A DNA stretch of 64,000 nucleotides from Deroplatys truncata (taxonomy: Eukaryota; Arthropoda; Insecta; Mantodea; Mantidae), in assembly GCA_030765065.1 (NCBI GenBank), contig CM060990.1, positions 215,303,290-215,367,289 on the forward strand, in the 5' to 3' direction. The first letter of the stretch is position 1. The number at the start of each line of letters is the position of its first letter. The translations under genes and the position numbers were made by a program. Of the stretch, positions 1-64,000 are shown one piece after another. The notes under the pieces were generated by a model that did no database searches, was not told where the DNA came from, and saw only the letters and a list, made by a program, of their open reading frames with translations.

Positions 1-859
1 GTTTTGTCCTTTTAATTTTTTTAAAATATTTTCTGAAAGTATCCTGAAAGAAAGAAACATAACCCTTTTATTATTACTTTATCTACTATGTATAATAAGT
101 AGGGTAAGTATTGTATTCCACCCAAACATTCGATACCGAGATTTCACCGGAAATATATGTTTTGAGGCCCCGTGAATCCAAAAAAAGGAATTTTTGGAAG
201 CATGTCCGTGTGTGTGTCTGTGTGCCTATGAACAGCATAACTCAGAAACGAACAGTCAGCTAAACACCAAACTTAGTATTTAGGTTCAGTATCTTCCAGA
301 GATGCGGCACGAAGGTTTTCAAGAAAATCCCCCCACCGCAGATTACCCTTTACATGGAACATTTTTCGAAAATTTTGATTTTCTCAAAAATGGCTCTAAC
401 GATTTTGATTAAAATAGCATATGTTTAACATATTTTCATGACAAATGAAATGTATATCTCGAATTTTCTGGGAATGTCTCCAAAAGTATTCTTCATTGTG
501 AACGACATTTGTATAACTGGTAAACCATAAGAGATAGACAAAATTTTACTACACAAACAATGTAGATCGCGTTGAAATACACAATTTATGTCATATACAT
601 TTTTTTTCTTGAGTAAACCATTTTCGAGATATTGCTTGTTATTCCCTTAAATTTTCCAATACTTTTTCTCAAATGGGAATTCGTTATTCATTTTTTTTAT
701 GTCCTGGACATACAAAGAGAATGGAATGCACCACATAGCAACCAGCTCTTAAAAGATTTGACTATCGCTTAAATACTACCATATTCCCCTTGCATCTACT
801 GGAAAATTAGCAATAATATTAACAGTTCGATATCTCGATTAACATGAAACATATGGAGA
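1..859. repeat. Unclassified AT-rich repeat, no coding signal
   Basis: No convincing coding sequence is seen. Positions about 166-290 (GGCCCCGTGAATCC, then a GT-rich run, then CATAACTCAGAAACG) resemble 48,562-48,770, where the same order of motifs recurs around a longer GT run. I infer two members of one interspersed family of unknown class. The right edge lies near 860, where the gypsy RNase H reading stops making sense, so this repeat probably interrupts or truncates that element. Confidence 0.35.
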
Positions 860-1330
860 GTGATGCATTTTGTTAACATTGGTTAGGCCACGTGAAGCAG
901 TACTTATTACATGAAATGTGTTGTCATGTTCTCTTTGCCCTAGTATTCATGCATATCCTTGACAAGATGCATCCACATACAACTCATAATCTAATTCATC
1001 CCTTGGACGTTCCAGCAGTATTGCATTTGCAATTAACTTTCTTACATTTTCAAAACATTCATGTAGCTCTGCTGTACACTTCCATTTATTTGTTTTCTTT
1101 AACAGCTGTCTTAAAGGTTATACATCTATAGCATATCTTGATAAAAATTTACTTTCATAATTCCAAATTCCAAATAAGTGTTGTAGCTGTTGAATACTTT
1201 TAGGTGGTTGGATATTTAAAATGGCTTCTAGTTTTTATTCATCTGGTTGAATGCCTACTTCATTAATTACATATCCCAGAAATTTGATTTCAGGTACACA
1301 AAATGTTGACTTTTTTACATTTACGGTCAT
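860..1330 (-). pseudogene. Ty3/gypsy RT connection and RNase H segment (3' visible part)
   Basis: Read on the minus strand, this holds the thumb-to-RNase H part of a Ty3/gypsy polymerase. A KFLGYVINEVGIQPDE segment is followed by a segment ending QHLFGIWNY and then a YVDASCQGYA segment carrying the first RNase H aspartate. Several in-frame stops (after PDE, after IDV, after GYA) make it a pseudogene. It continues directly from the RT piece at 4,491-4,617 once LINE copy A and its TSD are set aside. Homology fades near 860, in the middle of RNase H, where another repeat begins. Integrase and the 3' LTR are not in the window. Confidence 0.75.
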
Positions 1331-1342
1331 GTCATGTTCATG
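1331..1342. repeat. Left TSD of LINE copy A
   Basis: GTCATGTTCATG here matches GTTATGCTCATG at 4,479-4,490 in 10 of 12 positions; both differences are C/T transitions. The two flank LINE copy A exactly at its (GAT)n tail and at its CCCCCAGGGGC 5' terminus. Confidence 0.7.
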
Positions 1343-1373
<31 letters not shown>

Positions 1374-4300
1374 AATGATAAGGTGAGGTTTAAGGGCGCT
1401 CAACAGCTATGGTCATCAGTGCCCTTACAAAGTATAAAATGGAAAGTCCAAAAATAAAATAGGGGTAAAAAGCCGCAGATACAACAATATAAAATAAGCC
1501 ATCGATGTCGAAAATTTAAAATCCAGAAATTAAAATACGGGACACAAACCCGCGTAGTCGATACATTAAAATACATATGAATGTCTAAAAACAAACTCAC
1601 TAAAAACGTTGCAAATCAAATAATAAAAGCGTAACCCACGTGTCAGGATCTGCAAAAGCCAAGGGTCCAGAGCGTCATATGACCCCAGGGGAGAACAGCC
1701 CCCCCATTAAAATGGACAATATCAAATCATAAAACTAAAAGACGCTCCGCGCATTAAATGCGTCGAATAAAACCGCTGTCACAGATAAAACATAAAAGAC
1801 TTGCTACAGTATACGCGTCGTCTGCCAAAATGTCGGCTAAATCTACAGGCAGAGACAGACGAGAGCGCAATTGTGCTAAAACCTGACACTCCGTTAAAAT
1901 ATGACACACTGTTAAGGGTACAGCACACTGATCACACAGTGGTGCAGGATCACCACTAAGCAAGTGTCTATGACTAAAAATGCAATGTCCGATACGAAGT
2001 CGTGTTAAAATCACCTCTTCCCGACGAAAAGCACGAGAAGAGGTGGCCCAGACAGCCGGGAGAGGTTTAACCTCCCGCAATTTGTTCCCCCTAAGGGCCG
2101 CCCACTCATCGCACCAACGCGAGAGGATGCGGTGTCGTAAAAGAACATAAGAATCTGAGGAGGGAACAACACAGGTAAAACATCTGGGCGATAATAACGC
2201 CGATTTGGCAGCGGCATCGGCAGACTCATTACCTGAGATGCCCACATGACTCGGAACCCACACGAAGGAGACGCTCGTGCCAGAAACACCGAGCAAGTGG
2301 AGATCATGTATGCGCTGTATGAGTGGGTGGTAATTGTACAGCGCGTTAATACTCTGAAGGGCACTCACGGAGTCTGCGCAAAGAACACAGTGCTGTAAAT
2401 CATGCCGCTGGATGTATAAAAGTGCCTGATAAATACTAAAAAGTTCGGCGGTAAAAATCGAACATTGCTCCGGTAAACGAAAGGTAAAACTATGCTGATC
2501 AAAAACAAAGGCTTACACCCTACTCCAACATCAGTCTTAGACCCATCAGTGTATATACAATGAAAGTTCCCGATTTTCGCCTGGAGTTCTAAAAAAGCTG
2601 ATCTAGGAACTGAAGAAGGGGACTCAGTCTTCGACATCGACGTTAGCGCAAGGTGACAGTGGGCATCAGCGCGCAGCCATGGATGAAAAAGCGTTTCCCC
2701 CTGGGAAGGGCCGGCGCTGGCGCAACGTCCATATGCCGAAGCAGTTGTCGAAATCGAACCCCTGGAGGTAGTAATGCAGAGGAGCTAACTAAATATTGTC
2801 GATCAAGCGAATTCTCGTAAAATAACTCGAAGGACGGGTGGTTAAGCAAGCTTGAGAGCCGACAAGCATAGCTGCACAAAAGCATATCACGCCGGAAGGA
2901 CAGCGGAGGCTCTGCAGCTTCGGCGTACAGACTGGGTACAGGGCTAGTTGGAAAGGCCCCTGTAGCGACTCTTATACCACGATGATGAATGGTATTCAAG
3001 CGACGTAACACAGATGGACGTGCCGATGAATAGACAATCCACCCGTAATCAAGTTTGGATCGGACCAAGGAGCGATAAAGACGCAGAAGAACGGTCCGAT
3101 CAGCTCCCCAGGATGTGCCACTTAAAACACGTAAAATATTAAGAGAACGGTCACACTTTGCTTTTAAAACGGAAACGTGAGAAGTTCAGCTCAGCTTTCC
3201 ATTAAAGATCAACCCCAAAAATTGCACTTCGTCTGCAAATGGAAGGACCTCCGACCCAAGATGGAGAGAGGGCGGAGGGAAAGTCTGCCGACGCCAGAAG
3301 TTGATGCAGACGGATTTCTCAGCGGAGAAATTAAAGCCGTTGGCGTTACTCCAGGCGTAGAGACGGTCGATACACCCCTGGAGACGGCGTTCGAGCAGGC
3401 AGGTCCGCCGTGAACTACAATAAATAGCAAAATCGTCAACGAAAAGGGACGACGAAATGCCAGGTGTAATACAATCAACAATGGGGTTGATAGCTATCGC
3501 AAAAAGTGTGACACTGAGTACAGAGCCCTGCGGTACTCCGTTCTCTGGAATAAAAAGACTAGATAAAACCGAGCACACACGTACACGAAAGACGCGGTCC
3601 GTCATAAACTCCCGAAGTAATATGGGAAGACGACCGCAGATATTCCATGCCTGAAGTGAGCGTAAAACGCCCCCCTCCAACAAGTGTCATAAGGTTTCTC
3701 CAGGTCAAAAAACATAGCCACGGTTTGACACTTTCTCAGAAATCCATTCATAATATGCGTCGACAGGGACACCAGATGGTCGACGGTAGATCGATAGCGA
3801 CGAAAACCGCACTGAGCGTTCGCAAGAAGTTTCTGAGACTCAATCCACCATGTCAACCGCCCTTGATCATGCGCACCATCACTTTGCAAATGCAACTGGT
3901 GAGGGAGATATGGCGGTAGCTGGAAGGTAGTTGGCGATCCTTCCCAGGCTTAAGTACAGGGACAATGGTGGCTTCGCGCCAAACGGAAGGAAAAAAGCCG
4001 TCTTGCCAAATACGCTTATAGACCTGTAAGAGAAAGACTTTACTGTCGGTAGAAAGGTTCTGTAACATCAGGACATGAATGCCGTCCAGCCCAGGAGCGG
4101 AGTCCATTACCCATTCACCCAGCTGCGCACCTCGTGCGCGGGTATCCGTCAGGCTGTCTCCACGGATGATTATAATAAAAGGTTAAAAAAACTAATAGTG
4201 TGTGGGCGTTTCGCCTTCAAGGTAGGCCTGCGAAGAAGGAAAAGAGATGTGTAAATGAATGGGCGTGGGGCGAAATGTACATAAATAGAAGAGAAGAAAG

Positions 4301-4478
4301 AAACGATGGCGAGGGAATGAAATGCACAGAACGCACGAGAGTCTACCTTGAGTCCCCCGGTCACGAGAACGAACCCACCTCGAACGGACGGGGATGAAGC
4401 GATGAAGATGGCGATGAATGGCTCGGGAACCCGCGGGTACGCCAACACCCGTACTCACATAAGGTGCGCCCCTGGGGG
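1343..4478 (-). mobile_element. I-like LINE copy A, internally deleted
   Basis: A minus-strand copy of the same LINE family as 53,514-59,550. It has the 3' (CAT)n tail (1,343-about 1,375), 3' UTR with hairpin, RNase H, RT, and then the 5' UTR (about 4,108-4,478) ending at CCCCCAGGGGC. ORF1, the endonuclease and the N-terminal RT are missing: the 5' UTR TAATGG is joined directly to the RT coding sequence ACTCCGCTCCTGG at about 4,106. Both element ends are present and flanked by an imperfect 12-bp TSD, so the internal deletion either pre-dated insertion or happened later inside the copy. Confidence 0.85.
1754..4107 (-). pseudogene. LINE copy A ORF2 remnant (RT and RNase H)
   Basis: Frameshifted fragments in order on the minus strand. 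RT palm from 4,107 (APGLDGIHVLMLQNL), FFDLEKPYDTCW (motif A) near 3,720, NGVPQGSVLS and SLFVDDFAIYCS (motifs B and C) within 3,186-3,683, thumb 2,643-3,068, and RNase H 1,754-2,637 with YTDGSKTDVGVGC and VPSHVGISGNESADAAAKS. At least four frame changes separate the pieces, so no long polyprotein is possible. It would have encoded target-primed reverse transcription enzymes; it is dead now. The endonuclease is absent because of the internal deletion described for copy A. Confidence 0.85.
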
Positions 4479-4490
4479 GTTATGCTCATG
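4479..4490. repeat. Right TSD of LINE copy A
   Basis: GTTATGCTCATG, the partner of 1,331-1,342 with two transitions. The gypsy reading frame resumes immediately to its right. Confidence 0.7.
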
Positions 4491-4617
4491 TAATTTATTT
4501 AGTACATGGTTTACGTTCTCTAAGTGTTCCTCAGGGTTTGACTTATTATTAGAAAGTCATCAGTGTATCTGATTAAGAAATCATCTGCTGTGTCACAAAC
4601 GATACTATGTATTGCTC
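4491..4617 (-). pseudogene. Ty3/gypsy RT fragment with catalytic YTDD box
   Basis: A 127-bp piece of gypsy RT marooned between two LINE insertions. On the minus strand it reads RYTDDFLIIS, the RT motif C (YxDD) region, followed after a one-base frame change by EEHLENVNHVLNKLHEHN, the conserved helix after motif C in Ty3/gypsy polymerases. It links the RT N-terminal part (12,387-12,903) with the RNase H part (860-1,330), which shows that all three are one original element. Confidence 0.75.
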
Positions 4618-4628
4618 TCAGGAATCCA
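4618..4628. repeat. TSD of composite LINE B/C, 3' side
   Basis: TCAGGAATCCA, identical to 12,376-12,386. It abuts the (GAT)n tail of copy B, while its partner abuts the CCCCCAGGGGC 5' end at 12,375. The whole 7.7-kb interval therefore occupies one insertion site. Confidence 0.85.
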
Positions 4629-6125
4629 TGATGATGATGATGATGATGATGATGAGATACGGTTTAAGAGCGCTAAACTACTAAGGTCATCAGCGCCCTT
4701 ACAATGTATAAAATTTAAAGTCCAAAATATAAAAGACGGGTTAAAAACCGCATAATTAAAAAACGGGGCACAAACCCGCGATGTCCAAAAAGCTAAAAAC
4801 AAGAATACACCAATCCCAAAGAAACACACTAAAAGAATAGGAAATAAAAGAGTAAAACGTGTCAAGAACTGTAGAATGCGAGGGACATGAGCGCCATATG
4901 CCCACTGGGAAGAAAACTCCCCATTAAAACAGACATAATAAAATTAGAAAGCTAAAGGTCGCTCAACGAATCAAATGCGCAGATTAAAATCACTGTCACG
5001 AATAAAACGTAAAACACATTCTACAGCACGCGCTTCGTCTGCCAAAACGTTGGCTAGGCCAACAGGCAGACCCACACGAACGGGCAATGGAGCTAAAACT
5101 TGACACACTGTTAAGATGTGACGCACCGTTAAGGGCGCATCACACTGCTCGCATACTGGTGCGGGGTCACCACTAAGCAGATATCTATGACTAAAACGGC
5201 AATGTCCGCTTCGTAGGCGGGCTAAAAGTACCTCTTCCCGACGACACGAACGAGAAGATGTACCCCAGACTAACGGGAGAGGCTTAATCTCCCGCAACTT
5301 GTTCCCCCGGAGGACCGTCCACTCATCCCTCCAAAGCGAGAGGCTGCGGCTACGTAAAATAACAAACAAATCTGTGGAGGGAAAAACAAAGGTAAAATAT
5401 CTGGGTAATAAAATCGCCGACCTGGCAGCGGCGTCGGCAGACTCATTACCTGAGATGTCAACATGACCTGGATTCCACATGAAGGAGACGCTGATGTCAG
5501 AAACACCAAGCGAGTGGAGCGGGTCATGGATGCGCTGTACGAGCGAGTGGTAAATGTACACCGATCTAACGCTTTGAAGAGCACTCAGGAAGTCTGAACA
5601 AATAAAACAGCGCCGTAAGTCGTGCCGCTGAATGTATAAAAGGGACTGATAAATGCTAAAACGTTCGGCGGTAAAAATCGAGCATTGCCCCGGTAAACGA
5701 AAGGTAAAACTATTTCCACCACAAAAAGGCACATCCTACTCCAGCATCAGTCTTAGATCCATCAGTAAAGATAAAATGAAAGTCCCCGAATAGCGACTGA
5801 AGTTCTAAAAACGCTGATCTAAAGACTGAAGAAGGGGTCTCATTCTTCGGCATCGGCGACAACCCAAGGTGACAGTGGGCCTCAGCGCGCAACCATGGAG
5901 GAAAACGCGTTTCCCCTCTTGGAAGGGCCGGCGCAGGCGTAACGTCCAAATGCCGAAGAAGTGGTCGAAATCGAACCCCTGGAGGGAGCAATGCAGAGGA
6001 GCTAACTAAATATTGCCGATCAAGCTAATCTTCGTAACATATCGCGAATGACAGGTGGTCAGGCAAGCTAGAGAGTCGACAGGCATAGCTGCACAAAAGC
6101 ATCTCACGCCTGAAGGACAGCGGAG
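4629..6125 (-). mobile_element. I-like LINE copy B, 3' part
   Basis: The minus-strand 3' portion of a LINE: (CAT)n tail at 4,629-about 4,655, 3' UTR with the GGGCGCT/AGCGCTCTT hairpin, RNase H and the end of the RT-RNase H linker. It stops abruptly at 6,125 inside the sequence for the linker (RC reads CTCCGCTGTCCTTC), where the 3' tail of copy C begins. Its TSD partner is at 12,376-12,386, so its 5' portion is the block at 11,321-12,375 and copy C lies inside it. Confidence 0.8.
4971..5991 (-). pseudogene. LINE copy B ORF2 C-terminal remnant with RNase H
   Basis: Two overlapping minus-strand readings. 5,710-5,991 covers the linker and first RNase H strand (FIFTDGSKTDAGVGCAF). 4,971-5,732 is a 253-codon open stretch covering the rest of RNase H (FTAERFSIYQ, CSDFLSALQ, NPGHVDISGNESADAAA) and the terminal Cys/His motif (CEQCDAPLTVRHILTVC). 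One frameshift near 5,715-5,730 separates them. The acidic RNase H residues are still present, so this domain is among the best kept of the minus-strand copies. Confidence 0.85.
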
Positions 6126-6399
6126 TGATGATGATGATGAGATGGGGATTAAGGGCGCTCAACTGCTAAGGTTATTAGCGCCCTTACAATGTATAAAATA
6201 TAAAATTAAAGGTCAAAAAACTAAAAAAACCACACACAAAACCGCTTGGTCAAAAACACTAAAAAAACACAACAGACCAAATACTAAAATCATGGTCGAT
6301 AAAAGAATAAAACAACGTGTCAAGTACCGTAGAACGCATAGGATATGAGTGCCATATGTCCACTAGGGAGGAGTGCCCCCATTAAAAGAAAATATAAAA

Positions 6400-9300
6400 T
6401 CAAACAGCTAAAAGGGGCTCGTCTGCCAAAACGTTGGCTATGCCAACAGGCAAACCCTCGCGAACGCGCAATGGAGCTAAAACTTGACAATCGGTTAAAA
6501 TGTGACGCACCGTTAATGGCATATCACACTGACCACACAGAGGTGCGGGGTTACCACTAAGCAGGTATCTATGACTAAAAGGGATATGTCCGATTCGTAG
6601 ACGAGCTAAAATCACCTCTTCCCGACGAGAAGAACCAGAAGAGGTGTTCCAGATTAACGGGACAGGTTTAACCTCCCACAACTTGTTCCCCCGGAGGACC
6701 GTCCACTCATCGCAACAAAGCGAGAGGATGCGGTGACGTAACATAACGCTAAAATCAGACGAGGGAACAACAGAGGTAAAAAATCTGGAGGATAAAATCG
6801 CCCATCTGTCAGGACGTCGGCAGATTCGTTCCCTGAGATGTCCACATGACCTGGAATCCACACGAAGGACACGCTGATGACAGAAGCACCAAGCGGTTGG
6901 AGCAGGTCATGAATGCGCTGTACGAGCGGGTGGTAAGTGTACAGCGCGTTAATACTCTGAAGGGCACTCAGAGAGTCCGTACAAACAATATAACGCCGTA
7001 AGACGTGCCACTGAATGTATAAAACACATTGGTAGTTACTAAAAAGTTCGGCGGTATAAATCGAACATTGCCCGGGTAAACGAAAAGTAAAACTCTGCGC
7101 ACCTAAAACAAAGGCACATCCTACTCCAACATCAGGAAATTGAGAAGTCCAGCTCAGCTTTCGATCAAATATCAACTCCAAAAATTTCACCTCGTCTGCA
7201 AATGGAAGGACCACCAACCCAAGATGCAGAGAGGGCTGAGGGAAAGCCTTCCGGCGCCAGAAATGGACGCAGACGGATTTCTCGGCGGAGAAATTAAAGC
7301 CGTTGGTGTTACTCCAGGAGTAGAGACGGTCGATACAGCTCTGGAGCCGGCGTTCGAGTAGACAGGTCCGCCGTGAACTGCAATAAATGGCAAAATGGTC
7401 AACAAAAAGGGACGATGAAATACCAGGTGGAATACAATCAACAATGGGATTCATAGCAATTGCAAAAAGCGTGACACTGAGTACAGAGTCCTGCGGTACT
7501 CCGTTCTGTTTAATAAAAAGACTAGATAAAACCGAGCCCACACGTACACGAAAGGCGCGGTCGGTCATAAATTCCCGAAGAAGTATGGGAAGACGACCGC
7601 AGATATTCCATGCCTGAAGTGTACGTAAAATGCGCAACTCCAACAAGTGTCATAAGGTTTCACCAGGTCAAAAAACACAGCCACGGTTTGACACTTTCTC
7701 AGAAATCCATTCATAATATGCGTCGACAGGGACACCAGGTGGTCGACGGTAGAGCGATAGCGACGAAATCCGCACTGAGCGTTCGCTAGAAGTTTCTGAG
7801 ACTCAAGCCACCATGGCAACCGCCCGTTGATCATGCGCTCCATCACTTTGCAAATGCAACTGGTGAAGGAGATATGGCGGTAGCTAGAAGGTATTTGGCG
7901 ATCCTTCCCAGACTTAAGTATACGGACAATGGTGGCTTCACGCCAAACGGAGGGAAAAACGCCGTCTTGTCAAATACGGTTATAGACCTGTAAGAGACAG
8001 ACCTTACTGTCGGCTGAAAGGTTCTGTAACATCAGGACATGAATGCCGTCCGGCCCAGGAGCGGAGTGCCTAGAGCAATGAAGAGCGTGCTCCAGCTCCC
8101 TCATTGTGAAAAGTTCGTTATAACATTCATGATTAGCAGACCGAAAATTATATGTTGCGGAATCCAGCCGGTCTTTAATAGAGCGAAAGCCGGCGGAATA
8201 ATGGTCTGAACTGGAAACCGCCTCAAAGGCAGCACCCAGAGTATTAACAATGGCAGCCGGATCCACTATGGTGGCATTGGAAACATGAAGGCCAGACACA
8301 GTACAATGCGGCACTTTACCTGAGAAGCGACAAAGTTTATCCCAAACAACAGATGAAGGCGTAAAGCGAATAAAAGACTCGGCAAAACGAGTCCAAGACG
8401 CCATCTTGCTATCCTGAATAATGCGACGAGCCCTGGCGCGCGATTGTTTAAAAGTAACCAAATTATAAAGTGTAGGGTGTCGCCGAAACACCCTAACCGC
8501 AGTTCTACGAACAGGATCGGCGTCCCCACAGTCCTCGTTCCACCACGGAACAGGGATGCGCCGATGGTGAGAGGACGAACGGGAAATGGCCCGCTAGGCG
8601 GCAGATAGCAACGTAGACGTAATGTACTGCACCATTTGGTTAACGTCGGTGAAGGGCTGGTCGGCAAAACGCACGAAGCTGGAATACAATCTCCAGCCGG
8701 CTTTTGTGAATATCTAGGTAGGTACTCTGGAATGCTGAACGATTTGAGACAACAGAGAAACGATGCAGGGGCAATGGTCGCTGGAGTAGGTGTCAGCGAC
8801 GACGTTCCACTGCAGACGACTAGCAATCTGGAGTGAGCAAACGGCAATGTTCAAGTGAGAGAAAAAGTACCAGAAGAGTCAGAAATAAAAGTAGGTTCAC
8901 CTGTATTGAGGATGGAGAGGTTGAACTGATCAAAAATGTCGGAAAGAAGAGTTCCCCTCGCACAAGCCCATGGTAAACCCCACAGGGGGTGATGGGCATT
9001 AAAATCTCCCAACAGGAGAAATGGTGTTGGGAGAGCGGACAAGAGATCTCGAATGCCCGCGTTAGCGAGGGGGGACGCTGGAGGTGAATATACAGAACAA
9101 ACGGAAAAGAAAAAACCGGGCAAGTGAATTCTAATAGCAACAGCTTGCAAATCGGACGTAAGAGCGAGAGGTTGAAAATGAACGTCGTTGCGCACTAATA
9201 ATATGACACCTCCATGAGCAAGAGAACCCTCCTCCGGTTCAAGATCGAAGTGAACCGGAGTATACCCTCGGAGATCAAAAGGATCGTGAGGGCGAAGCTT

Positions 9301-9435
9301 AAACTCCTACAAACACACAACCAGGTGAATGGGAACGCAATAAAAGTTGCAGTTCCGCCCTATGCGATCGGACACCACGTAAATGCCAGGTCAGGATAGC
9401 CATGAGTAAAAGGGATAAACTTCTTACTTAGAAGG
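6400..9435 (-). pseudogene. LINE copy C ORF2 remnant (EN, RT, RNase H)
   Basis: ORF2 starts at an ATG near 9,401 (MAILTWHLRGVRSHRAELQ, RC). It continues through endonuclease motifs (LLGDFNAHHPLWG at 8,851-9,195), the RT N-terminus (7,970-8,491), the palm with NGVPQDSVLS and SLFVDHFAIYC (6,654-7,646), and RNase H (YTAELFSNYQ, WIPGHVDISGNESAD). Motif C reads FVDH instead of FVDD, so the second catalytic aspartate of the RT is lost. An internal deletion near 7,137 removes the thumb and linker and joins the RT directly to RNase H strand 1 (SQFPDVGVGCAF). Several frameshifts occur. Confidence 0.85.
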
Positions 9436-9477
9436 GCGGCTCAAAATTACCTTGTGCTTAATCTTTGGGCTCGAGCT

Positions 9478-10720
9478 TTAGGTATGGAGTTGGTCAGACT
9501 CTATAGCCTCCTCGAAGGGAGGGCCCACGCGCTCAGAGCCAGAAACCGATTCCAGCGCCGAGAATCGGTTCTGGATGGCAACGGGTGAAGGGGGCCGCTG
9601 AGTGCGGCTTGTCCCAGGAGCATTCTGGGACTGAGACCTCCGAGGAGGAGGAGGAGGAGGAGAAGGTGAACTCGTCTTGCCGCGCGCAGACGAAGGGTCG
9701 TTCAAAAAATCTTCCCTACGAAATTTCTACTTCGATTTCTTCTCAGGGGCTTGTGACTTCATAGACTTTGGACCAGGTTTATAGGGCTAGGTAACAGTAG
9801 CTGACTTGGACGGCCGGATGGTAATGGCGGTCAATGCAGTCATGGTCCAAGTTTGAGTCTCTGCATCCTTCCGGGGTACTGGCGAGGCAACAACAGAACT
9901 AAATGTACCAGATCGCAGGAGTGAAGGCTGGCGCGCATGGTAACGCCTCCGGGCTTCGGCGAAGGAGGGTTTCTCCTTTACCCGGATCTGCTGGATCGCC
10001 TTCTCGTCCAAATACCGAGGACAGGTGGCAAATGAAGCAGAATGAGACCCTCTACAATTTACGCAGACGGGGGCGGATAAACAGGTACCATCGTGTGAGG
10101 GCTCACCACAAGAGACACAGATGGAAACACTCTTGCAAGAGACTTGCGTATGCCCAAAAGTTGGCATTTAAAACAACGCAGAGGTCTAGGAATATAAGGC
10201 CTCACAGAAATCCGTTCGTACCCTGCGGAAATGCTCGTGGGCAGATCTACGCCATCAAATGTTAGAAACAGGGTACGATGGTTACCAATACGCCGTCGCG
10301 TTTGGCATGCACTCGATGAACTGCCGTTACCTTTTCTTCGGAAAGATATTCCACTAGCTCTTCGTCTGACATACCATCGAGGCTATGGGTGGTGATGACG
10401 CCTTGACAGGAATTCAAGGTATGGTGCTTCTCAACACGGATAGGATAACCTTGGAGAAGCGTGGCGCTCAACAAGGACTTATTTTGTGCCTCGGACTTGC
10501 TTTGTACTAACAGCGAACCATTACGAAGCCGAGTGCAGGAAAGAACCAGACCAGCAATTGAGTCAATGCCCTTCTGGATGATAAAGGGGTTCACCTTCTC
10601 GAATGATTGTCCTTCCTCTATATGGGTAATCACTAAGTAACAACCAGCTGTTGGCGGTGCTACTTCTGTTACTGTAACTTTTCGGCGCTTGTTGTTAATA
10701 ATGGAGAAAGGGTGCTCCAT
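9478..10720 (-). pseudogene. LINE copy C ORF1 remnant (RNA-binding gag-like)
   Basis: Begins at MEHPFSIINNKRRK (10,720) and encodes the RRM-like N-terminal part to about 10,262, then after a one-base deletion the three zinc knuckles (9,787-10,167; SHDGTC, CVNCRGSHSASFATC) and a Ser/Pro-rich tail (9,478-9,705). A nucleic-acid chaperone that coats LINE RNA is the expected role, by analogy with I-like ORF1 proteins. Near 10,262-10,290 the sequence has ACCATCG where copy D has CCCACTCG, which explains the frame change. Confidence 0.8.
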
Positions 10721-11320
10721 AGCGAAAAAAAATCCTCCACCATTGCAACCGTCTCCGACCTCGGGCTCTGACTTCCCGGCCGTTACCCCGGCTTGAGTGA
10801 GTGGCCTATCTATACCTATCTCACCCGAGGGTCACACCTCCCAGAACATAGACAGAGGGACCCAATCGCCGTCAGAAGCCAGCAGCTCATGCAATGCCCC
10901 CCCCCGCGGGACTGCAGTTGAACCGCGGATACGAACACAAACCCTACATGACGACCCCGGGTGGTGGGGATGACGCCATTACCCACTCACCCAGCTGCGC
11001 ACCTCGTACGCGGGTATGCGTCAGGATGTGTCCACGGAGGATTAAAAGAAACCGTTAAAAGAAACTAAACGTGTGTGGGCGTTTCGGACTCAAGGCAGGC
11101 CGGCGAAGAAGTAAAAGAGACGTGTAAATGTATGGACGTGGGGCGAAATGTGCGGAAATTGAAGAGAAGTAAGAAACGACGGCGAGGGGCGACATGTAAT
11201 GAAATGCCCAAAACGCACGAGAGCCTACCTTGAGTCCCCCGGTCACGAGAACGAACCCACCTCGACCGGACGGGGATGAAGTGATGAAGATGGCGATGAG
11301 AGGCTCGGGAACCCCCGGGT

Positions 11321-12375
11321 CCTGCACTCGATGCACTGCTGTCACCTTTTGGTCTGAAAGATAGTCCACGAGTTCATCGTCTGACATACCATCGAGGCTA
11401 TTGGTGGTAACGACGCCTCGACAGGAATTCAAGGTGCGGTGCTTCTCCACACGGATGGGATAGCCGTGGAGAAGCATAGCGCGTAACAAGGTCTTACTTG
11501 CTGATCGGACTTCGTTTGTGCTAATAAGGAACCGTTCTGTAGACGAGTGCAGGACTGAACCGCACCAGCAATAGCATAAAAGCCCTTTTGAATAATGAAA
11601 GGGTTCACCTTCTCAAAACTTTGCCCTTCTTCGGTTCGTGAAATGACAAAGTAACAACCAGTTATCGGTGGTGTCACTTCTGTTACATAAACTTTTCCGC
11701 ACTTGTTGGTATTAATGGAGAAAGGGTGCTCCATAGCGAAATAAATCCTCCACCATTGCAACCGTCTCCGACCTCGGGCTCTGATTTCCCGGGCGTTACC
11801 CTGGCTTGGGTGACTGGCCTATCTATACCTATCTCACCCCAGGGTCACACCTCCCAGAATATAGACAGAGGGACCCAATCACCGTCAGAAGTCAGCAGCT
11901 CATGCAATGGCCGCCCCCCCCGTGGGACTGCAGTTGAACAGCGGATACGAACATAAACCCTACATGACGACCTCGGGTGGTGGGGATGACGCCATTACCC
12001 ACTCACCCAGCTGCGCACCTCGTACGCGGGTATCCTTCAGGCTATGTCCTCGGAGGATTAAAATAAAAGGTTAAAAGAAACTAAAGGTGTGTGGGCGTTT
12101 CGCACTCAAGGTAGGCCGGCGAAGAAGGAAAAGAGATGTGTAAATGAATGGAAGAGGTGCGAAATGTGCAGAAAGAGAAGAGAATAAAGAAACGATGTCG
12201 AGGGCGTCATGGAATGAAATGCACAGAACGCACGAGAGCCTACCTTGAGTCCCCCGGTTACGAGAACGAACCCACCTCGACCGGACGGGGATGAAGCGAT
12301 GAAGATGGCGATGAGTGCCTCGGGAACCCCCGGGTACGCCAACACCCGTACTCACATACGATGAGCCCCTGGGGG
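11321..12375 (-). mobile_element. LINE copy B, 5' part (5' UTR and ORF1 N-terminus)
   Basis: The minus-strand 5' UTR starts at CCCCCAGGGGCTC (12,375) and leads into an ORF1 start at about 11,734 (MEHPFSINTNK). ORF1 runs with one frameshift (11,489-11,429 overlap) to TAVHRVQ at about 11,325, where it joins the 5' UTR of copy C. With the TSD at 12,376-12,386 this is the 5' half of the insertion whose 3' half is 4,629-6,125. The ORF1 C-terminus, endonuclease and RT that should lie between are missing. Confidence 0.75.
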
Positions 12376-12386
12376 TCAGGAATCCA
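12376..12386. repeat. TSD of composite LINE B/C, 5' side
   Basis: TCAGGAATCCA, an exact 11/11 match to 4,618-4,628. Confidence 0.85.
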
Positions 12387-12507
12387 CTAGCACTTTTTTA
12401 ATCCATACGGGTTTACACAATACCTATCCAAATACTTGAAAGGCTGTATAAGCACGTACCTCTGGATATAGCTTGACTTGCCAAAATGAAGGTGTAACAT
12501 CTATAGA

Positions 12508-12556
<49 letters not shown>

Positions 12557-12903
12557 CCACGTCATAACTTTGCAATTGTTTGTTCTATACTTTCATTTTG
12601 AAAGTGGTCTGGTAATGTGAACTTATTTAAATATCTTCCATCTATAGTGACTCCTAAGCTATTATGTTTCTTTACCATCCAAAAAACACTATTTATATAT
12701 TGTGATTTGCTAAGCTCAATGATGTTATTTTCCAGCATACTGGCTATTAATTTTTTAGCTTCGTTTCTTAGGTTCACTGGTAGATTATTATATTTTCTTC
12801 TGAATGTTGGTATATTTTCCACAGTGAAAGTGTATACATATAATGTACACCGTCCTGGAATTTCATTTAATACATGCTTACTGTCCTCTAGTACCTTCTT
12901 CAT
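12387..12903 (-). pseudogene. Ty3/gypsy RT N-terminal half
   Basis: Minus-strand RT fingers: LRNEAKKLIASMLENNIIEL, SQYINSVFWMVKKHNS, TIDGRYLNKFTLPDHF and, after a TA microsatellite, IDVTPSFWQVKLYPEVRAY and TAFQVFG. This order is diagnostic of Ty3/gypsy RT. The motif A aspartate (IDVTPSFWQ) is kept. A pure (TA)n run at about 12,510-12,553 lies within the coding sequence, just upstream of motif A, and must have expanded there after the element died or inserted without strong harm. The fragment ends where LINE B/C inserted and resumes at 4,617. Confidence 0.8.
12510..12553. repeat. (TA)n microsatellite inside gypsy RT
   Basis: About 22 TA units between the RT palm-entry segment and motif A of the gypsy remnant. 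Confidence 0.95.
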
Positions 12904-12975
12904 TATTATCTTTTCATTGTCAGTCAGTATTGTATTTGCCGTCAGTGAAACTATGTGTATTTTCCAGTCTTCTAT

Positions 12976-13560
12976 CTATGTTGCATAGCTATTTCCTACC
13001 TGCTCCAACACATTTTCTTCTACCAGCAGTTTCTCTGTATAAGGGTTCCCTTTGGTAAAGTCAGTTTTCTGTTCATTGAAGTTAAGAGTCAATAACCTTT
13101 CATTATTTTCCCCGCTTGCTTGGACATTTACAATTTGTATGAAGCATTCTTCTTCATATACATTTTCTTGTTCCATTCTTTGCACTCTACACACTTTATC
13201 TTTTATAAAAGGAACGTAAATATTCTTTTCTTCTTTATTTAATATAAGTCTGTCCTTCTTAAAATCAACTATCGCAGAGAACTCTATTAATATATCGCAA
13301 CCAATTATAACTTCACATATTAAGTTTGGAACTATTAAAAACATGATCTGTAATGTAATATCTGATATTTCTATAAGTATGAATGGTTGAGATTTAATAG
13401 TTAGGGTCATTTTACCTATGGCTACCCTACATCCAACATTATTTATTGGCGCTGACATTAGTTTTATGCCTTCATTTAACAGCTGTTCATAAAATTTCTT
13501 TGAGCAGATAGAGATTGATGATTCTGAATCTATTGCAACATTTACTTCCCTTCCTGCAAT
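12976..13560 (-). pseudogene. Ty3/gypsy aspartic protease region
   Basis: Minus-strand reading VNVAIDSESSISIC (about 13,510-13,550), then MSAPINNVGCRVAIGKMTL, then a segment with VPNLICEVIIGCDILIEF. The layout is that of a retroviral-type aspartic protease: a D-S/T-G active site, then the second hydrophobic-hydrophobic-G motif (IIGCDIL). The active-site triad reads D-S-E instead of D-S/T-G, which would abolish activity. It lies between gag (13,820 and up) and RT (12,903 and down), the normal gag-PR-RT order. Confidence 0.7.
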
Positions 13561-13819
13561 AAAAGTTTGAATATATGGTGATTCATATTGGTTGTCACAA
13601 TTTCCAGTGTTTGTATTAAGACGGTAACAATTAAAGTGTGTAGATATTTTATTTTTGCCACTTAGAGCAGAAGGTGCTTGTTACGAGAATCTACATCAGA
13701 CAATATGTAATGTAGTTTTCCTGGTGAGTATTTTCAGTACTTACAGGATTGCCATTTTGTACTGCAGTTACTGTTATTTCATTATCATTAACATTTGTGT
13801 GTGAGCCACGCTCCATAGC

Positions 13820-15683
13820 TCATGTTCTCCCATTATAATTGCTATGTGCTCCGCGTATATATCCTTCTGTATTTGTGTCGTTTGTGTAATTATAGTTGTG
13901 GTAGTTTCCTCTGTTTTGCATACTTCCTCTATGCTGAAATCGATTATTGCTTCTAGGTAAAGTAGAATTCTGCTGATTTATCCTTTCTATTCTTACATAA
14001 TTTATGTGTTCCTGTCTCCCTTGTTGTCGTGAATCTCTGATATTTTGTATAGTGTAATTGAATCTGTTTTGGCCGTGAAATTCATTATTACTCCTATTTT
14101 CATGGTGATGGCGTCTGTTATAAGGCATTTCATTACACTTATGATATCTAATTTGTCTGCCTCATCCTTGTGGACTCCAAATTTCATTACTATTATTACT
14201 TTCTTGCTTTTCTAATGATTGTATTAGCTTTGTCATCTCATAAATAGTTTTGGGTCTTGCAATTAGGATGTAGTTTTGTGTGTGAAGAGGGTAGTGTCTG
14301 ATAATTAAACTAATAAAATGTTCCTCATGCATGGCTGGAGTTAAATATCCGACATTCCTGCATACTTTATAAGATAATCTGTTATTGACAAGTTGTCATC
14401 TCTACTATATTGTGAATAACTTAGGCTTGCCCTAATCTTATGTTGCACAGTAGTATTCCAAAACTTATTCATAAATAAAAAAATGTCTCAAAATTCATTT
14501 CATATCTGCTAGCATATGTAACCATTCTAAGGTTTCATTATCCAAGCATTTTCTAACAAGGATCATTTTTAATGCTTCAGGCACATTCTTCAATTTAAAA
14601 TATTCTACTAGATCATGAATAAATTGTACTGGACTTGAGGAAGCATTAAAATAAGGTAAAGGTAATTCATTGAGCACAGAATGATAGTTTGGCACTTGAT
14701 TTGGTACATGCACATGTGTGTCATCATTATTGTTTTGTGTGTGAGAGGATGATGCTATGGAAAAAGCAGTAGCGTCTCTTGTATTATTAGTTAACAAAGG
14801 TGATACACTTCTTTCAGCACTTATATTATTATCATGCATTTGATTAGCATTTACAGAACTAGTTACATTTGCATTTATCTTTGGTATACTGGTACTTAAA
14901 GTTTCAAAATTATTTCTAAGTTTATTTATTTCTTTGCTACTTTCTTGTATTTTATCATTAATTTTGTCTATCATTGACATTACCTGTCCTTGCCCTGTGT
15001 GTGTTTCTTTAATTGCATCTGCATTTGTTTTAGCCATTTCATGCATTTTACTTATTTCCACTGTTAAATCTATTTGTATTTGCACAAGATCTGCATTTCT
15101 GTTTTCCACCATTGTTTTTAATTCTTCACCCCGTTTATCTAACTTGTTACAAATACCCTGTTTAGTATTAGTAAGTTTCAGTTCAATTTCGGATAGATTT
15201 TTTTAAAATGTGACTTGACAGTTTCTGTTCTCGCTGATTGCAAACTTTATTTACATTTAAATCTATATCATTTTGAAGTGCTTTATAAGGTTGTTCTATT
15301 TGGATTTCTAACCTGCTACTATCAGCTTTGCTTTCTTTCATACAATTTTGTATTTGCTTAGCTAGATCATTTTTTATACTAGATAGCTCTATATTAGTTT
15401 CAGTTAACTTATTATTCGTTTCAGTTAGCTTATTATTTAAGTCTTTTCTCAGCTCTGTACTAGTTTCAGTTAACTTATTACTTAATTCTACTCTCAACTT
15501 CGTACTATTTTCATTTAGCTTATTATTTAATTCTACTCTCATTTCAGATATTGCTTTTAGAAGGCACATAAAATTTTGTTGTGATGAGTTTTCTTGCTCT
15601 TGTTGGCTGGATATGTGAGGAATAGTGTTTCTTTCTATTGTTGTTCCCTGCACTAACATATATAAAGGTGATTGACCTTGCAT
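13820..15683 (-). pseudogene. Ty3/gypsy gag-like region
   Basis: Three minus-strand segments. 15,183-15,683 is a coiled-coil-rich N-terminus with repeated N-K-L-T-E-T units (seven-residue spacing, internal duplications). 14,495-15,112 holds the capsid-like core (LPYFNASSSPVQFIHDLVEY, then KCLDNETLEWLHM). 13,820-14,187 is an Arg/Asn/Gln-rich basic tail in place of a classic zinc knuckle. Frameshifts separate the segments near 15,150 and 14,200-14,490. It would form the particle core of the retrotransposon. The start MQGQSPLYML at 15,683 lies 79 bp from the palindrome insertion. Confidence 0.6.
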
Positions 15684-15762
15684 AATACTGTTATCTCTTT
15701 CTATGCCTAACTGTGAATTTACAGATGTTTGTTCTTCTACATCTAACCTACTTCATTTCCTC

Positions 15763-15768
15763 TAGCTC
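15763..15768. repeat. 6-bp TSD of the 17-kb palindrome, left
   Basis: TAGCTC, identical to 32,925-32,930; neither side can be extended (next bases A versus T on one side, C versus T on the other). Confidence 0.75.
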
Positions 15769-15804
15769 AGTAGTAAATAAGATGTTCCTTCAAGAGCAAA
15801 GGAA

Positions 15805-15970
15805 GATGCCGACAACTGATAAGATATAATCGACATCTGTAAACACATGTAAACATGTGTAACCGCTAATGACACGTCTAATGGATATGCGTGGTAATAC
15901 ATATGTAAACATGTGTAACCCGCTAATGACCGCCGGAGATGCCGACAACTGATAAGATATAATCGACATC
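15805..15970 (+). repeat. Subterminal 33-bp direct repeats, left end
   Basis: A 33-bp unit starting GATGCCGACAACTGATAAGA occurs at 15,805-15,837 and 15,938-15,970, and between them a second motif (ACATGTAAACATGTGTAAC then CGCTAATGAC) occurs twice. The mirror copies lie at 32,723-32,755 and 32,856-32,888. Paired subterminal repeats near each end would suit a transposase-binding role; that is inference. Confidence 0.8.
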
Positions 15971-16819
15971 GTTTGTTCTGTCTTGCCGCCTCCCGCCGGC
16001 TCCCTTTGAGGCAGCCGCCGAAGATGACCCCTACTTTTCGCCGGTTCTTTCCCCTTTCTTTGTGTGCTAACCTTAAAAGCCGCCGAAGATGACCCCTCCT
16101 TTTGGCCTCCTAGCATGTCGCCAGACTCTGTGTCGCTAGCCCCCGCCCCCTCGCTTTGTGGCCTTACCTAATGCCGATAGGCCCTACCCCCTCCCCCATG
16201 CGGTGTGGTCGCGTGCCATAGCGTCCTGTCTTGAGTTGCGCGGTAGGGAATGTTTTTTCTCGATGCCTGCCGCCCCTCGGCAAACATTATTTAAAAAAAG
16301 AATTGGCATTTTATGACTACTAATGCCCGCACATTGCATATCTAATGCTCCTCGATCAATTAAGTTTTTTGATTAATTAATTGTATATGAATTGACTCGA
16401 GCGCAAGTGGTAACGTTTGTATAAGTAGCACGCTCACGGGAACAGTCCGCCATGTAATGAAAAACCCCGCAACCTACTTCTGTCTGGTGATAACGGTAAT
16501 ATCCATGTATACACACATTAGCTGACAACGTTAGACGCTTTCACCACATAAAACACATTAATAGACTAAGATTGCATCCCGGATCTGTATACAGTCATTA
16601 GCGGACAATGTCAGTAATTGTTTTCCTAAGTGCTCTGAAAAATCCCAGACACTCAATGTAAATACCTTTTAGCTCGTAGAATTTCCATCACAAACTGTGG
16701 AAAAACCCAAGTCTAGACAACTTTTCCCTGATAATTAATGATTAAGTTTCATAGCTCTTATTTCTTTCAATAAAATATTGCGAATAAAGTATTCAGAATT
16801 CAGATTGGCGGAAAGAAAT

Positions 16820-17045
16820 ATTACATACGGCATTAAAAATAAATAAGCGTCTCATTGGTCGGTGTATACTACATATGTTATTAAAAATAAAATAAATAGG
16901 ATAACATTATAGTTAAATATTATAAATGTTATTAAAAAAATAAATGATTCGGTTAACATTATAGGTGAATACTATATATGTTATTAAAAAATAAATACGG
17001 TTAACATTATAGGTGAATATTACATACAAAATTAAAAATAAAAAT
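16820..17045 (+). repeat. AT-rich ~55-bp tandem repeats (left arm)
   Basis: About four to five units built around GTTATTAAAAATAAATA, then GGTTAACATTATAGGTGAATA, with 50-58 bp spacing. Mirrored at about 31,735-31,965. Confidence 0.75.
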
Positions 17046-17299
17046 GGCCTCGCTGATCAATGAATACAATTAAATATTTTTATTAATTAATTGTATAAGA
17101 ATTGACTTGTGCATTTTGGTTATTGCGCTGTGTCTCCCTAACGTTTCCAGATCTAGGATCGTTCCAGCTAGTAGCACGCTTCTGCCATCTACCTTCTAAA
17201 GTAAAGTTGTGCGCTTCTACCATCTTCATTCTAAAGTAAAGTTATAGAACAACGAGATAAAAACTAATCAATTCATTGGAATGCGCCGCGTCATTAGGG

Positions 17300-18620
17300 T
17301 ATTGTTCCAAGCTATCAGGGATGCCTGGGTTCGAATCCTAGGAGTGATTACAAATTCAGCTTCTAATAACTCAGAGACTAATTACGATAAAGACGTCAAA
17401 TAAAGTTTATTACATTAATGTCATTAGGTAGTTTCTTGTGAATGTATATTTGGGTACCTGGTGTTCTGGATTCAATCCTTAATTTTTAAATCGTCATTAT
17501 CTCGGAAACTAAGAAAGAGAGGGGTGGACCAAAGCATGATTGATAGCTCCTGTGATGGGTAATTAATACTGTATATAATTTTCAATCAGTTGTCCTTATT
17601 TCGAATCCCGATCTTTCAAGCACTTACTTAATTTTTCTCTATACTCTAGAATATATCACTTAGATTGATGCTGTAACTGCATACAGCACCTTTAAACATA
17701 TCAAACTAATTGTAAATAATTTTGCTTCTGGTGTCCTGGGTTCGAATACCGATAAAATGTAATTTAATTATAAATTAATTAACTCCTAAACTAATTAAGA
17801 TAAAGACGCCAAATAAACTTTATTGCCTTTATGTTATTAGGAAGTATCTTGAGAATGTGTAACTAGATACCTGACGTCCTGGGTTCGATCCTTAATTTTT
17901 AAATCACCATTATCTCAGAAACTAGGAGAGGTAGAAGGGTGAACTAAAGCATGATTGATAGCACCGGTGATGGGTATTGAATACTGTATATAATTTTCAA
18001 TCAGTTGTTCTTATTTCGAATCCCGATCTTTCAATCACTTACTTAATTTTTCTCTATACTCTAGAATATATCACTTAGATTGATGCTGTAACAGCATACA
18101 GCTCTTTTTAACATATCAAGCTAATATTGTAAATAAGTTTGTTTCTGGTGTCCTGGGTTCGAATACCGATAAAATGTATTTTAGTTATAAATTTAATAAC
18201 TCCTAAACTAATTAAGATAAAGACGCTAAATAAACTTTATTGCGTTTATGTTATTAGGTAGTATCTTGTGGATGTGTAATTAGATACCTGACGTCCTGGG
18301 TTGGATCCTTAATTTTTAAATCTTTATTATCTCGGGAACTAAGTGAGGTAGAGGAGTGGACCAAAGCATGATTGATAAGTTCTACACTGGGTGATTAATG
18401 CTGTTATAATTGCCAATCAGTTGTGCTTGGTTCGATTCCCCATCTTTTAATGACTTCCTTAATTTTCCTCTGTACACTAGAATATATCGCTTAGATGGAT
18501 GATGTACCTGCATACAGCTTTGTTTAACATGTTGAGCTAATATCATAAATTATTTTGTTCCTGGTGTTCTGGGTTCGAATACCGATTCAATGAAATTTAC
18601 TTATAAATTTAATAACTCGT
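17300..18620 (+). repeat. B-box-bearing higher-order satellite (left arm)
   Basis: Three units of 411, 417 and 416 bp, measured between CTGGGTTCGAA motifs at 17,325, 17,736, 18,153 and 18,569. Each unit holds three subunits of about 130-146 bp, and each subunit carries a TTCGAATCC-like motif. The first, 17,328-17,338, is GGTTCGAATCC, a perfect RNA polymerase III B box, and with its flanks forms a 5-bp T-arm-like stem. No A box or full tRNA cloverleaf is evident. I infer descent from a tRNA-related SINE that became a tandem array. Confidence 0.75.
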
Positions 18621-19779
18621 AATCTAATTTAGATAGACATGTCAAGGTAAACGCAAACAGAGTACCTAGTCCATAAATATCGTTACCATGACAAATATTA
18701 CTTTAAAGTACTCAAATCGAATCCCGAAGGGATGATTTCATATATCTTCAAGCCTATGGATCATATCAGGTTCTAATAAAGATTAAATGCTTGATGCTTA
18801 TGTGGGGGGAGCTAAAATACATTTATTAAAAGTATTACCCGGTTCGATTTAGAAGCTTAGAATCTGTGTAACTCTGGAAAAATTGCTTTTCTCGTGATTG
18901 TAGTGAAATGTAATGGTCTTTCTGTGAGAAGATGGAAAGGAAGAATTGAAAAGGGAATGAAAACATGAGATAATGTAGTATATACATACATTTAACTAAA
19001 TAAGGAGGAAAATCTTCTACGTTACCTTTTAAGCTTTTACTTTAAGTATTGTGATAATACAGCTGGAATTAACCTTGGTACAATAGGTGGTGGTGGTGGT
19101 GGTAGGCTTTGAAATTGAAATATATGTCTGAATGAGCGTGTGAGAATGCTTCTCTTGCTGGTGTGACAGCATAAGCAGGTAGTTATGAGACGAGTTTAAA
19201 CGTGTTTGATGCTGTCAGACATCCTGTCTCTAGGTGTGACGTCATAAACATCCTGCTTCTGGGCGTGAGGTTATATGGATGAGGTTAATACACGTTGAGC
19301 GATCATATACAGCTGGTTATGGAGCGAGTTTATGATTGATCTAAAAGGTTCGTGCTCCCTCTATAAATATGTTATAGGGGAAAGGATGCTCTCCTGAAAT
19401 ATTAGGCATCTAGACAGAAATTGTTCACAGAGCCGGAGACGTCAAGACGGATGGGACAGACTCCAAGTTCAAATCTTTAAACGGTAGGGCCGCCCCCTTT
19501 TTGCCTATCATGTCTCCTGAACCACCCTTACAGCTTAACATTACGTTACAATGCCACGTAACCATATTAACGACGGTCAGTCGCTCAGATCTTTGATTTT
19601 TTGTGGTTTTCACTGGTCTGCAGGCGAATGCCTGAGCACCGTATGCTACCACGTTTTTCATGTTATATCATTCTATCTTAACCTACGTGCTTCTAAGGCA
19701 CTCTGACTGGATTACCATCGGCCACTCGCTCAGACCTTTGATTTTTTCGTAGTTTTCCCTGGTCTGCATGCGAATGTCT

Positions 19780-20545
19780 GCTCAAAAAGATACTTGTCCC
19801 TTCCTCGGTTGGCGGTAAAGGAGTACGGTATACGATTATATGAGGAATATATGGAAAACGGATACGGTATTATAGACAGAAGCTGGTCCACTTTTGCGTT
19901 TATATGAGAAAGGATCGGCAAAACGAGGGTAGATGCGACGGTTCAAGGAGGAAAATGCATTTATAGGGAGAGATAGGGAATACCAGGGCTGATGCTGGGC
20001 TAGTCAGATGCTAAAGGAGGGAGGGATATGCTTTATACGAGAGAGATAGGGAATACAAGGAAAGATGCTATACTAAACAGGACTTGAAGGGTAGAATATG
20101 GCGTTTTATATGAGCGATATAGCGAACCGAGGAGAGGTATTAGGATAGGAGTTTTGAATGATAGAGTAGGCGTTTATATGCGAGAGATAGGGAATACGAG
20201 GGTCGATGCTAGGCTAGACGGGGTTGAAGGAGGAAATGCATATTATATGAGAGAGGTAGGGGAATATGAGGAGAAGTGCTAGGCTAGTCAGGAAGGTCTG
20301 AATGACATGGCATGCGTTTATATGGAGAGACAAGGAAACGAAGGTAGGTGCTAGGTTGAGAGAGTCTTCAAGGAGGAAAATGCATTTATATGAGAACGGT
20401 AGGGCATAAGAGGAGAGGTGCTAGTCTAGACATGGTTTGAGGAGTAGAGTATACGTTTATATGGGAGAAATATGGAAAACGGGAGAGATACAAGGATAGA
20501 CAGAGGTTGAAGGAGGAGGAATGCAGGTTTATACGGTAATATAGA
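19780..20545 (+). repeat. ~72-bp minisatellite (left arm)
   Basis: About ten diverged units of 68-76 bp. Each reads roughly GAGAGATAGGGAATACGAGG, then a GATGCTAGGCTAGAC segment, then GTTGAAGGAGGAAATGC and GTTTATATG. The mirror region in the right arm appears twice because of a 1,077-bp duplication. Its open readings are by-products of the repeat. Confidence 0.85.
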
Positions 20546-20756
20546 GAGTAATTCGATTATAAAACTTTTCTCATCCAGCGTTACAACACTTTTATATACT
20601 TATTTTCTAAACCTTACAAACTTTATATATGTTAAACAGTAGTGTGCGAGACAGAGAGGGACAAACTGTATATCGGTTTACAGTGAAGTATACGTCCTAA
20701 CCTATTCCCACCTTATATGTTCTGGATCTTCTCATTGTCTATTCATTCCTATCATC

Positions 20757-20930
20757 ATCTAACGTAACCACGTAACAAGACGTAACACAACGTAACATAA
20801 CAGCATGACAAGACGTCATACTAAGTAACATAACCACGCAACATCACGTGCCATCTCGTAACCAGAAACGTCACACGACGTAACAACACGTAGCAACTAT
20901 GTAACCAAGTAACAAAACGTAAGAACTACA
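20757..20930 (+). repeat. CGTAAC-rich simple repeat (left arm)
   Basis: Short irregular units such as ACAACGTAACATAAC, with about 10-bp periodicity; mirrored at about 26,780-26,950. Confidence 0.8.
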
Positions 20931-20954
20931 CTCTATGTGAAGAGTCGCTCACTT

Positions 20955-21459
20955 TGTAGGACTACAGACGATTATGAAAATGAAGACGATATAACACAGA
21001 AATACCATAAATGTCAAGTTCTTAAATTCTGCAAGTGTAATAAAACTACTTCCAAGTGCACTGTTTGTAAGAAAATGCACAAAGAAACCTGATTATAAAT
21101 GTGTCAATTGTGTAGAGTATGAACTAGCTAAAATTGCTGTAAACATGAATAATTCAATTTTTCTACGCAATTAAAACTAAGTAAACTCCCTCATTTGCTT
21201 ACTCTTGTTTGGGTTTTATGGGTTTCAATGAAATTTATTTATTTTTTAATAATTGATATTATTTGTGTTTTGTTGTAGAATTCACAATTCAGCATTTTAA
21301 CTGGCATATAAATCATGTAAAAACATTAAAATATACTAATTGAATACAAATATAAATTTGAAATAATGATGCAGAATGTTAATGTTATATGGTAGGGGTC
21401 AAAATGATCCTCTGGATGTTAGAGAGGGCAGGGAAAGGTCGGGTTGTCCTAGCGTTAAT
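20955..21459 (+). mobile_element. Possible piggyBac-like 3' end with Cys-rich segment
   Basis: A Cys/Lys-rich reading (KCQVLKFCKCNKTTSKC, then TVCKK, then after a frame change DYKCVNC) is followed 320 bp later by a terminus which, read inwards, is TTAACGCTAGGACAACCCG. A palindromic GGATCATTTTGATCC-type motif lies 40-60 bp inside it. TTAA targets and this style of end occur in insect piggyBac-like elements. The sequence right of TTAA is RT coding sequence, as if a TTAA-targeting element had landed in a LINE. The upstream end and the catalytic core were not found. Mirrored at about 26,246-26,750. Confidence 0.35.
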
Positions 21460-21840
21460 TGATAAATTAGAAAACTAGCAGTTCAGGGATTAACAAAGGC
21501 TTGGATCAATTCATATCTAAGAAACAGAACATAATGTATTGAAATAAATTACATAAATAAGAAAAATGAAACAATGGAAAAAATAAAATCACACTATGAA
21601 CTATTAAACAGGGGGGTTCCGCAAGGTTCTAAACCACGGCCATTCTTATTTTTGGTATATGTGAATGATATATTTGAGCTAATTTTAAGAAACAGCGGCT
21701 TAGCCATTCGATATGCAGATGACATGACATTAATAATTAAAGTCAAAACAATAATTGAGGTTGAGAAAAAGCAAATTCTATGCTAAAACTAGCACAACAG
21801 CATTATGATAGTTTGGATATGGTATTAAATGTTAAAAAGA
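21460..21840 (+). pseudogene. Non-LTR RT remnant in left arm
   Basis: Reads TKAWINSYLRNRT, then after a stop INYINKKNETMEKIKSHYEL, then LLNRGVPQGSKPRPFLFLVY (RT motif B) and AIRYADDMTLIIKV (motif C, YADD). The order and spacing match CR1/jockey-type LINE RTs. Only the palm is present; the N-terminal half is cut at the TTAA junction at 21,456-21,459. The mirror copy at about 25,865-26,245 is nearly identical, so the fragment was in place before the arms were duplicated or homogenised. Confidence 0.75.
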
Positions 21841-22336
21841 CAGCCTGAATGAATTCTGAATTAAAAAAGAGCTCCGCAATTAGTAACAAAATAAAAATAG
21901 ATAAGAAATGGAGAAATTATTCCAGAAACCAACTACAGTGACTTTATAGGCACGATAAATGACTAACAACTGAATTGGAAATGATACATATGGCACATTA
22001 ATAAAAAATAAATAAATAAATAAAGGTATATATATAATGAAACATAAGCAAGTAGACAGAGGGTCATCGATACACAGAAAACCAGGAGTTGTATGTACTG
22101 AGAACATAGATTAGTATAGGCAAACAACAAAGAAGTGAATTTATAGTGTAAATAGCCTAATATTTTCAAATATTATTATAGTCTAAAAGTATATAACTTA
22201 ATTATGTACTGAGTATTGAGAAATAAACGTTATTCATTATTCACTAATCTCAGATCACTGCAATTGTATTGAATCATTCACAATTGCTAATGTCATTCAA
22301 CTTTCATTTGTCTCTGATACATAAACAAATTGCAAA

Positions 22337-23010
22337 ATGGAGAAGGACGAAAGTAATAAAAAGGCTCAGGCAGCAAATTTTAAGAAAGAAGAGAAAGATA
22401 TATGACCGACATTGTTTTAGAACACAAATTAGTGTTGAAAATAAAATGACTGATAGCTCTGCTAAGCGTAAGGAAGAGACATGGAAATAAATTGCAAATG
22501 AGTACAATTCTAGGAAGATCATCCAGTGTGGATGAAAATCCCTGAAATGATATTATGAGAGCATAAAGAAAACAATGAAGCAAGCAAATGCCATTGACAA
22601 GGTACGATTGTACAAAACTGGAGGCGTATGTATGTACCGCCTTTCTTAGACAATAGTAGCCAAATAACAATTGTTGCTCTTCTATTCAATCGCCAATGAG
22701 TTTGATGATGAAGTTGGATTCCATTCAGAAGTAATCACCACAGTGAAGGACATTGAAATAGTAAATCCAGATCCAACATGTCCTTCAGCAATTTTAATAA
22801 CAGGTGAGGAATTTGAAGAAAGAGAAAGTGTAAAGGTGGCGTCTGCAATTCCCATACAGAACTTTCAACTCCATTGCCTGAAAAGAACAAAGAAGACATA
22901 AGGGAGGGTTTTAATGAGAGGAGGCTTGAGTGTTTGGAAAAAGAGTACACAGTGAAAATGAAGATCTTGAAATTGGAACTAGAAATGAAAGAATCTCAGA
23001 AAAATTAAGT
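22337..23010 (+). pseudogene. Myb/SANT-like (MSANTD3-type) DNA-binding protein remnant
   Basis: Starting at MEKDESNKKAQAANFKKEEK (22,337), the sequence shows in order: an acidic/basic first helix; after a frame change DIVLEHKLVLKNKMTDSSAK and RKEETW; IANEYNSRKIIQ; after stops YYESIKKTMKQANAIDKVRL and YKTGG; and, further down, a C-terminal helix RRLECLEKEYTVKMKILKLE. This is the layout of the Myb/SANT-like domain of MSANTD3-related proteins (conserved Trp, N-S, KTGG, basic coiled C-terminus). Several stops and frame changes make it a pseudogene. The mirror copy at 24,695-25,368 is nearly identical. Whether it was a gene of the element or a captured host gene is unknown. Confidence 0.6.
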
Positions 23011-23329
23011 GTTGTTAATAACTTATACAACCATAAATATATTACAAAAAATGTAATGAAACAGGCAAGGAATAATATGGATAAAGAAACTGTTAAGCAG
23101 ATCTACTACGCTTTCATTTATTTGCACATACTCAAAGTATGGAATTACACTTTCGGGAAATATTGCAGAAATAGACATGAAAAAGATATTTACGCAAAAA
23201 AATAAAAAAAGGACTTAGAATATTAGCAAAAGTGGATAAACAGCATTCATGTAAACCAATTTTTAAAAATCATAAAATTTTAACTAAATTAAATTGAATT
23301 TTACTCTTTCTCCATCCCTGCCTCCCTCC

Positions 23330-23378
23330 CTTTCTGTCTTTCTTTCTTTCTTTCTTTCTGTCTTTCCTTCTTTCTTTA
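23330..23378 (+). repeat. (CTTT)n tract, left arm
   Basis: CTTT/TTTC microsatellite with CTGT interruptions; mirrored at about 24,325-24,375. Confidence 0.9.
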
Positions 23379-23830
23379 TATTCATTTAAATAGTTTTATA
23401 TTTATAATGCTGAAGCTTATATACCTGTGCATCTGAAAGGTCTTATTTTGAACTCATTATTACTGTAATATTTAATTGCATAATTTCAGAATGTAATAGA
23501 GCTTTCAATAGGTAACGCTAAAATTACTGTTTATGGAAAGAGGATAGGTGCACTATAAGATACAACCTGAGCCAAAAGAACATTTACAGAATGAAAACTA
23601 CACCATTTTCATTTCACTATTCTTTTCTTCTTGAATCGTGAATTATGCCTCCAGAATTCACAATCTTCATTTTCATTTGGTGCCCCGTTTCTTTCTGTTT
23701 TTATCTTAAAACAAGATTAAATATATTCCTTACCTAGAACACCCTAGGGTGAGTGGTAGATGCTATCCAACATCCTAGCCTGCAGGGGTAGGAGCTGTCT
23801 TCAGCCATAACGCATATCACCAACACCACC

Positions 23831-23880
23831 GTCGCCACCTGTGCTACCACCACCACCAACTACTACTCACATTTACTGAA
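23831..23880. other. Spacer at palindrome axis
   Basis: Fifty bases, rich in ACC and ACT trinucleotides (ACCACCACCACCAACTACTA), that do not pair with the opposite arm. The axis lies near 23,855. Confidence 0.85.
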
Positions 23881-24694
23881 GGTGGGTTGGTGATATGTGT
23901 TATGGCTGAAGACAGCTCCTACCCCTGCAGGCTAGGCTGTTGGATAGCATCTACCACTCACCCTAGGGTGTTCTAGGTAAGGAATATATTTAATCTTGTT
24001 TTAAGATAAAAACAGAAAGAAACGGGGCACCAAATGAAAATGTAGATTGTGAATTCTGGAGGCATAATTCACGATTCAAGAAGGAAAGAATAGTGAAATG
24101 AAAATGGTGAGTTTTCATTCTGTAAATGTTCTTTTGGCTCAGGTTGTATCTTATAGTGCACCTACCCTCTTTCCATAAACAGTAATTTTAGCGTTACCTA
24201 TTGAAAGCTCTATTACATTCTGAAATTATGCAATTAAATATTACAGTAATAATGAGTTCAAAATAAGACCTTTCAGATGCACAGGTATATAAGCTTCAGC
24301 ATTATAAATATAAAACTATTTAAATGAATATAAAGAAAGAAGGAAAGAAAGAAAGAAACAAAGAAAGACAGAAAGGGAAGGAGGCAGGGATGGAGAAAGG
24401 GTAAAATTCAATTTAATTTAGTTAAAATTTTATGATTTTTAAAAATTGGTTTACATGAATGCTGTTTATCCACTTTTGCTAATATTCTAAGTCCTTTTTT
24501 TATTTTTTTGCGTAAATATCTTTTTCATGTCTATTTCTGCAATATTTCCCGAAAGTGTAATTCCATACTTTGAGTATGTGCAAATAAATGAAAGCGTAGT
24601 AGATCTGCTTAACAGTTTCTTTATCCATATTATTCCTTGCCTGTTTCATTACATTTTTTGTAATATATTTATGGTTGTATAAGTTATTAACAAC

Positions 24695-25368
24695 ACTTAA
24701 TTTTTCTGAGATTCTTTCATTTCTAGTTCCAATTTCAAGATCTTCATTTTCACTGTGTACTCTTTTTCCAAACACTCAAGCCTCCTCTCATTAAAACCCT
24801 CCCTTATGTCTTCTTTGTTCTTTTCAGGCAATGGAGTTGAAAGTTCTGTATGGGAATTGCAGACGCCACCTTTACACTTTCTCTTTCTTCAAATTCCTCA
24901 CCTGTTATTAAAATTGCTGAAGGACATGTTGGATCTGGATTTACTATTTCAATGTCCTTCACTGTGGTGATTACTTCTGAATGGAATCCAACTTCATCAT
25001 CAAACTCATTGGCGATTGAATAGAAGAGCAACAATTGTTATTTGGCTACTATTGTCTAAGAAAGGCGGTACATACATACGCCTCCAGTTTTGTACAATCG
25101 TACCTTGTCAATGGCATTTGCTTGCTTCATTGTTTTCTTTATGCTCTCATAATATCATTTCAGGGATTTTCATCCACACTGGATGATCTTCCTAGAATTG
25201 TACTCATTTGCAATTTATTTCCATGTCTCTTCCTTACGCTTAGCAGAGCTATCAGTCATTTTATTTTCAACACTAATTTGTGTTCTAAAACAATGTCGGT
25301 CATATATCTTTCTCTTCTTTCTTAAAATTTGCTGCCTGAGCTTTTTTATTACTTTCGTCCTTCTCCAT
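24695..25368 (-). pseudogene. Myb/SANT-like remnant, mirror copy
   Basis: Reverse-strand twin of 22,337-23,010. The readings at 24,804-25,034 and 24,500-24,775 are residue-for-residue the same as their left-arm partners, and the reading at 25,215-25,436 differs from its partner by one residue (KKLRQ versus KRLRQ). The same disabling stops are shared, so decay pre-dated duplication or the arms have since been homogenised. Confidence 0.6.
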
Positions 25369-25864
25369 TTTGCAATTTGTTTATGTATCAGAGACAAATG
25401 AAAGTTGAATGACATTAGCAATTGTGAATGATTCAATACAATTGCAGTGATCTGAGATTAGTGAATAATGAATAACGTTTATTTCTCAATACTCAGTACA
25501 TAATTAAGTTATATACTTTTAGACTATAATAATATTTGAAAATATTAGGCTATTTACACTATAAATTCACTTCTTTGTTGTTTGCCTATACTAATCTATG
25601 TTCTCAGTACATACAACTCCTGGTTTTCTGTGTATCGATGACCCTCTGTCTACTTGCTTATGTTTCATTATATATATATACCTTTATTTATTTATTTATT
25701 TTTTATTAATGTGCCATATGTATCATTTCCAATTCAGTTGTTAGTCATTTATCGTGCCTATAAAGTCACTGTAGTTGGTTTCTGGAATAATTTCTCCATT
25801 TTTATCTATTTTTATTTTGTTACTAATTGCGGAGCTCTTTTTTAATTCAGAATTCATTCAGGCT

Positions 25865-26245
25865 GTCTTTTTAAAATTTAATACCATATCCAAACTATCA
25901 TAATGCTGTTGTACTAGTTTTAGCATAGAATTTGCTTTTTCTCAACCTCAATTATTGTTTTGACTTTAATTATTAATGTCATGTCATCTGCATATCGAAT
26001 GGCTAAGCCGCTGTTTCTTAAAATCAGCTCAAATATATCATTCACATATACCAAAAATAAGAATGGCCGTGGTTTAGAACCTTGCGGAACCCCCCTGTTT
26101 AATAGTTCATAGTGTGATTTTATTTTTTCCATTGTTTCATTTTTCTTATTTATGTAATTTATTTCAATACATTGTGTTCTGTTTCTTAGATATGAATTGA
26201 TCCAAGCCTTTGTTAATCCCTGAACGGCTAGTTTTCTAATTTATC
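25865..26245 (-). pseudogene. Non-LTR RT remnant, mirror copy
   Basis: Twin of 21,460-21,840, with the same 70-residue open stretch holding the GVPQG and YADD motifs (25,920-26,132) and the same TTAA junction on its outer side (about 26,246-26,249). Confidence 0.75.
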
Positions 26246-27034
26246 AATTAACGCTAGGACAACCCGAACTTTCCCTGCCCTCTCTAACATCCAGAGGATC
26301 ATTTTGATCCCTACCATATAACATTAACATTCTGCATCATTATTTCAAATTTATATTTGTATTCAATTAGTATATTTTAATGTTTTTACATGATTTATAT
26401 GCCAGTTAAAATGCTGAATTGTGAATTCTACAACAAAACACAAATAATATCAATTATTAAAAAATAAATAAATTTCATTGAAACCCACAAAACCCAAACA
26501 AGAGTAAGCAAATGAGGGAGTTTACTTTGTTTTAATTGCATAGAAAAATTGAATTATTCATGTTTACAACAATTTTAGCTAGTTCATACTCTACACAATT
26601 GACACATTTATAATCAGGTTTCTTTGTGCATTTTCTTACAAACAGTGCACTTGGAAGTAGTTTTATTACACTTGCAGAATTTAAGAACTTGACATTTATG
26701 GTATTTCTGTGTTATATCGTCTTCATTTTCATAATCGTCTGTAGTCCTACAAAGTGAGCGACTCTTCACATAGAGTGTAGTTCTTACGTTTTGTTACTTG
26801 GTTACATAGTTGCTACGTGTTGTTACGTCGTGTGACGTTTCTGGTTACGAGATGGCACGTGATGTTGCGTGGTTATGTTACTTAGTATGACGTCTTGTCA
26901 TGCTGTTATGTTACGTTGTGTTACGTCTTGTTACGTGGTTACGTTAGATAATGATAGGAATGAATAGACAATGAGAAGATCCAGAACATATAAGGTGGGA
27001 ATAGGTTAGGACGTATACTTCACTGTAAACCGAT

Positions 27035-29188
27035 ATACAGTTTGTCCCTCTCTGTCTCACACACTACTGTTTAACATATATAAAGTTTGTAAGGTTTAGA
27101 AAATAAGTATATAAAAGTGTTGTAACGCTGGATGAGAAAAGTTTTATAATCGAATTACTCTCTATATTACCGTATAAACCTACATTCCTCCTCCTTCAAC
27201 CTCTGTCTATCCTTGTATCTCTCCCGTTTTCCATATTTCTCCCATATAAACGTATACTCTACTCCTCAAACCATGTCTAGACTAGCACCTCTCCTCGTAT
27301 GCCCTACCGTTCTCATATAAATGCATTTTCCTCCTTGAAGACTCTCTCAACCTAGCACCTACCTTCGTTTTCATTGTCTCTCCATATAAACGCATGCCAT
27401 GTCATTCAGACCTTCCTGACTAGCCTAGCACTTCTCCTCATATTCCCCTACCTCTCTCATATAAGATGCATTCCCTCCTTCAACCCCGTCTAGCCTAGCA
27501 TCGACCCTCGTATTCCCTATCTCTCGCATATAAACGCCTACTCTATCATTCAAAACTCCTATCCTAATACCTCTCCTCAGTTCGCTATATCGCTCATATA
27601 AAACGCCATATTCTACCCTTCAAGTCCTGTTTAGTATAGCATCTCTCCTTGTATTCCCTATCTCTCTCGTATAAAGCATATCCCTCCATCCTTTAGCATC
27701 TGACTAGCCTAGCATCAGCCCTGGTATTCCCTATCTCTCCCCTATAACTGCATTTTCCTCCTTGAACCGTCGCATCTACCCTCGTTTTCCCTATCCTTTC
27801 CCATATAAACGCAAAAGTGGACCAGCTTCTGTCTATAATACCGTCTCCGTTTTCCATATATTCCTCATATAATCGTATACCGTACTCCTTAACCGCCAAC
27901 CGAGGAAGGAACAAGTATCTTTTTGAGCTGACATTCGCATGCAGACGAGGGAAAACTACGAAAAAATCAAAGGTCTGAGCGAGTGGCCGACGGTAATCCA
28001 GTCAGAGTGCCTTAGAAGCACGTAGGTTAAGATAGAATGATATAACATGAAAAACGTGATAGCATACGGTGCTCAGGCATTCGCCTGCAGACCAGGGAAA
28101 ACCACAAAAAAATACAGTTTGTCCCTCTCCGTCTCGCACACTACTGTTTAACATATATAAAGTTTGTAAGGTTTAGAAAATAAGTATATAAAAGTGTTGT
28201 AACGCTGGATGAGAAACGTTTTATAATCGAATTACTCTCTAAATTACCGTATAAACATACATTCCTCCTCCTTCAACCTCTGTCTATCCTTGTATCTCTC
28301 CCGTTTTCCATATTTCTCCCATATAAACGTATACTCTACTCCTCAAACCATGTCTAGACTAGCTTCTCTCCTCGTATGCCCTACCGCTCTCATATAAATG
28401 CATTTTCCTCCTTGAAGACTCTCTCAACCTAGCACCTTCCTTCGTTTCCCTTGTCTCTCCATATAAACGCATGCCATGTCATTCAGACCTTCCTGACTAG
28501 CCTAGCACTTCTCCTCATATTCCCCTACCTCTCTCATATAAGATGCATTCCCTCCTTCAACCCCGTCTAGCCTAGCATCGACCCTCGTATTCCCTATCTC
28601 TCGCATATAAACGCCTACTCTATCATTCAAAACTCCTATCCTAATCCCTCTCCTCGGTTCGCTATATCCCTCATATAAAACGCCATATTCTACCCTTCAA
28701 GTCCTGTTTAGTATAGCATCTTTCCTTGTATTCCCTATCTCTCTCGTGTAAAGCATATCCCCCCCTTCTTTAGCATCTGACTAGCCTAGCATTAGCCCTG
28801 GTATTCCCTATCTCTCCCCTATAAATGCATTTTCCTCCTTGAACCGTCGCATCTACCCTCGTTTTGCCGATCCTTTCTCATATAAACGCAAAAGTGGACC
28901 AGCTTCTGTCTATAATACCGTCTCCGTTTTCCATATATTCCTCATATAATCGTATACCGTACTCCTTAACCGCCACCCGAGGAAGGGACAAGTATCTTTT
29001 TGAGCAGACATTCGCATGCAGACCAGGGAAAACTACGAAAAAATCAAAGGTCTGAGCGAGTGGCCGATGGTAATCCAGTCAGAGTGCCTTAGAAGCACGT
29101 AGGTTAAGATAGAATGATATAACATGAAAAACGTGGTAGCATACGGTGCTCAGGCATTCGCCTGCAGACCAGTGAAAACCACAAAAAA
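27035..29188 (-). repeat. 1,077-bp tandem duplication, right arm only
   Basis: Unit 1 (27,035-28,111) and unit 2 (28,112-29,188) both begin ATACAGTTTGTCCCTCTC and run through the 72-bp minisatellite to a CCAGGGAAAACCAC/CCAGTGAAAACCAC boundary in an A-rich run. The left arm has one copy. The junction lies in an A7-T stretch, compatible with unequal exchange or replication slippage at microhomology. Confidence 0.9.
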
Positions 29189-30159
29189 ATCAAAGATCTG
29201 AGCGACTGACCGTCGTTAATCTGGTTACGTGGCATTGCAACGTAATGTTAAGCTGTAAGGGTGGTTCAGGAGACATGGTAGGCAAAAAGGGGGCGGCCCT
29301 ACCGTTTAAAGATTTGAACTTGGAGTCTATCCCATCCGTCCTGACGTCTCCGGCTCTGTGAACAATTTCTGTCTAGATGCCTAATGTTTCAGGAGAGAAT
29401 CCTTTCACCTATAACATATTTATAGAGGGAGCACGAACCTTTTAGATCAATCATAAACTCGCTCCATAACCAGCTGTATATGATCGCTCAACGTGTATTA
29501 ACCTCAGCCATATAACCTCACGCCCAGAAGCAGGATGTTTATGACGTCACACCTAGAGACAGGATGTCTGACAGCATCAAACACGTTTAAACTCGTCTCA
29601 TAACTACCTGCTTATGCTGTCACACCAGCAAGAGAAGCATTCTCACACGCTCATTCAGACATATATTTCAATTTCAAAGCCTACCACCACCACCACCTAT
29701 TGTACCAAGGTTAATTCCAGCTGTATTATCACAATACTTAAAGTAAAAGCTTAAAAGGTAACGTAGAAGATTTTCCTCCTTATTTAGTTAAATGTATGTA
29801 TATACTAGATTATCTCATGTTTTCATTCCCTTTTCAATTCTTCCTTTCCATCTTCTCACAGAAAGACCATTACATTTCACTACAATCACGAGAAAAGCAA
29901 TTTTTCCAGAGTTACACAGATTCTAAGCTTCTAAATCGAACCGGGTAATACTTTTAATAAATGTATTTTAGCTCCCCCCACATAAGCATCAAGCATTTAA
30001 TCTTTATTAGAACCTGATATGATCCATAGGCTTGAAGATATATGAAATCATCCCTTCGGGATTCGATTTGAGTACTTTAAAGTAATATTTGTCATGATAA
30101 CGATATTTAAGGACTAGATACTCTGTTTGCGTTTACCTTGACATGTCTATCTAAATTAG

Positions 30160-31470
30160 ATTACGAGTTATTAAATTTATAAGTAAATTTCATTGAATCG
30201 GTATTCGAACCCAGAACACCAGGAACAAAATAATTTATGATATTAGCTCAACATGTTAAACAAAGCTGTATGCAGGTACATCATCGATCTAAGTGATATA
30301 TTCTAGTGTACAGAGGAAAATTAAGGAAGTCATTAAAAGATGGGGAATCGAACCAAGCACAACTGATTGGCAATTATAACAGCATTAATCACCCAGTGTA
30401 GAACTTATCAATCATGCTTTGGTCCACTCCTCTACCTCACTTAGTTCCCGAGATAATAAAGATTTAAAAATTAAGGATCCAACCCAGGACGTCAGGTATC
30501 TAATTACACATCCACAAGATACTACCTAATAACATAAACGCAATAAAGTTTATTTAGCGTCTTTATCTTAATTAGTTTAGGAGTTATTAAATTTATAATT
30601 AAATTACATTTTATCGGTATTCGAACCCAGGACACCAGAAACAAACTTATTTACAATATTAGCTTGATATGTTAAAAAGAGCTGTATGCTGTTACAGCAT
30701 CAATCTAAGTGATATATTCTAGAGTATAGAGAAAAATTAAGTAAGTGATTGAAAGATCGGGATTCGAAATAAGGACAACTGATTGAAAATTATATACAGT
30801 ATTCAATACCCATCACCGGTGCTATCAATCATGCTTTGGTTCACCCTTCTACCTCTCCTAGTTTCTGAGATAATGGTGATTTAAAAATTAAGGATCGAAC
30901 CCAGGACGTCAGGTATCTAGTTACACATTCTCAAGATACTTCCTAATAACATAAAGGCAATAAAGTTTATTTGGCGTCTTTATCTTAATTAGTTTAGGAG
31001 TTAATTAATTTATAATTAAATTACATTTTATCGGTATTCGAACCCAGGACACCAGAAGCAAAATTATTTACAATTAGTTTGATATGTTTAAAGGTGCTGT
31101 ATGCAGTTACAGCATCAATCTAAGTGATATATTCTAGAGTATAGAGAAAAATTAAGTAAGTGCTTGAAAGATCGGGATTCGAAATAAGGACAACTGATTG
31201 AAAATTATATACAGTATTAATTACCCATTACAGGAGCTATCAATCATGCTTTGGTCCACCCCTCTGTCTTTCTTAGTTTCCGAGATAATGACGATTTAAA
31301 AATTAAGGATTGAACCCAGAACACCAGGTACCCAAATATACATTCACAAGAAACTACCTAATGACATTAATGTAATAAACTTTATTTGACGTCTTTATCG
31401 TAATTAGTCTCTGAGTTATTAGAAGCTGAATTTGTAATCACTCCTAGGATTCGAACCCAGGCATCCCGGA
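30160..31470 (-). repeat. B-box-bearing satellite, mirror copy
   Basis: Reverse complement of 17,300-18,620, with the same three higher-order units of about 415 bp (GGTATTCGAACCCAG motifs near 30,205, 30,620 and 31,035). Confidence 0.75.
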
Positions 31471-31734
31471 TAACTTGGAACAATACCCTAATGTCGCGGC
31501 GCATTCCAATGAATTGATAAGTTTTTATCTCATTGTTCTATAACTTTACTTTAGAATGAAGCTGGTAGAAGCGCACAACTTTACTTTAGAAGGTAGATGG
31601 CAGAAGCGCGCTACTAGCTGGAACGATCCTAGATCTGGAAACGTTAGGGAGACACAGCGCAATAAGCAAAATGCACAATTCAATTCATATACAATTAATT
31701 AATAAAAATATTTAATTGTATTCATTGATCAGCG

Positions 31735-31965
31735 AGGCCATTTTTATTTTTAATTTTGTATGTAATATTCACCTATAATGTTAACCGTATTTATTTTTTA
31801 ATAACATATATAGTATTCACCTATAATGTTAACCGAATCATTTATTTTTTTAATAACATTTATAATATTTAACTATAATGTTATCCTATTTATTTTATTT
31901 TTAATAACATATGTAGTATACACCGATCAATGAGAAGCTTATTTATTTTTAATGCCGTATGTAAT
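31735..31965 (-). repeat. AT-rich ~55-bp repeats, mirror copy
   Basis: Mirror of 16,820-17,045. Confidence 0.75.
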
Positions 31966-32722
31966 ATTTCTTTCCGCCAATCTGAATTCTGAATACTTTA
32001 TTCGCAATATTTTATTGAAAGAAATAAGAGCTATGAAACTTAATCATTAATTATCAGGGAAAAAATTGTCTAGACTTGGGTTTTTCCACAGTTTGTGATG
32101 GAAATTCTACGAGCTAAAAGGTATTTACATTGAGTGTCTGGGATTTTTCAGAGCACTTAGGAAAACAATTACTGACATTGTCCGCTAATGACTGTATACA
32201 GATCCGGGATGCAATCTTAAAGTCTATTAATGTGTTTAATGTGGTGAAAGCGTCTAACGTTGTCAGCTAATGTGTGTATACATGGATATTACCGTTATCA
32301 CCAGACAGAAGTAGGTTGCGGGGTTTTTCATTACATGGCGGACTGTTCCCGTGAGCGTGCTACTTATACAAACGTTACCACTTGCGCTCGAGTCAATTCA
32401 TATACAATTAATTAATCAAAAAACTTAATTGATCGAGGAGCATTAGATATGCAATGTGCGGGCATTAGTAGTCATAAAATGCCAATTCTTTTTTTAAATA
32501 ATGTTTGCCGAGGGGCGGCAGGCATCGAGAAAAAACATTCCCTACCGCGCAACTCAAGACAGGACGCTACGGCACGCGACTAGACCGCATGGGGGAGGGG
32601 GTAGGACCTATCGGCATTAGGTAAGAACACAAAGAGAGAGGTGGCGGGGCCTAGCGACACGAGACCAGGCGGTATCTAAGACCTCAAAGGGAGCCGACGG
32701 GAGGCGGCAACACAGAACAAAC

Positions 32723-32888
32723 GATGTCGATTATATCTTATCAGCTGTCGGCATCTCCGGCGGTCATTAGCGGGTTACACATGTTTACATATGTATTACC
32801 ACGCATATCCATTAGACGTGTCATTAGCGGTTACACATGTTTACATGTGTTTACAGATGTCGATTATATCTTATCAGTTGTCGGCATC
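32723..32888 (-). repeat. Subterminal 33-bp direct repeats, right end
   Basis: Mirror of 15,805-15,970. The two 33-bp units sit at 32,723-32,755 (one A-to-G type change) and 32,856-32,888. Confidence 0.8.
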
Positions 32889-32924
32889 TTCCTTTGTTCT
32901 TGAAGGAACATTTTATTTACTACT

Positions 32925-32930
32925 TAGCTC
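32925..32930. repeat. 6-bp TSD of the palindrome, right
   Basis: TAGCTC, partner of 15,763-15,768. Confidence 0.75.
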
Positions 32931-33413
32931 TGACTGCAAATTTAGATTATAATCAGTAATGGCTGACCTATCCTCTCCTACTTCACATATTTCCATTGTT
33001 TTCTGTTTCCATTTTATTTTGTATATTTTCTCTTGTTACTTTTAGTTTAGAATTGTTGAATTTTAACTTTCCACTTCTTAACAACATGTAATTATTTTAA
33101 TTATATATATATTCATAACCATCTTGAAAATTATATAAATATATATTATTGGAATTTTCTGACCTTTTCTCTGGCTGTGTTAGTAAATCTTTATACTCTG
33201 GTGTTCCCTTGTAGATTCTAGTTGAATTGTTGACTGCGTGCCCCGTACTCCTGAAAGAATTGTGTTTGCTGTCCTTGGATGATGTTGTATGATGATCTTG
33301 AAGTTCTTGTAGTGAAATCTTGTAGTTTTGTCGATTCTGGTAGGTCTCCGATGCTCCTTAATTTCTTCTTTTCACTTATTCTCGCCTATTCTTGCCCCAC
33401 GTTTAGGCTCCAA
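32931..33413 (-). other. Probable gypsy 5' leader with degenerate tRNA-Lys primer site
   Basis: If the palindrome is removed, this AT-rich sequence lies directly upstream of the gypsy gag on the minus strand. At 33,395-33,413 the plus strand reads GCCCCACGTTTAGGCTCCA. This is 16 of 18 positions plus one inserted base against the 3' end of insect tRNA-Lys including CCA, in the orientation expected for a minus-strand primer-binding site. Similar CGCCCCACGTTTAC motifs recur at about 33,529, 33,568 and 33,594. The LTR should start near 33,414, but without the 3' LTR in the window it cannot be delimited. Confidence 0.35.
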
Positions 33414-34450
33414 ACTTGAAGGGTTTAATTGTTCTAGCGGTTGCACCACTATCGGCGTCAATTTGAAGCTGTTTTACACCAAGCACGTAATGGCTGCCAA
33501 TTTGCAGGAGATTGTTTCTAGGAGTGTTCGCCCCACGTACATTACAAAGTTTCCGGCAGCTTTCGCCCCCACGTTTACTTTTCCGGTGGCCTTCGCCCCA
33601 CGTTTACTTTATGTGTAATAACTATTTTAATGTTATTTATTTAAATATTATATATGTATGCCTCGGCTGCCTCAGTAGTAATTTGCAGAGCACGTATCTC
33701 TTAACAAGGCTGGTACGGCTAAAGAATGAAGGCTTACACCAATTGTAATTGTACTCCACTCCCTTTTTTAACCCTTCACACGATTAAATAACACTTCACT
33801 GATATATCCTACTATAGAGCTGTGAGATTATTGTTAATTGCACTTTTAACAGTTAAACTTTATATTATTCTCACCGCAATGAATTTTGCATGTCTCACAT
33901 ACAATACTGACCCTACCAAATCGAACTGCTATGGTACGCTTTCTTGTAGCGTCTACCACTTAAATTTGTACATTTTCTCTACTTCAAGTCTCTGATTGGC
34001 TAATACTGCTCCAATAGAATACCTTTAATCAACTTTTAGGTATTTATAAACTGTTTTAAATGTTACATTATTATTGTTCCAATAATTATTAGTATCCTTT
34101 TTAAACTTTCTAATTTATTGTTGTCTCAAGGTTACCTCATTGTTAGCAACTTTCGGCTTCTACTTTGTAATTCTGTTTGCTACGGAAAACAGCTTGCTTC
34201 TATTCTCACAGCTCCTACATTGTTAAACTACATAATACATTCACATAAAATTTTATACATATATATAACAAAATAAACATAATACAATGACTGTAATATA
34301 CATTTTATATATTATTATACACACATTGCTTTAAGGCGGGATTTATTATTTTAATATTATATAATTAAACTGATATCATTTAAGCTATAAAAATACGGCC
34401 TCATCTTTCAAATGACATATATAATAGACAAGGCGATGTTTACAAGGCAA
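33414..34450 (-). other. Possible gypsy 5' LTR region, unresolved
   Basis: About 1 kb of non-coding sequence right of the putative primer site. Short plus-strand ORFs here (33,328-33,748) are low-complexity by-products of the repeated CGCCCCACG motif. No partner LTR is visible, so this rests on position alone. Confidence 0.2.
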
Positions 34451-34689
34451 TTTCATTTAACCACTCCACATAATATTTGTCTTATTCCAACATTTCCTGA
34501 GCCAAAACCGACCTCTGTTCATTCGTTAGGGCTTGGGTGCCAGACTTTTGACATCAAACCAATTAGAAACGGACAGATCTTGTGAGTGTCTGGCGAGGAC
34601 CTTCCGCCACTCAGTAAATGTTCCTACTCTTAATTTACTGTTTAATTATGAGAGTATTGTGAATCTTGGTCCGGACGTCGATGAAATGC

Positions 34690-35400
34690 ATTGATTTATA
34701 GAAAAGGGATGCGCATTACTAACGTCTTCTGCCCCACCTCCGCCTTCTACACCGATACAGTCATAGTAAACTTATATGCACCTTATGTTCTCAACGTCGA
34801 TATGAACGGAATCCTTCAAAACACCTCTTCTTACTGCCCTCTCTAAGGTTCTAAATATCTCATTGGGGGTAGGACTTTAACTGCACTGCTGCCACCAGGA
34901 ATCAACGTGGCATGCCCAATTTTAGTCCTATGCTCAATCAGATAACACAATTTGCCTTTGTGGATGGCTGGGTGTTAAAGTATTGTTCTCGTGTGGACTT
35001 TATCTTTTTCCATGGATTGTTGGCTTCTAGAATTGCCAGAATTTATTTAACCAGCAATTTTGTTCCCACTGATCATGACATACGAATTTTCCTATTTTCA
35101 GAGACCACCAAGCAGTCGTACATCGGTTCACTTGGGTTGCACATATTCCCTTTTCTGGGAGAGGTTACTGAGCATCTCCGGTGTCTGTTTTCTCGGAGGA
35201 GGACTGTCAATAAGAGTTCCTTACTTGGGGGAAGCTGCAACCTTCCTTCAACAGCTCTCACACCAAACTGCTTGCTGGCTCCCACTGACCGACAGACTGC
35301 AGTATATTCTGCTGTCAATGACGTTGTTCCAAAAATAGAAAATTGTGGCGGTATGGCAGAGCAACAACGAATCTTTGCAATAGATGTTCTGCGGTGAAAA
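34690..35400 (+). pseudogene. L1/Tx1-like endonuclease remnant of a LINE
   Basis: A plus-strand reading with frame changes: ITNVFCPTSAFYTDTVIVNL and YAPYV (endonuclease central strand), YLIGGRTLTALLPPG (degenerate GGDFN region), then MPNFSPMLNQITQFAFVDGW and SRVDFIFFHGLLASRIARIY with VPTDHDIRIF (the catalytic DH of the apurinic-type endonuclease). The V-D-W and SRVDFIF features point to an L1/Tx1-type group rather than to the I-like LINEs nearby. The catalytic GGDFN motif is altered and several frames are used, so it is inactive. The RT was not found downstream. Confidence 0.5.
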
Positions 35401-35429
35401 CCTTGCATCATAAACTTCTAGATTGCGCT

Positions 35430-36250
35430 ATCGTGCGCTCTATTTAGAACTGCCTATATGGAAGAATTTGTGTCATCTGTTATGAGGCACATGTGTCTCC
35501 ACTGGAAAATTATCTGGCCCTGGGATTACATTGTGGCGATAAGAAACTAACGTAGTCGCCGACTTGGATAATATTTGCCACCTATTTTTTTATAGTACAA
35601 GTTGGAGACGAGACAAATCTACAGGTCTCCAGATCTTTATTCGAAAAGGGCGCTGGAAATTGGACAAGCGGACCCCTTTGTTCTTGGATCTCCCGCACTT
35701 ACGGAGACTCCAGGTTCCTCGGCAGAATCTTTGTCTTCCCCCTTTCTGTTTCGGATAATTATATCTCAGAATCCAGTATACACCACAATAAGTGCACTAT
35801 ACAAATAAAAATAATAATGTGAATAAATAATGTATGATCCAATAGCGCAATTGTAACACAGTTAACATGATTATATAACTTGTAACACGGCTAAATAGTC
35901 ACAAGGTGGTCAAACGCGTAGAAAAATTGCAAAAAATGGCTACTGCATCACAAAATTGTTGTAATTAACATTCACTGTGATATAACTAATGACTAGTCAG
36001 CCTCTGTTCATATGAAGCTAAATTTCGAAAAGATACTAGCGAATTCCAGACATTCTCGAAGGGTCGACAATGAGCGAGAAACTAATCGAATATGAAATTC
36101 TAAGAACAGACCAGCGCTGCGTTATTGGTAGTGGTGTTAATGCCAGTAGAATGAATGTGTTGCCCGCTAGAGGAGGTGCGAAATTCAACTCAACAAATTT
36201 TCGCTCAGAAAGTAATTTCTAGTTTTCTTATTTTTATTCTACTTTTTGTT
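35430..36250. other. Non-coding stretch, nothing recognised
   Basis: No domain, RNA or repeat boundary is seen. It may hold the decayed continuation of the endonuclease-bearing LINE (short ORFs at 35,564-35,808 are unrecognised). Confidence 0.4.
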
Positions 36251-36803
36251 TCTTCAGTTTAAATAAAATTGTATTTCCTTACTTTTCCTGAATCTGCCGC
36301 GGAGAACCTGGGAAGTGCACGCGAAACACAGATTGGGAACCGCTGACAAACAGTGACTGAAGTCGTGGTGCACATAGCAGCCATGCGAAATGGAGCCACA
36401 GCTGGCACTATGCTGTTTTAGAAGACATGGTGCACAAATCTGTATATTGTACCTGAAGTTGTGGCGCACCAAGTTGCATATCGTGCTTGAAGTATTGGCA
36501 CACCTAGCACAGCTAAGCCTGAAGTGGCGTCACACCTAGCACTATATCGTGTCTGAATTCGAGGCGCACGAAATGGTATATCGTGACAGAAGTCGTGCCT
36601 GACCTAGCACTCTAATATCTGAAGTGTCACGCCCAGCACTATGTCTGTCTGAATTCGTTGCGCACTACGTGGTATATGGTGATTGAACTGGTGACACACC
36701 TTGCTCTATGGCGTGTTTGAATTCGTTGCGCATCTAGTGCTACGTGGTGTCAGAAGAAGTGGTGCATCAAGGACTATGTTTTGACGAAAGTCGCAAAATA
36801 TTT

Positions 36804-36816
36804 AGTACTATTTCGT
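36804..36816. repeat. SINE TSD, left
   Basis: AGTACTATTTCGT, identical to 37,112-37,124 (13/13). Confidence 0.85.
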
Positions 36817-37111
36817 AGAACTGAATTGAATTTTATTTATGGACGCTCTTTAACTATTATGGTTCTTAGCGTCCCATTCTATATTGGACGTGAAAGACCG
36901 AAAATGTTGCTCAGAGGCCCCTTTATCAGGCTTGGGGTTCTTTTACATGGCGTAAGTCTATGACATGGGACCACCGGCTTTACTTTCCTCCCGAAGGAAG
37001 TCATGAAAGGATTTTTACGCCCGAAAAATATCCGTCATCCACCGCCGGATTTGAACCCGCGACCTCGGTAACTAAAGGCTAGTGTGGTACCCCTAGATCA
37101 CAGAGGACGAC
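36817..37111 (-). mobile_element. tRNA-derived SINE with perfect TSD
   Basis: A 295-bp insertion in the minisatellite. On the minus strand it opens TCCTCTGTGATCTAGGGGTA, closely matching the 5' half of tRNA-Glu (A box), and 40 bp later has GCGGGTTCAAATCCGGC, a perfect B box in a T-arm. The body contains a CCGAAGGAAGTCATGA-type block, and the 3' end carries GACGCTAAGAACC and GTTAAAGAGCGTCC followed by an A/T tail. Transcription by RNA polymerase III from the internal promoter and mobilisation by a partner LINE are expected for this class; the partner was not identified. Confidence 0.85.
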
Positions 37112-37124
37112 AGTACTATTTCGT
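37112..37124. repeat. SINE TSD, right
   Basis: AGTACTATTTCGT, partner of 36,804-36,816. Confidence 0.85.
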
Positions 37125-37559
37125 GTTGGAAGTTGTGGCACTCCTAGTACTATGTCGTGTACGAAGTCGTGGTTCACCTGGCACTGAAATGTGTGAAGTT
37201 GTGGCACACCTAGTACTATGTCGTGCATTAAATCGTGGTACATATCGTATTGCCATGACTTAAGTGGTGGTGCACCTAGCACTATGTTGCGTATTATGTG
37301 GTAGACCTCGCACTGTAATGTCTGAAGCCGTGGCGTATCTATCATTATGCCGCGTTTGAAGTGGTGGTACACTTAGCACTATGTCGTGGTTGAAACAGTC
37401 GTACACCTCGCACTGTCATGTCTAAAGTGGTGACGCACCTAGAACTATATCGTGCATGATGTCTTGGTCCACCTTACTCTATGTGTGACTTGAGGTCGTG
37501 GTGAATACCCTAACTATGTCGGAGGTCAGTTGTGGTGACCCAGGTGTAGAGAGAGAGGC

Positions 37560-38188
37560 AGGGAGAAATGTTTTGGACTTCAGGTTGCCTTGAAGTTGGA
37601 TCTGCTTCGAACAAACAGGTACAAAGCTGAGTGCTGATAGTTGCATTTACCTGTTCTTATTTGCTTTTCAGTGTACCATTCCGTATTACAAGACTATGTG
37701 CATTGATTTCCACCACTCTCCTAAGAAACACATAAATTTATCTTCTTCATTTTAGATAATGTTCTTCATGCAATTATGTGCAGTTCTATATTATGGACTT
37801 GTGGATAACTAATACATATTATTCCATGAACTTGTATATTTATAAATATGTGTTAAACATAAAAAGCAATTAGTCACTACATCTTTTCTAAGTTTATTGA
37901 ACAATAAGTCCGTTTAACTATGGGTGACGTAAGCGAAATCCTGTGTCAAGGTTAGACAACTACACTAGTACGTAAAAACTTTGAATGAACCGGATATATA
38001 TTTCAAGTGTTTCTGAGAGAAATACAATACAACAATTTTATATTAAATAGTAAACATATTCCTTGAATTTGTATATTTTATTAAGCGTAGTATACAAATA
38101 ATATTACTGGTTTACTGTCAGAAATTCAAGACTAAACACAAGTATCATCTATCAACAAAGGTTAAAGGCATTCTTACATTAAGTGACG

Positions 38189-38224
<36 letters not shown>

Positions 38225-39023
38225 CTCTCTCTCTCTTAAACAAAGAAAGACAGAATTCGAAGCGTATAACGATTAGAATTTTAAAAAAGGTTACTTTATC
38301 GAAAGCCTGTTGTGTTATACACTTAAGGCGACAAGTCTGGGAATCCTGCAAGCTATTTCTTTGTAATGTATTTGTATTTCCCAACATGCCTACCATGCGT
38401 CGATGATTGCCGATATGAGTCGAGCTACATATGTTGTCACTCATCAGAGATTGAACACTTAGAATCTGAATGTGTGATTTCAGAATGGTAACCTTTCTTT
38501 CTACATATACTCCATACTCTAAAATATCTATTTCATCGTTCTAATTACGTTTGAATGGTAGCAAGGTAGAGTTCTTTCAATTTTTGCCGACATACTGTAT
38601 CCATACCGCGCTATTAACCGCACCAACCGTACAACAAGCCATAGGTAGTTAATTTGCCAAAAAAAGTTTAGTCAATATAGCCATGTACTTACAAACTCGT
38701 TTTAATTTGGTTTTATTGCTGTTACAATCATAGTAAACTGGTAAAAAGCGAAGGTATCAATATGTTTGATTTGCCGCCTTTACGGAAGCTGGGAATGAAG
38801 CTATTTGGGTTATTTTCTTCTTCGCTTCATTCTTCTTTTGCCAACACATATATAGGTATTACCCGAAATAAATTAATTATCAAATTATGTATATGCTTGC
38901 TTAAAATTGGATGTAGGTAGCAGTTGACAAATACATTTATAATAAACATATTTAATTATTTCCGCTGTACTTTGCACCACCGCACTAGACTTTGTTGTAT
39001 AGCAACGTTTTATTTCTAAGGTG

Positions 39024-39067
<44 letters not shown>

Positions 39068-39611
39068 ACTGTAAAATGTGGATTATTATCATCATTTCAG
39101 TGGAGTGAGCGATCCATCAGCGTGTATGAAAAAGCAGAAATTGCCTGCCTATTATTACATTATGCCGCACCCTCTCTGTCGCCCGAGCAGCTAAACGCTA
39201 ATAATCATTCCCCATTGTTGGGTCGAGAAACACATTCTCCCTTCCATGCGAGGTCTCGGGCGCAGAACTGAGGGTGCACGGAAATATGGTACAGCAAAAT
39301 TCAATTTATGGGACCCATTTTGAAACGTTTTAAAATTTTGTCGTGAACGTATGATATGCGCCGTCGCCAACCCGCCTTCCCCTCTCCATCATCCTACACA
39401 TGCCGCATCCTACATCCATCCGTCCATCCATCTTTGCCTGCGCAGGCGTCACATTCATATGCAAACTAAGCTTTGGAAACTGAAAACCATGCATAATGCT
39501 TTGTATTTTTTACTAATTATACTATTGTTCAACTGACAAGGTTCGTTTCCTAGCATGTGTTAACATGAAGCAAATAGATTATGAATAATCTATATACAAT
39601 ACGCTACATTG

Positions 39612-39646
<35 letters not shown>

Positions 39647-39780
39647 GCATATGCTTATATTGCCAGACATATCTGTGCAATCATCAGCATACTTCGGAAA
39701 GCTGAATCCACAATCTATAGGGAATAATCTAAAACTGAACATTCATTGACTCAACAACTCATCACCAAAACTCAATAATC
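37560..39780. other. AT-rich non-coding stretch with microsatellites
   Basis: No gene is seen. It contains (TA)n at 38,191-38,221 followed by a short CT run, (TG)n at 39,027-39,065 and (ATT)n at 39,617-39,646. ORFs here run through the microsatellites and are not credible. Confidence 0.6.
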
Positions 39781-39819
39781 ACATGAACATAAATTCTGGT
39801 GTGCTGCTTAAGTTCTCTT

Positions 39820-39899
39820 TCTATCGTGAATGGGCCCAAATGACCTAGCTGTCAACGGGCCCTTAAACTCCACTCCACCACCACCACATCTATCGTGAA
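39820..39899 (+). mobile_element. 58-bp minimal retro-insertion with 11-bp TSD
   Basis: TCTATCGTGAA at 39,820-39,830 is repeated exactly at 39,889-39,899. The 58 bp between (39,831-39,888) hold only TGGGCCCAAATGACC, AGCTGTCAACGGGCCC, TTAAACTCC and a (CCA)n tail. The GGGCCC arms and the ATGACC...TTAAACYC layout match the 3' hairpin of the I-like LINE family in this window. This is a retrotransposon insertion truncated to its 3' recognition hairpin and tail. Confidence 0.75.
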
Positions 39900-42420
39900 G
39901 GGTTTGACGAAATTCCTAGGAATTAACTAATGAGTGAAACAACAAAAGATCTCGTTAGCAATGCTTTCATCTCCATATATTTTAAATGTGAGCAAATTTC
40001 AATCCAGAAAACATTAAAACATACAACAGAAAATATTTGGGAAACGGCAATTGTACAAAGCATATTTTATTATGAATTGTATATTTTAATTAAATTTTAT
40101 ACTTTTCTTACGGTACATTTTGTTTATATCCTGTGCTTTCCCAGGCATACGAAACATAAAATATGAAGGAATTGTCCGTCATTTATAGGAAATTCAAGAA
40201 TTACATGCTGCCACGCTCGTATTTCAAACATACGATATTTTAATGAAAATGGTTACAGCCATTTCTGTGAAAATAAAGGACAATCTTTCTAATGTAAAGA
40301 GATTTTGGCTTTATCTTGCATCCCTAAAGGATGCCAAACTTAAATTCGAAGTCAAGAATCTATCTGACCCTGTATTTTCTGTTATCCACTCTCGCTTTCG
40401 CTCTCTCTCGTTCTCGCTTTCGCGCTCTCTCTCTCCCTCCCTCTCTCATACCCAATTTAATGAGATGAATTTTGCTTTTGAAAACCTCTATGCTTTGCAG
40501 TTCTCACATATCTTAAGTTTTATTTAAAACTGGTTCCAAGTAGATACGTTACTTTTTTTCTTCAAAACTGCATATCTCAAGCTTGAGAACTGAACATTTT
40601 CTGCTCAGTTCAAACTCTTACTCTCCAGGTTATTAAACTTCTCAGCTATATTTTCCTTTACGGGAATATTCTGATATTGCGAATAATTTTGAAGTTTAAA
40701 ATGACTCGAGTTTTTAAACGAAATGAAAACTAAAGACAAGTTTTAACTACAAATATGATGTGGGCTTTCGAAATACTTTGGTGTCGAAAGGGATTCGTGC
40801 GTGACAGCGGCTAATGAAAGGAATTAAGAAGTTCGGTAAAACTTCGACGGTGAGAGAACGTAGTGGCGAATAATCAAACTTTTATTTACTGTTACAAGAA
40901 TGATATAACCTCAATATCTGTTTCTTAACGGTTTGTTTCCGAGAAAGTTAATAAGCGTTGTTAATAACTTATAAATTCTCTTAAAGTAAATACTTATGTC
41001 CGAATTGATACTCTATTCTCTCTCTAAAAAAAAGTCAATCATGATATTTCATCGATCACAGCCTTATAATTATTACATTTGTGGTTACCCCCTTAACGTA
41101 AATTCTTGGTTTTCCCATCTTGCTGCTAGAAGCAGCAATTACGGTTATTTTGGAAAGGACGTTCTAGTTATTTAGTAAACAGCCATATTAGTCTAAAATG
41201 AGTATAGTTTAAATTAGCATAAGCTATATTGTGAAATACTAATTAGAACTGCAATAAATATTATCTAACATAATACCACATCTTTAAAGCCTACACAGTA
41301 ATATCCTTGCTGTTTCAGTTTTCTGCTTCTATTCTTTCATAACCTTCCTTTTGGCAACACTACCATTTAGCACGCATAACCATTTTGGAAACCACACACC
41401 ACGAAAGAAACAAAGCTTTTCTGATGCCTGTTCTTTTCTATTTCTTTTAGTGGTTAATGATTTTAAAAATATATTAGTAACTCAGGAATACTGTTAAAAC
41501 AAAAAACTAAGTTCATTTCGCATTTATCTATGCAAGTGACTTCATCTCAACATGCTGTGGGTTATACGTAATTAAATAACACTGACTGTCTAGCTGGTGT
41601 CGCTGGCTATCTTACAAGAAATTTGTAATTTACCAAGTGCTACTCACTGAGATAAATGTGAAATATACCGGATCTTACCTGTTTCCGCTTCCTACCTACC
41701 TGATGTTTACTACTTATACATGTTAAAATAAATTATGGGAATTGGAACAATTAGGTAGAGGCTTACTAATTTCGACCGCGAATCCTTCACCTTTTCCAAG
41801 GTATTACATTATAAAGCTATAACATGTTATGATATGGCAATACTGTGTTCAACATTATTTTTCTTTGATAAATTGAGAGCGTCATGGCAGTTTGGAAACG
41901 TGCAAAAGGAAACTTTACTGGTTAGTTACACCAGTGTACCCTGTTGTAATTACAGTATAAAGAATAAATTCCAATAAAAAGAGAAGAACTTTGTGTGTTG
42001 TCAACACAAGCTTATGAATAAAAAGGATAAAACCAAATAATATAACCTGTTTCACGTAAAAATCTAGTGGCGAATGAACAAAGTATATTTTTCGCAGCTA
42101 GAGTTGTATGACGTCAATAAAAACTTTTAAATCACTTACTTCCTAGAAAATGAAGGCAAGCATCGCTAGTGTTTCACAGATCGCATTAAATTTTTTGCCG
42201 TAGAATGTTACAATTCAATAAAAAATATATAGACAAAAAATAACGCCAATGTAAATGATTCTCTAAGAAATGTTATTCACACAAATGTACTATATAAAAA
42301 GGATAAGAAACAAAGTATTTTCTATATAAACACAAATAAAAACAAAGTGAAACACAGAAAATTCTGTTATCTAAAATAGTAACGTTGCTTTCTAGTATTT
42401 ATGCCTTCGACTCTTATTAT
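39900..42420. other. AT-rich non-coding stretch
   Basis: No gene, RNA or element ends are recognised. A CT-rich tract lies at about 40,388-40,450. The ORFs at 39,930-40,166 and 40,243-40,527 show no domain and lie in AT-rich or simple sequence. Confidence 0.5.
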
Positions 42421-42479
42421 GCTCAGTCGTCGTGTAATACTGATGTACTATTTGAGCTTCTTTGTTTATTAGTGCTACA

Positions 42480-43670
42480 GATTTAACTTTTCACATGGAT
42501 TCCGTATCGGAAGATACCGGCAATCTTGTACGAGTTCTCTCAAAATTGCATATAACATCGACGTTCTACCAGAGTGCTCTTCTCTTTTATCTTCGCTTCA
42601 GTAGCCTTTCTCCAGCACTTGCCAGCAGAGCTCCAAATCCATTGCAACTCAAGCAGCGTGCTGCAACTTAGCGTCATGCCGCAGTGGTGCTGCGTCAGGC
42701 CTGCCCCATTGTTGTTCCTAAGGGGACAGCTAAAGGCAATTTCGCCGACTCTGATTCTTTGCCCGCCGGTGAGTTTTATACACCTAATAAATGACAAACT
42801 GTTTCTACTTCCTCTGTCTGCCAGAACTATATGGTGGATCTACCATCTCTTCAAAATAAGTTTTTAGTCCTGGAGAGCATGTTGGATGAGGATGCTGATG
42901 GAACTACATCTCCTGATCTACCCAAGGTCAACATTCTACCAAAATGTTGGCATGATGTAAACAATTATCAACTAGTTATGGCGGATTAAACTTCTCTCAC
43001 CACTATTGATTTTATCACACAGCAACGTGGGAATATGTTAAAAGTCAACACCACATCCATTGATGACTACCCTCAGTAACTAAGTTTTTCTCCGAATCAT
43101 ATATGCCCTTTCATACTTTCAGAGACCCTCAAGGCCCATACTCTAACACAGATGCAGAGGTTTTTCAGGAACTAGAAACGGAAGACCTACCAGTCACGAA
43201 ATTAGTTCCTCTGTTCCACAAGAACAAGCAACCGATGCCCTGTGCGTGGTCCACAATGAAGGCGCGAAGCGACTGTTTGTACATAAGTACCTACAACAAG
43301 CTATTATCTCTGTGGAACACGCCGCAGATCTCTGACCGTATTTCAGTGCACCAACTGCCAACATGGACACATTAAAATTTCTGCCATCTTTCTCCTCGGT
43401 GTGTTAAACCCCAGAAATTAACCGTTTTTCCCAATGCGCAAAACCGATGAAAGCTCCTCCCTGCTGAGTTAACTGTGAAAAAGCTCACGCTGTCAATTAT
43501 AAGGGTTGCTTATATTACTTTAATTTTACAACAAATAAAAGAGGAAATGACTCGTCCATACCTATCCCTCCAACGCCACCCGTGGCAACTACCTCATAGT
43601 TGTCATCTTTCACAGATGGCCATTTTCCCGCAATGCCTGGTCAAAACTACTCCTCTACTTATAGTCCATT
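42480..43670 (+). pseudogene. Jockey ORF1 (gag-like) remnant
   Basis: Order seen: SRAPNPLQLKQRAAT, then ADSDSLPAGEFYTPNK, then YMVDLPSLQNKFLVLESMLD; the RRM-like core LKVNTTSIDDYPQ, MPFHTFRDPQGPYSNTDAEV, FQELETEDLPVTKLVPLFHK; and a zinc-knuckle relic with CTNCQHGH. The IDDY, FHTF and LPVTKL segments are characteristic of jockey-type ORF1. The knuckles are damaged by frameshifts and several stops interrupt the frame. Confidence 0.7.
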
Positions 43671-44032
43671 TCATAATTAGACTGTTAATGCAACTAAGGT
43701 GTTCACATCAGTAAAACGGAACCAACTCCTACCAGAAGATTTACTCCACGTGGAGAAGAATTCTGATGGCTTTGGTTGGCTAAAGTTAGATATGAATGGA
43801 TTCCTAGTGGATGGAGTCGGGGTAGCAGCGAACTCTACTCCAGCCAATGTGACATTGGCTAGAGTAGAGCTTGCTGCTACCCCAACTCCATCCAGTAGGA
43901 ATCCATTCATATCTAACTTTAGCCAATCAAAACCTTCAGAGTATCTTCCGCACGTGGAGTAAATTACGTGGTAGGAGCTGGTTCCGCATTACCGCTGTGA
44001 ATACCTCAGTTGCGACATCAGTATAATTATAA
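43671..44032. mobile_element. 362-bp hairpin (foldback MITE-like) element
   Basis: Two inverted halves of about 180 bp meet near 43,851. The ends read TCATAATTAGACTG and, in reverse complement, TTATAATTATACTG; the inner part pairs over blocks such as CGGAACCAACTCCTACCA and ATGAATGGATTCCTA with few mismatches. ORFs on both strands here are mirror translations of one another, so none is real. No TSD was secured; an AT-rich TA-type target is possible. Confidence 0.75.
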
Positions 44033-44216
44033 AATTGACTATATACGCGCCTCGATGGCTTACTAAGACCTAACAATCCTCGGCCTTAGGCTCTCCTCCT
44101 AAACCAACCTCTGATTCTGTGCTTGATTCTCTTTTCTCCTTCATCTTTCATTATCTTTTCTCCGTTTTTCTGTCTTACCTCCCGCAATTTCGAAATTCCT
44201 AACTGAAGCTTTTTAA

Positions 44217-45360
44217 CATGGCCCTTAATTTTGCTCCAGTTTTCACTATTTCCACCATTCTTAATTGCAATGCTAATGCGACCAAGCCTAAACGTCAACG
44301 CACTATCGAGTTCCTTTCTAGACATAATACAGAGCTTGTTTATGTCTCCGAGGTTCATCTGCTAGCCCACGAGAGATTCAGTGCTCCTAGCTAGAGTTTA
44401 CAGACAGGATCGCAACGCCATAGTGGCTTCCGGGGAGCTGCTCTCTGTTTAAGCGCCATCTCAAGAATCACTCGACAGTTCTGCCACCCCTTAGAAACGT
44501 TGAAGTTTGTGCTCTCAAACTTGCTGTAACGAACATTCTAACATTAATAATAATTGTGTCGCTTATAAGCCTTCCGCTATGTGCCTGGTTATGCAGGATT
44601 TTCAGCTTCTTTTTCCTCGACTACCCCTACAATACTTCTTGGGAACTTAAACAGCAAGCATGTCTTCTGGGGATCCGAGTAACCACACCCAACGGTCGTG
44701 GAGTCCAGCACTGAGCTGATGATCTGGTTTTTCATACATTGTGCCAAATCACCCCACTTATTATTTTAATAACATTCAGATACAGTCGAACATTCTTGAT
44801 ATTTCGCTTGTGAAGAACTTCACACACTCGCTCTTCATACACGTGCCAACAGAAATGGACTCCGACAACTGCCCTGTGGTACCTACTTTTCATGTTGAGA
44901 AGACCTTCTCCTCGTCTCCGGCTCCTGTCATTCAAGGATTAGTGGACTCGGATCTATTCTGGCATCGACTCGATGTGGAATTATGACCAAATACTCCATT
45001 TGCGCGGACCCCGGATGTCGATGCAGCTTGGCACCACTTTAACACTTCCATTACTACATCGCTTCGGTCGACGACCACCATTCTTTCGCGCAATCCTGTC
45101 TGCACGCCTTCTCATGCTACTCTGCCTTTAGGAGTTCTACGCTTGCTGGTGAGAAGTACAATATGCGTCGACAATGGTAACTGCAACGTCAACCCTGGCA
45201 GTGTCTCCGACTGAACCAGTTGACCAGGTAGGTTAAATATGCGTTAGATCAATTTAGATATTCTTCATATCAGCGTCATCTTTCTATTGTTTCTCCATTG
45301 GATTGCACTCTATGGAAGGAGACAAGACGCATTCTGTGGGAACCCACCTCTATACCATCA
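44217..45360 (+). pseudogene. Jockey ORF2 endonuclease remnant
   Basis: Opens MALNFAPVFTISTILNCNAN, TKPKRQRTIEFLSRHNTELV, YVSEVHLL (the catalytic Glu of the first motif), then a GGAALC segment, a degenerate region where the LLGDFN motif should be, and PTEMDSDNCPV, where the usual S-D-H is S-D-N. The catalytic His is therefore lost. The rest up to the RT is low-quality coding remnant. Confidence 0.65.
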
Positions 45361-45559
45361 TTACAAGTTGCTGATCATCACTACATGAGTGATATAGAAA
45401 AGTTCGAGGTTCTTTCTGGCTACTTTGAGGTCCCTTCTACACCTATTGCTGCTTCTGACTCTACTCACAGCTGAATTATAGCAAACATACCTGAATGTTA
45501 CCCATCTGCCCCTGTTCCCATTAAGCTCACTTCTCCCAGTGAAGTGCGCTACTTTCAAC

Positions 45560-47150
45560 ACTATGGTATCTCCCCTCCAAAAAAGATGATTGTATTCCTA
45601 CCGTTGCTCTGAAGGACGTCTCCCGCAAAGCTCAACCTTTCTTGCGTCGTTCTTTAATTCTGTGTTCAGTTTGGGTTATTTTCCTTCCCATTGGAAGCAC
45701 ATGGAGGTCATTGTTCTGCACAAACCTGGCAAGCCTGTTCGCCAACCCTCTGGTTATTGTCCAGTAAGTCTTCTTCCTGCACTGTCAAAAAAAGTTAGAA
45801 GATTGTGCTTAAAAGTTTGGCAAACATATCTCTATTACTTCCGTACTGCCGCCCTTTCAATTTGGTTTCTGGCATATCATTCTACCGTACATAAATTCAT
45901 CAGGGTTACGGAGTTGATTGCCCAGTCTTTTGAAAGGAAGCAGCATACTTTAGCCGCATTATTGAACTTCACTCGAGCTTTTGATAATGTGTGGCACGGC
46001 GGTCTACTGTATAATCTGCATGACACTGACATACCTGATTACCTATATAACATCATTCAAGCTTTCTCACTAACCGCATTATTGGACTTCACTCGAACTT
46101 TTGATAATGTGTAGCACGGCGGTCTACTGTATAATCTGCATGACATTGACATACCTGATTACCTATATAACATCATTCAAGCTTTCTCACTAACCGTATT
46201 ATTGGACTTCACTCGAGCTTTTGATAATGTGTAGCACGGCGGTCTACTGTATAACCTGCATGACATTGACATACCGGATTACCTATATAACATCATTCAA
46301 GCTTTCTCACTAATCGCACGTTCTCAGTCGTTTTGGGTTCTGGACGCTCTTCATCCCGATCACTACTAGCCAGTTTTCCTCAAAGTTCCGGGCCCTACAC
46401 CTTTTAATATCTACATTTCTGATTTTACTCCTTTGCGGTATGTTACTACTTCCATTTATGCCGATGATGGAGCTTTATTAACATTTGATGAGGATATCTT
46501 CGCCGTTACTCGCCTGCAAACACCTGAGATTTCTTAAATATTTGGCTTAAAAATTAGCGTATCTCTCTCAACTGCAACAAACTGAAATGATTTTCACGCT
46601 CCGCGATCTGCAGCACCCCCACGTATTGTGCTTAACGGTACCACTATACCACGGAGGCGTAATGATAAAACCGTGAAATATCTGGTGGTACATTTTGGCT
46701 GTCGTCTCACCTGAAAGCCTCACATCAACAGCAAACTCAATTTAACGTATTCTCGTTTCACGACTTTATCCACTAATTAATCGCAAATCCTTCTCTACAG
46801 AGTGACACCGTTCTTCATCTTTATATATCTCTCCTACGTCCTCTACTAACGTACGCTTACCCTGTGTGGGGTAGTGCAGCCTGCAGAAAAATTTAGAAGA
46901 TTCAGTCGTTCCAAAACAAGCTTCTACGCACAGCGATCCATGCTTCTGGTTTTGTTCGGAACGAACAGTTACACCATAGACTCCAAGAATTTATCCGTCG
47001 CCAAGCACAGAAGTGCTTCGCTATGTTCCAGGTGCGGTGTTCTATTCACTTGGCACTCGCTCACAGCTTCCCATTGGGATCTGCAGTCGCCTGACATAGG
47101 ATCTTTTGCTTTAACTCCCTGTACAGTTAGCTCCGAATGAATCCGCTCCA
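45560..47150 (+). pseudogene. Jockey ORF2 reverse transcriptase remnant with motif A triplication
   Basis: Reads SLGYFPSHWKHMEVIVLHKP, GKPVRQPSGYCPVSLLPALS, then a region with LLNFTRAFDNVWHGGLLYNL (motif A) repeated three times in frame with a 120-bp period (45,951-46,310), then FNIYISDFTPLRYV and IYADDGALLTF (motif C). Copies 2 and 3 of the repeat share a TGG-to-TAG stop. The C-terminal part to 47,150 contains the thumb and a damaged Cys/His region. A dead copy. Confidence 0.75.
45951..46310 (+). repeat. 3 x 120-bp tandem triplication
   Basis: Units 45,951-46,070, 46,071-46,190 and 46,191-46,310 with exact 120-bp spacing and only a few substitutions. Units 2 and 3 share changes absent from unit 1, so unit 3 arose from unit 2 or the reverse. 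Confidence 0.95.
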
Positions 47151-47319
47151 TCCACATCTCAGCATACTACTAGTCTGATGTCGCCAGCGAGGGACCCGAA
47201 AGGGTTGATCTCCAATTCAGCTAGTGATACTCGACTTTCTTTTGTTTGTTTGTTGGAATTTTATTGTATTGTATTTGGAGAATATATGTAAACATTATTC
47301 TATTAAAATTGTATTAGCA

Positions 47320-48279
47320 TTTTGAATTTGTGAGGGTTTTGGTATAAAGCAATCCTAGTAGTGAAATTGCGACGCGTACCTTATAATATTTTCGAGAAAT
47401 ATTTTTGAAATAATTTATAGACAAGACCTATGCTTAGCAAACGTTGCTTCACGTTAATAGGCTAAAGTCTGTCAAGTGTCCTCTTTCTCCGTTCATATTA
47501 AAATATCATGCGAAGAGTGTAGAATTGGGAAGTTGGTTGTGATCGGCATTTCAAAACTCTGAAACTCCAAATTTCCACTGCCGCACTTTCCAAGCTGATT
47601 AGCATCTCGTTTGATCTACTGAAGTGTTCCAATCAAGCATTCTGACGAGGGAGTATAGTAAAAGATAATATTTGTCGTAATGGCACAAACCCGACAAAAT
47701 CGCAATTTTTACTTTGAAATAGAATACTTTTTGTGCACCTTTGGTCTCAGTAGCTTAAGTGGAAAAGGGTTGTCCCAGGCAAGGAAAAAAGGTTGCCCCT
47801 ACGAGCCGGGGATACTACTTGATGAGTGGGGAAAATATTTAAATTCCTCCCATATATTTGATCACTAGGATTAATACTATTCTTTTCAAACTTCCCAGCA
47901 TGAGAAACAGTCCCATGCTGCACCCAGGATATAAGTCTAACCCATGCATTCCGCTATGCAGGTAACAACGCTACCACAATTCCATGTGGATGGTATCTGC
48001 ATAATGCTCTTGAAGTAATCATGATAATTTTAGTAGTAATTGCTAATATTATTTTATGTAAATATAAACATAATTTATTAAACAACTTCTTTTTATATCC
48101 TAATATAAACATTTTACACTTCATCGTTTTACAAACTTACATAACATTAATGACATGGCAATTTTACTCTAATAAAACGTCAATATTCGTTAGCGATGCG
48201 GTCTGGTGAGAATTTTGTGTCGAATTTTTTTAATTTAATAGAATGTTTCATGTTCAATTCTCTGTTTTGCATATAAAGC

Positions 48280-48310
<31 letters not shown>

Positions 48311-48540
48311 CATCTTATTCTTTTCTGACATCGTACATTTTTGTGAACAAAATATTCTCTGCATCTCTTACCGAACCATTTACAACATTGTTATCGGTTG
48401 ATACAAGCATTGTTCGAGATATAAAAAGTGCACCCGTGCAACTCGGGTAAGCAGCTAGTTATGTAATAATGTTTATGTTCTGTAACCGTCTCTTAAATTA
48501 GAGAAAGTAACGCATTTAGTTAAAAAAACACGTCAAAATT
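47320..48540. other. Non-coding stretch with a repeat terminus
   Basis: No gene. (TA)n at about 48,281-48,302. At 48,427-48,460 the motif GTGCACCCGTGCAAC, then GGGTAAGCAGCTAGT, looks like the conserved 3' terminus of an interspersed insect repeat; its class is not determined. Confidence 0.4.
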
Positions 48541-48561
48541 TAAATTCATGAACATGCTTTT

Positions 48562-48631
48562 AGGTCCCCCAGGGCCCAAAAAAGAAATAATTCTGGAAAA
48601 GAGGTCCACGTGAGTGGCTATGCGTGTGCGC

Positions 48632-48684
<53 letters not shown>

Positions 48685-48770
48685 CGCGCGCGCGCGTGCG
48701 TCTCATACTGTGAAAGCATAATTCAGAAATCAAAAACTGTATACTCATTAGCCTTCAGTAAACACTTACA
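48562..48770 (+). repeat. GT-rich interspersed repeat, related to 166-290
   Basis: GGTCCCCCAGGGCCC, then an A-rich segment, (TG)n/(CG)n at 48,636-48,700, then GCATAATTCAGAAATC. Same order of motifs as at 166-290. Confidence 0.45.
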
Positions 48771-48789
48771 TTCAATTAATGACTGTTAA

Positions 48790-51110
48790 GTCCGTCTTAT
48801 TCTTGTACTTCATACTCGTATAACACAAACCATGAAAGAGAGACAAACACTTAATAAAGTATAATTGCAGACTTCGCTAAAACGTTTTTAGCTTTATTCG
48901 CTCTGCTACTGGATTTAAATTTTCCCGATCCTAAGTAATGTATTTCGAAACGTTAACTGCATACTCTTTTGTTTCTCATGAGTATGCAGATGTCCAACCA
49001 GAGAATTTTTAAAGCCTAGCGCAGGTTACAAGAACGCGTTTATTGATTGGCTAAGCACTATTGGTCCTACAAAGGCGCTTAAAGGTTTCACTACTGATGC
49101 AAGAACGATCCATAACACTGTTTGTTCAATAAAGCACCCGGCAGGTTATATCTCGAAAGTCGTGTCAGTAAACTGCGATTTGAAATTCAAATAACATCTT
49201 CCATGTTGCATCATATAAGTAATTTCGAAAACAAACTATCGTTTAGATAGTACTCGCGCACGTGCGTGTGTGTATACGCAACCTTGTTATATTGTTACTT
49301 ATTGCAGTTAACACCAGATATACTTGTAGTGATGCATAAAGACAAGTTATTATTTGTAGTACTAATTACAGCATCCTCTGATAAAAATATTAGTAACATT
49401 ACTATAAACTAAGTGTTGGTATTTTGGGTAACTCTATTCAGCATCTATAGTGCATTTGCTTTAAGTTGAAACATGGAAAGTAGAAAGAGATAGCACTATA
49501 TACCACACGACAATTGGTAATTCTTAACTGCATAATCTCAAAACCTTTACTATTGAAACTTATTATTCAAAATCAGAGTTAGGTTGAAAAATGAAATTTA
49601 GAAGAGAACAACCAACACCCGCTTGTAACAATATGAAAGCCAGCCAAGCAAGGACGGCCGAAGATATCAGGATAATTTCCATATTTCACTTCCAAAGGTG
49701 CAGTGGCAACAAGTACAACTGTACTGAGAGACTAGGCAGTGAAGGGTGACTGTGACAGGGTTTCTCAGCACTAGAGCTGACTATCAAACGAGTTTTGTTC
49801 ACTATTTTGTACCATTCATGTCTTCGAACACAAATGAGCTCCTGCATACGGGCGAGTTGGGTGTACTGGATTCCGAGCGGTGTCCCTCTCTCAGACCATT
49901 CCGTTTGGTATACCGAGCGAGTGTATGTCTCATTTCCTGTTCGAGCGGCCAGAGTGGCCAGACCCAAGTGGAAGGCCCAGTCCGTTTACTTCACTAGCGT
50001 TGTTGCCTTCCTTATACGTAGCTCAATTTCGCGTGATAATGGAGTTATGATACAAGTGAAATACAAGCGCGGCCAACGGTCACAGCTGATATGTGAATGT
50101 ATGCACTAACAATGAATTACTAACAATGAATATGCTTAGTCGGCTGTTTTACAATTAGTTTATTATTCGGCTATTGTATATAGATTATGAGGTATATTCT
50201 TGCTTTGAAGTCATGGCAAAGTTTCAACTTTCCTAGAATTTGTATTGGGGATTTTTTCTTTAAGCAATGTCCACTATTATCACACACCCATCTTCCAGTG
50301 TCTAAAGGAGATCGGTAAACTATTCCCTAAACACTAAATTGCTCATCTCTTTATGATAATCACCACCACTTTCTGACTGAAACACTAAATCTGCCCCTTA
50401 TATGAAACCATATTTGGCCTACCTGTCATGGCAGATTATTAGATATTATGATCCTTTACCTAATGGTATGCATTCACGGTAACATTCATTTGCTGGAAGT
50501 GTAAATTACTAAAACGAAAATAAGTTATTATTTTAAGTTATTGATTCCTTAGCTCGAAGCATACAAGGTAACACACGATACTGTATTGTATTTTCACCGA
50601 GTTTCTCATTTAATTTTGAAAATGTACTCCATAATGTACACCAGAAAGGCCCAGTCATACATATTTAGCCTGAATATACATTTTGTGAACTGTTGTTTTA
50701 AATTTTATTGTAAGAGAACTTTGGTTTTATTTTTATCAGATTTCATACTGTACAAGATTAAGTTGCCCTCAAACATCGTCATTTGTCATTACCGAGTTTA
50801 TCTCAGTTTTGTTAATTTGTATCTCATTAAAAGGAAACGAAGTCTTAAATGCAATAAACTTCTTTTTCAGTAGTGGACCTACATATTATTAATGCAACGC
50901 AACAACTTTTGAATAATTAACCTGAGTTTGCGTTAAAGGTTGGTAGTAACATACTTTACTTTACAGTTGTGCAATTTCTAGCCTTTAAAGAATAATCATT
51001 ATTTCATTTGTTACATTATGATATAATTTGTAATGTCTATTTATACAGATGAAATTCAGAATGAAATTGTATATGAAGCTCCTAAGATATTTATTTTGGA
51101 ACGTATTTAT
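48790..51110. other. Non-coding stretch, nothing recognised
   Basis: No domain or RNA is seen. 49,680-50,110 has higher GC and overlapping ORFs on both strands (such as 49,686-49,967 minus and 49,795-50,109 plus), but none has a recognisable motif, so I do not call a gene. Confidence 0.4.
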
Positions 51111-52297
51111 ATATACACTGCCGTTTGTGAAAATTGCAATACCAAGAAGGAAATGCATGCATTCAATGAATTTAATACCACACGTTAGGTACATGACAAG
51201 TAACAAATGATAAACGTTTCAAATCTGTACATGACTTTGAGCTCTAATAATCAGTATTTGGTGTTGCCTCCATGCGCTGCAATTAAAGCTGCTATACGCC
51301 GTGGCTTTGAATAAAAAGGTTCTGAATAAGTTCCTGAGGGATTTCCCTCCATGCAATTTGTATTCGAGCCCACAAATCCGTGACACTGGTTACTGGAGGA
51401 CCGTGACGCACCAGGTGCCGACCAACCATATCCCAGACATGTTCGATGGGCGACATGTCAGGCGAACGTACAGGCCAGGGAAGTAAAGGTACCCGGCACT
51501 CTTCGAAGAAGGCTCATACATTCCTCGCAATTTGTGGCCGGGCATTGTCCTGTTGAAATGTGGCCTGTGGAGTTGCCTGAAGCAGGGGGATTACCGCAGG
51601 TTCCACAACCACCGTTAGGTACCGGTTGCAGTTCAAAGTGCTCTTAATTCGTAGGAGGCGAGATTGGTTGTTGTAACCAATGGCGCCCCAAACCATCACT
51701 CCTGGTGTTTGTCCGCTATGCCGTTCAACAATGCAGTCCTCCAGGTTGCGCTCACCACGGTACAGCCGGACACGTATGCAACCATCACTGTAGAACACGT
51801 TGAAGCGGGACTCGTCCGAAAAGGCTACATTTTGCCACTCAGCACACCAGTGACGGTGTTCACGTGCCCATTGCAGTCGAAGGAGCTTGTGGTTTCTGGA
51901 CAATGGAAGCCGACGTAATGGCATGCATGCAACCAGTCCAACCTGCAGCAGACGGCGAGGAACCGTTGATGCAGACAAGTTCGCACATGTTGCAGTGCTC
52001 CAGCGTCGAGCCAACACTGTGGATGAAGCTGTACGGTCCGTTATGGCCATGCGGACAAGATGACGGTCATCTTGTGGTCATCACGGTGCTGTGGTCACGT
52101 TCCGTGGTCCAGTACACGCTCTTCACTGCGTACGACCTTCATCTATCCACTGCTTCCACACACGCATCACTGTCGTAGCAGCATGCCCTGTAGGAGCCGA
52201 AATGTCACGGTATGACAAACCCGCTTCCCGGAGACCGATCATTCTGACCCGTTCGAACTCACTCACATACCGATATGGCTCCCTTTGCGTCGACGAG

Positions 52298-52300
<3 letters not shown>
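51111..52300 (-). mobile_element. Tc1-like (DD34E) transposon, 5' end lost
   Basis: A minus-strand Tc1 element. Its 3' inverted-repeat end is at about 51,116 (TACACTGCCGTTTGTGAAAA, next to TA). The corresponding end expected near 52,350 is absent; the coding sequence runs into a (TA)n(TG)n microsatellite at 52,299-52,361, directly followed by the second inverted repeat. I infer loss of the 5' terminal repeat by microsatellite-associated rearrangement. Confidence 0.75.
51240..52290 (-). pseudogene. Tc1-like transposase remnant
   Basis: Minus strand: N-terminal helix-turn-helix EFERVRMIGLREAGLSYRDI (52,123-52,270), then after a frame change a 178-codon stretch (51,514-52,050) with catalytic NVAFSDESRFNVF and TFQQDNARPQIARNV. 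An in-frame TGA (likely from CGA) follows, and the same frame continues with WPVRSPDMSPIEHVWDMVGR. The spacing from the second Asp to the Glu is 34 residues, hence DD34E. One stop and at least two frameshifts inactivate it. Confidence 0.85.

Positions 52301-52361
<61 letters not shown>
52299..52361. repeat. (TA)n(TG)n microsatellite
   Basis: About 20 TA units followed by 11 TG units, lying exactly between the truncated Tc1 element and the left end of the second inverted repeat. Confidence 0.95.
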
Positions 52362-53222
52362 CAATGCCAAAAATATCCCGCCCTGACACTGGGAGCTGCA
52401 GTAGCACTTTTAGCTGATTTTACAAAATTTTATTCTTTTATCATATATTCATACACACCTTTGAAAATGCCCCTGAAGGAACAACTTATCACATGCATCA
52501 GTTGCAAAACTATTTGAAAACAAAATGGCAGATCTACGCAGGACGACCAATTGGATTTAAGCCGTCACCCAACAAAGGTTTATTGTACAGCCTTGTCAAG
52601 AAATACTGAGTATTAGGTAGATAATTTCTCTTTTGTCACAAGCTATGGCATATTTAGTTCATACAGCAATTGAAATGCCTGATGCAGTTTATTTATTTGA
52701 GTTAAAACTACGAAAATAAGCTCCAAACACTGCATGAAGCTGCTAAAAGCGTGTAAAGATTCGAGATGGGGGTCTCAGTTCCACAACTATTTATTCGGAT
52801 AAGAACCCTAACTCGCAAGGTAGCATTGGTCGAATTGTATTATCATGACTGCCTTACCATTGTGCCACTTTAGTTCGGGTTCAAATCCTTCATGTTAAGT
52901 TCAAACTTTTTATTACGTTTTGATTTATCTCTTTGGGGCTATAATTTGATATTATGATACAAAGAAGATTTTTGATAACATTATAAGTGTGTACAAAAAA
53001 GAATAATCGCCATATTTTCCACTCACAGGTGGATAATTTATATTCGTAGTATGTATTCTATTGTGCTCGGTGTTATACTTGACCCATTCAAACAAATTTA
53101 AAACACTTCACACATGCAAAGTGGCTTTGCTGTTTGCGCCTGCGTCAATGCTTGGCGTGAATAAACTCTCCATTATCTACTGAGTATTTTAAACCTTTCT
53201 ACGAGACACGTCTGCTGTCATA

Positions 53223-53510
53223 ATGTATACTAAAGACGAATATGTTGACATGCTATTAACCTATGGATAAACAAAGTGTAATGCACTGTCAGCAAAGCGC
53301 CTGTATGAAGAATGGCTTCCAGGAAGGAGGGCACCTACTGCAGACACTTTTCGAAGGGTTGAAAGGCGCCTTCGTGAAACAGGATAATTTGGAAGAGCAC
53401 CACCTGCTCGCGATGCTCCAGCAACCGGAGGCAATGAAGAAGCTGTGTGAAACGCAATAGAAAGCAACCCACATACCGTTCAAGGGCCATAGCACAAGAT
53501 CAGTACATAC
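53223..53510 (+). pseudogene. DD41D transposase copy 1, N-terminal part
   Basis: MYTKDEYVDMLLTYG, then after a stop NALSAKRLYEEWLPGRRAPT and ADTFRRVERRLRETG: a DUF4817-like helix-turn-helix as found at the N-terminus of insect mariner-related transposases. It is followed by a stop (TAA), FGRAPPARDAPATGGNEEAV and another stop (TGA). Cut by the LINE at 53,514 and resumed at about 59,640. The same two stop positions occur in copy 2. Confidence 0.75.
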
Positions 53511-53513
53511 ATA
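53504..53513. repeat. Target-site copy at 5' end of LINE D
   Basis: TACATACATA directly precedes the LINE 5' end. The same sequence follows its (CAT)n tail from 59,551, where it has expanded into a long (ACAT)n run, so the exact TSD length cannot be fixed. Confidence 0.6.
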
Positions 53514-54147
53514 CCCCCTCAGGGGCTCACCTTATGTGAGTACGGGTTTTTGGCGCACCCGGGGGTTCCCGAGCCAATCATCGCCACATTCATCCCCTCA
53601 CCCCCATCCGGTCGAGGTGGGTTCTTCTCGTGACCGATGGACACAAGATAGGCTCTCGTGCGTTCTTTACATTCCATTCATACCGCACCTCACCATCGTT
53701 TCTTTCTTCTCTTGTCACTTTCCGACCATTTCGCACCACGACATTCACACAACTCTTTTTCTTCCTGGCCGGCCTACCTTGCGTGCGAAACGCCCACACA
53801 GTTTTAGTTTCTTTTATCCTTTTATTTAAATCCTCCGTGGACACAGCCTGACGGATACCCGCGCACTGGTGCGCAGCTGGGTGAGTGGGTAATGGCGTCA
53901 TCCCCACCACCCGGGGTCGTCATGTAGGGTATGTGTTCGTATCCGCTGTTCAACTGCAGTCCCGCGGGGGGCCATTGCATGAGCTGCTGACTTCCGAGGG
54001 CGATTGGGTCCCTCTGTCTATGTTCTGGGAGGTGTGACCCTGGGGTGAGATAGGTATAGATAGGCCACTCACCCAAGCCGGGGTAACGCCCGGGAAGTCA
54101 GAGCCCGAGGTCGGAGACGGTTGCAATGGTGGAGGATTTTTTTCGCT
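53514..54147 (+). promoter_or_regulatory. 5' UTR / internal promoter region of LINE D
   Basis: Conserved in copies A, B, C and D, from CCCCC(TC)AGGGGCTCA through a C/T-rich block (53,690-53,820) and CACCACCCGGGGTCGTCATG to the ORF1 start. Copies A and B begin at exactly the same CCCCCAGGGGC, which fixes the transcription start of the family, as expected for LINEs with an internal promoter. ORFs reading through it are not supported. Confidence 0.6.
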
Positions 54148-55437
54148 ATGGAGCACCCTTTCTCCATTATAAACAACAAGCGCCGAAAGACTTTAGTAAC
54201 AGAAGTAGCACCGCCAACAGCTGGTTGTTACTTAGTGATTACCCGTACAGACGAGGGACAATCCTTCGAGAAGGTGAACCCTTTTATCATCCAGAAGGGC
54301 ATTGACTCAATTGCTGGTCCGGTTCTTTCCTGCACTCGGCTTCGTAATGGTTCGTTGCTAGTTCAAAGCAAATCCGAGGCACAAAGTAAGTCCTTGTTGA
54401 GCGCCACGCTTCTCCACGGTTATCCTATCCGTGTTGAGAAGCACCGCACCTTAAATTCTTGTAGAGGCGTTGTCACCACGCATAGCCTCGATGGCATCTC
54501 GGACGAGGACCTGGTCGAATATCTTGCAGACCAGAAGGTGACAGCGGTTCATAGAGTGCAGGCCAAACGCGACGGCGTATAGGTACCCACTCGTACCCTG
54601 TTTCTAACATTTGATGGCGTCGATCTGCCCACGAGCATCTCCGCAGGGTACGAACGTATTTCTGTGAGGCCTTATATTCCTAGACCTCTGCGTTGTTTTA
54701 AATGCCAACGTTTTGGGCATACGCAAGTCTCATGTAAGAGTGCCGTTAACATCTGTGCAACATGTAGCCAGTCCTCACACGAAGGTGCCTGTTCAACAGC
54801 CCCCGTCTGCGTTAATTGTAAAGGGTCACATTCTGCTTCGTTTGCCGACTGTCCGCGGTATTTGGACGAGAAGGCGATCCAGGAGATCCGGGTAAAGGAG
54901 AAACTCTCCTTCGCCGAAGCCCGGAGGCGTTTCCATGCGCGCCAACCTTCACTCCTGCGATCTGGCACATTTAGCTCTGTTGTTGCCTCGCCAGTACCAC
55001 GAGTAGATGCCGAAACTCAGACCTGGACCTTGACTGGATTAACCGCCACTACCATCCGGCCGTCTATTAAAGCTACTGTTACCAAGCCCTATAAACCTGG
55101 TCTAAAGTCAATGAAGTCGCAAGCCGCTGAAAAGAAGCCCAAGCAGAAACTACGTAGGGAAGATTTTTTGAAAGACCCTCCGCGTGCGCGCGGTAACAAA
55201 AGTTCACCTTCTCCTCCTCGGAGGTCGCTGTCCCAGGAAGGTCCTGGGACTAGCCGCGCTCAGCGGCACCCCTCACCCATCGCCACCCAGAACCGATTCA
55301 CGGCGCTTGAATCGGTTTCTGGCACTGAGCGCGTGGGCCCTCCCTCCGAGGAAGCTATGGAGTCTGACCAACTCCATACAAAAAGCCCGAGCCCAAAGGT
55401 TAAACAAAAGGTAATTTTAAGCCGCCCATCTAAATAG
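54148..55437 (+). pseudogene. LINE D ORF1: gag-like RNA-binding protein, one stop
   Basis: Starts at MEHPFSIINNKRRK (54,148; the upstream in-frame codon at 54,121 is TTG, so this is the first ATG). Residues 1-150 form an RRM-like domain (CYLVITRTDEGQSFEKVNPF and LLVQSKSEAQSKSLL segments). Then come three zinc knuckles, CFKCQRFGHTQVSC, CATCSQSSHEGAC and CVNCKGSHSASFADC, and a Pro/Ser-rich basic tail to 55,437. A single in-frame TAG at 54,580-54,582 breaks it; copy C has TTG (Leu) there. The expected role is binding LINE RNA and forming the RNP in the cytoplasm before import. It ends 22 bp before ORF2, in a different frame. Confidence 0.85.
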
Positions 55438-55459
55438 ACAGTTTATCAACTTTTTCTTA

Positions 55460-58400
55460 ATGGCTATCCTGACCTGGAATGTACGTGGTGTGCGCATAGG
55501 GCGGAACTGCAACTTTTATTGCGTTCCCATTCGCCTATGGTCGTATGTTTGCAGGAGACTAAGCTTCGCCCTCACGATCCTTTTGATCTCCGAGGATATA
55601 CTCCGGTTCGCTACGACCTTAAACCGGAGGAGGGTACTCCTGCTCATGGAGGTGTCATGTTGTTAGTGCGTAACGACGTTCATTTTAAACCTGTCACACT
55701 TACATGTGACTTGCAAGCTGTTGGCGTTCGCCTTCACTTACCCGGCTTTTTGTTTTCTGTTTGCTCTGTATATTCACCTCCATCGTCTCCCCTCGCTCCC
55801 GCGGACCTTCGAGCTCTCCTGTCCGCTCTCCCAACACCATTTCTTCTGTTGGGAGATTTTAATGGCCATCACCCACTGTGGGGTTCGCCAAGGGCTTGTG
55901 CGAAGGGAACTCTTCTTTCCGACATTTTTTATCAGTTTAATCTTTCCATCCTCAATACAGGTGCACCTACTTTTCTTTCTGATTCTTCTGGTACATTCTC
56001 TCACCTGGACCTTGCCATTTGCTCACTCCAGCTTGTTCATCGTCTTCAGTGGAACGTCGTCGCTGACACCTACTCGAGCGACCATTACCCCTGCATCGTT
56101 TCTCTTCTGTCGCACCACGTACAGCATTCCAGAGTACCTACCTGGATATTCGCAAAAGCCGACTGGAGCTTGTATTCCAGCCTCGTGCATTTTGACGACC
56201 AGCCTTTCTCCGACATTAATCAACTAGTGCAGCACTTTACGTCTATTATTTTCTCTGCCGCCGAACGTGCAATACCCCGTTCATCCTCCCAACCTCGGCG
56301 GCCACCTGTTCCGTGGTGGAACGAGGATTGTGGGGACGCCGTTCGTGCCCGTAGGACTGCACTTAGGGTGTTTCGGCGACACCCTACACTTGATAATTTG
56401 GTGATTTTTAAACAATCGCGCGCCAGGGCTCGTCGCATTATTCAGGATAGCAAGAAGGCATCTTGGGCTCGTTTTTTCGAGCCTTTTAATCGTTTTACGC
56501 CTTCATCCGTTGTTTGGGATAAACTTCGTCGCTTCTCAGGTAAAGTGTCACATTGTACTGTTTCTGGCCTTCAGGTTTCTAATGCCACCATAGTGGATCC
56601 GGCTGCCATCGCTGACATTCTGGGTGCTGCCTTTGAGGCGGTTTCCAGTTCAGACCATTATTCCGCCGGCTTTCGCTCTATTAAAGACCGGCTGGATTCC
56701 GCATCATATACTTTTCGGTCTGCTAATGATGAATGCTATAACGAACTATTCACAATGAGGGAGCTTGAGCACGCTCTTAATTGCTCTAGGCACTCCGCTC
56801 CTGGCCCGGACGGCATTCATGTCCTAATGTTAAAGAACCTTTCAGCCGACAGTAAACTATTTCTCTTACAGGTCTATAACCGTATTTGGCAAGACGGCAT
56901 TTTTCCTTCCGTTTGGCGCGAAGCCACCATTGTCCCTATACTTAAGCCTGGGAAGGATCGCCAACTACCATCCAGCTACCGCCCTATCTCCCTCACCAGT
57001 TGCATTTGTAAGGTGATGGAGCACATGATCAACGGGCGGTTGACATGGTGGCTTGAGTCTCAGAAACTTCTAGCGAACGCTCAGTGCGGGTTTCGTCGCT
57101 ATCGCTCTACCGTCGACCATCTTGTGTCCTTGTCGACGCATATTATGAATGGATTTCTGAGAAAGTGTCAAACCGTGGTTGTATTTTTTGACCTGGAGAA
57201 AGCTTATGACACTTGTTGGAGAGGCGGCATTTTACGTACACTTCACGATTGGAATATCCGCGGTCGTCTTCCCATATTTCTTCGGGAGTTTATGACGGAC
57301 CGCGTCTTACGTGTACGTGTGGGCTCGGTTTTATCTCGTCGTTTTATTCAAGAGAACGGAGTACCGCAGGGCTCTGTACTCAGTCTCAAACTTTTTGCGA
57401 TTGCTATCAACCCCATTGTTGATTGTATTCCACCTGGCATTTCATCGTCCCTTTTTGTTGACGATTTCGCTATTTATTGCAGTTCACGGCGGACCTGTCT
57501 ACTCGAACGCCGTCTCCAGAGCTGTATCGACCGTCTCTACGCCTGGAGTAACGCCAACGGCTTTAATTTCTCCGCCGAGAAATCCGTCTGCATGAACTTC
57601 TGGCGCCGGAAGTATTTCCCTCCGCCCTCTTTCCATCTTGGGCCAGGGATACTTCCGTTTGCAGACGAGGCGAAATTTTTGGGGTTGATTTTTGATAGAA
57701 AGTTGTGTTGGACCTCGCACGTTTCCTTTTTAAAAGCAAAGTGTGACCGTTCTCTTAATATTTTACGTGTTTTAAGTGGCACATCCTGGGGAGCTGATCG
57801 GACCGTCCTTCTTCGCCTTTATCGCTCTTTGGTCCGATCCAAGCTTGATTACGGGTGTATTGTTTATTCGTCGGCACGTCCATCTGTGTTACGCCGATTG
57901 AATGCCATTCACCATCGTGGCATGAGAGTCGCTACAGGGGCCTTTCCAACTAGCCCTGTACCCAGTCTGTACGCAGAAGCTGCAGAGCCTCCGCTGTCCT
58001 TCCGGCGTGAGATGCTTTTGTGCAGCTATGCTTGTCGACTCTCAAGCTTGCCTAACCACCCGTCCTTCGATGTATTTTACGAGGATTCGCTTGATCGCCA
58101 ATATTTCGTTAGCTCCCCTGCATTGCTCCCTCCAGGGGTTCGATTTCGACTGCTACTTCGGCATTTGGACGTTACGCCAGCGCCGGCCCTTACCCGAGGG
58201 GAAACGCGTTTTCCTCCATGGTCGCGCGCTGAGGCCCACATCCACCTTGGGCTAACGTCGATGCCGAAAAATGCGACCCCTGCTTCTGTTCTTAGATCCG
58301 CCTTTTTAGAACTACAGGCGCAGTTCGGGGACTGTCATTTTATATATACTGATGGGTCTAAGACTGATGTTGGAGTAGGATGTGCCTTTGTTTTTGGTGT

Positions 58401-59145
58401 ACAGAGTTTTACTGTTCGTTTACCTCGACAATGTTAAATTTTTACCGCCGAACTTTTTAGCATTTATCAATCTGTTTTATACATTCAGCGGCACGACTTA
58501 CGGCACTGTTTTATTTGTACGGACTCTCTGAGTGCCCTTCAGGCTATTCATGCGCTGTACCATTACCACCCACTCGTACAGCGCATACATGACCTGCTCC
58601 ACTCGCTTGGTGTCTCTGGCGTCAGCGTGTCCTTCATGTGGATTCCAGGTCATGTGGGCATCTCAGGTAATGAGTCTGCCGACGCCGCTGCGAAATCGGC
58701 GATTTTATTACCCAGATTTTTTACTTCTGTTGTTCCCTCGTCAGATTCGTGTGTTATTTTACGTCGCCGCATCCTCTCGCGCTGGCGCGATGAGTGGACG
58801 GCCCTCCGGGGGAACAAGTTGCGGGAGGTTAAGCCTTTCCCGTTGCTCTGGGGTGCCTCTTCTCGTTCTTGTCGTCGGGAACAGGTAATTTTAGCTCGTC
58901 TACGAATTGGACATTGTGTTTTTAGTCATAGGTATTTGCTCAGTGGTGACCCCGCACCACTCTGTGGGCAGTGTGACGTGCCCTTAACGGTGCGTCACAT
59001 TTTAACAGAGTGTCAGGTTTTAGCTGCATTGCGTGTTCGTGTGGGTCTGCCTGTTGGCCTAGCTAACGTTTTGGCAGACGACACGCGTGCTGTAAAATGT
59101 GTTTTACGTTTTATTCATGACAGTGATTTTAATCTGCGCATTTAA
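55460..59145 (+). pseudogene. LINE D ORF2: endonuclease-RT-RNase H, two lesions
   Basis: Start ATG at 55,460 (MAILTWNVRGVR), supported by the same start in copy C. A 4-bp deletion near 55,495 (copy C has CCGATCGCAT, this copy GCGCAT) shifts the frame, then 972 codons are open from 55,519. Endonuclease: CLQETKLRP, LLGDFNGHHPLWG, SDHYPC. RT: GFRRYRSTVDHLV, FFDLEKAYDTCW (57,186), NGVPQGSVLS (57,355), SLFVDDFAIYCS (57,451). RNase H: YTDGSKTDVGVGCAF (58,345), TDSLSALQ, MWIPGHVGISGNESADAAAK. C-terminal CGQCDVPLTVRHILTEC. A TAA at 58,435-58,437 interrupts RNase H in frame; other copies have a Ser codon. All catalytic residues are otherwise present. Confidence 0.9.
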
Positions 59146-59159
59146 TGCTATGAGCGTCT

Positions 59160-59550
59160 TTTAGCGTAGTAATTTTATTCTCTCTATTTTTTATGGGGAC
59201 TCCAATACCCAGTGGACAAAAGGCGGCCATATCCTTCGCATTCCACAGTCCTTGACACGTTTTAATCTTTTATTGCCTATGCTTTTAGTGTGTTGGTTTT
59301 TCAGATATATTTATTGTTATTATTGTTGTTATTGTTATTATTGTTATTGTTTTTATTGTTATTGTTATTATTGTTATTCTATTGTTATTTTTAGCTTTTT
59401 GACATCGCGGGTTTGTGTCCCGTTTTTTAATTATGCGGTTTTTTACCTGTCTTTTATATTTTGACCTTATATTTTACACATTTTAAGGGCGCTGATGACC
59501 GCAGCAGTTTAGCGCCCTTAAACCGCATATCATCATCATCATCATCATCA
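59160..59550 (+). other. LINE D 3' UTR with terminal hairpin and (CAT)n tail
   Basis: It includes a TTATTG-rich tract (59,318-59,392) and, at 59,485-59,522, the inverted pair AAGGGCGCT / AGCGCCCTT with a GATGACC loop, then TTAAACC and (ATC)n. The same hairpin ends copies A, B and C. It is the likely RT recognition structure for target-primed reverse transcription. Confidence 0.75.
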
Positions 59551-59636
59551 TACATACATACATACATACATACATACATACACACACACTCACACACACA
59601 CTCACACACACTCACACACACATACATACATACATG
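59551..59636. repeat. (ACAT)n/(CACA)n microsatellite at LINE 3' junction
   Basis: ACAT units, then a CACACACT segment and more ACAT units, between the LINE tail and the resumed transposon sequence. It probably grew from the target-site duplicate TACATACATA. Confidence 0.9.
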
Positions 59637-59639
59637 CAT

Positions 59640-60315
59640 GTAGTGATGCGCATATTGCACCGTAATAAATATCATCCGTACCATATACAACTGCACCGGG
59701 CTCTCCATGGACGCGACTTTCACACATTCCACAATAACGGAACTATTAACCGCCATAATTTGCACTAATGGAGTATATGCAATCCTCATTGGATGTGAGA
59801 AGCTGCATTCCAGAATGGAGCATCAATGTCGGGAGCGGAATGTTAGGCGACCAGCTAATTGGACCGCACTTTTTTGAAGGCTACCTCACAGGATCACGGT
59901 ACCTTGCATTTCTACAAGAAGAGTTCCCATTGCTACTAGAACAATATGCCACTGGTGAAAATGACAGGAATGTGGATCCAGCACGATGGAGCTCTACCAC
60001 ACTGGTCACTGCTTGTAAGGAATCGCTTACATAGAGCATATCTGCAAAAATGGATTGGCCGAGGGAGCCCAATTACATGACCCCCTAGATCACCTGATCT
60101 CACTCCACTAGATTTCTTTCTGGGGGGGGGGCATTTAAAGGATCCGGTCTACGCTCAAGAACTGCAACGCCCAAATAATCTCCGGGCACTCATACGTGAA
60201 GAATACAGGCAGATTACACCGCGCATTTTACAGCATGCAAGAAGGTCTCTCCGGCAACGTACACAAATGTGCATTGATGAATGGGGTCGTCATTTTGAAC
60301 ATTTACTTCGTTGAT
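59640..60315 (+). pseudogene. DD41D transposase copy 1, C-terminal part
   Basis: Continues the N-terminal part at 53,223-53,510: VMRILHRNKYHPYH, LHRALHGRDFHTF, then frame-changed pieces that include the equivalents of IRLIGPHFFEGNLTG and DGAPPQW (as DGALPHW-like), PDLTPLDFF and the C-terminal helix. A G9 run at 60,122-60,130 adds a frameshift. It is more decayed than copy 2. Confidence 0.75.
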
Positions 60316-60656
60316 AAAATCCACGCTCTTTAACAATTTATTATTTTGTTTAACCGTGAACTTAGCACATTTGCAACCCCTTTGTCAGTAGAAGTAGTAA
60401 AACATAAGGTTTAAACATGAAACAAAAACTGTTAGATTTAATAATGGCGACATGCGCCCAAAAGAATGAAAGCTAACTACGTAATACGATTTACAAAACC
60501 AGATATGGTAAAGATTATTTGGGTAAACATGATCCACAATTATTGTCTGATTATAATTCTTGTGTCTTTGGCTCACAGGAGAGCCAGTAACAAAAATAAA
60601 TAGATTAGTATACTAAAATGCAGAAAAAATAACCAAAATAATTTGATATAAGTATC

Positions 60657-60735
60657 ATATTCGAACCTCGGACGCTAACCTTTATTTCACCATATCCTAT
60701 CAGTTAACCCACTCGGCCAGATCCCACGCATTCCG
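60657..60735 (-). ncRNA. tRNA-Ser-like SINE head in left arm
   Basis: Minus strand: CTGGCCGAGTGGGTTAACTG, matching the A-box half of tRNA-Ser, and 40 bp later GTCCGAGGTTCGAATATGAT, a B box. It is followed by an AT-rich body with no acceptor closure. A more diverged twin lies in the other arm. A SINE head or tRNA pseudogene carried in the duplicated unit. Confidence 0.45.
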
Positions 60736-60902
60736 TCCCGCTCTTCGGGAGAACGTACCTCTACCTCTTTGCAAGCATTATATCCAAGAAGAGCCGTCTT
60801 TTTAAAGCTTTTCGCAGCTCCTTGGCTCATTCAGGCCTTTAATCATTAATGGTGATTGCGTATAGTACCGAATAGAAGGGCAGAGCTACAATAAGAGTTT
60901 GT

Positions 60903-60987
60903 TTGCTAGACGGGTCAATGTTTCATTAGACTATAAGCTGTGGGTTGCATAGATACGAATACCTAAGGACAGCTGAATCACCTGGTA
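60903..60987. other. Spacer of second inverted repeat
   Basis: 85 bp without a partner in either arm. It ends with CAGCTGAATCACCTGGTATA, related to 63,675-63,695. Confidence 0.7.
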
Positions 60988-61164
60988 TACAAACTGTTAT
61001 TGTAGCTCTTTTCTTCTATTCGGTTATATACGCAAACACCATTAATTATTAAAGACCTGAATGAGATTCTAGGAGTTGCGAAAGGCTTAAAAAACGGCTC
61101 TTCATGAATACAATGCTTGCAAAGAGGTACAGAAATGTTCTCCCGAAGAGCGGTACACAATACG

Positions 61165-61245
61165 TTGGTTCTGACCGAGTGGGTTAGCTGACGGAATGTG
61201 GTAAAGCAAATGTTAGCTTCGGAGGTTTGGATCTAAGGCTTACAG
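61165..61245 (+). ncRNA. tRNA-Ser-like SINE head in right arm
   Basis: CTGACCGAGTGGGTTAGCTG and GCTTCGGAGGTTTGGATC: the mirrored, more diverged twin of 60,657-60,735. The B box is damaged (GGTTTGGATC). Confidence 0.4.
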
Positions 61246-61597
61246 TAAATTCTTTTGGTTCTTTGTTTTTCTTTCTCCTTGTGTTTATTTTCTGCATTTT
61301 AGTATACTAATTTATTTATTTTTGTTATTGGCCCTCCAGCGAGCCAAAGGGACAAGAATTACAATCAGATAACAATTGTGTATCATGTTTGCCCTAATAA
61401 TCTGTACCGTATCTGGAGTTGTAAATCGTGTTACGTAGTTAGCTTTCACTCGTTTGGGCGCATGTCGACGCTATTAAATCTAACATATTTTGTTTCATGT
61501 TTAAACCTTATGTTTTACTACTTCTACTGACAAAGGGGTTGTAAATATGCTAAGTTCACGGGTAAACAGAATAAGTTGTTAAGGAGCGTGGATTTCA

Positions 61598-62650
61598 TCA
61601 AAAACGTAAATATTCAAAATGACGACCCCCTTCATCAATGCACATTTGGGTACGTTGGCGGAGAGACCTTCTTGCATGTTGTAACATGCGCGGTGTAATC
61701 TGCCTCCATTCTTTACGTATGAGTGCCCGTAGATGATTTGGGCTTTGCGGTTCTAGAGCGTAGACCCGTTCCTTTAAATGACCCCAAAAAAAGAAATCCA
61801 GTGGGGTGAGATCAGGTAATCTAGGAGGCCGTGTAATCGGGACCCCTCGACCAATCCATTTTTGTGGATATGTTCTATGTAAGTGATTCCTTACAATCAG
61901 TGACCATTGTGGTGGAGCTCCATCTTCCTGGATCCACATTCCTGTCCTTTACACTAGTGGTACATCTCCTAGTAGCAATGGCAATTCTTCTTGTAGAAAT
62001 GCAAGGTACCGTGGTCCTGTGAGGTTGCCTTCAAAGAAGTGCGGTCCAATTAGCCTAATATTTCGCACCAGAAATTGATGCTTCACTCTAGAATGCAGCA
62101 TCTTACATTCAGTGAGGATTTCCTGTACTCCAGTAGTGCATATTATGGCGGTTAACAGTTCCGTTATTGTGAATATGACTTCATCACTGAAGAGAACATT
62201 TCTTAAAAGCTCTGCATCCATTTGCGCTCGCTGCTGTAGCCACTGTGCATATATCACTCGCGCTTGAAAGTCGCGTCCGTGGAGAGCCTGGTGTATTTGT
62301 GGATGGCACAGATGATATTTATTACGGTGCAATATGCACATCACTGAGGGCCGACTAAGACTTGTGTACAGATCTTGTGCTATGGCCCAGCTGGTATGTG
62401 GATTGTTTTCTATTGCGTTTCACACAGCTTCTTCATTGTCTCCAGAGCTTACTGGAGCATTGAGAACAGGTGGTGCTCTTCCAAATCATCCTGTTTCACG
62501 AAGGCGTCTTTCAACCCTTCTAAAAGTGTCTGCAGTAGGTGTCCTCCTTCCTGGAAACCGTTCTTCATACAGGCGCTTTGCTGACAGTGCATTACACACT
62601 GTTTCTCCATAAATTAATAGTATTGCAACATACTCGTCGTTTGTATACAT
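61598..62650 (-). pseudogene. DD41D mariner-related transposase, copy 2
   Basis: A single frame of 350 codons from MYTNDEYVAILLIYGE (62,650) to FEYLRF (61,598), broken only by three stops: TGA at 62,486-62,488, a TGA in the EEAV-NAIE segment and TAA at 61,949-61,951. Residues 1-50 are a DUF4817-like HTH (NALSAKRLYEERFPGRRTPT). The catalytic core has NVLFSDEVIFTI, MWIQEDGAPPQW and LPDLTPLDFFFWGHLKERVY. From the second Asp to the Asp of PLDFF there are 41 residues, giving DD41D, the signature reported for insect Visitor/rosa-like Tc1/mariner families. The length is normal for the superfamily. It would cut and paste its own DNA at TA targets. Confidence 0.85.
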
Positions 62651-63516
62651 TATGACAGCAGCCGTGTCTCGTAGAAAGGTTTCAAATACGCGGTAGGTAA
62701 TGGAGAGTTTATTCACGCCAAGCATTGACGCAAGCGCTAATAGCTAAAGCTACTTTGCGTGTGTGAAGTGTTATAAGCTTGATCGAATGTGTCAAGCTTA
62801 ATACCGAGCACAATAAAATGCCTACTATGAAGTATAAATTATCCACCTGTCAGTGGAAAACATGGCGATTATTCTATTTTGTAGACACTTATAATGTTAT
62901 TAAAATGTTCTTTGTATCATAATACCAAATTATAGCACCAAAGAGATAGAACAAAAGGTAATAAAAAGTTTGAACTTAACACGAAGGATTTGAACCAGAA
63001 CTGAAGCTGCATAGTTGTAAAGCAACCATAATAATACCATTCGACCAATGCTACCTTGCGAGTTAGGGTTCTTATTCGAATAAATAGTTGTAGAACTGAG
63101 ACCCCCATCTCGATCTTTACACGCTTTTTGCAGCTTCATGCAGTGTTTGGAGCTTATCTTGGTAGTCTTAACTCAAATAAATAAACTGCATCAGCCATTT
63201 CAATTACTGTATGAACTGAAATATTCCATAGTTTGTGACAAAAGAGAAATTATTTACCCAATACTTAGCATTTTTTGACAAGGCTGTACAATAAACCTTT
63301 GTTGGGTGACGGCTTAAATCCAATTGGTCGCACTGCGTAGATCTGCCATTTTGTTTTCAAATAGTTTTTTCTGCCGATGTTTGTAATAAGTTGTTCCTTC
63401 AGGGGCGTTTTCAAAGGTATGATAAATGTATGCTAAGAATAAAAGTTTGTAAAATCAGCTAAAAGTGTTACTGCAGCTCCCAGTGTCAGGGTGAGATGTT
63501 TTTGGCATCGAAATGC

Positions 63517-64000
63517 ATAGCGATTGCATTCTGTCCCGTAAAACACTGATGCACTGAGTTATCTATCCCTCCTCTATAAAGTGTTATGCAAATCAGCCAT
63601 TAGAAGGCATTCAAGAAAGGCGTAAGTCAAATATGTTGCTTAGCACGTTGCATAAATTAAAAAATAAATAGGGGCAGCTGACTCTCCTGGTATACATATA
63701 TTGTGTGTATGTATATATATATATATAATCTTTTTGGCTTGGGGTAATGATAAAATATGACAAAGCATTTAATGACAAAACATGAAAATGGAATTTACGT
63801 ATCATAATGTAGTAAAACAAACCTTGACCATAACAGCGAGTAGAAACAAAGTCGAAAACGCTGTAACGTGGTGCAGGCTATTGGCATTCCTTTGCCTTAA
63901 CGCAATGAAGCAATACGCCTGACATCACCGCTATGCTGTGAACGAGCGAAAACCCGAACGGATAAATACCCAATGGGACCCATTTCCCACGAGCGAGCAT
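63517..64000. other. Non-coding right edge
   Basis: No gene. A short (TA)n follows GTGTGTATG at about 63,703-63,727. 63,675-63,695 resembles 60,970-60,990 (19/21). Nothing else is recognised. Confidence 0.5.

Follow-up and report, generated by a model that had tools for sequence, protein, structure and literature searches.

Polinton replication is, to our knowledge, known mainly by inference from genes. In copy-back defective genomes of RNA viruses and in palindromic adenovirus variants, identical complementary termini result from switching to the own strand as template; these differ from the element described here in being neither chromosomal nor inherited. Foldback transposons of the FB/Galileo type have 7-9-bp duplications, P- or FB-type ends, and cut-and-paste transposases. 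Vertebrate Mavericks are ~17 kb long and have (AGT)2//(ACT)2 or (AG)3//(CT)3 ends and 6-bp duplications (PMC8097293). The snap-back genomes (5' and 3' SBGs) of AAV are defective, self-complementary copies of one end, and include rep-side and capsid-region classes (PMC8235507). No palindromic or snap-back Polinton was found among the matches listed from the open literature searched.

The window, that is, the whole 64,000-nt stretch of the Deroplatys truncata genome that was analyzed, contains a palindrome at 15769-32924. We are confident that it is a gene-less, palindromic snap-back (copy-back) derivative of a Polinton/Maverick, probably mobilized in trans. With Polinton/Maverick elements (adintoviruses) it shares (AGT)2//(ACT)2 ends, 6-bp duplications, and a length of ~17 kb (PMC8097293), and its same-ended copies carry capsid, integrase, ATPase, and phospholipase genes; it differs in being gene-less and in that its inverted repeat spans the entire element, where a Polinton has a short terminal repeat. 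As in AAV SBGs, one genome end is present as a self-complementary copy and there are two end classes (PMC8235507), whereas SBGs are genomes found in the particles of a single-stranded parvovirus and the present elements are germline Polinton insertions with target duplications and one fold at ~20 places. The foldback elements FB, Galileo, and Tetris of Drosophila likewise have long inverted repeats and internal tandem repeats and are apparently non-autonomous, as described for Tetris (PMC4079207), but their ends and partners are different, and here 6-bp duplications accompany Polinton ends. The features of the locus are as follows.

12562..15762, minus strand: decayed element that is the insertion target of the palindrome, presumably gypsy-like (general likeness and a weak protease match)
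15763..15768, no strand: left target-site duplication TAGCTC (sequence)
15769..23824, plus strand: left arm, 8056 bp (arm alignment)
15769..16011, plus strand: left terminal repeat, common to gene-bearing Polinton copies, starting AGTAGT = (AGT)2 (genome matches; comparison of ends)
16012..16108, plus strand: 97 bp confined to the left arm (arm alignment)
17364..18635, plus strand: 417-bp repeat array of the left arm, 3.1 copies
19597..20671, plus strand: G-rich 1.08-kb unit, one copy in the left arm
21535..21783, plus strand: reverse transcriptase fragment in the left arm, RVT_1, E 1.7e-7 (Pfam)
23825..23885, no strand: 61-nt loop at the fold; CAAC/GTTG closes the stem and is the microhomology used in the fold (fold-junction comparison, arm alignment)
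23886..32924, minus strand: right arm, 9039 bp, inverted copy of the left arm (arm alignment)
27035..28111, minus strand: 1.08-kb unit, inner right-arm copy
28112..29190, minus strand: 1.08-kb unit, outer right-arm copy
30148..31421, minus strand: 415-bp repeat array of the right arm, 3.1 copies
32682..32924, minus strand: right terminal repeat, ending ACTACT = (ACT)2
32925..32930, no strand: right target-site duplication TAGCTC (sequence)

The arms differ by 95 mismatches over 7950 aligned positions (1.19%) and by 13 indels, the largest of which are a 1078-bp tandem copy in the right arm only and the 97 bp in the left arm only. The single left-arm 1.08-kb unit resembles the product of recombination between the two units in the right arm. 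The longest inverted match within the element scored 14,955 bits; when the element was shuffled five times in two-base blocks, the best inverted match scored 25-36 bits. A perfect TAGCTC duplication lies directly outside both arms: the left border reads TAGCTC followed by AGTAGTAAATAAGATGTTCC, and the right border reads GGAACATTTTATTTACTACT followed by TAGCTC. The termini AGTAGT...ACTACT conform to the (AGT)2//(ACT)2 motif, which varies in other family members (AGTAGG, AGTAGA, AGTAGC).

An earlier note, made from the letters alone, had described a near-complete palindrome with a 6-bp duplication, and both ends proved to be exactly where it put them; its arm lengths of 8.06 and 9.04 kb also hold, and its 50-bp spacer is replaced by the 61-nt loop. 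It had seen no Polinton gene; there is no long open frame in 15769-32924, and Pfam recognized no Polinton domain in the ten left-arm frames searched. The PolB, integrase, and capsid genes of an autonomous Polinton are absent from the element itself. The note had further placed the insertion in a gypsy leader. The names gypsy and gag are assumed here from general likeness, and the protease match of the target (RVP_2, E 0.0028) is a weak one below the Pfam cut-off. If one TAGCTC is kept between the joined flanks, an open frame of a start codon plus 27 codons crosses the insertion point before a stop, and the long frame at 15183-15752 continues one base over. The palindrome therefore seems to have entered a decayed gag-like gene at its start rather than a leader.

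Several smaller features were also noted. ARAGORN found no tRNA, and the 417-bp repeats hold tRNA B-box-like words. A search of 15600-33100 with Rfam gave nothing above a gathering score, and two weak matches to microRNA models at the fold were dismissed because they merely reflect the hairpin. A Cys-rich fragment at 20913-21089, which is not recognized by Pfam in this or in a longer form in another copy (L020), may be piggyBac-like. The LINE in the window has its named relatives in a spider, a shrimp virus, and a bacterial bin.

Relatives were sought across the 4.29-Gb host genome with the first 100 bp of the element. At least 63 matches were obtained (40 of 522 first-look candidates were scored), and the matches scored included, the window aside, 15 convergent end pairs 1.7-26 kb apart. 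Target sites were read in 14 elements, namely 11 of these pairs, the window, and two further elements. A 6-bp duplication was present in all 14, although in one (C9) it requires one lost base at one end and in another (C16_489) it sits within an ATT repeat. Two same-ended elements, C16_247 and C16_345, encode a double-jelly-roll (DJR) capsid protein (PF21738, E 3.9e-107 and 1.2e-107), a retroviral-type rve integrase (E 2.1e-8 and 3.2e-9), a Pox_A32 ATPase (E 4.6e-4, below its cut-off, and 1.8e-5), and a phospholipase A2 (PF08398, E 4.2e-13 and 1.1e-12). The named capsid relatives among the 120 matches listed are insect proteins, one of them called adintovirus hexon. The terminal repeat of the window element is also 96.9% identical over 223 bp to that of L015, a left half whose right half is the capsid-bearing L016. 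The window element has the 6-bp duplication and terminal motif of Polintons and the terminal inverted repeats of gene-bearing copies. No complete PolB was found with these ends among the same-ended copies read; C16_247 holds only fragments that have no Pfam match and that we take to be PolB from a motif. Open PolB frames exist in the host genome, and no link between them and this terminal repeat was found. In the viral contigs searched, neither the end pattern of the window element nor a match to the L015 integrase was present.

These results bear on the remainder of the earlier note. It had proposed a genome search with the same 100 bp for 6-bp duplications, other full palindromes, and a same-ended partner; the duplications and further palindromes were found, and the partner was found in part, with integrase and without a complete protein-primed PolB. 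Ends lacking a consistent duplication, or arms confined to this locus, would have spoken against it; the 14 elements read all have a 6-bp duplication, and the arms and the fold occur at many places in the genome. Of its two readings, the non-autonomous snap-back derivative of a Polinton stands and the new foldback class falls, as same-ended copies carry Polinton genes.

The fold itself can be judged against unfolded sequence. Gene-bearing relatives have one arm only, which continues beyond the point of folding into remnants of the polymerase and into integrase. The single-copy arm adjoins the integrase/PolB-remnant side in six loci (L015, L018, L027, L041, L044, and L045), the unfolded site was read in eight single-site loci, and in four of the eight (L039, L040, L042, and L046) no more than a short PolB-remnant stretch was seen. 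Compared with this arrangement, the palindrome is one genome end copied and folded on itself, with the arm rejoined by the 4-nt microhomology GTTG/CAAC. The fold was read in 12 copies (window, L010, and L029-L038), whose loops have diverged. In a pattern search the folded junction occurred at 21 places with at most two mismatches, 17 of them exact (reversed control, 4), and the unfolded junction at 38 places, 19 of them exact (control, 0). The recurrence of the same fold at 17 to 21 places makes it probable that the palindrome spread as one unit. At least in the window and in C13 (duplication GATAGA), the fold belongs to long palindromes that occupy different sites and have duplications of their own. 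In one further folded copy the palindrome continues beyond the compared stretches (98.7% over 1.68 kb); in another (C4:849) no inverted match links the outer stretches compared. There are also elements whose fold lies deeper, in the integrase, and elements in which the capsid end is duplicated. An example of the latter, C10:54200851-54217255, has 5.5-kb arms (100% over 3849 bp and 99.5% over 1650 bp), the duplication CATGCT, and no clear microhomology at its fold.

A copy-back origin can be outlined from these junctions. In an ancestral Polinton, non-coding cargo of ~8-9 kb, lying at one end, would have taken the place of most of the polymerase region; in relatives, cargo is seen beside the PolB remnant and integrase. 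A growing 3' end at ...GGTGGTGTTG may, in the course of replication, have folded onto CAAC ~61 nt upstream on the same strand, and its extension would have copied the own strand back to the starting terminal repeat. The product would be a palindrome with two identical termini, no genes, and a length of ~18 kb prior to later deletions. Long relatives are 16-18 kb, close to this value. Because integrase and PolB-type replication act on termini, such a palindrome would be usable in trans, and helper Polintons may have replicated and integrated it, leaving 6-bp duplications. The arms would be rewritten every cycle, as ordinary terminal repeats may be, and the center would decay by deletion after insertion. 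The integrase folds and capsid-end inverted duplications would be other snap-backs produced by the same genome.

The two arms group as sisters, with starred support in the tree, in all five copies that could be tested, and therefore one template made both arms of a copy. Arms of one copy are 0.50-1.09% apart and the nearest other copy is 0.80-2.06% away; 32 of the 76 variable sites among the five copies are the same in both arms of every copy and different between copies, and L035 has the 5222/7979 deletion in both arms. At the ends, a sub-terminal segment is mutually closest within the element in seven of eight cases (C8 fails; in C9 the own ends are 1.23% apart vs 2.45% for the nearest other). 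For the 211-bp terminal core (positions 30-240 at both ends of 10 elements), the own ends are strictly closest in four and tied in four, and for C4 and C9 another element has a closer end, so that within-element likeness is not the rule there.

Long palindromes in animal chromosomes undergo conversion, and it is possible, though we think it unlikely, that the element replicates as an ordinary duplex only and that chromosomal gene conversion between the arms keeps them identical. The arms of the window element do differ less near the center (0.3 and 0.6% in the bins of 21769-23768) than in the outermost two bins (3.1 and 1.4%). However, outer segments also vary more between copies (window vs C13, 93.6% outer and 97.4% inner), so the gradient may be one of mutability, and in gene-bearing copies sub-terminal ends ~15 kb apart are alike within the copy as well, in both of the only two comparisons.

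A likewise unlikely alternative to a single copy-back origin and spread is that the same fold arose many times from gene-bearing parents at a hot spot. Same-fold palindromes are about as distant from each other as from gene-bearing copies, and L015 and L018, which bear genes, fall among them in the arm tree. Folded copies form no single supported clade (four label changes against a shuffled mean of 8.3; three with one arm per copy; one change in 0% of 200 bootstrap trees), and L043 stops at the same 3' base (GTGTTG) and is joined elsewhere. Yet the site is no unusual hairpin (DNA fold z -0.24), and for 11 of the 12 folded copies, L035 being the exception, the nearest other copy is also folded. 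The seven unfolded single-site loci included in the tree make up a clade with 100/98 support. Their match ends at a deletion border, armB 7665, from which four can be seen to jump to 6755; this border occurs in none of the 10 folded copies where it could be seen, the region being absent from L035 and L037.

The remaining explanations have little in their favor. Inverted duplications are a known outcome of broken-end repair, but a chromosomal duplication following insertion of an ordinary Polinton is very improbable and was rejected, because 6-bp duplications lie exactly outside both arms of independent copies (window and C13, at different sites) and the same fold recurs at ~20 places. We give next to no credence to a new foldback class unrelated to Polintons: the element has no protein gene and has tandem repeats in its arms, like known foldbacks, but its terminal repeats, (AGT)2 ends, and 6-bp rather than 7-9-bp duplications are those of Polinton capsid/integrase copies. 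Long-read and amplified libraries do contain fold-back reads, but an assembly artefact is scarcely credible given the mismatches, separate indels, and 1078-bp difference between the arms and the diverged loops of the 12 copies read.

Beyond the snap-back Polinton derivative itself, a more doubtful extension is that of a heritable hairpin-genome parasite. Such a defective-interfering Polinton would multiply as a self-complementary strand, with one arm rewritten from the other each cycle, would rival its helper Polintons in being replicated and packaged, with a size limit near 17 kb, and would give dsRNA against them if it is transcribed.

A palindrome whose arms stay alike as it spreads is a natural record of Polinton replication and suggests that at some step a single strand serves as template for both halves. 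The same step would also keep terminal repeats alike. Copy-back defective genomes are a class known from RNA viruses and AAV; viral-type DNA elements, too, can generate, fix, and amplify them, and one germline here offers a countable series of snap-back events. For the host, such very long hairpins may feed small-RNA defence or destabilize chromosomes.

The palindromic element is a Polinton member by its ends, target duplications and partners, and is non-autonomous, as the earlier note had proposed in one of its two readings, a derivative of a Polinton-like element. Its two long arms, with TAGCTC at either side, were recovered by alignment, and the short loop claimed between them is present, with a length of 61 nt and not 50 bp. 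The arms show 95 mismatches in 7950 aligned positions and 13 indels. Shuffled versions of the element (n = 5) gave no inverted match comparable to the real one.

Features of the window
15769-23824, left arm of the palindrome
23886-32924, right arm of the palindrome
17364-18635 and 30148-31421, 417-bp repeats
1735-12375 and 53504-59294, inverted blocks of Jockey-like LINE copies
51514-52077, Tc1/mariner-type transposase fragment (HTH_Tnp_Tc3_2, E 2.7e-13)

A 1.08-kb unit occurs twice in the right arm (97.1% alike) and once in the left. Informative sites are those where a single copy departs from the remaining two. Within the first 370 alignment columns, the copy of the left arm matches the outer copy of the right arm at 10 such sites and the inner one at 1; after column 370, it matches the inner copy at 14 and the outer at 5. 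On the simplest reading, both arms would formerly have had two copies and the left arm lost one through recombination, which would put the ancestral arm at about 9 kb and the element at about 18 kb. Ten left-arm frames contained a reverse-transcriptase fragment and no Polinton domains in Pfam. The 417-bp repeats hold several GGTTCGAATCC-like words, which we take to resemble tRNA B boxes; ARAGORN found no tRNA in these repeats. The LINE blocks flank the element on both sides and are 83-89% alike. One has a 999-aa open frame. For a LINE in the window, the named relatives come from a spider, a shrimp virus and a bacterial bin.

The 4.29-Gb host assembly (818 contigs), in which the window occupies C16:215303290-215367289, contains at least 63 matches to the first 100 bp of the element and, besides the window, at least 15 convergent end pairs spaced 1.7-26 kb apart (40 of 522 candidates scored). 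Ends were read in 14 elements: that of the window, 11 of the 15 convergent pairs and two from capsid pairs. All start with AGTAG or a near variant, and the 6-bp duplication expected at further copies of the ends was found in all 14: TAGCTC, GTCAGG, CATGTT, GGTATT, GAGAGA, GATAGA, CTTATT, CACGTC, CTCGTA, GAGGGT, AGTCGT, ATTATT, CATGCT and AATGAA, where GAGAGA (element C9) requires loss of a base at one end and ATTATT (C16_489) sits within an ATT repeat. Nine of the elements measure 16.3-18.4 kb and five 5.8-12.1 kb. Several other palindromes with these ends exist, for example C13, C16_1.6, C4, C2 and C8_10; C16_1.6 (17.3 kb) has arms 98.9% alike, mostly unlike those of the window in sequence. 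Beyond the window-type end, four members have some 185-240 further terminal bases (L009 from 117, L020 from 64, L017 from 111, L022 from 94). These are alike at both ends, from which the termini seem to have been symmetrically exchanged.

Genes are carried by 4 of 11 fetched elements (C16_247, C16_345, C9 and C16_489). C16_247 and C16_345 have Pfam matches to a double-jelly-roll capsid protein, an rve integrase, a Pox_A32 ATPase (one of its two matches under the cut-off) and a phospholipase A2 domain. The idea of a same-ended partner with integrase and PolB thus held for the integrase, present in both, but PolB was seen as fragments only, in C16_247, which we take to be PolB from a sequence motif. 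Among the matches listed, the named relatives of the capsid protein are insects; considered with the relatives of the LINE, this makes an arthropod host likely. Genome-wide, a loose first look gave 7124 capsid candidates (best 126 scored, one with an internal stop), and PolB gave 11882 (76 scored, frames up to 1350 aa). Many Polinton genes in the host genome have open frames, and none of the elements read joins an intact PolB to the element's terminal repeat. Nearly all of the 126 scored capsid frames are open, many of equal score. C16_489 (L027 284-3464 with L028 9117-6344) combines genes with inverted arms of about 3.2 kb, 94% alike, an arrangement intermediate between the usual terminal repeats and complete palindromes.

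An unfolded counterpart of the arm exists. C16_345 contains a single copy (arm positions 2008-8013, 95.4% alike) adjoining the integrase gene. At loci that keep the fold site, the arm runs on through the loop and then about 230 bp into a PolB remnant; L027, L041, L044 and L045 extend to the integrase side, and L039, L040, L042 and L046 show a short PolB remnant only in the 3 kb fetched. The unfolded sequence is ...CAAC-loop-GGTGGTGTTG|TAAACATATG and the folded one ...GGTGGTGTTG|GTGATATG, in which GTGATATG is complementary to the stretch of arm that lies upstream from CAAC; the fold therefore used GTTG on CAAC. DNA folding found no unusually strong hairpin at this site. Two gene-bearing copies (L015 7211 and L018 7061) have a common junction, from arm position 8996 (armB) to the integrase side, which deletes fold site and PolB remnant; both are placed among palindromes in the arm tree.

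The folded 24-base pattern has 21 matches with at most two mismatches (17 exact, 3 with one) against 4 in total for its reversed control, and 12 of the 21 places were read. For the unfolded pattern there are 38 (19 exact), and 0 for its control. Among the latter, three close convergent pairs mark more deeply folded palindromes. Two were read, and both have their fold within the integrase gene or next to it: L047 (98.7% over 1423 bp) and L048 (99.7% over 1958 bp). At least one more folding event is therefore needed. C13 carries the window's fold sequence (type 1) itself. The shorter palindromes C4, C2, C8_10, C16_294 and C16_565 look like type-1 palindromes after loss around the centre; separate folds are a possible origin.

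Both inner arms could be aligned in five of the 12 folded copies, the rest having an arm cut, deleted or split. The two arms of one copy are sisters with starred support in all five; they differ by 0.50-1.09%, and the nearest other copy by 0.80-2.06%. Both arms of such a copy thus stem from a single template. Of 76 variable sites, 32 are identical between arms in every copy and 44 are unlike in some copy. One deletion is present in both arms of L035, and the two arms of L029 share one foreign outer segment. In the sub-terminal segment, the ends of one element are closest to each other in 7 of 8 elements (exception C8), including 2 of 2 gene-bearing ones. The conserved 211-bp terminal core does not decide within-element likeness: ends are strictly closest in 4 of 10, tied in 4, and have a closer end elsewhere in C4 and C9. 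The likeness of arms and ends fits a cycle in which both halves are rewritten from one strand. Repeated new folding, not the spread of one palindrome, is a possible but less likely source of the copies; folded copies form no single supported clade in the arm tree. Gene conversion in the chromosome might also keep the arms alike.

Inverted duplications of the capsid end occur as well. At least three divergent capsid pairs lie 9-22 kb apart (among the best 126 of 7124 candidates), and two of them were examined further. In C10:54200851-54217255, arms of 5.5 kb derived from the capsid end enclose a 5.4-kb middle whose sequence corresponds to the ATPase, integrase and PolB-remnant parts of C16_247. 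In C4:95170568-95188950, the arms are at least 1.7 kb long and 99.9% alike, and the centre is not palindromic. The C10 element (ends read in L053 and L054) is inserted in what we take to be tRNA-gene-like sequence. Capsid-end elements and arm-type palindromes together resemble the two classes of AAV snap-back genomes described in PMC8235507.

The matches listed in the open-licence literature included no palindromic or snap-back Polinton, and as far as that literature shows, the form is new. From the fold junction, the target duplications lying outside both arms and the repeated occurrence of the fold, we infer that snap-back priming, in which a nascent strand folds back and copies itself, made the palindrome, which then spread in trans. 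The large Polinton load of this genome, with its open, equal-scoring capsid frames, suggests recent activity.
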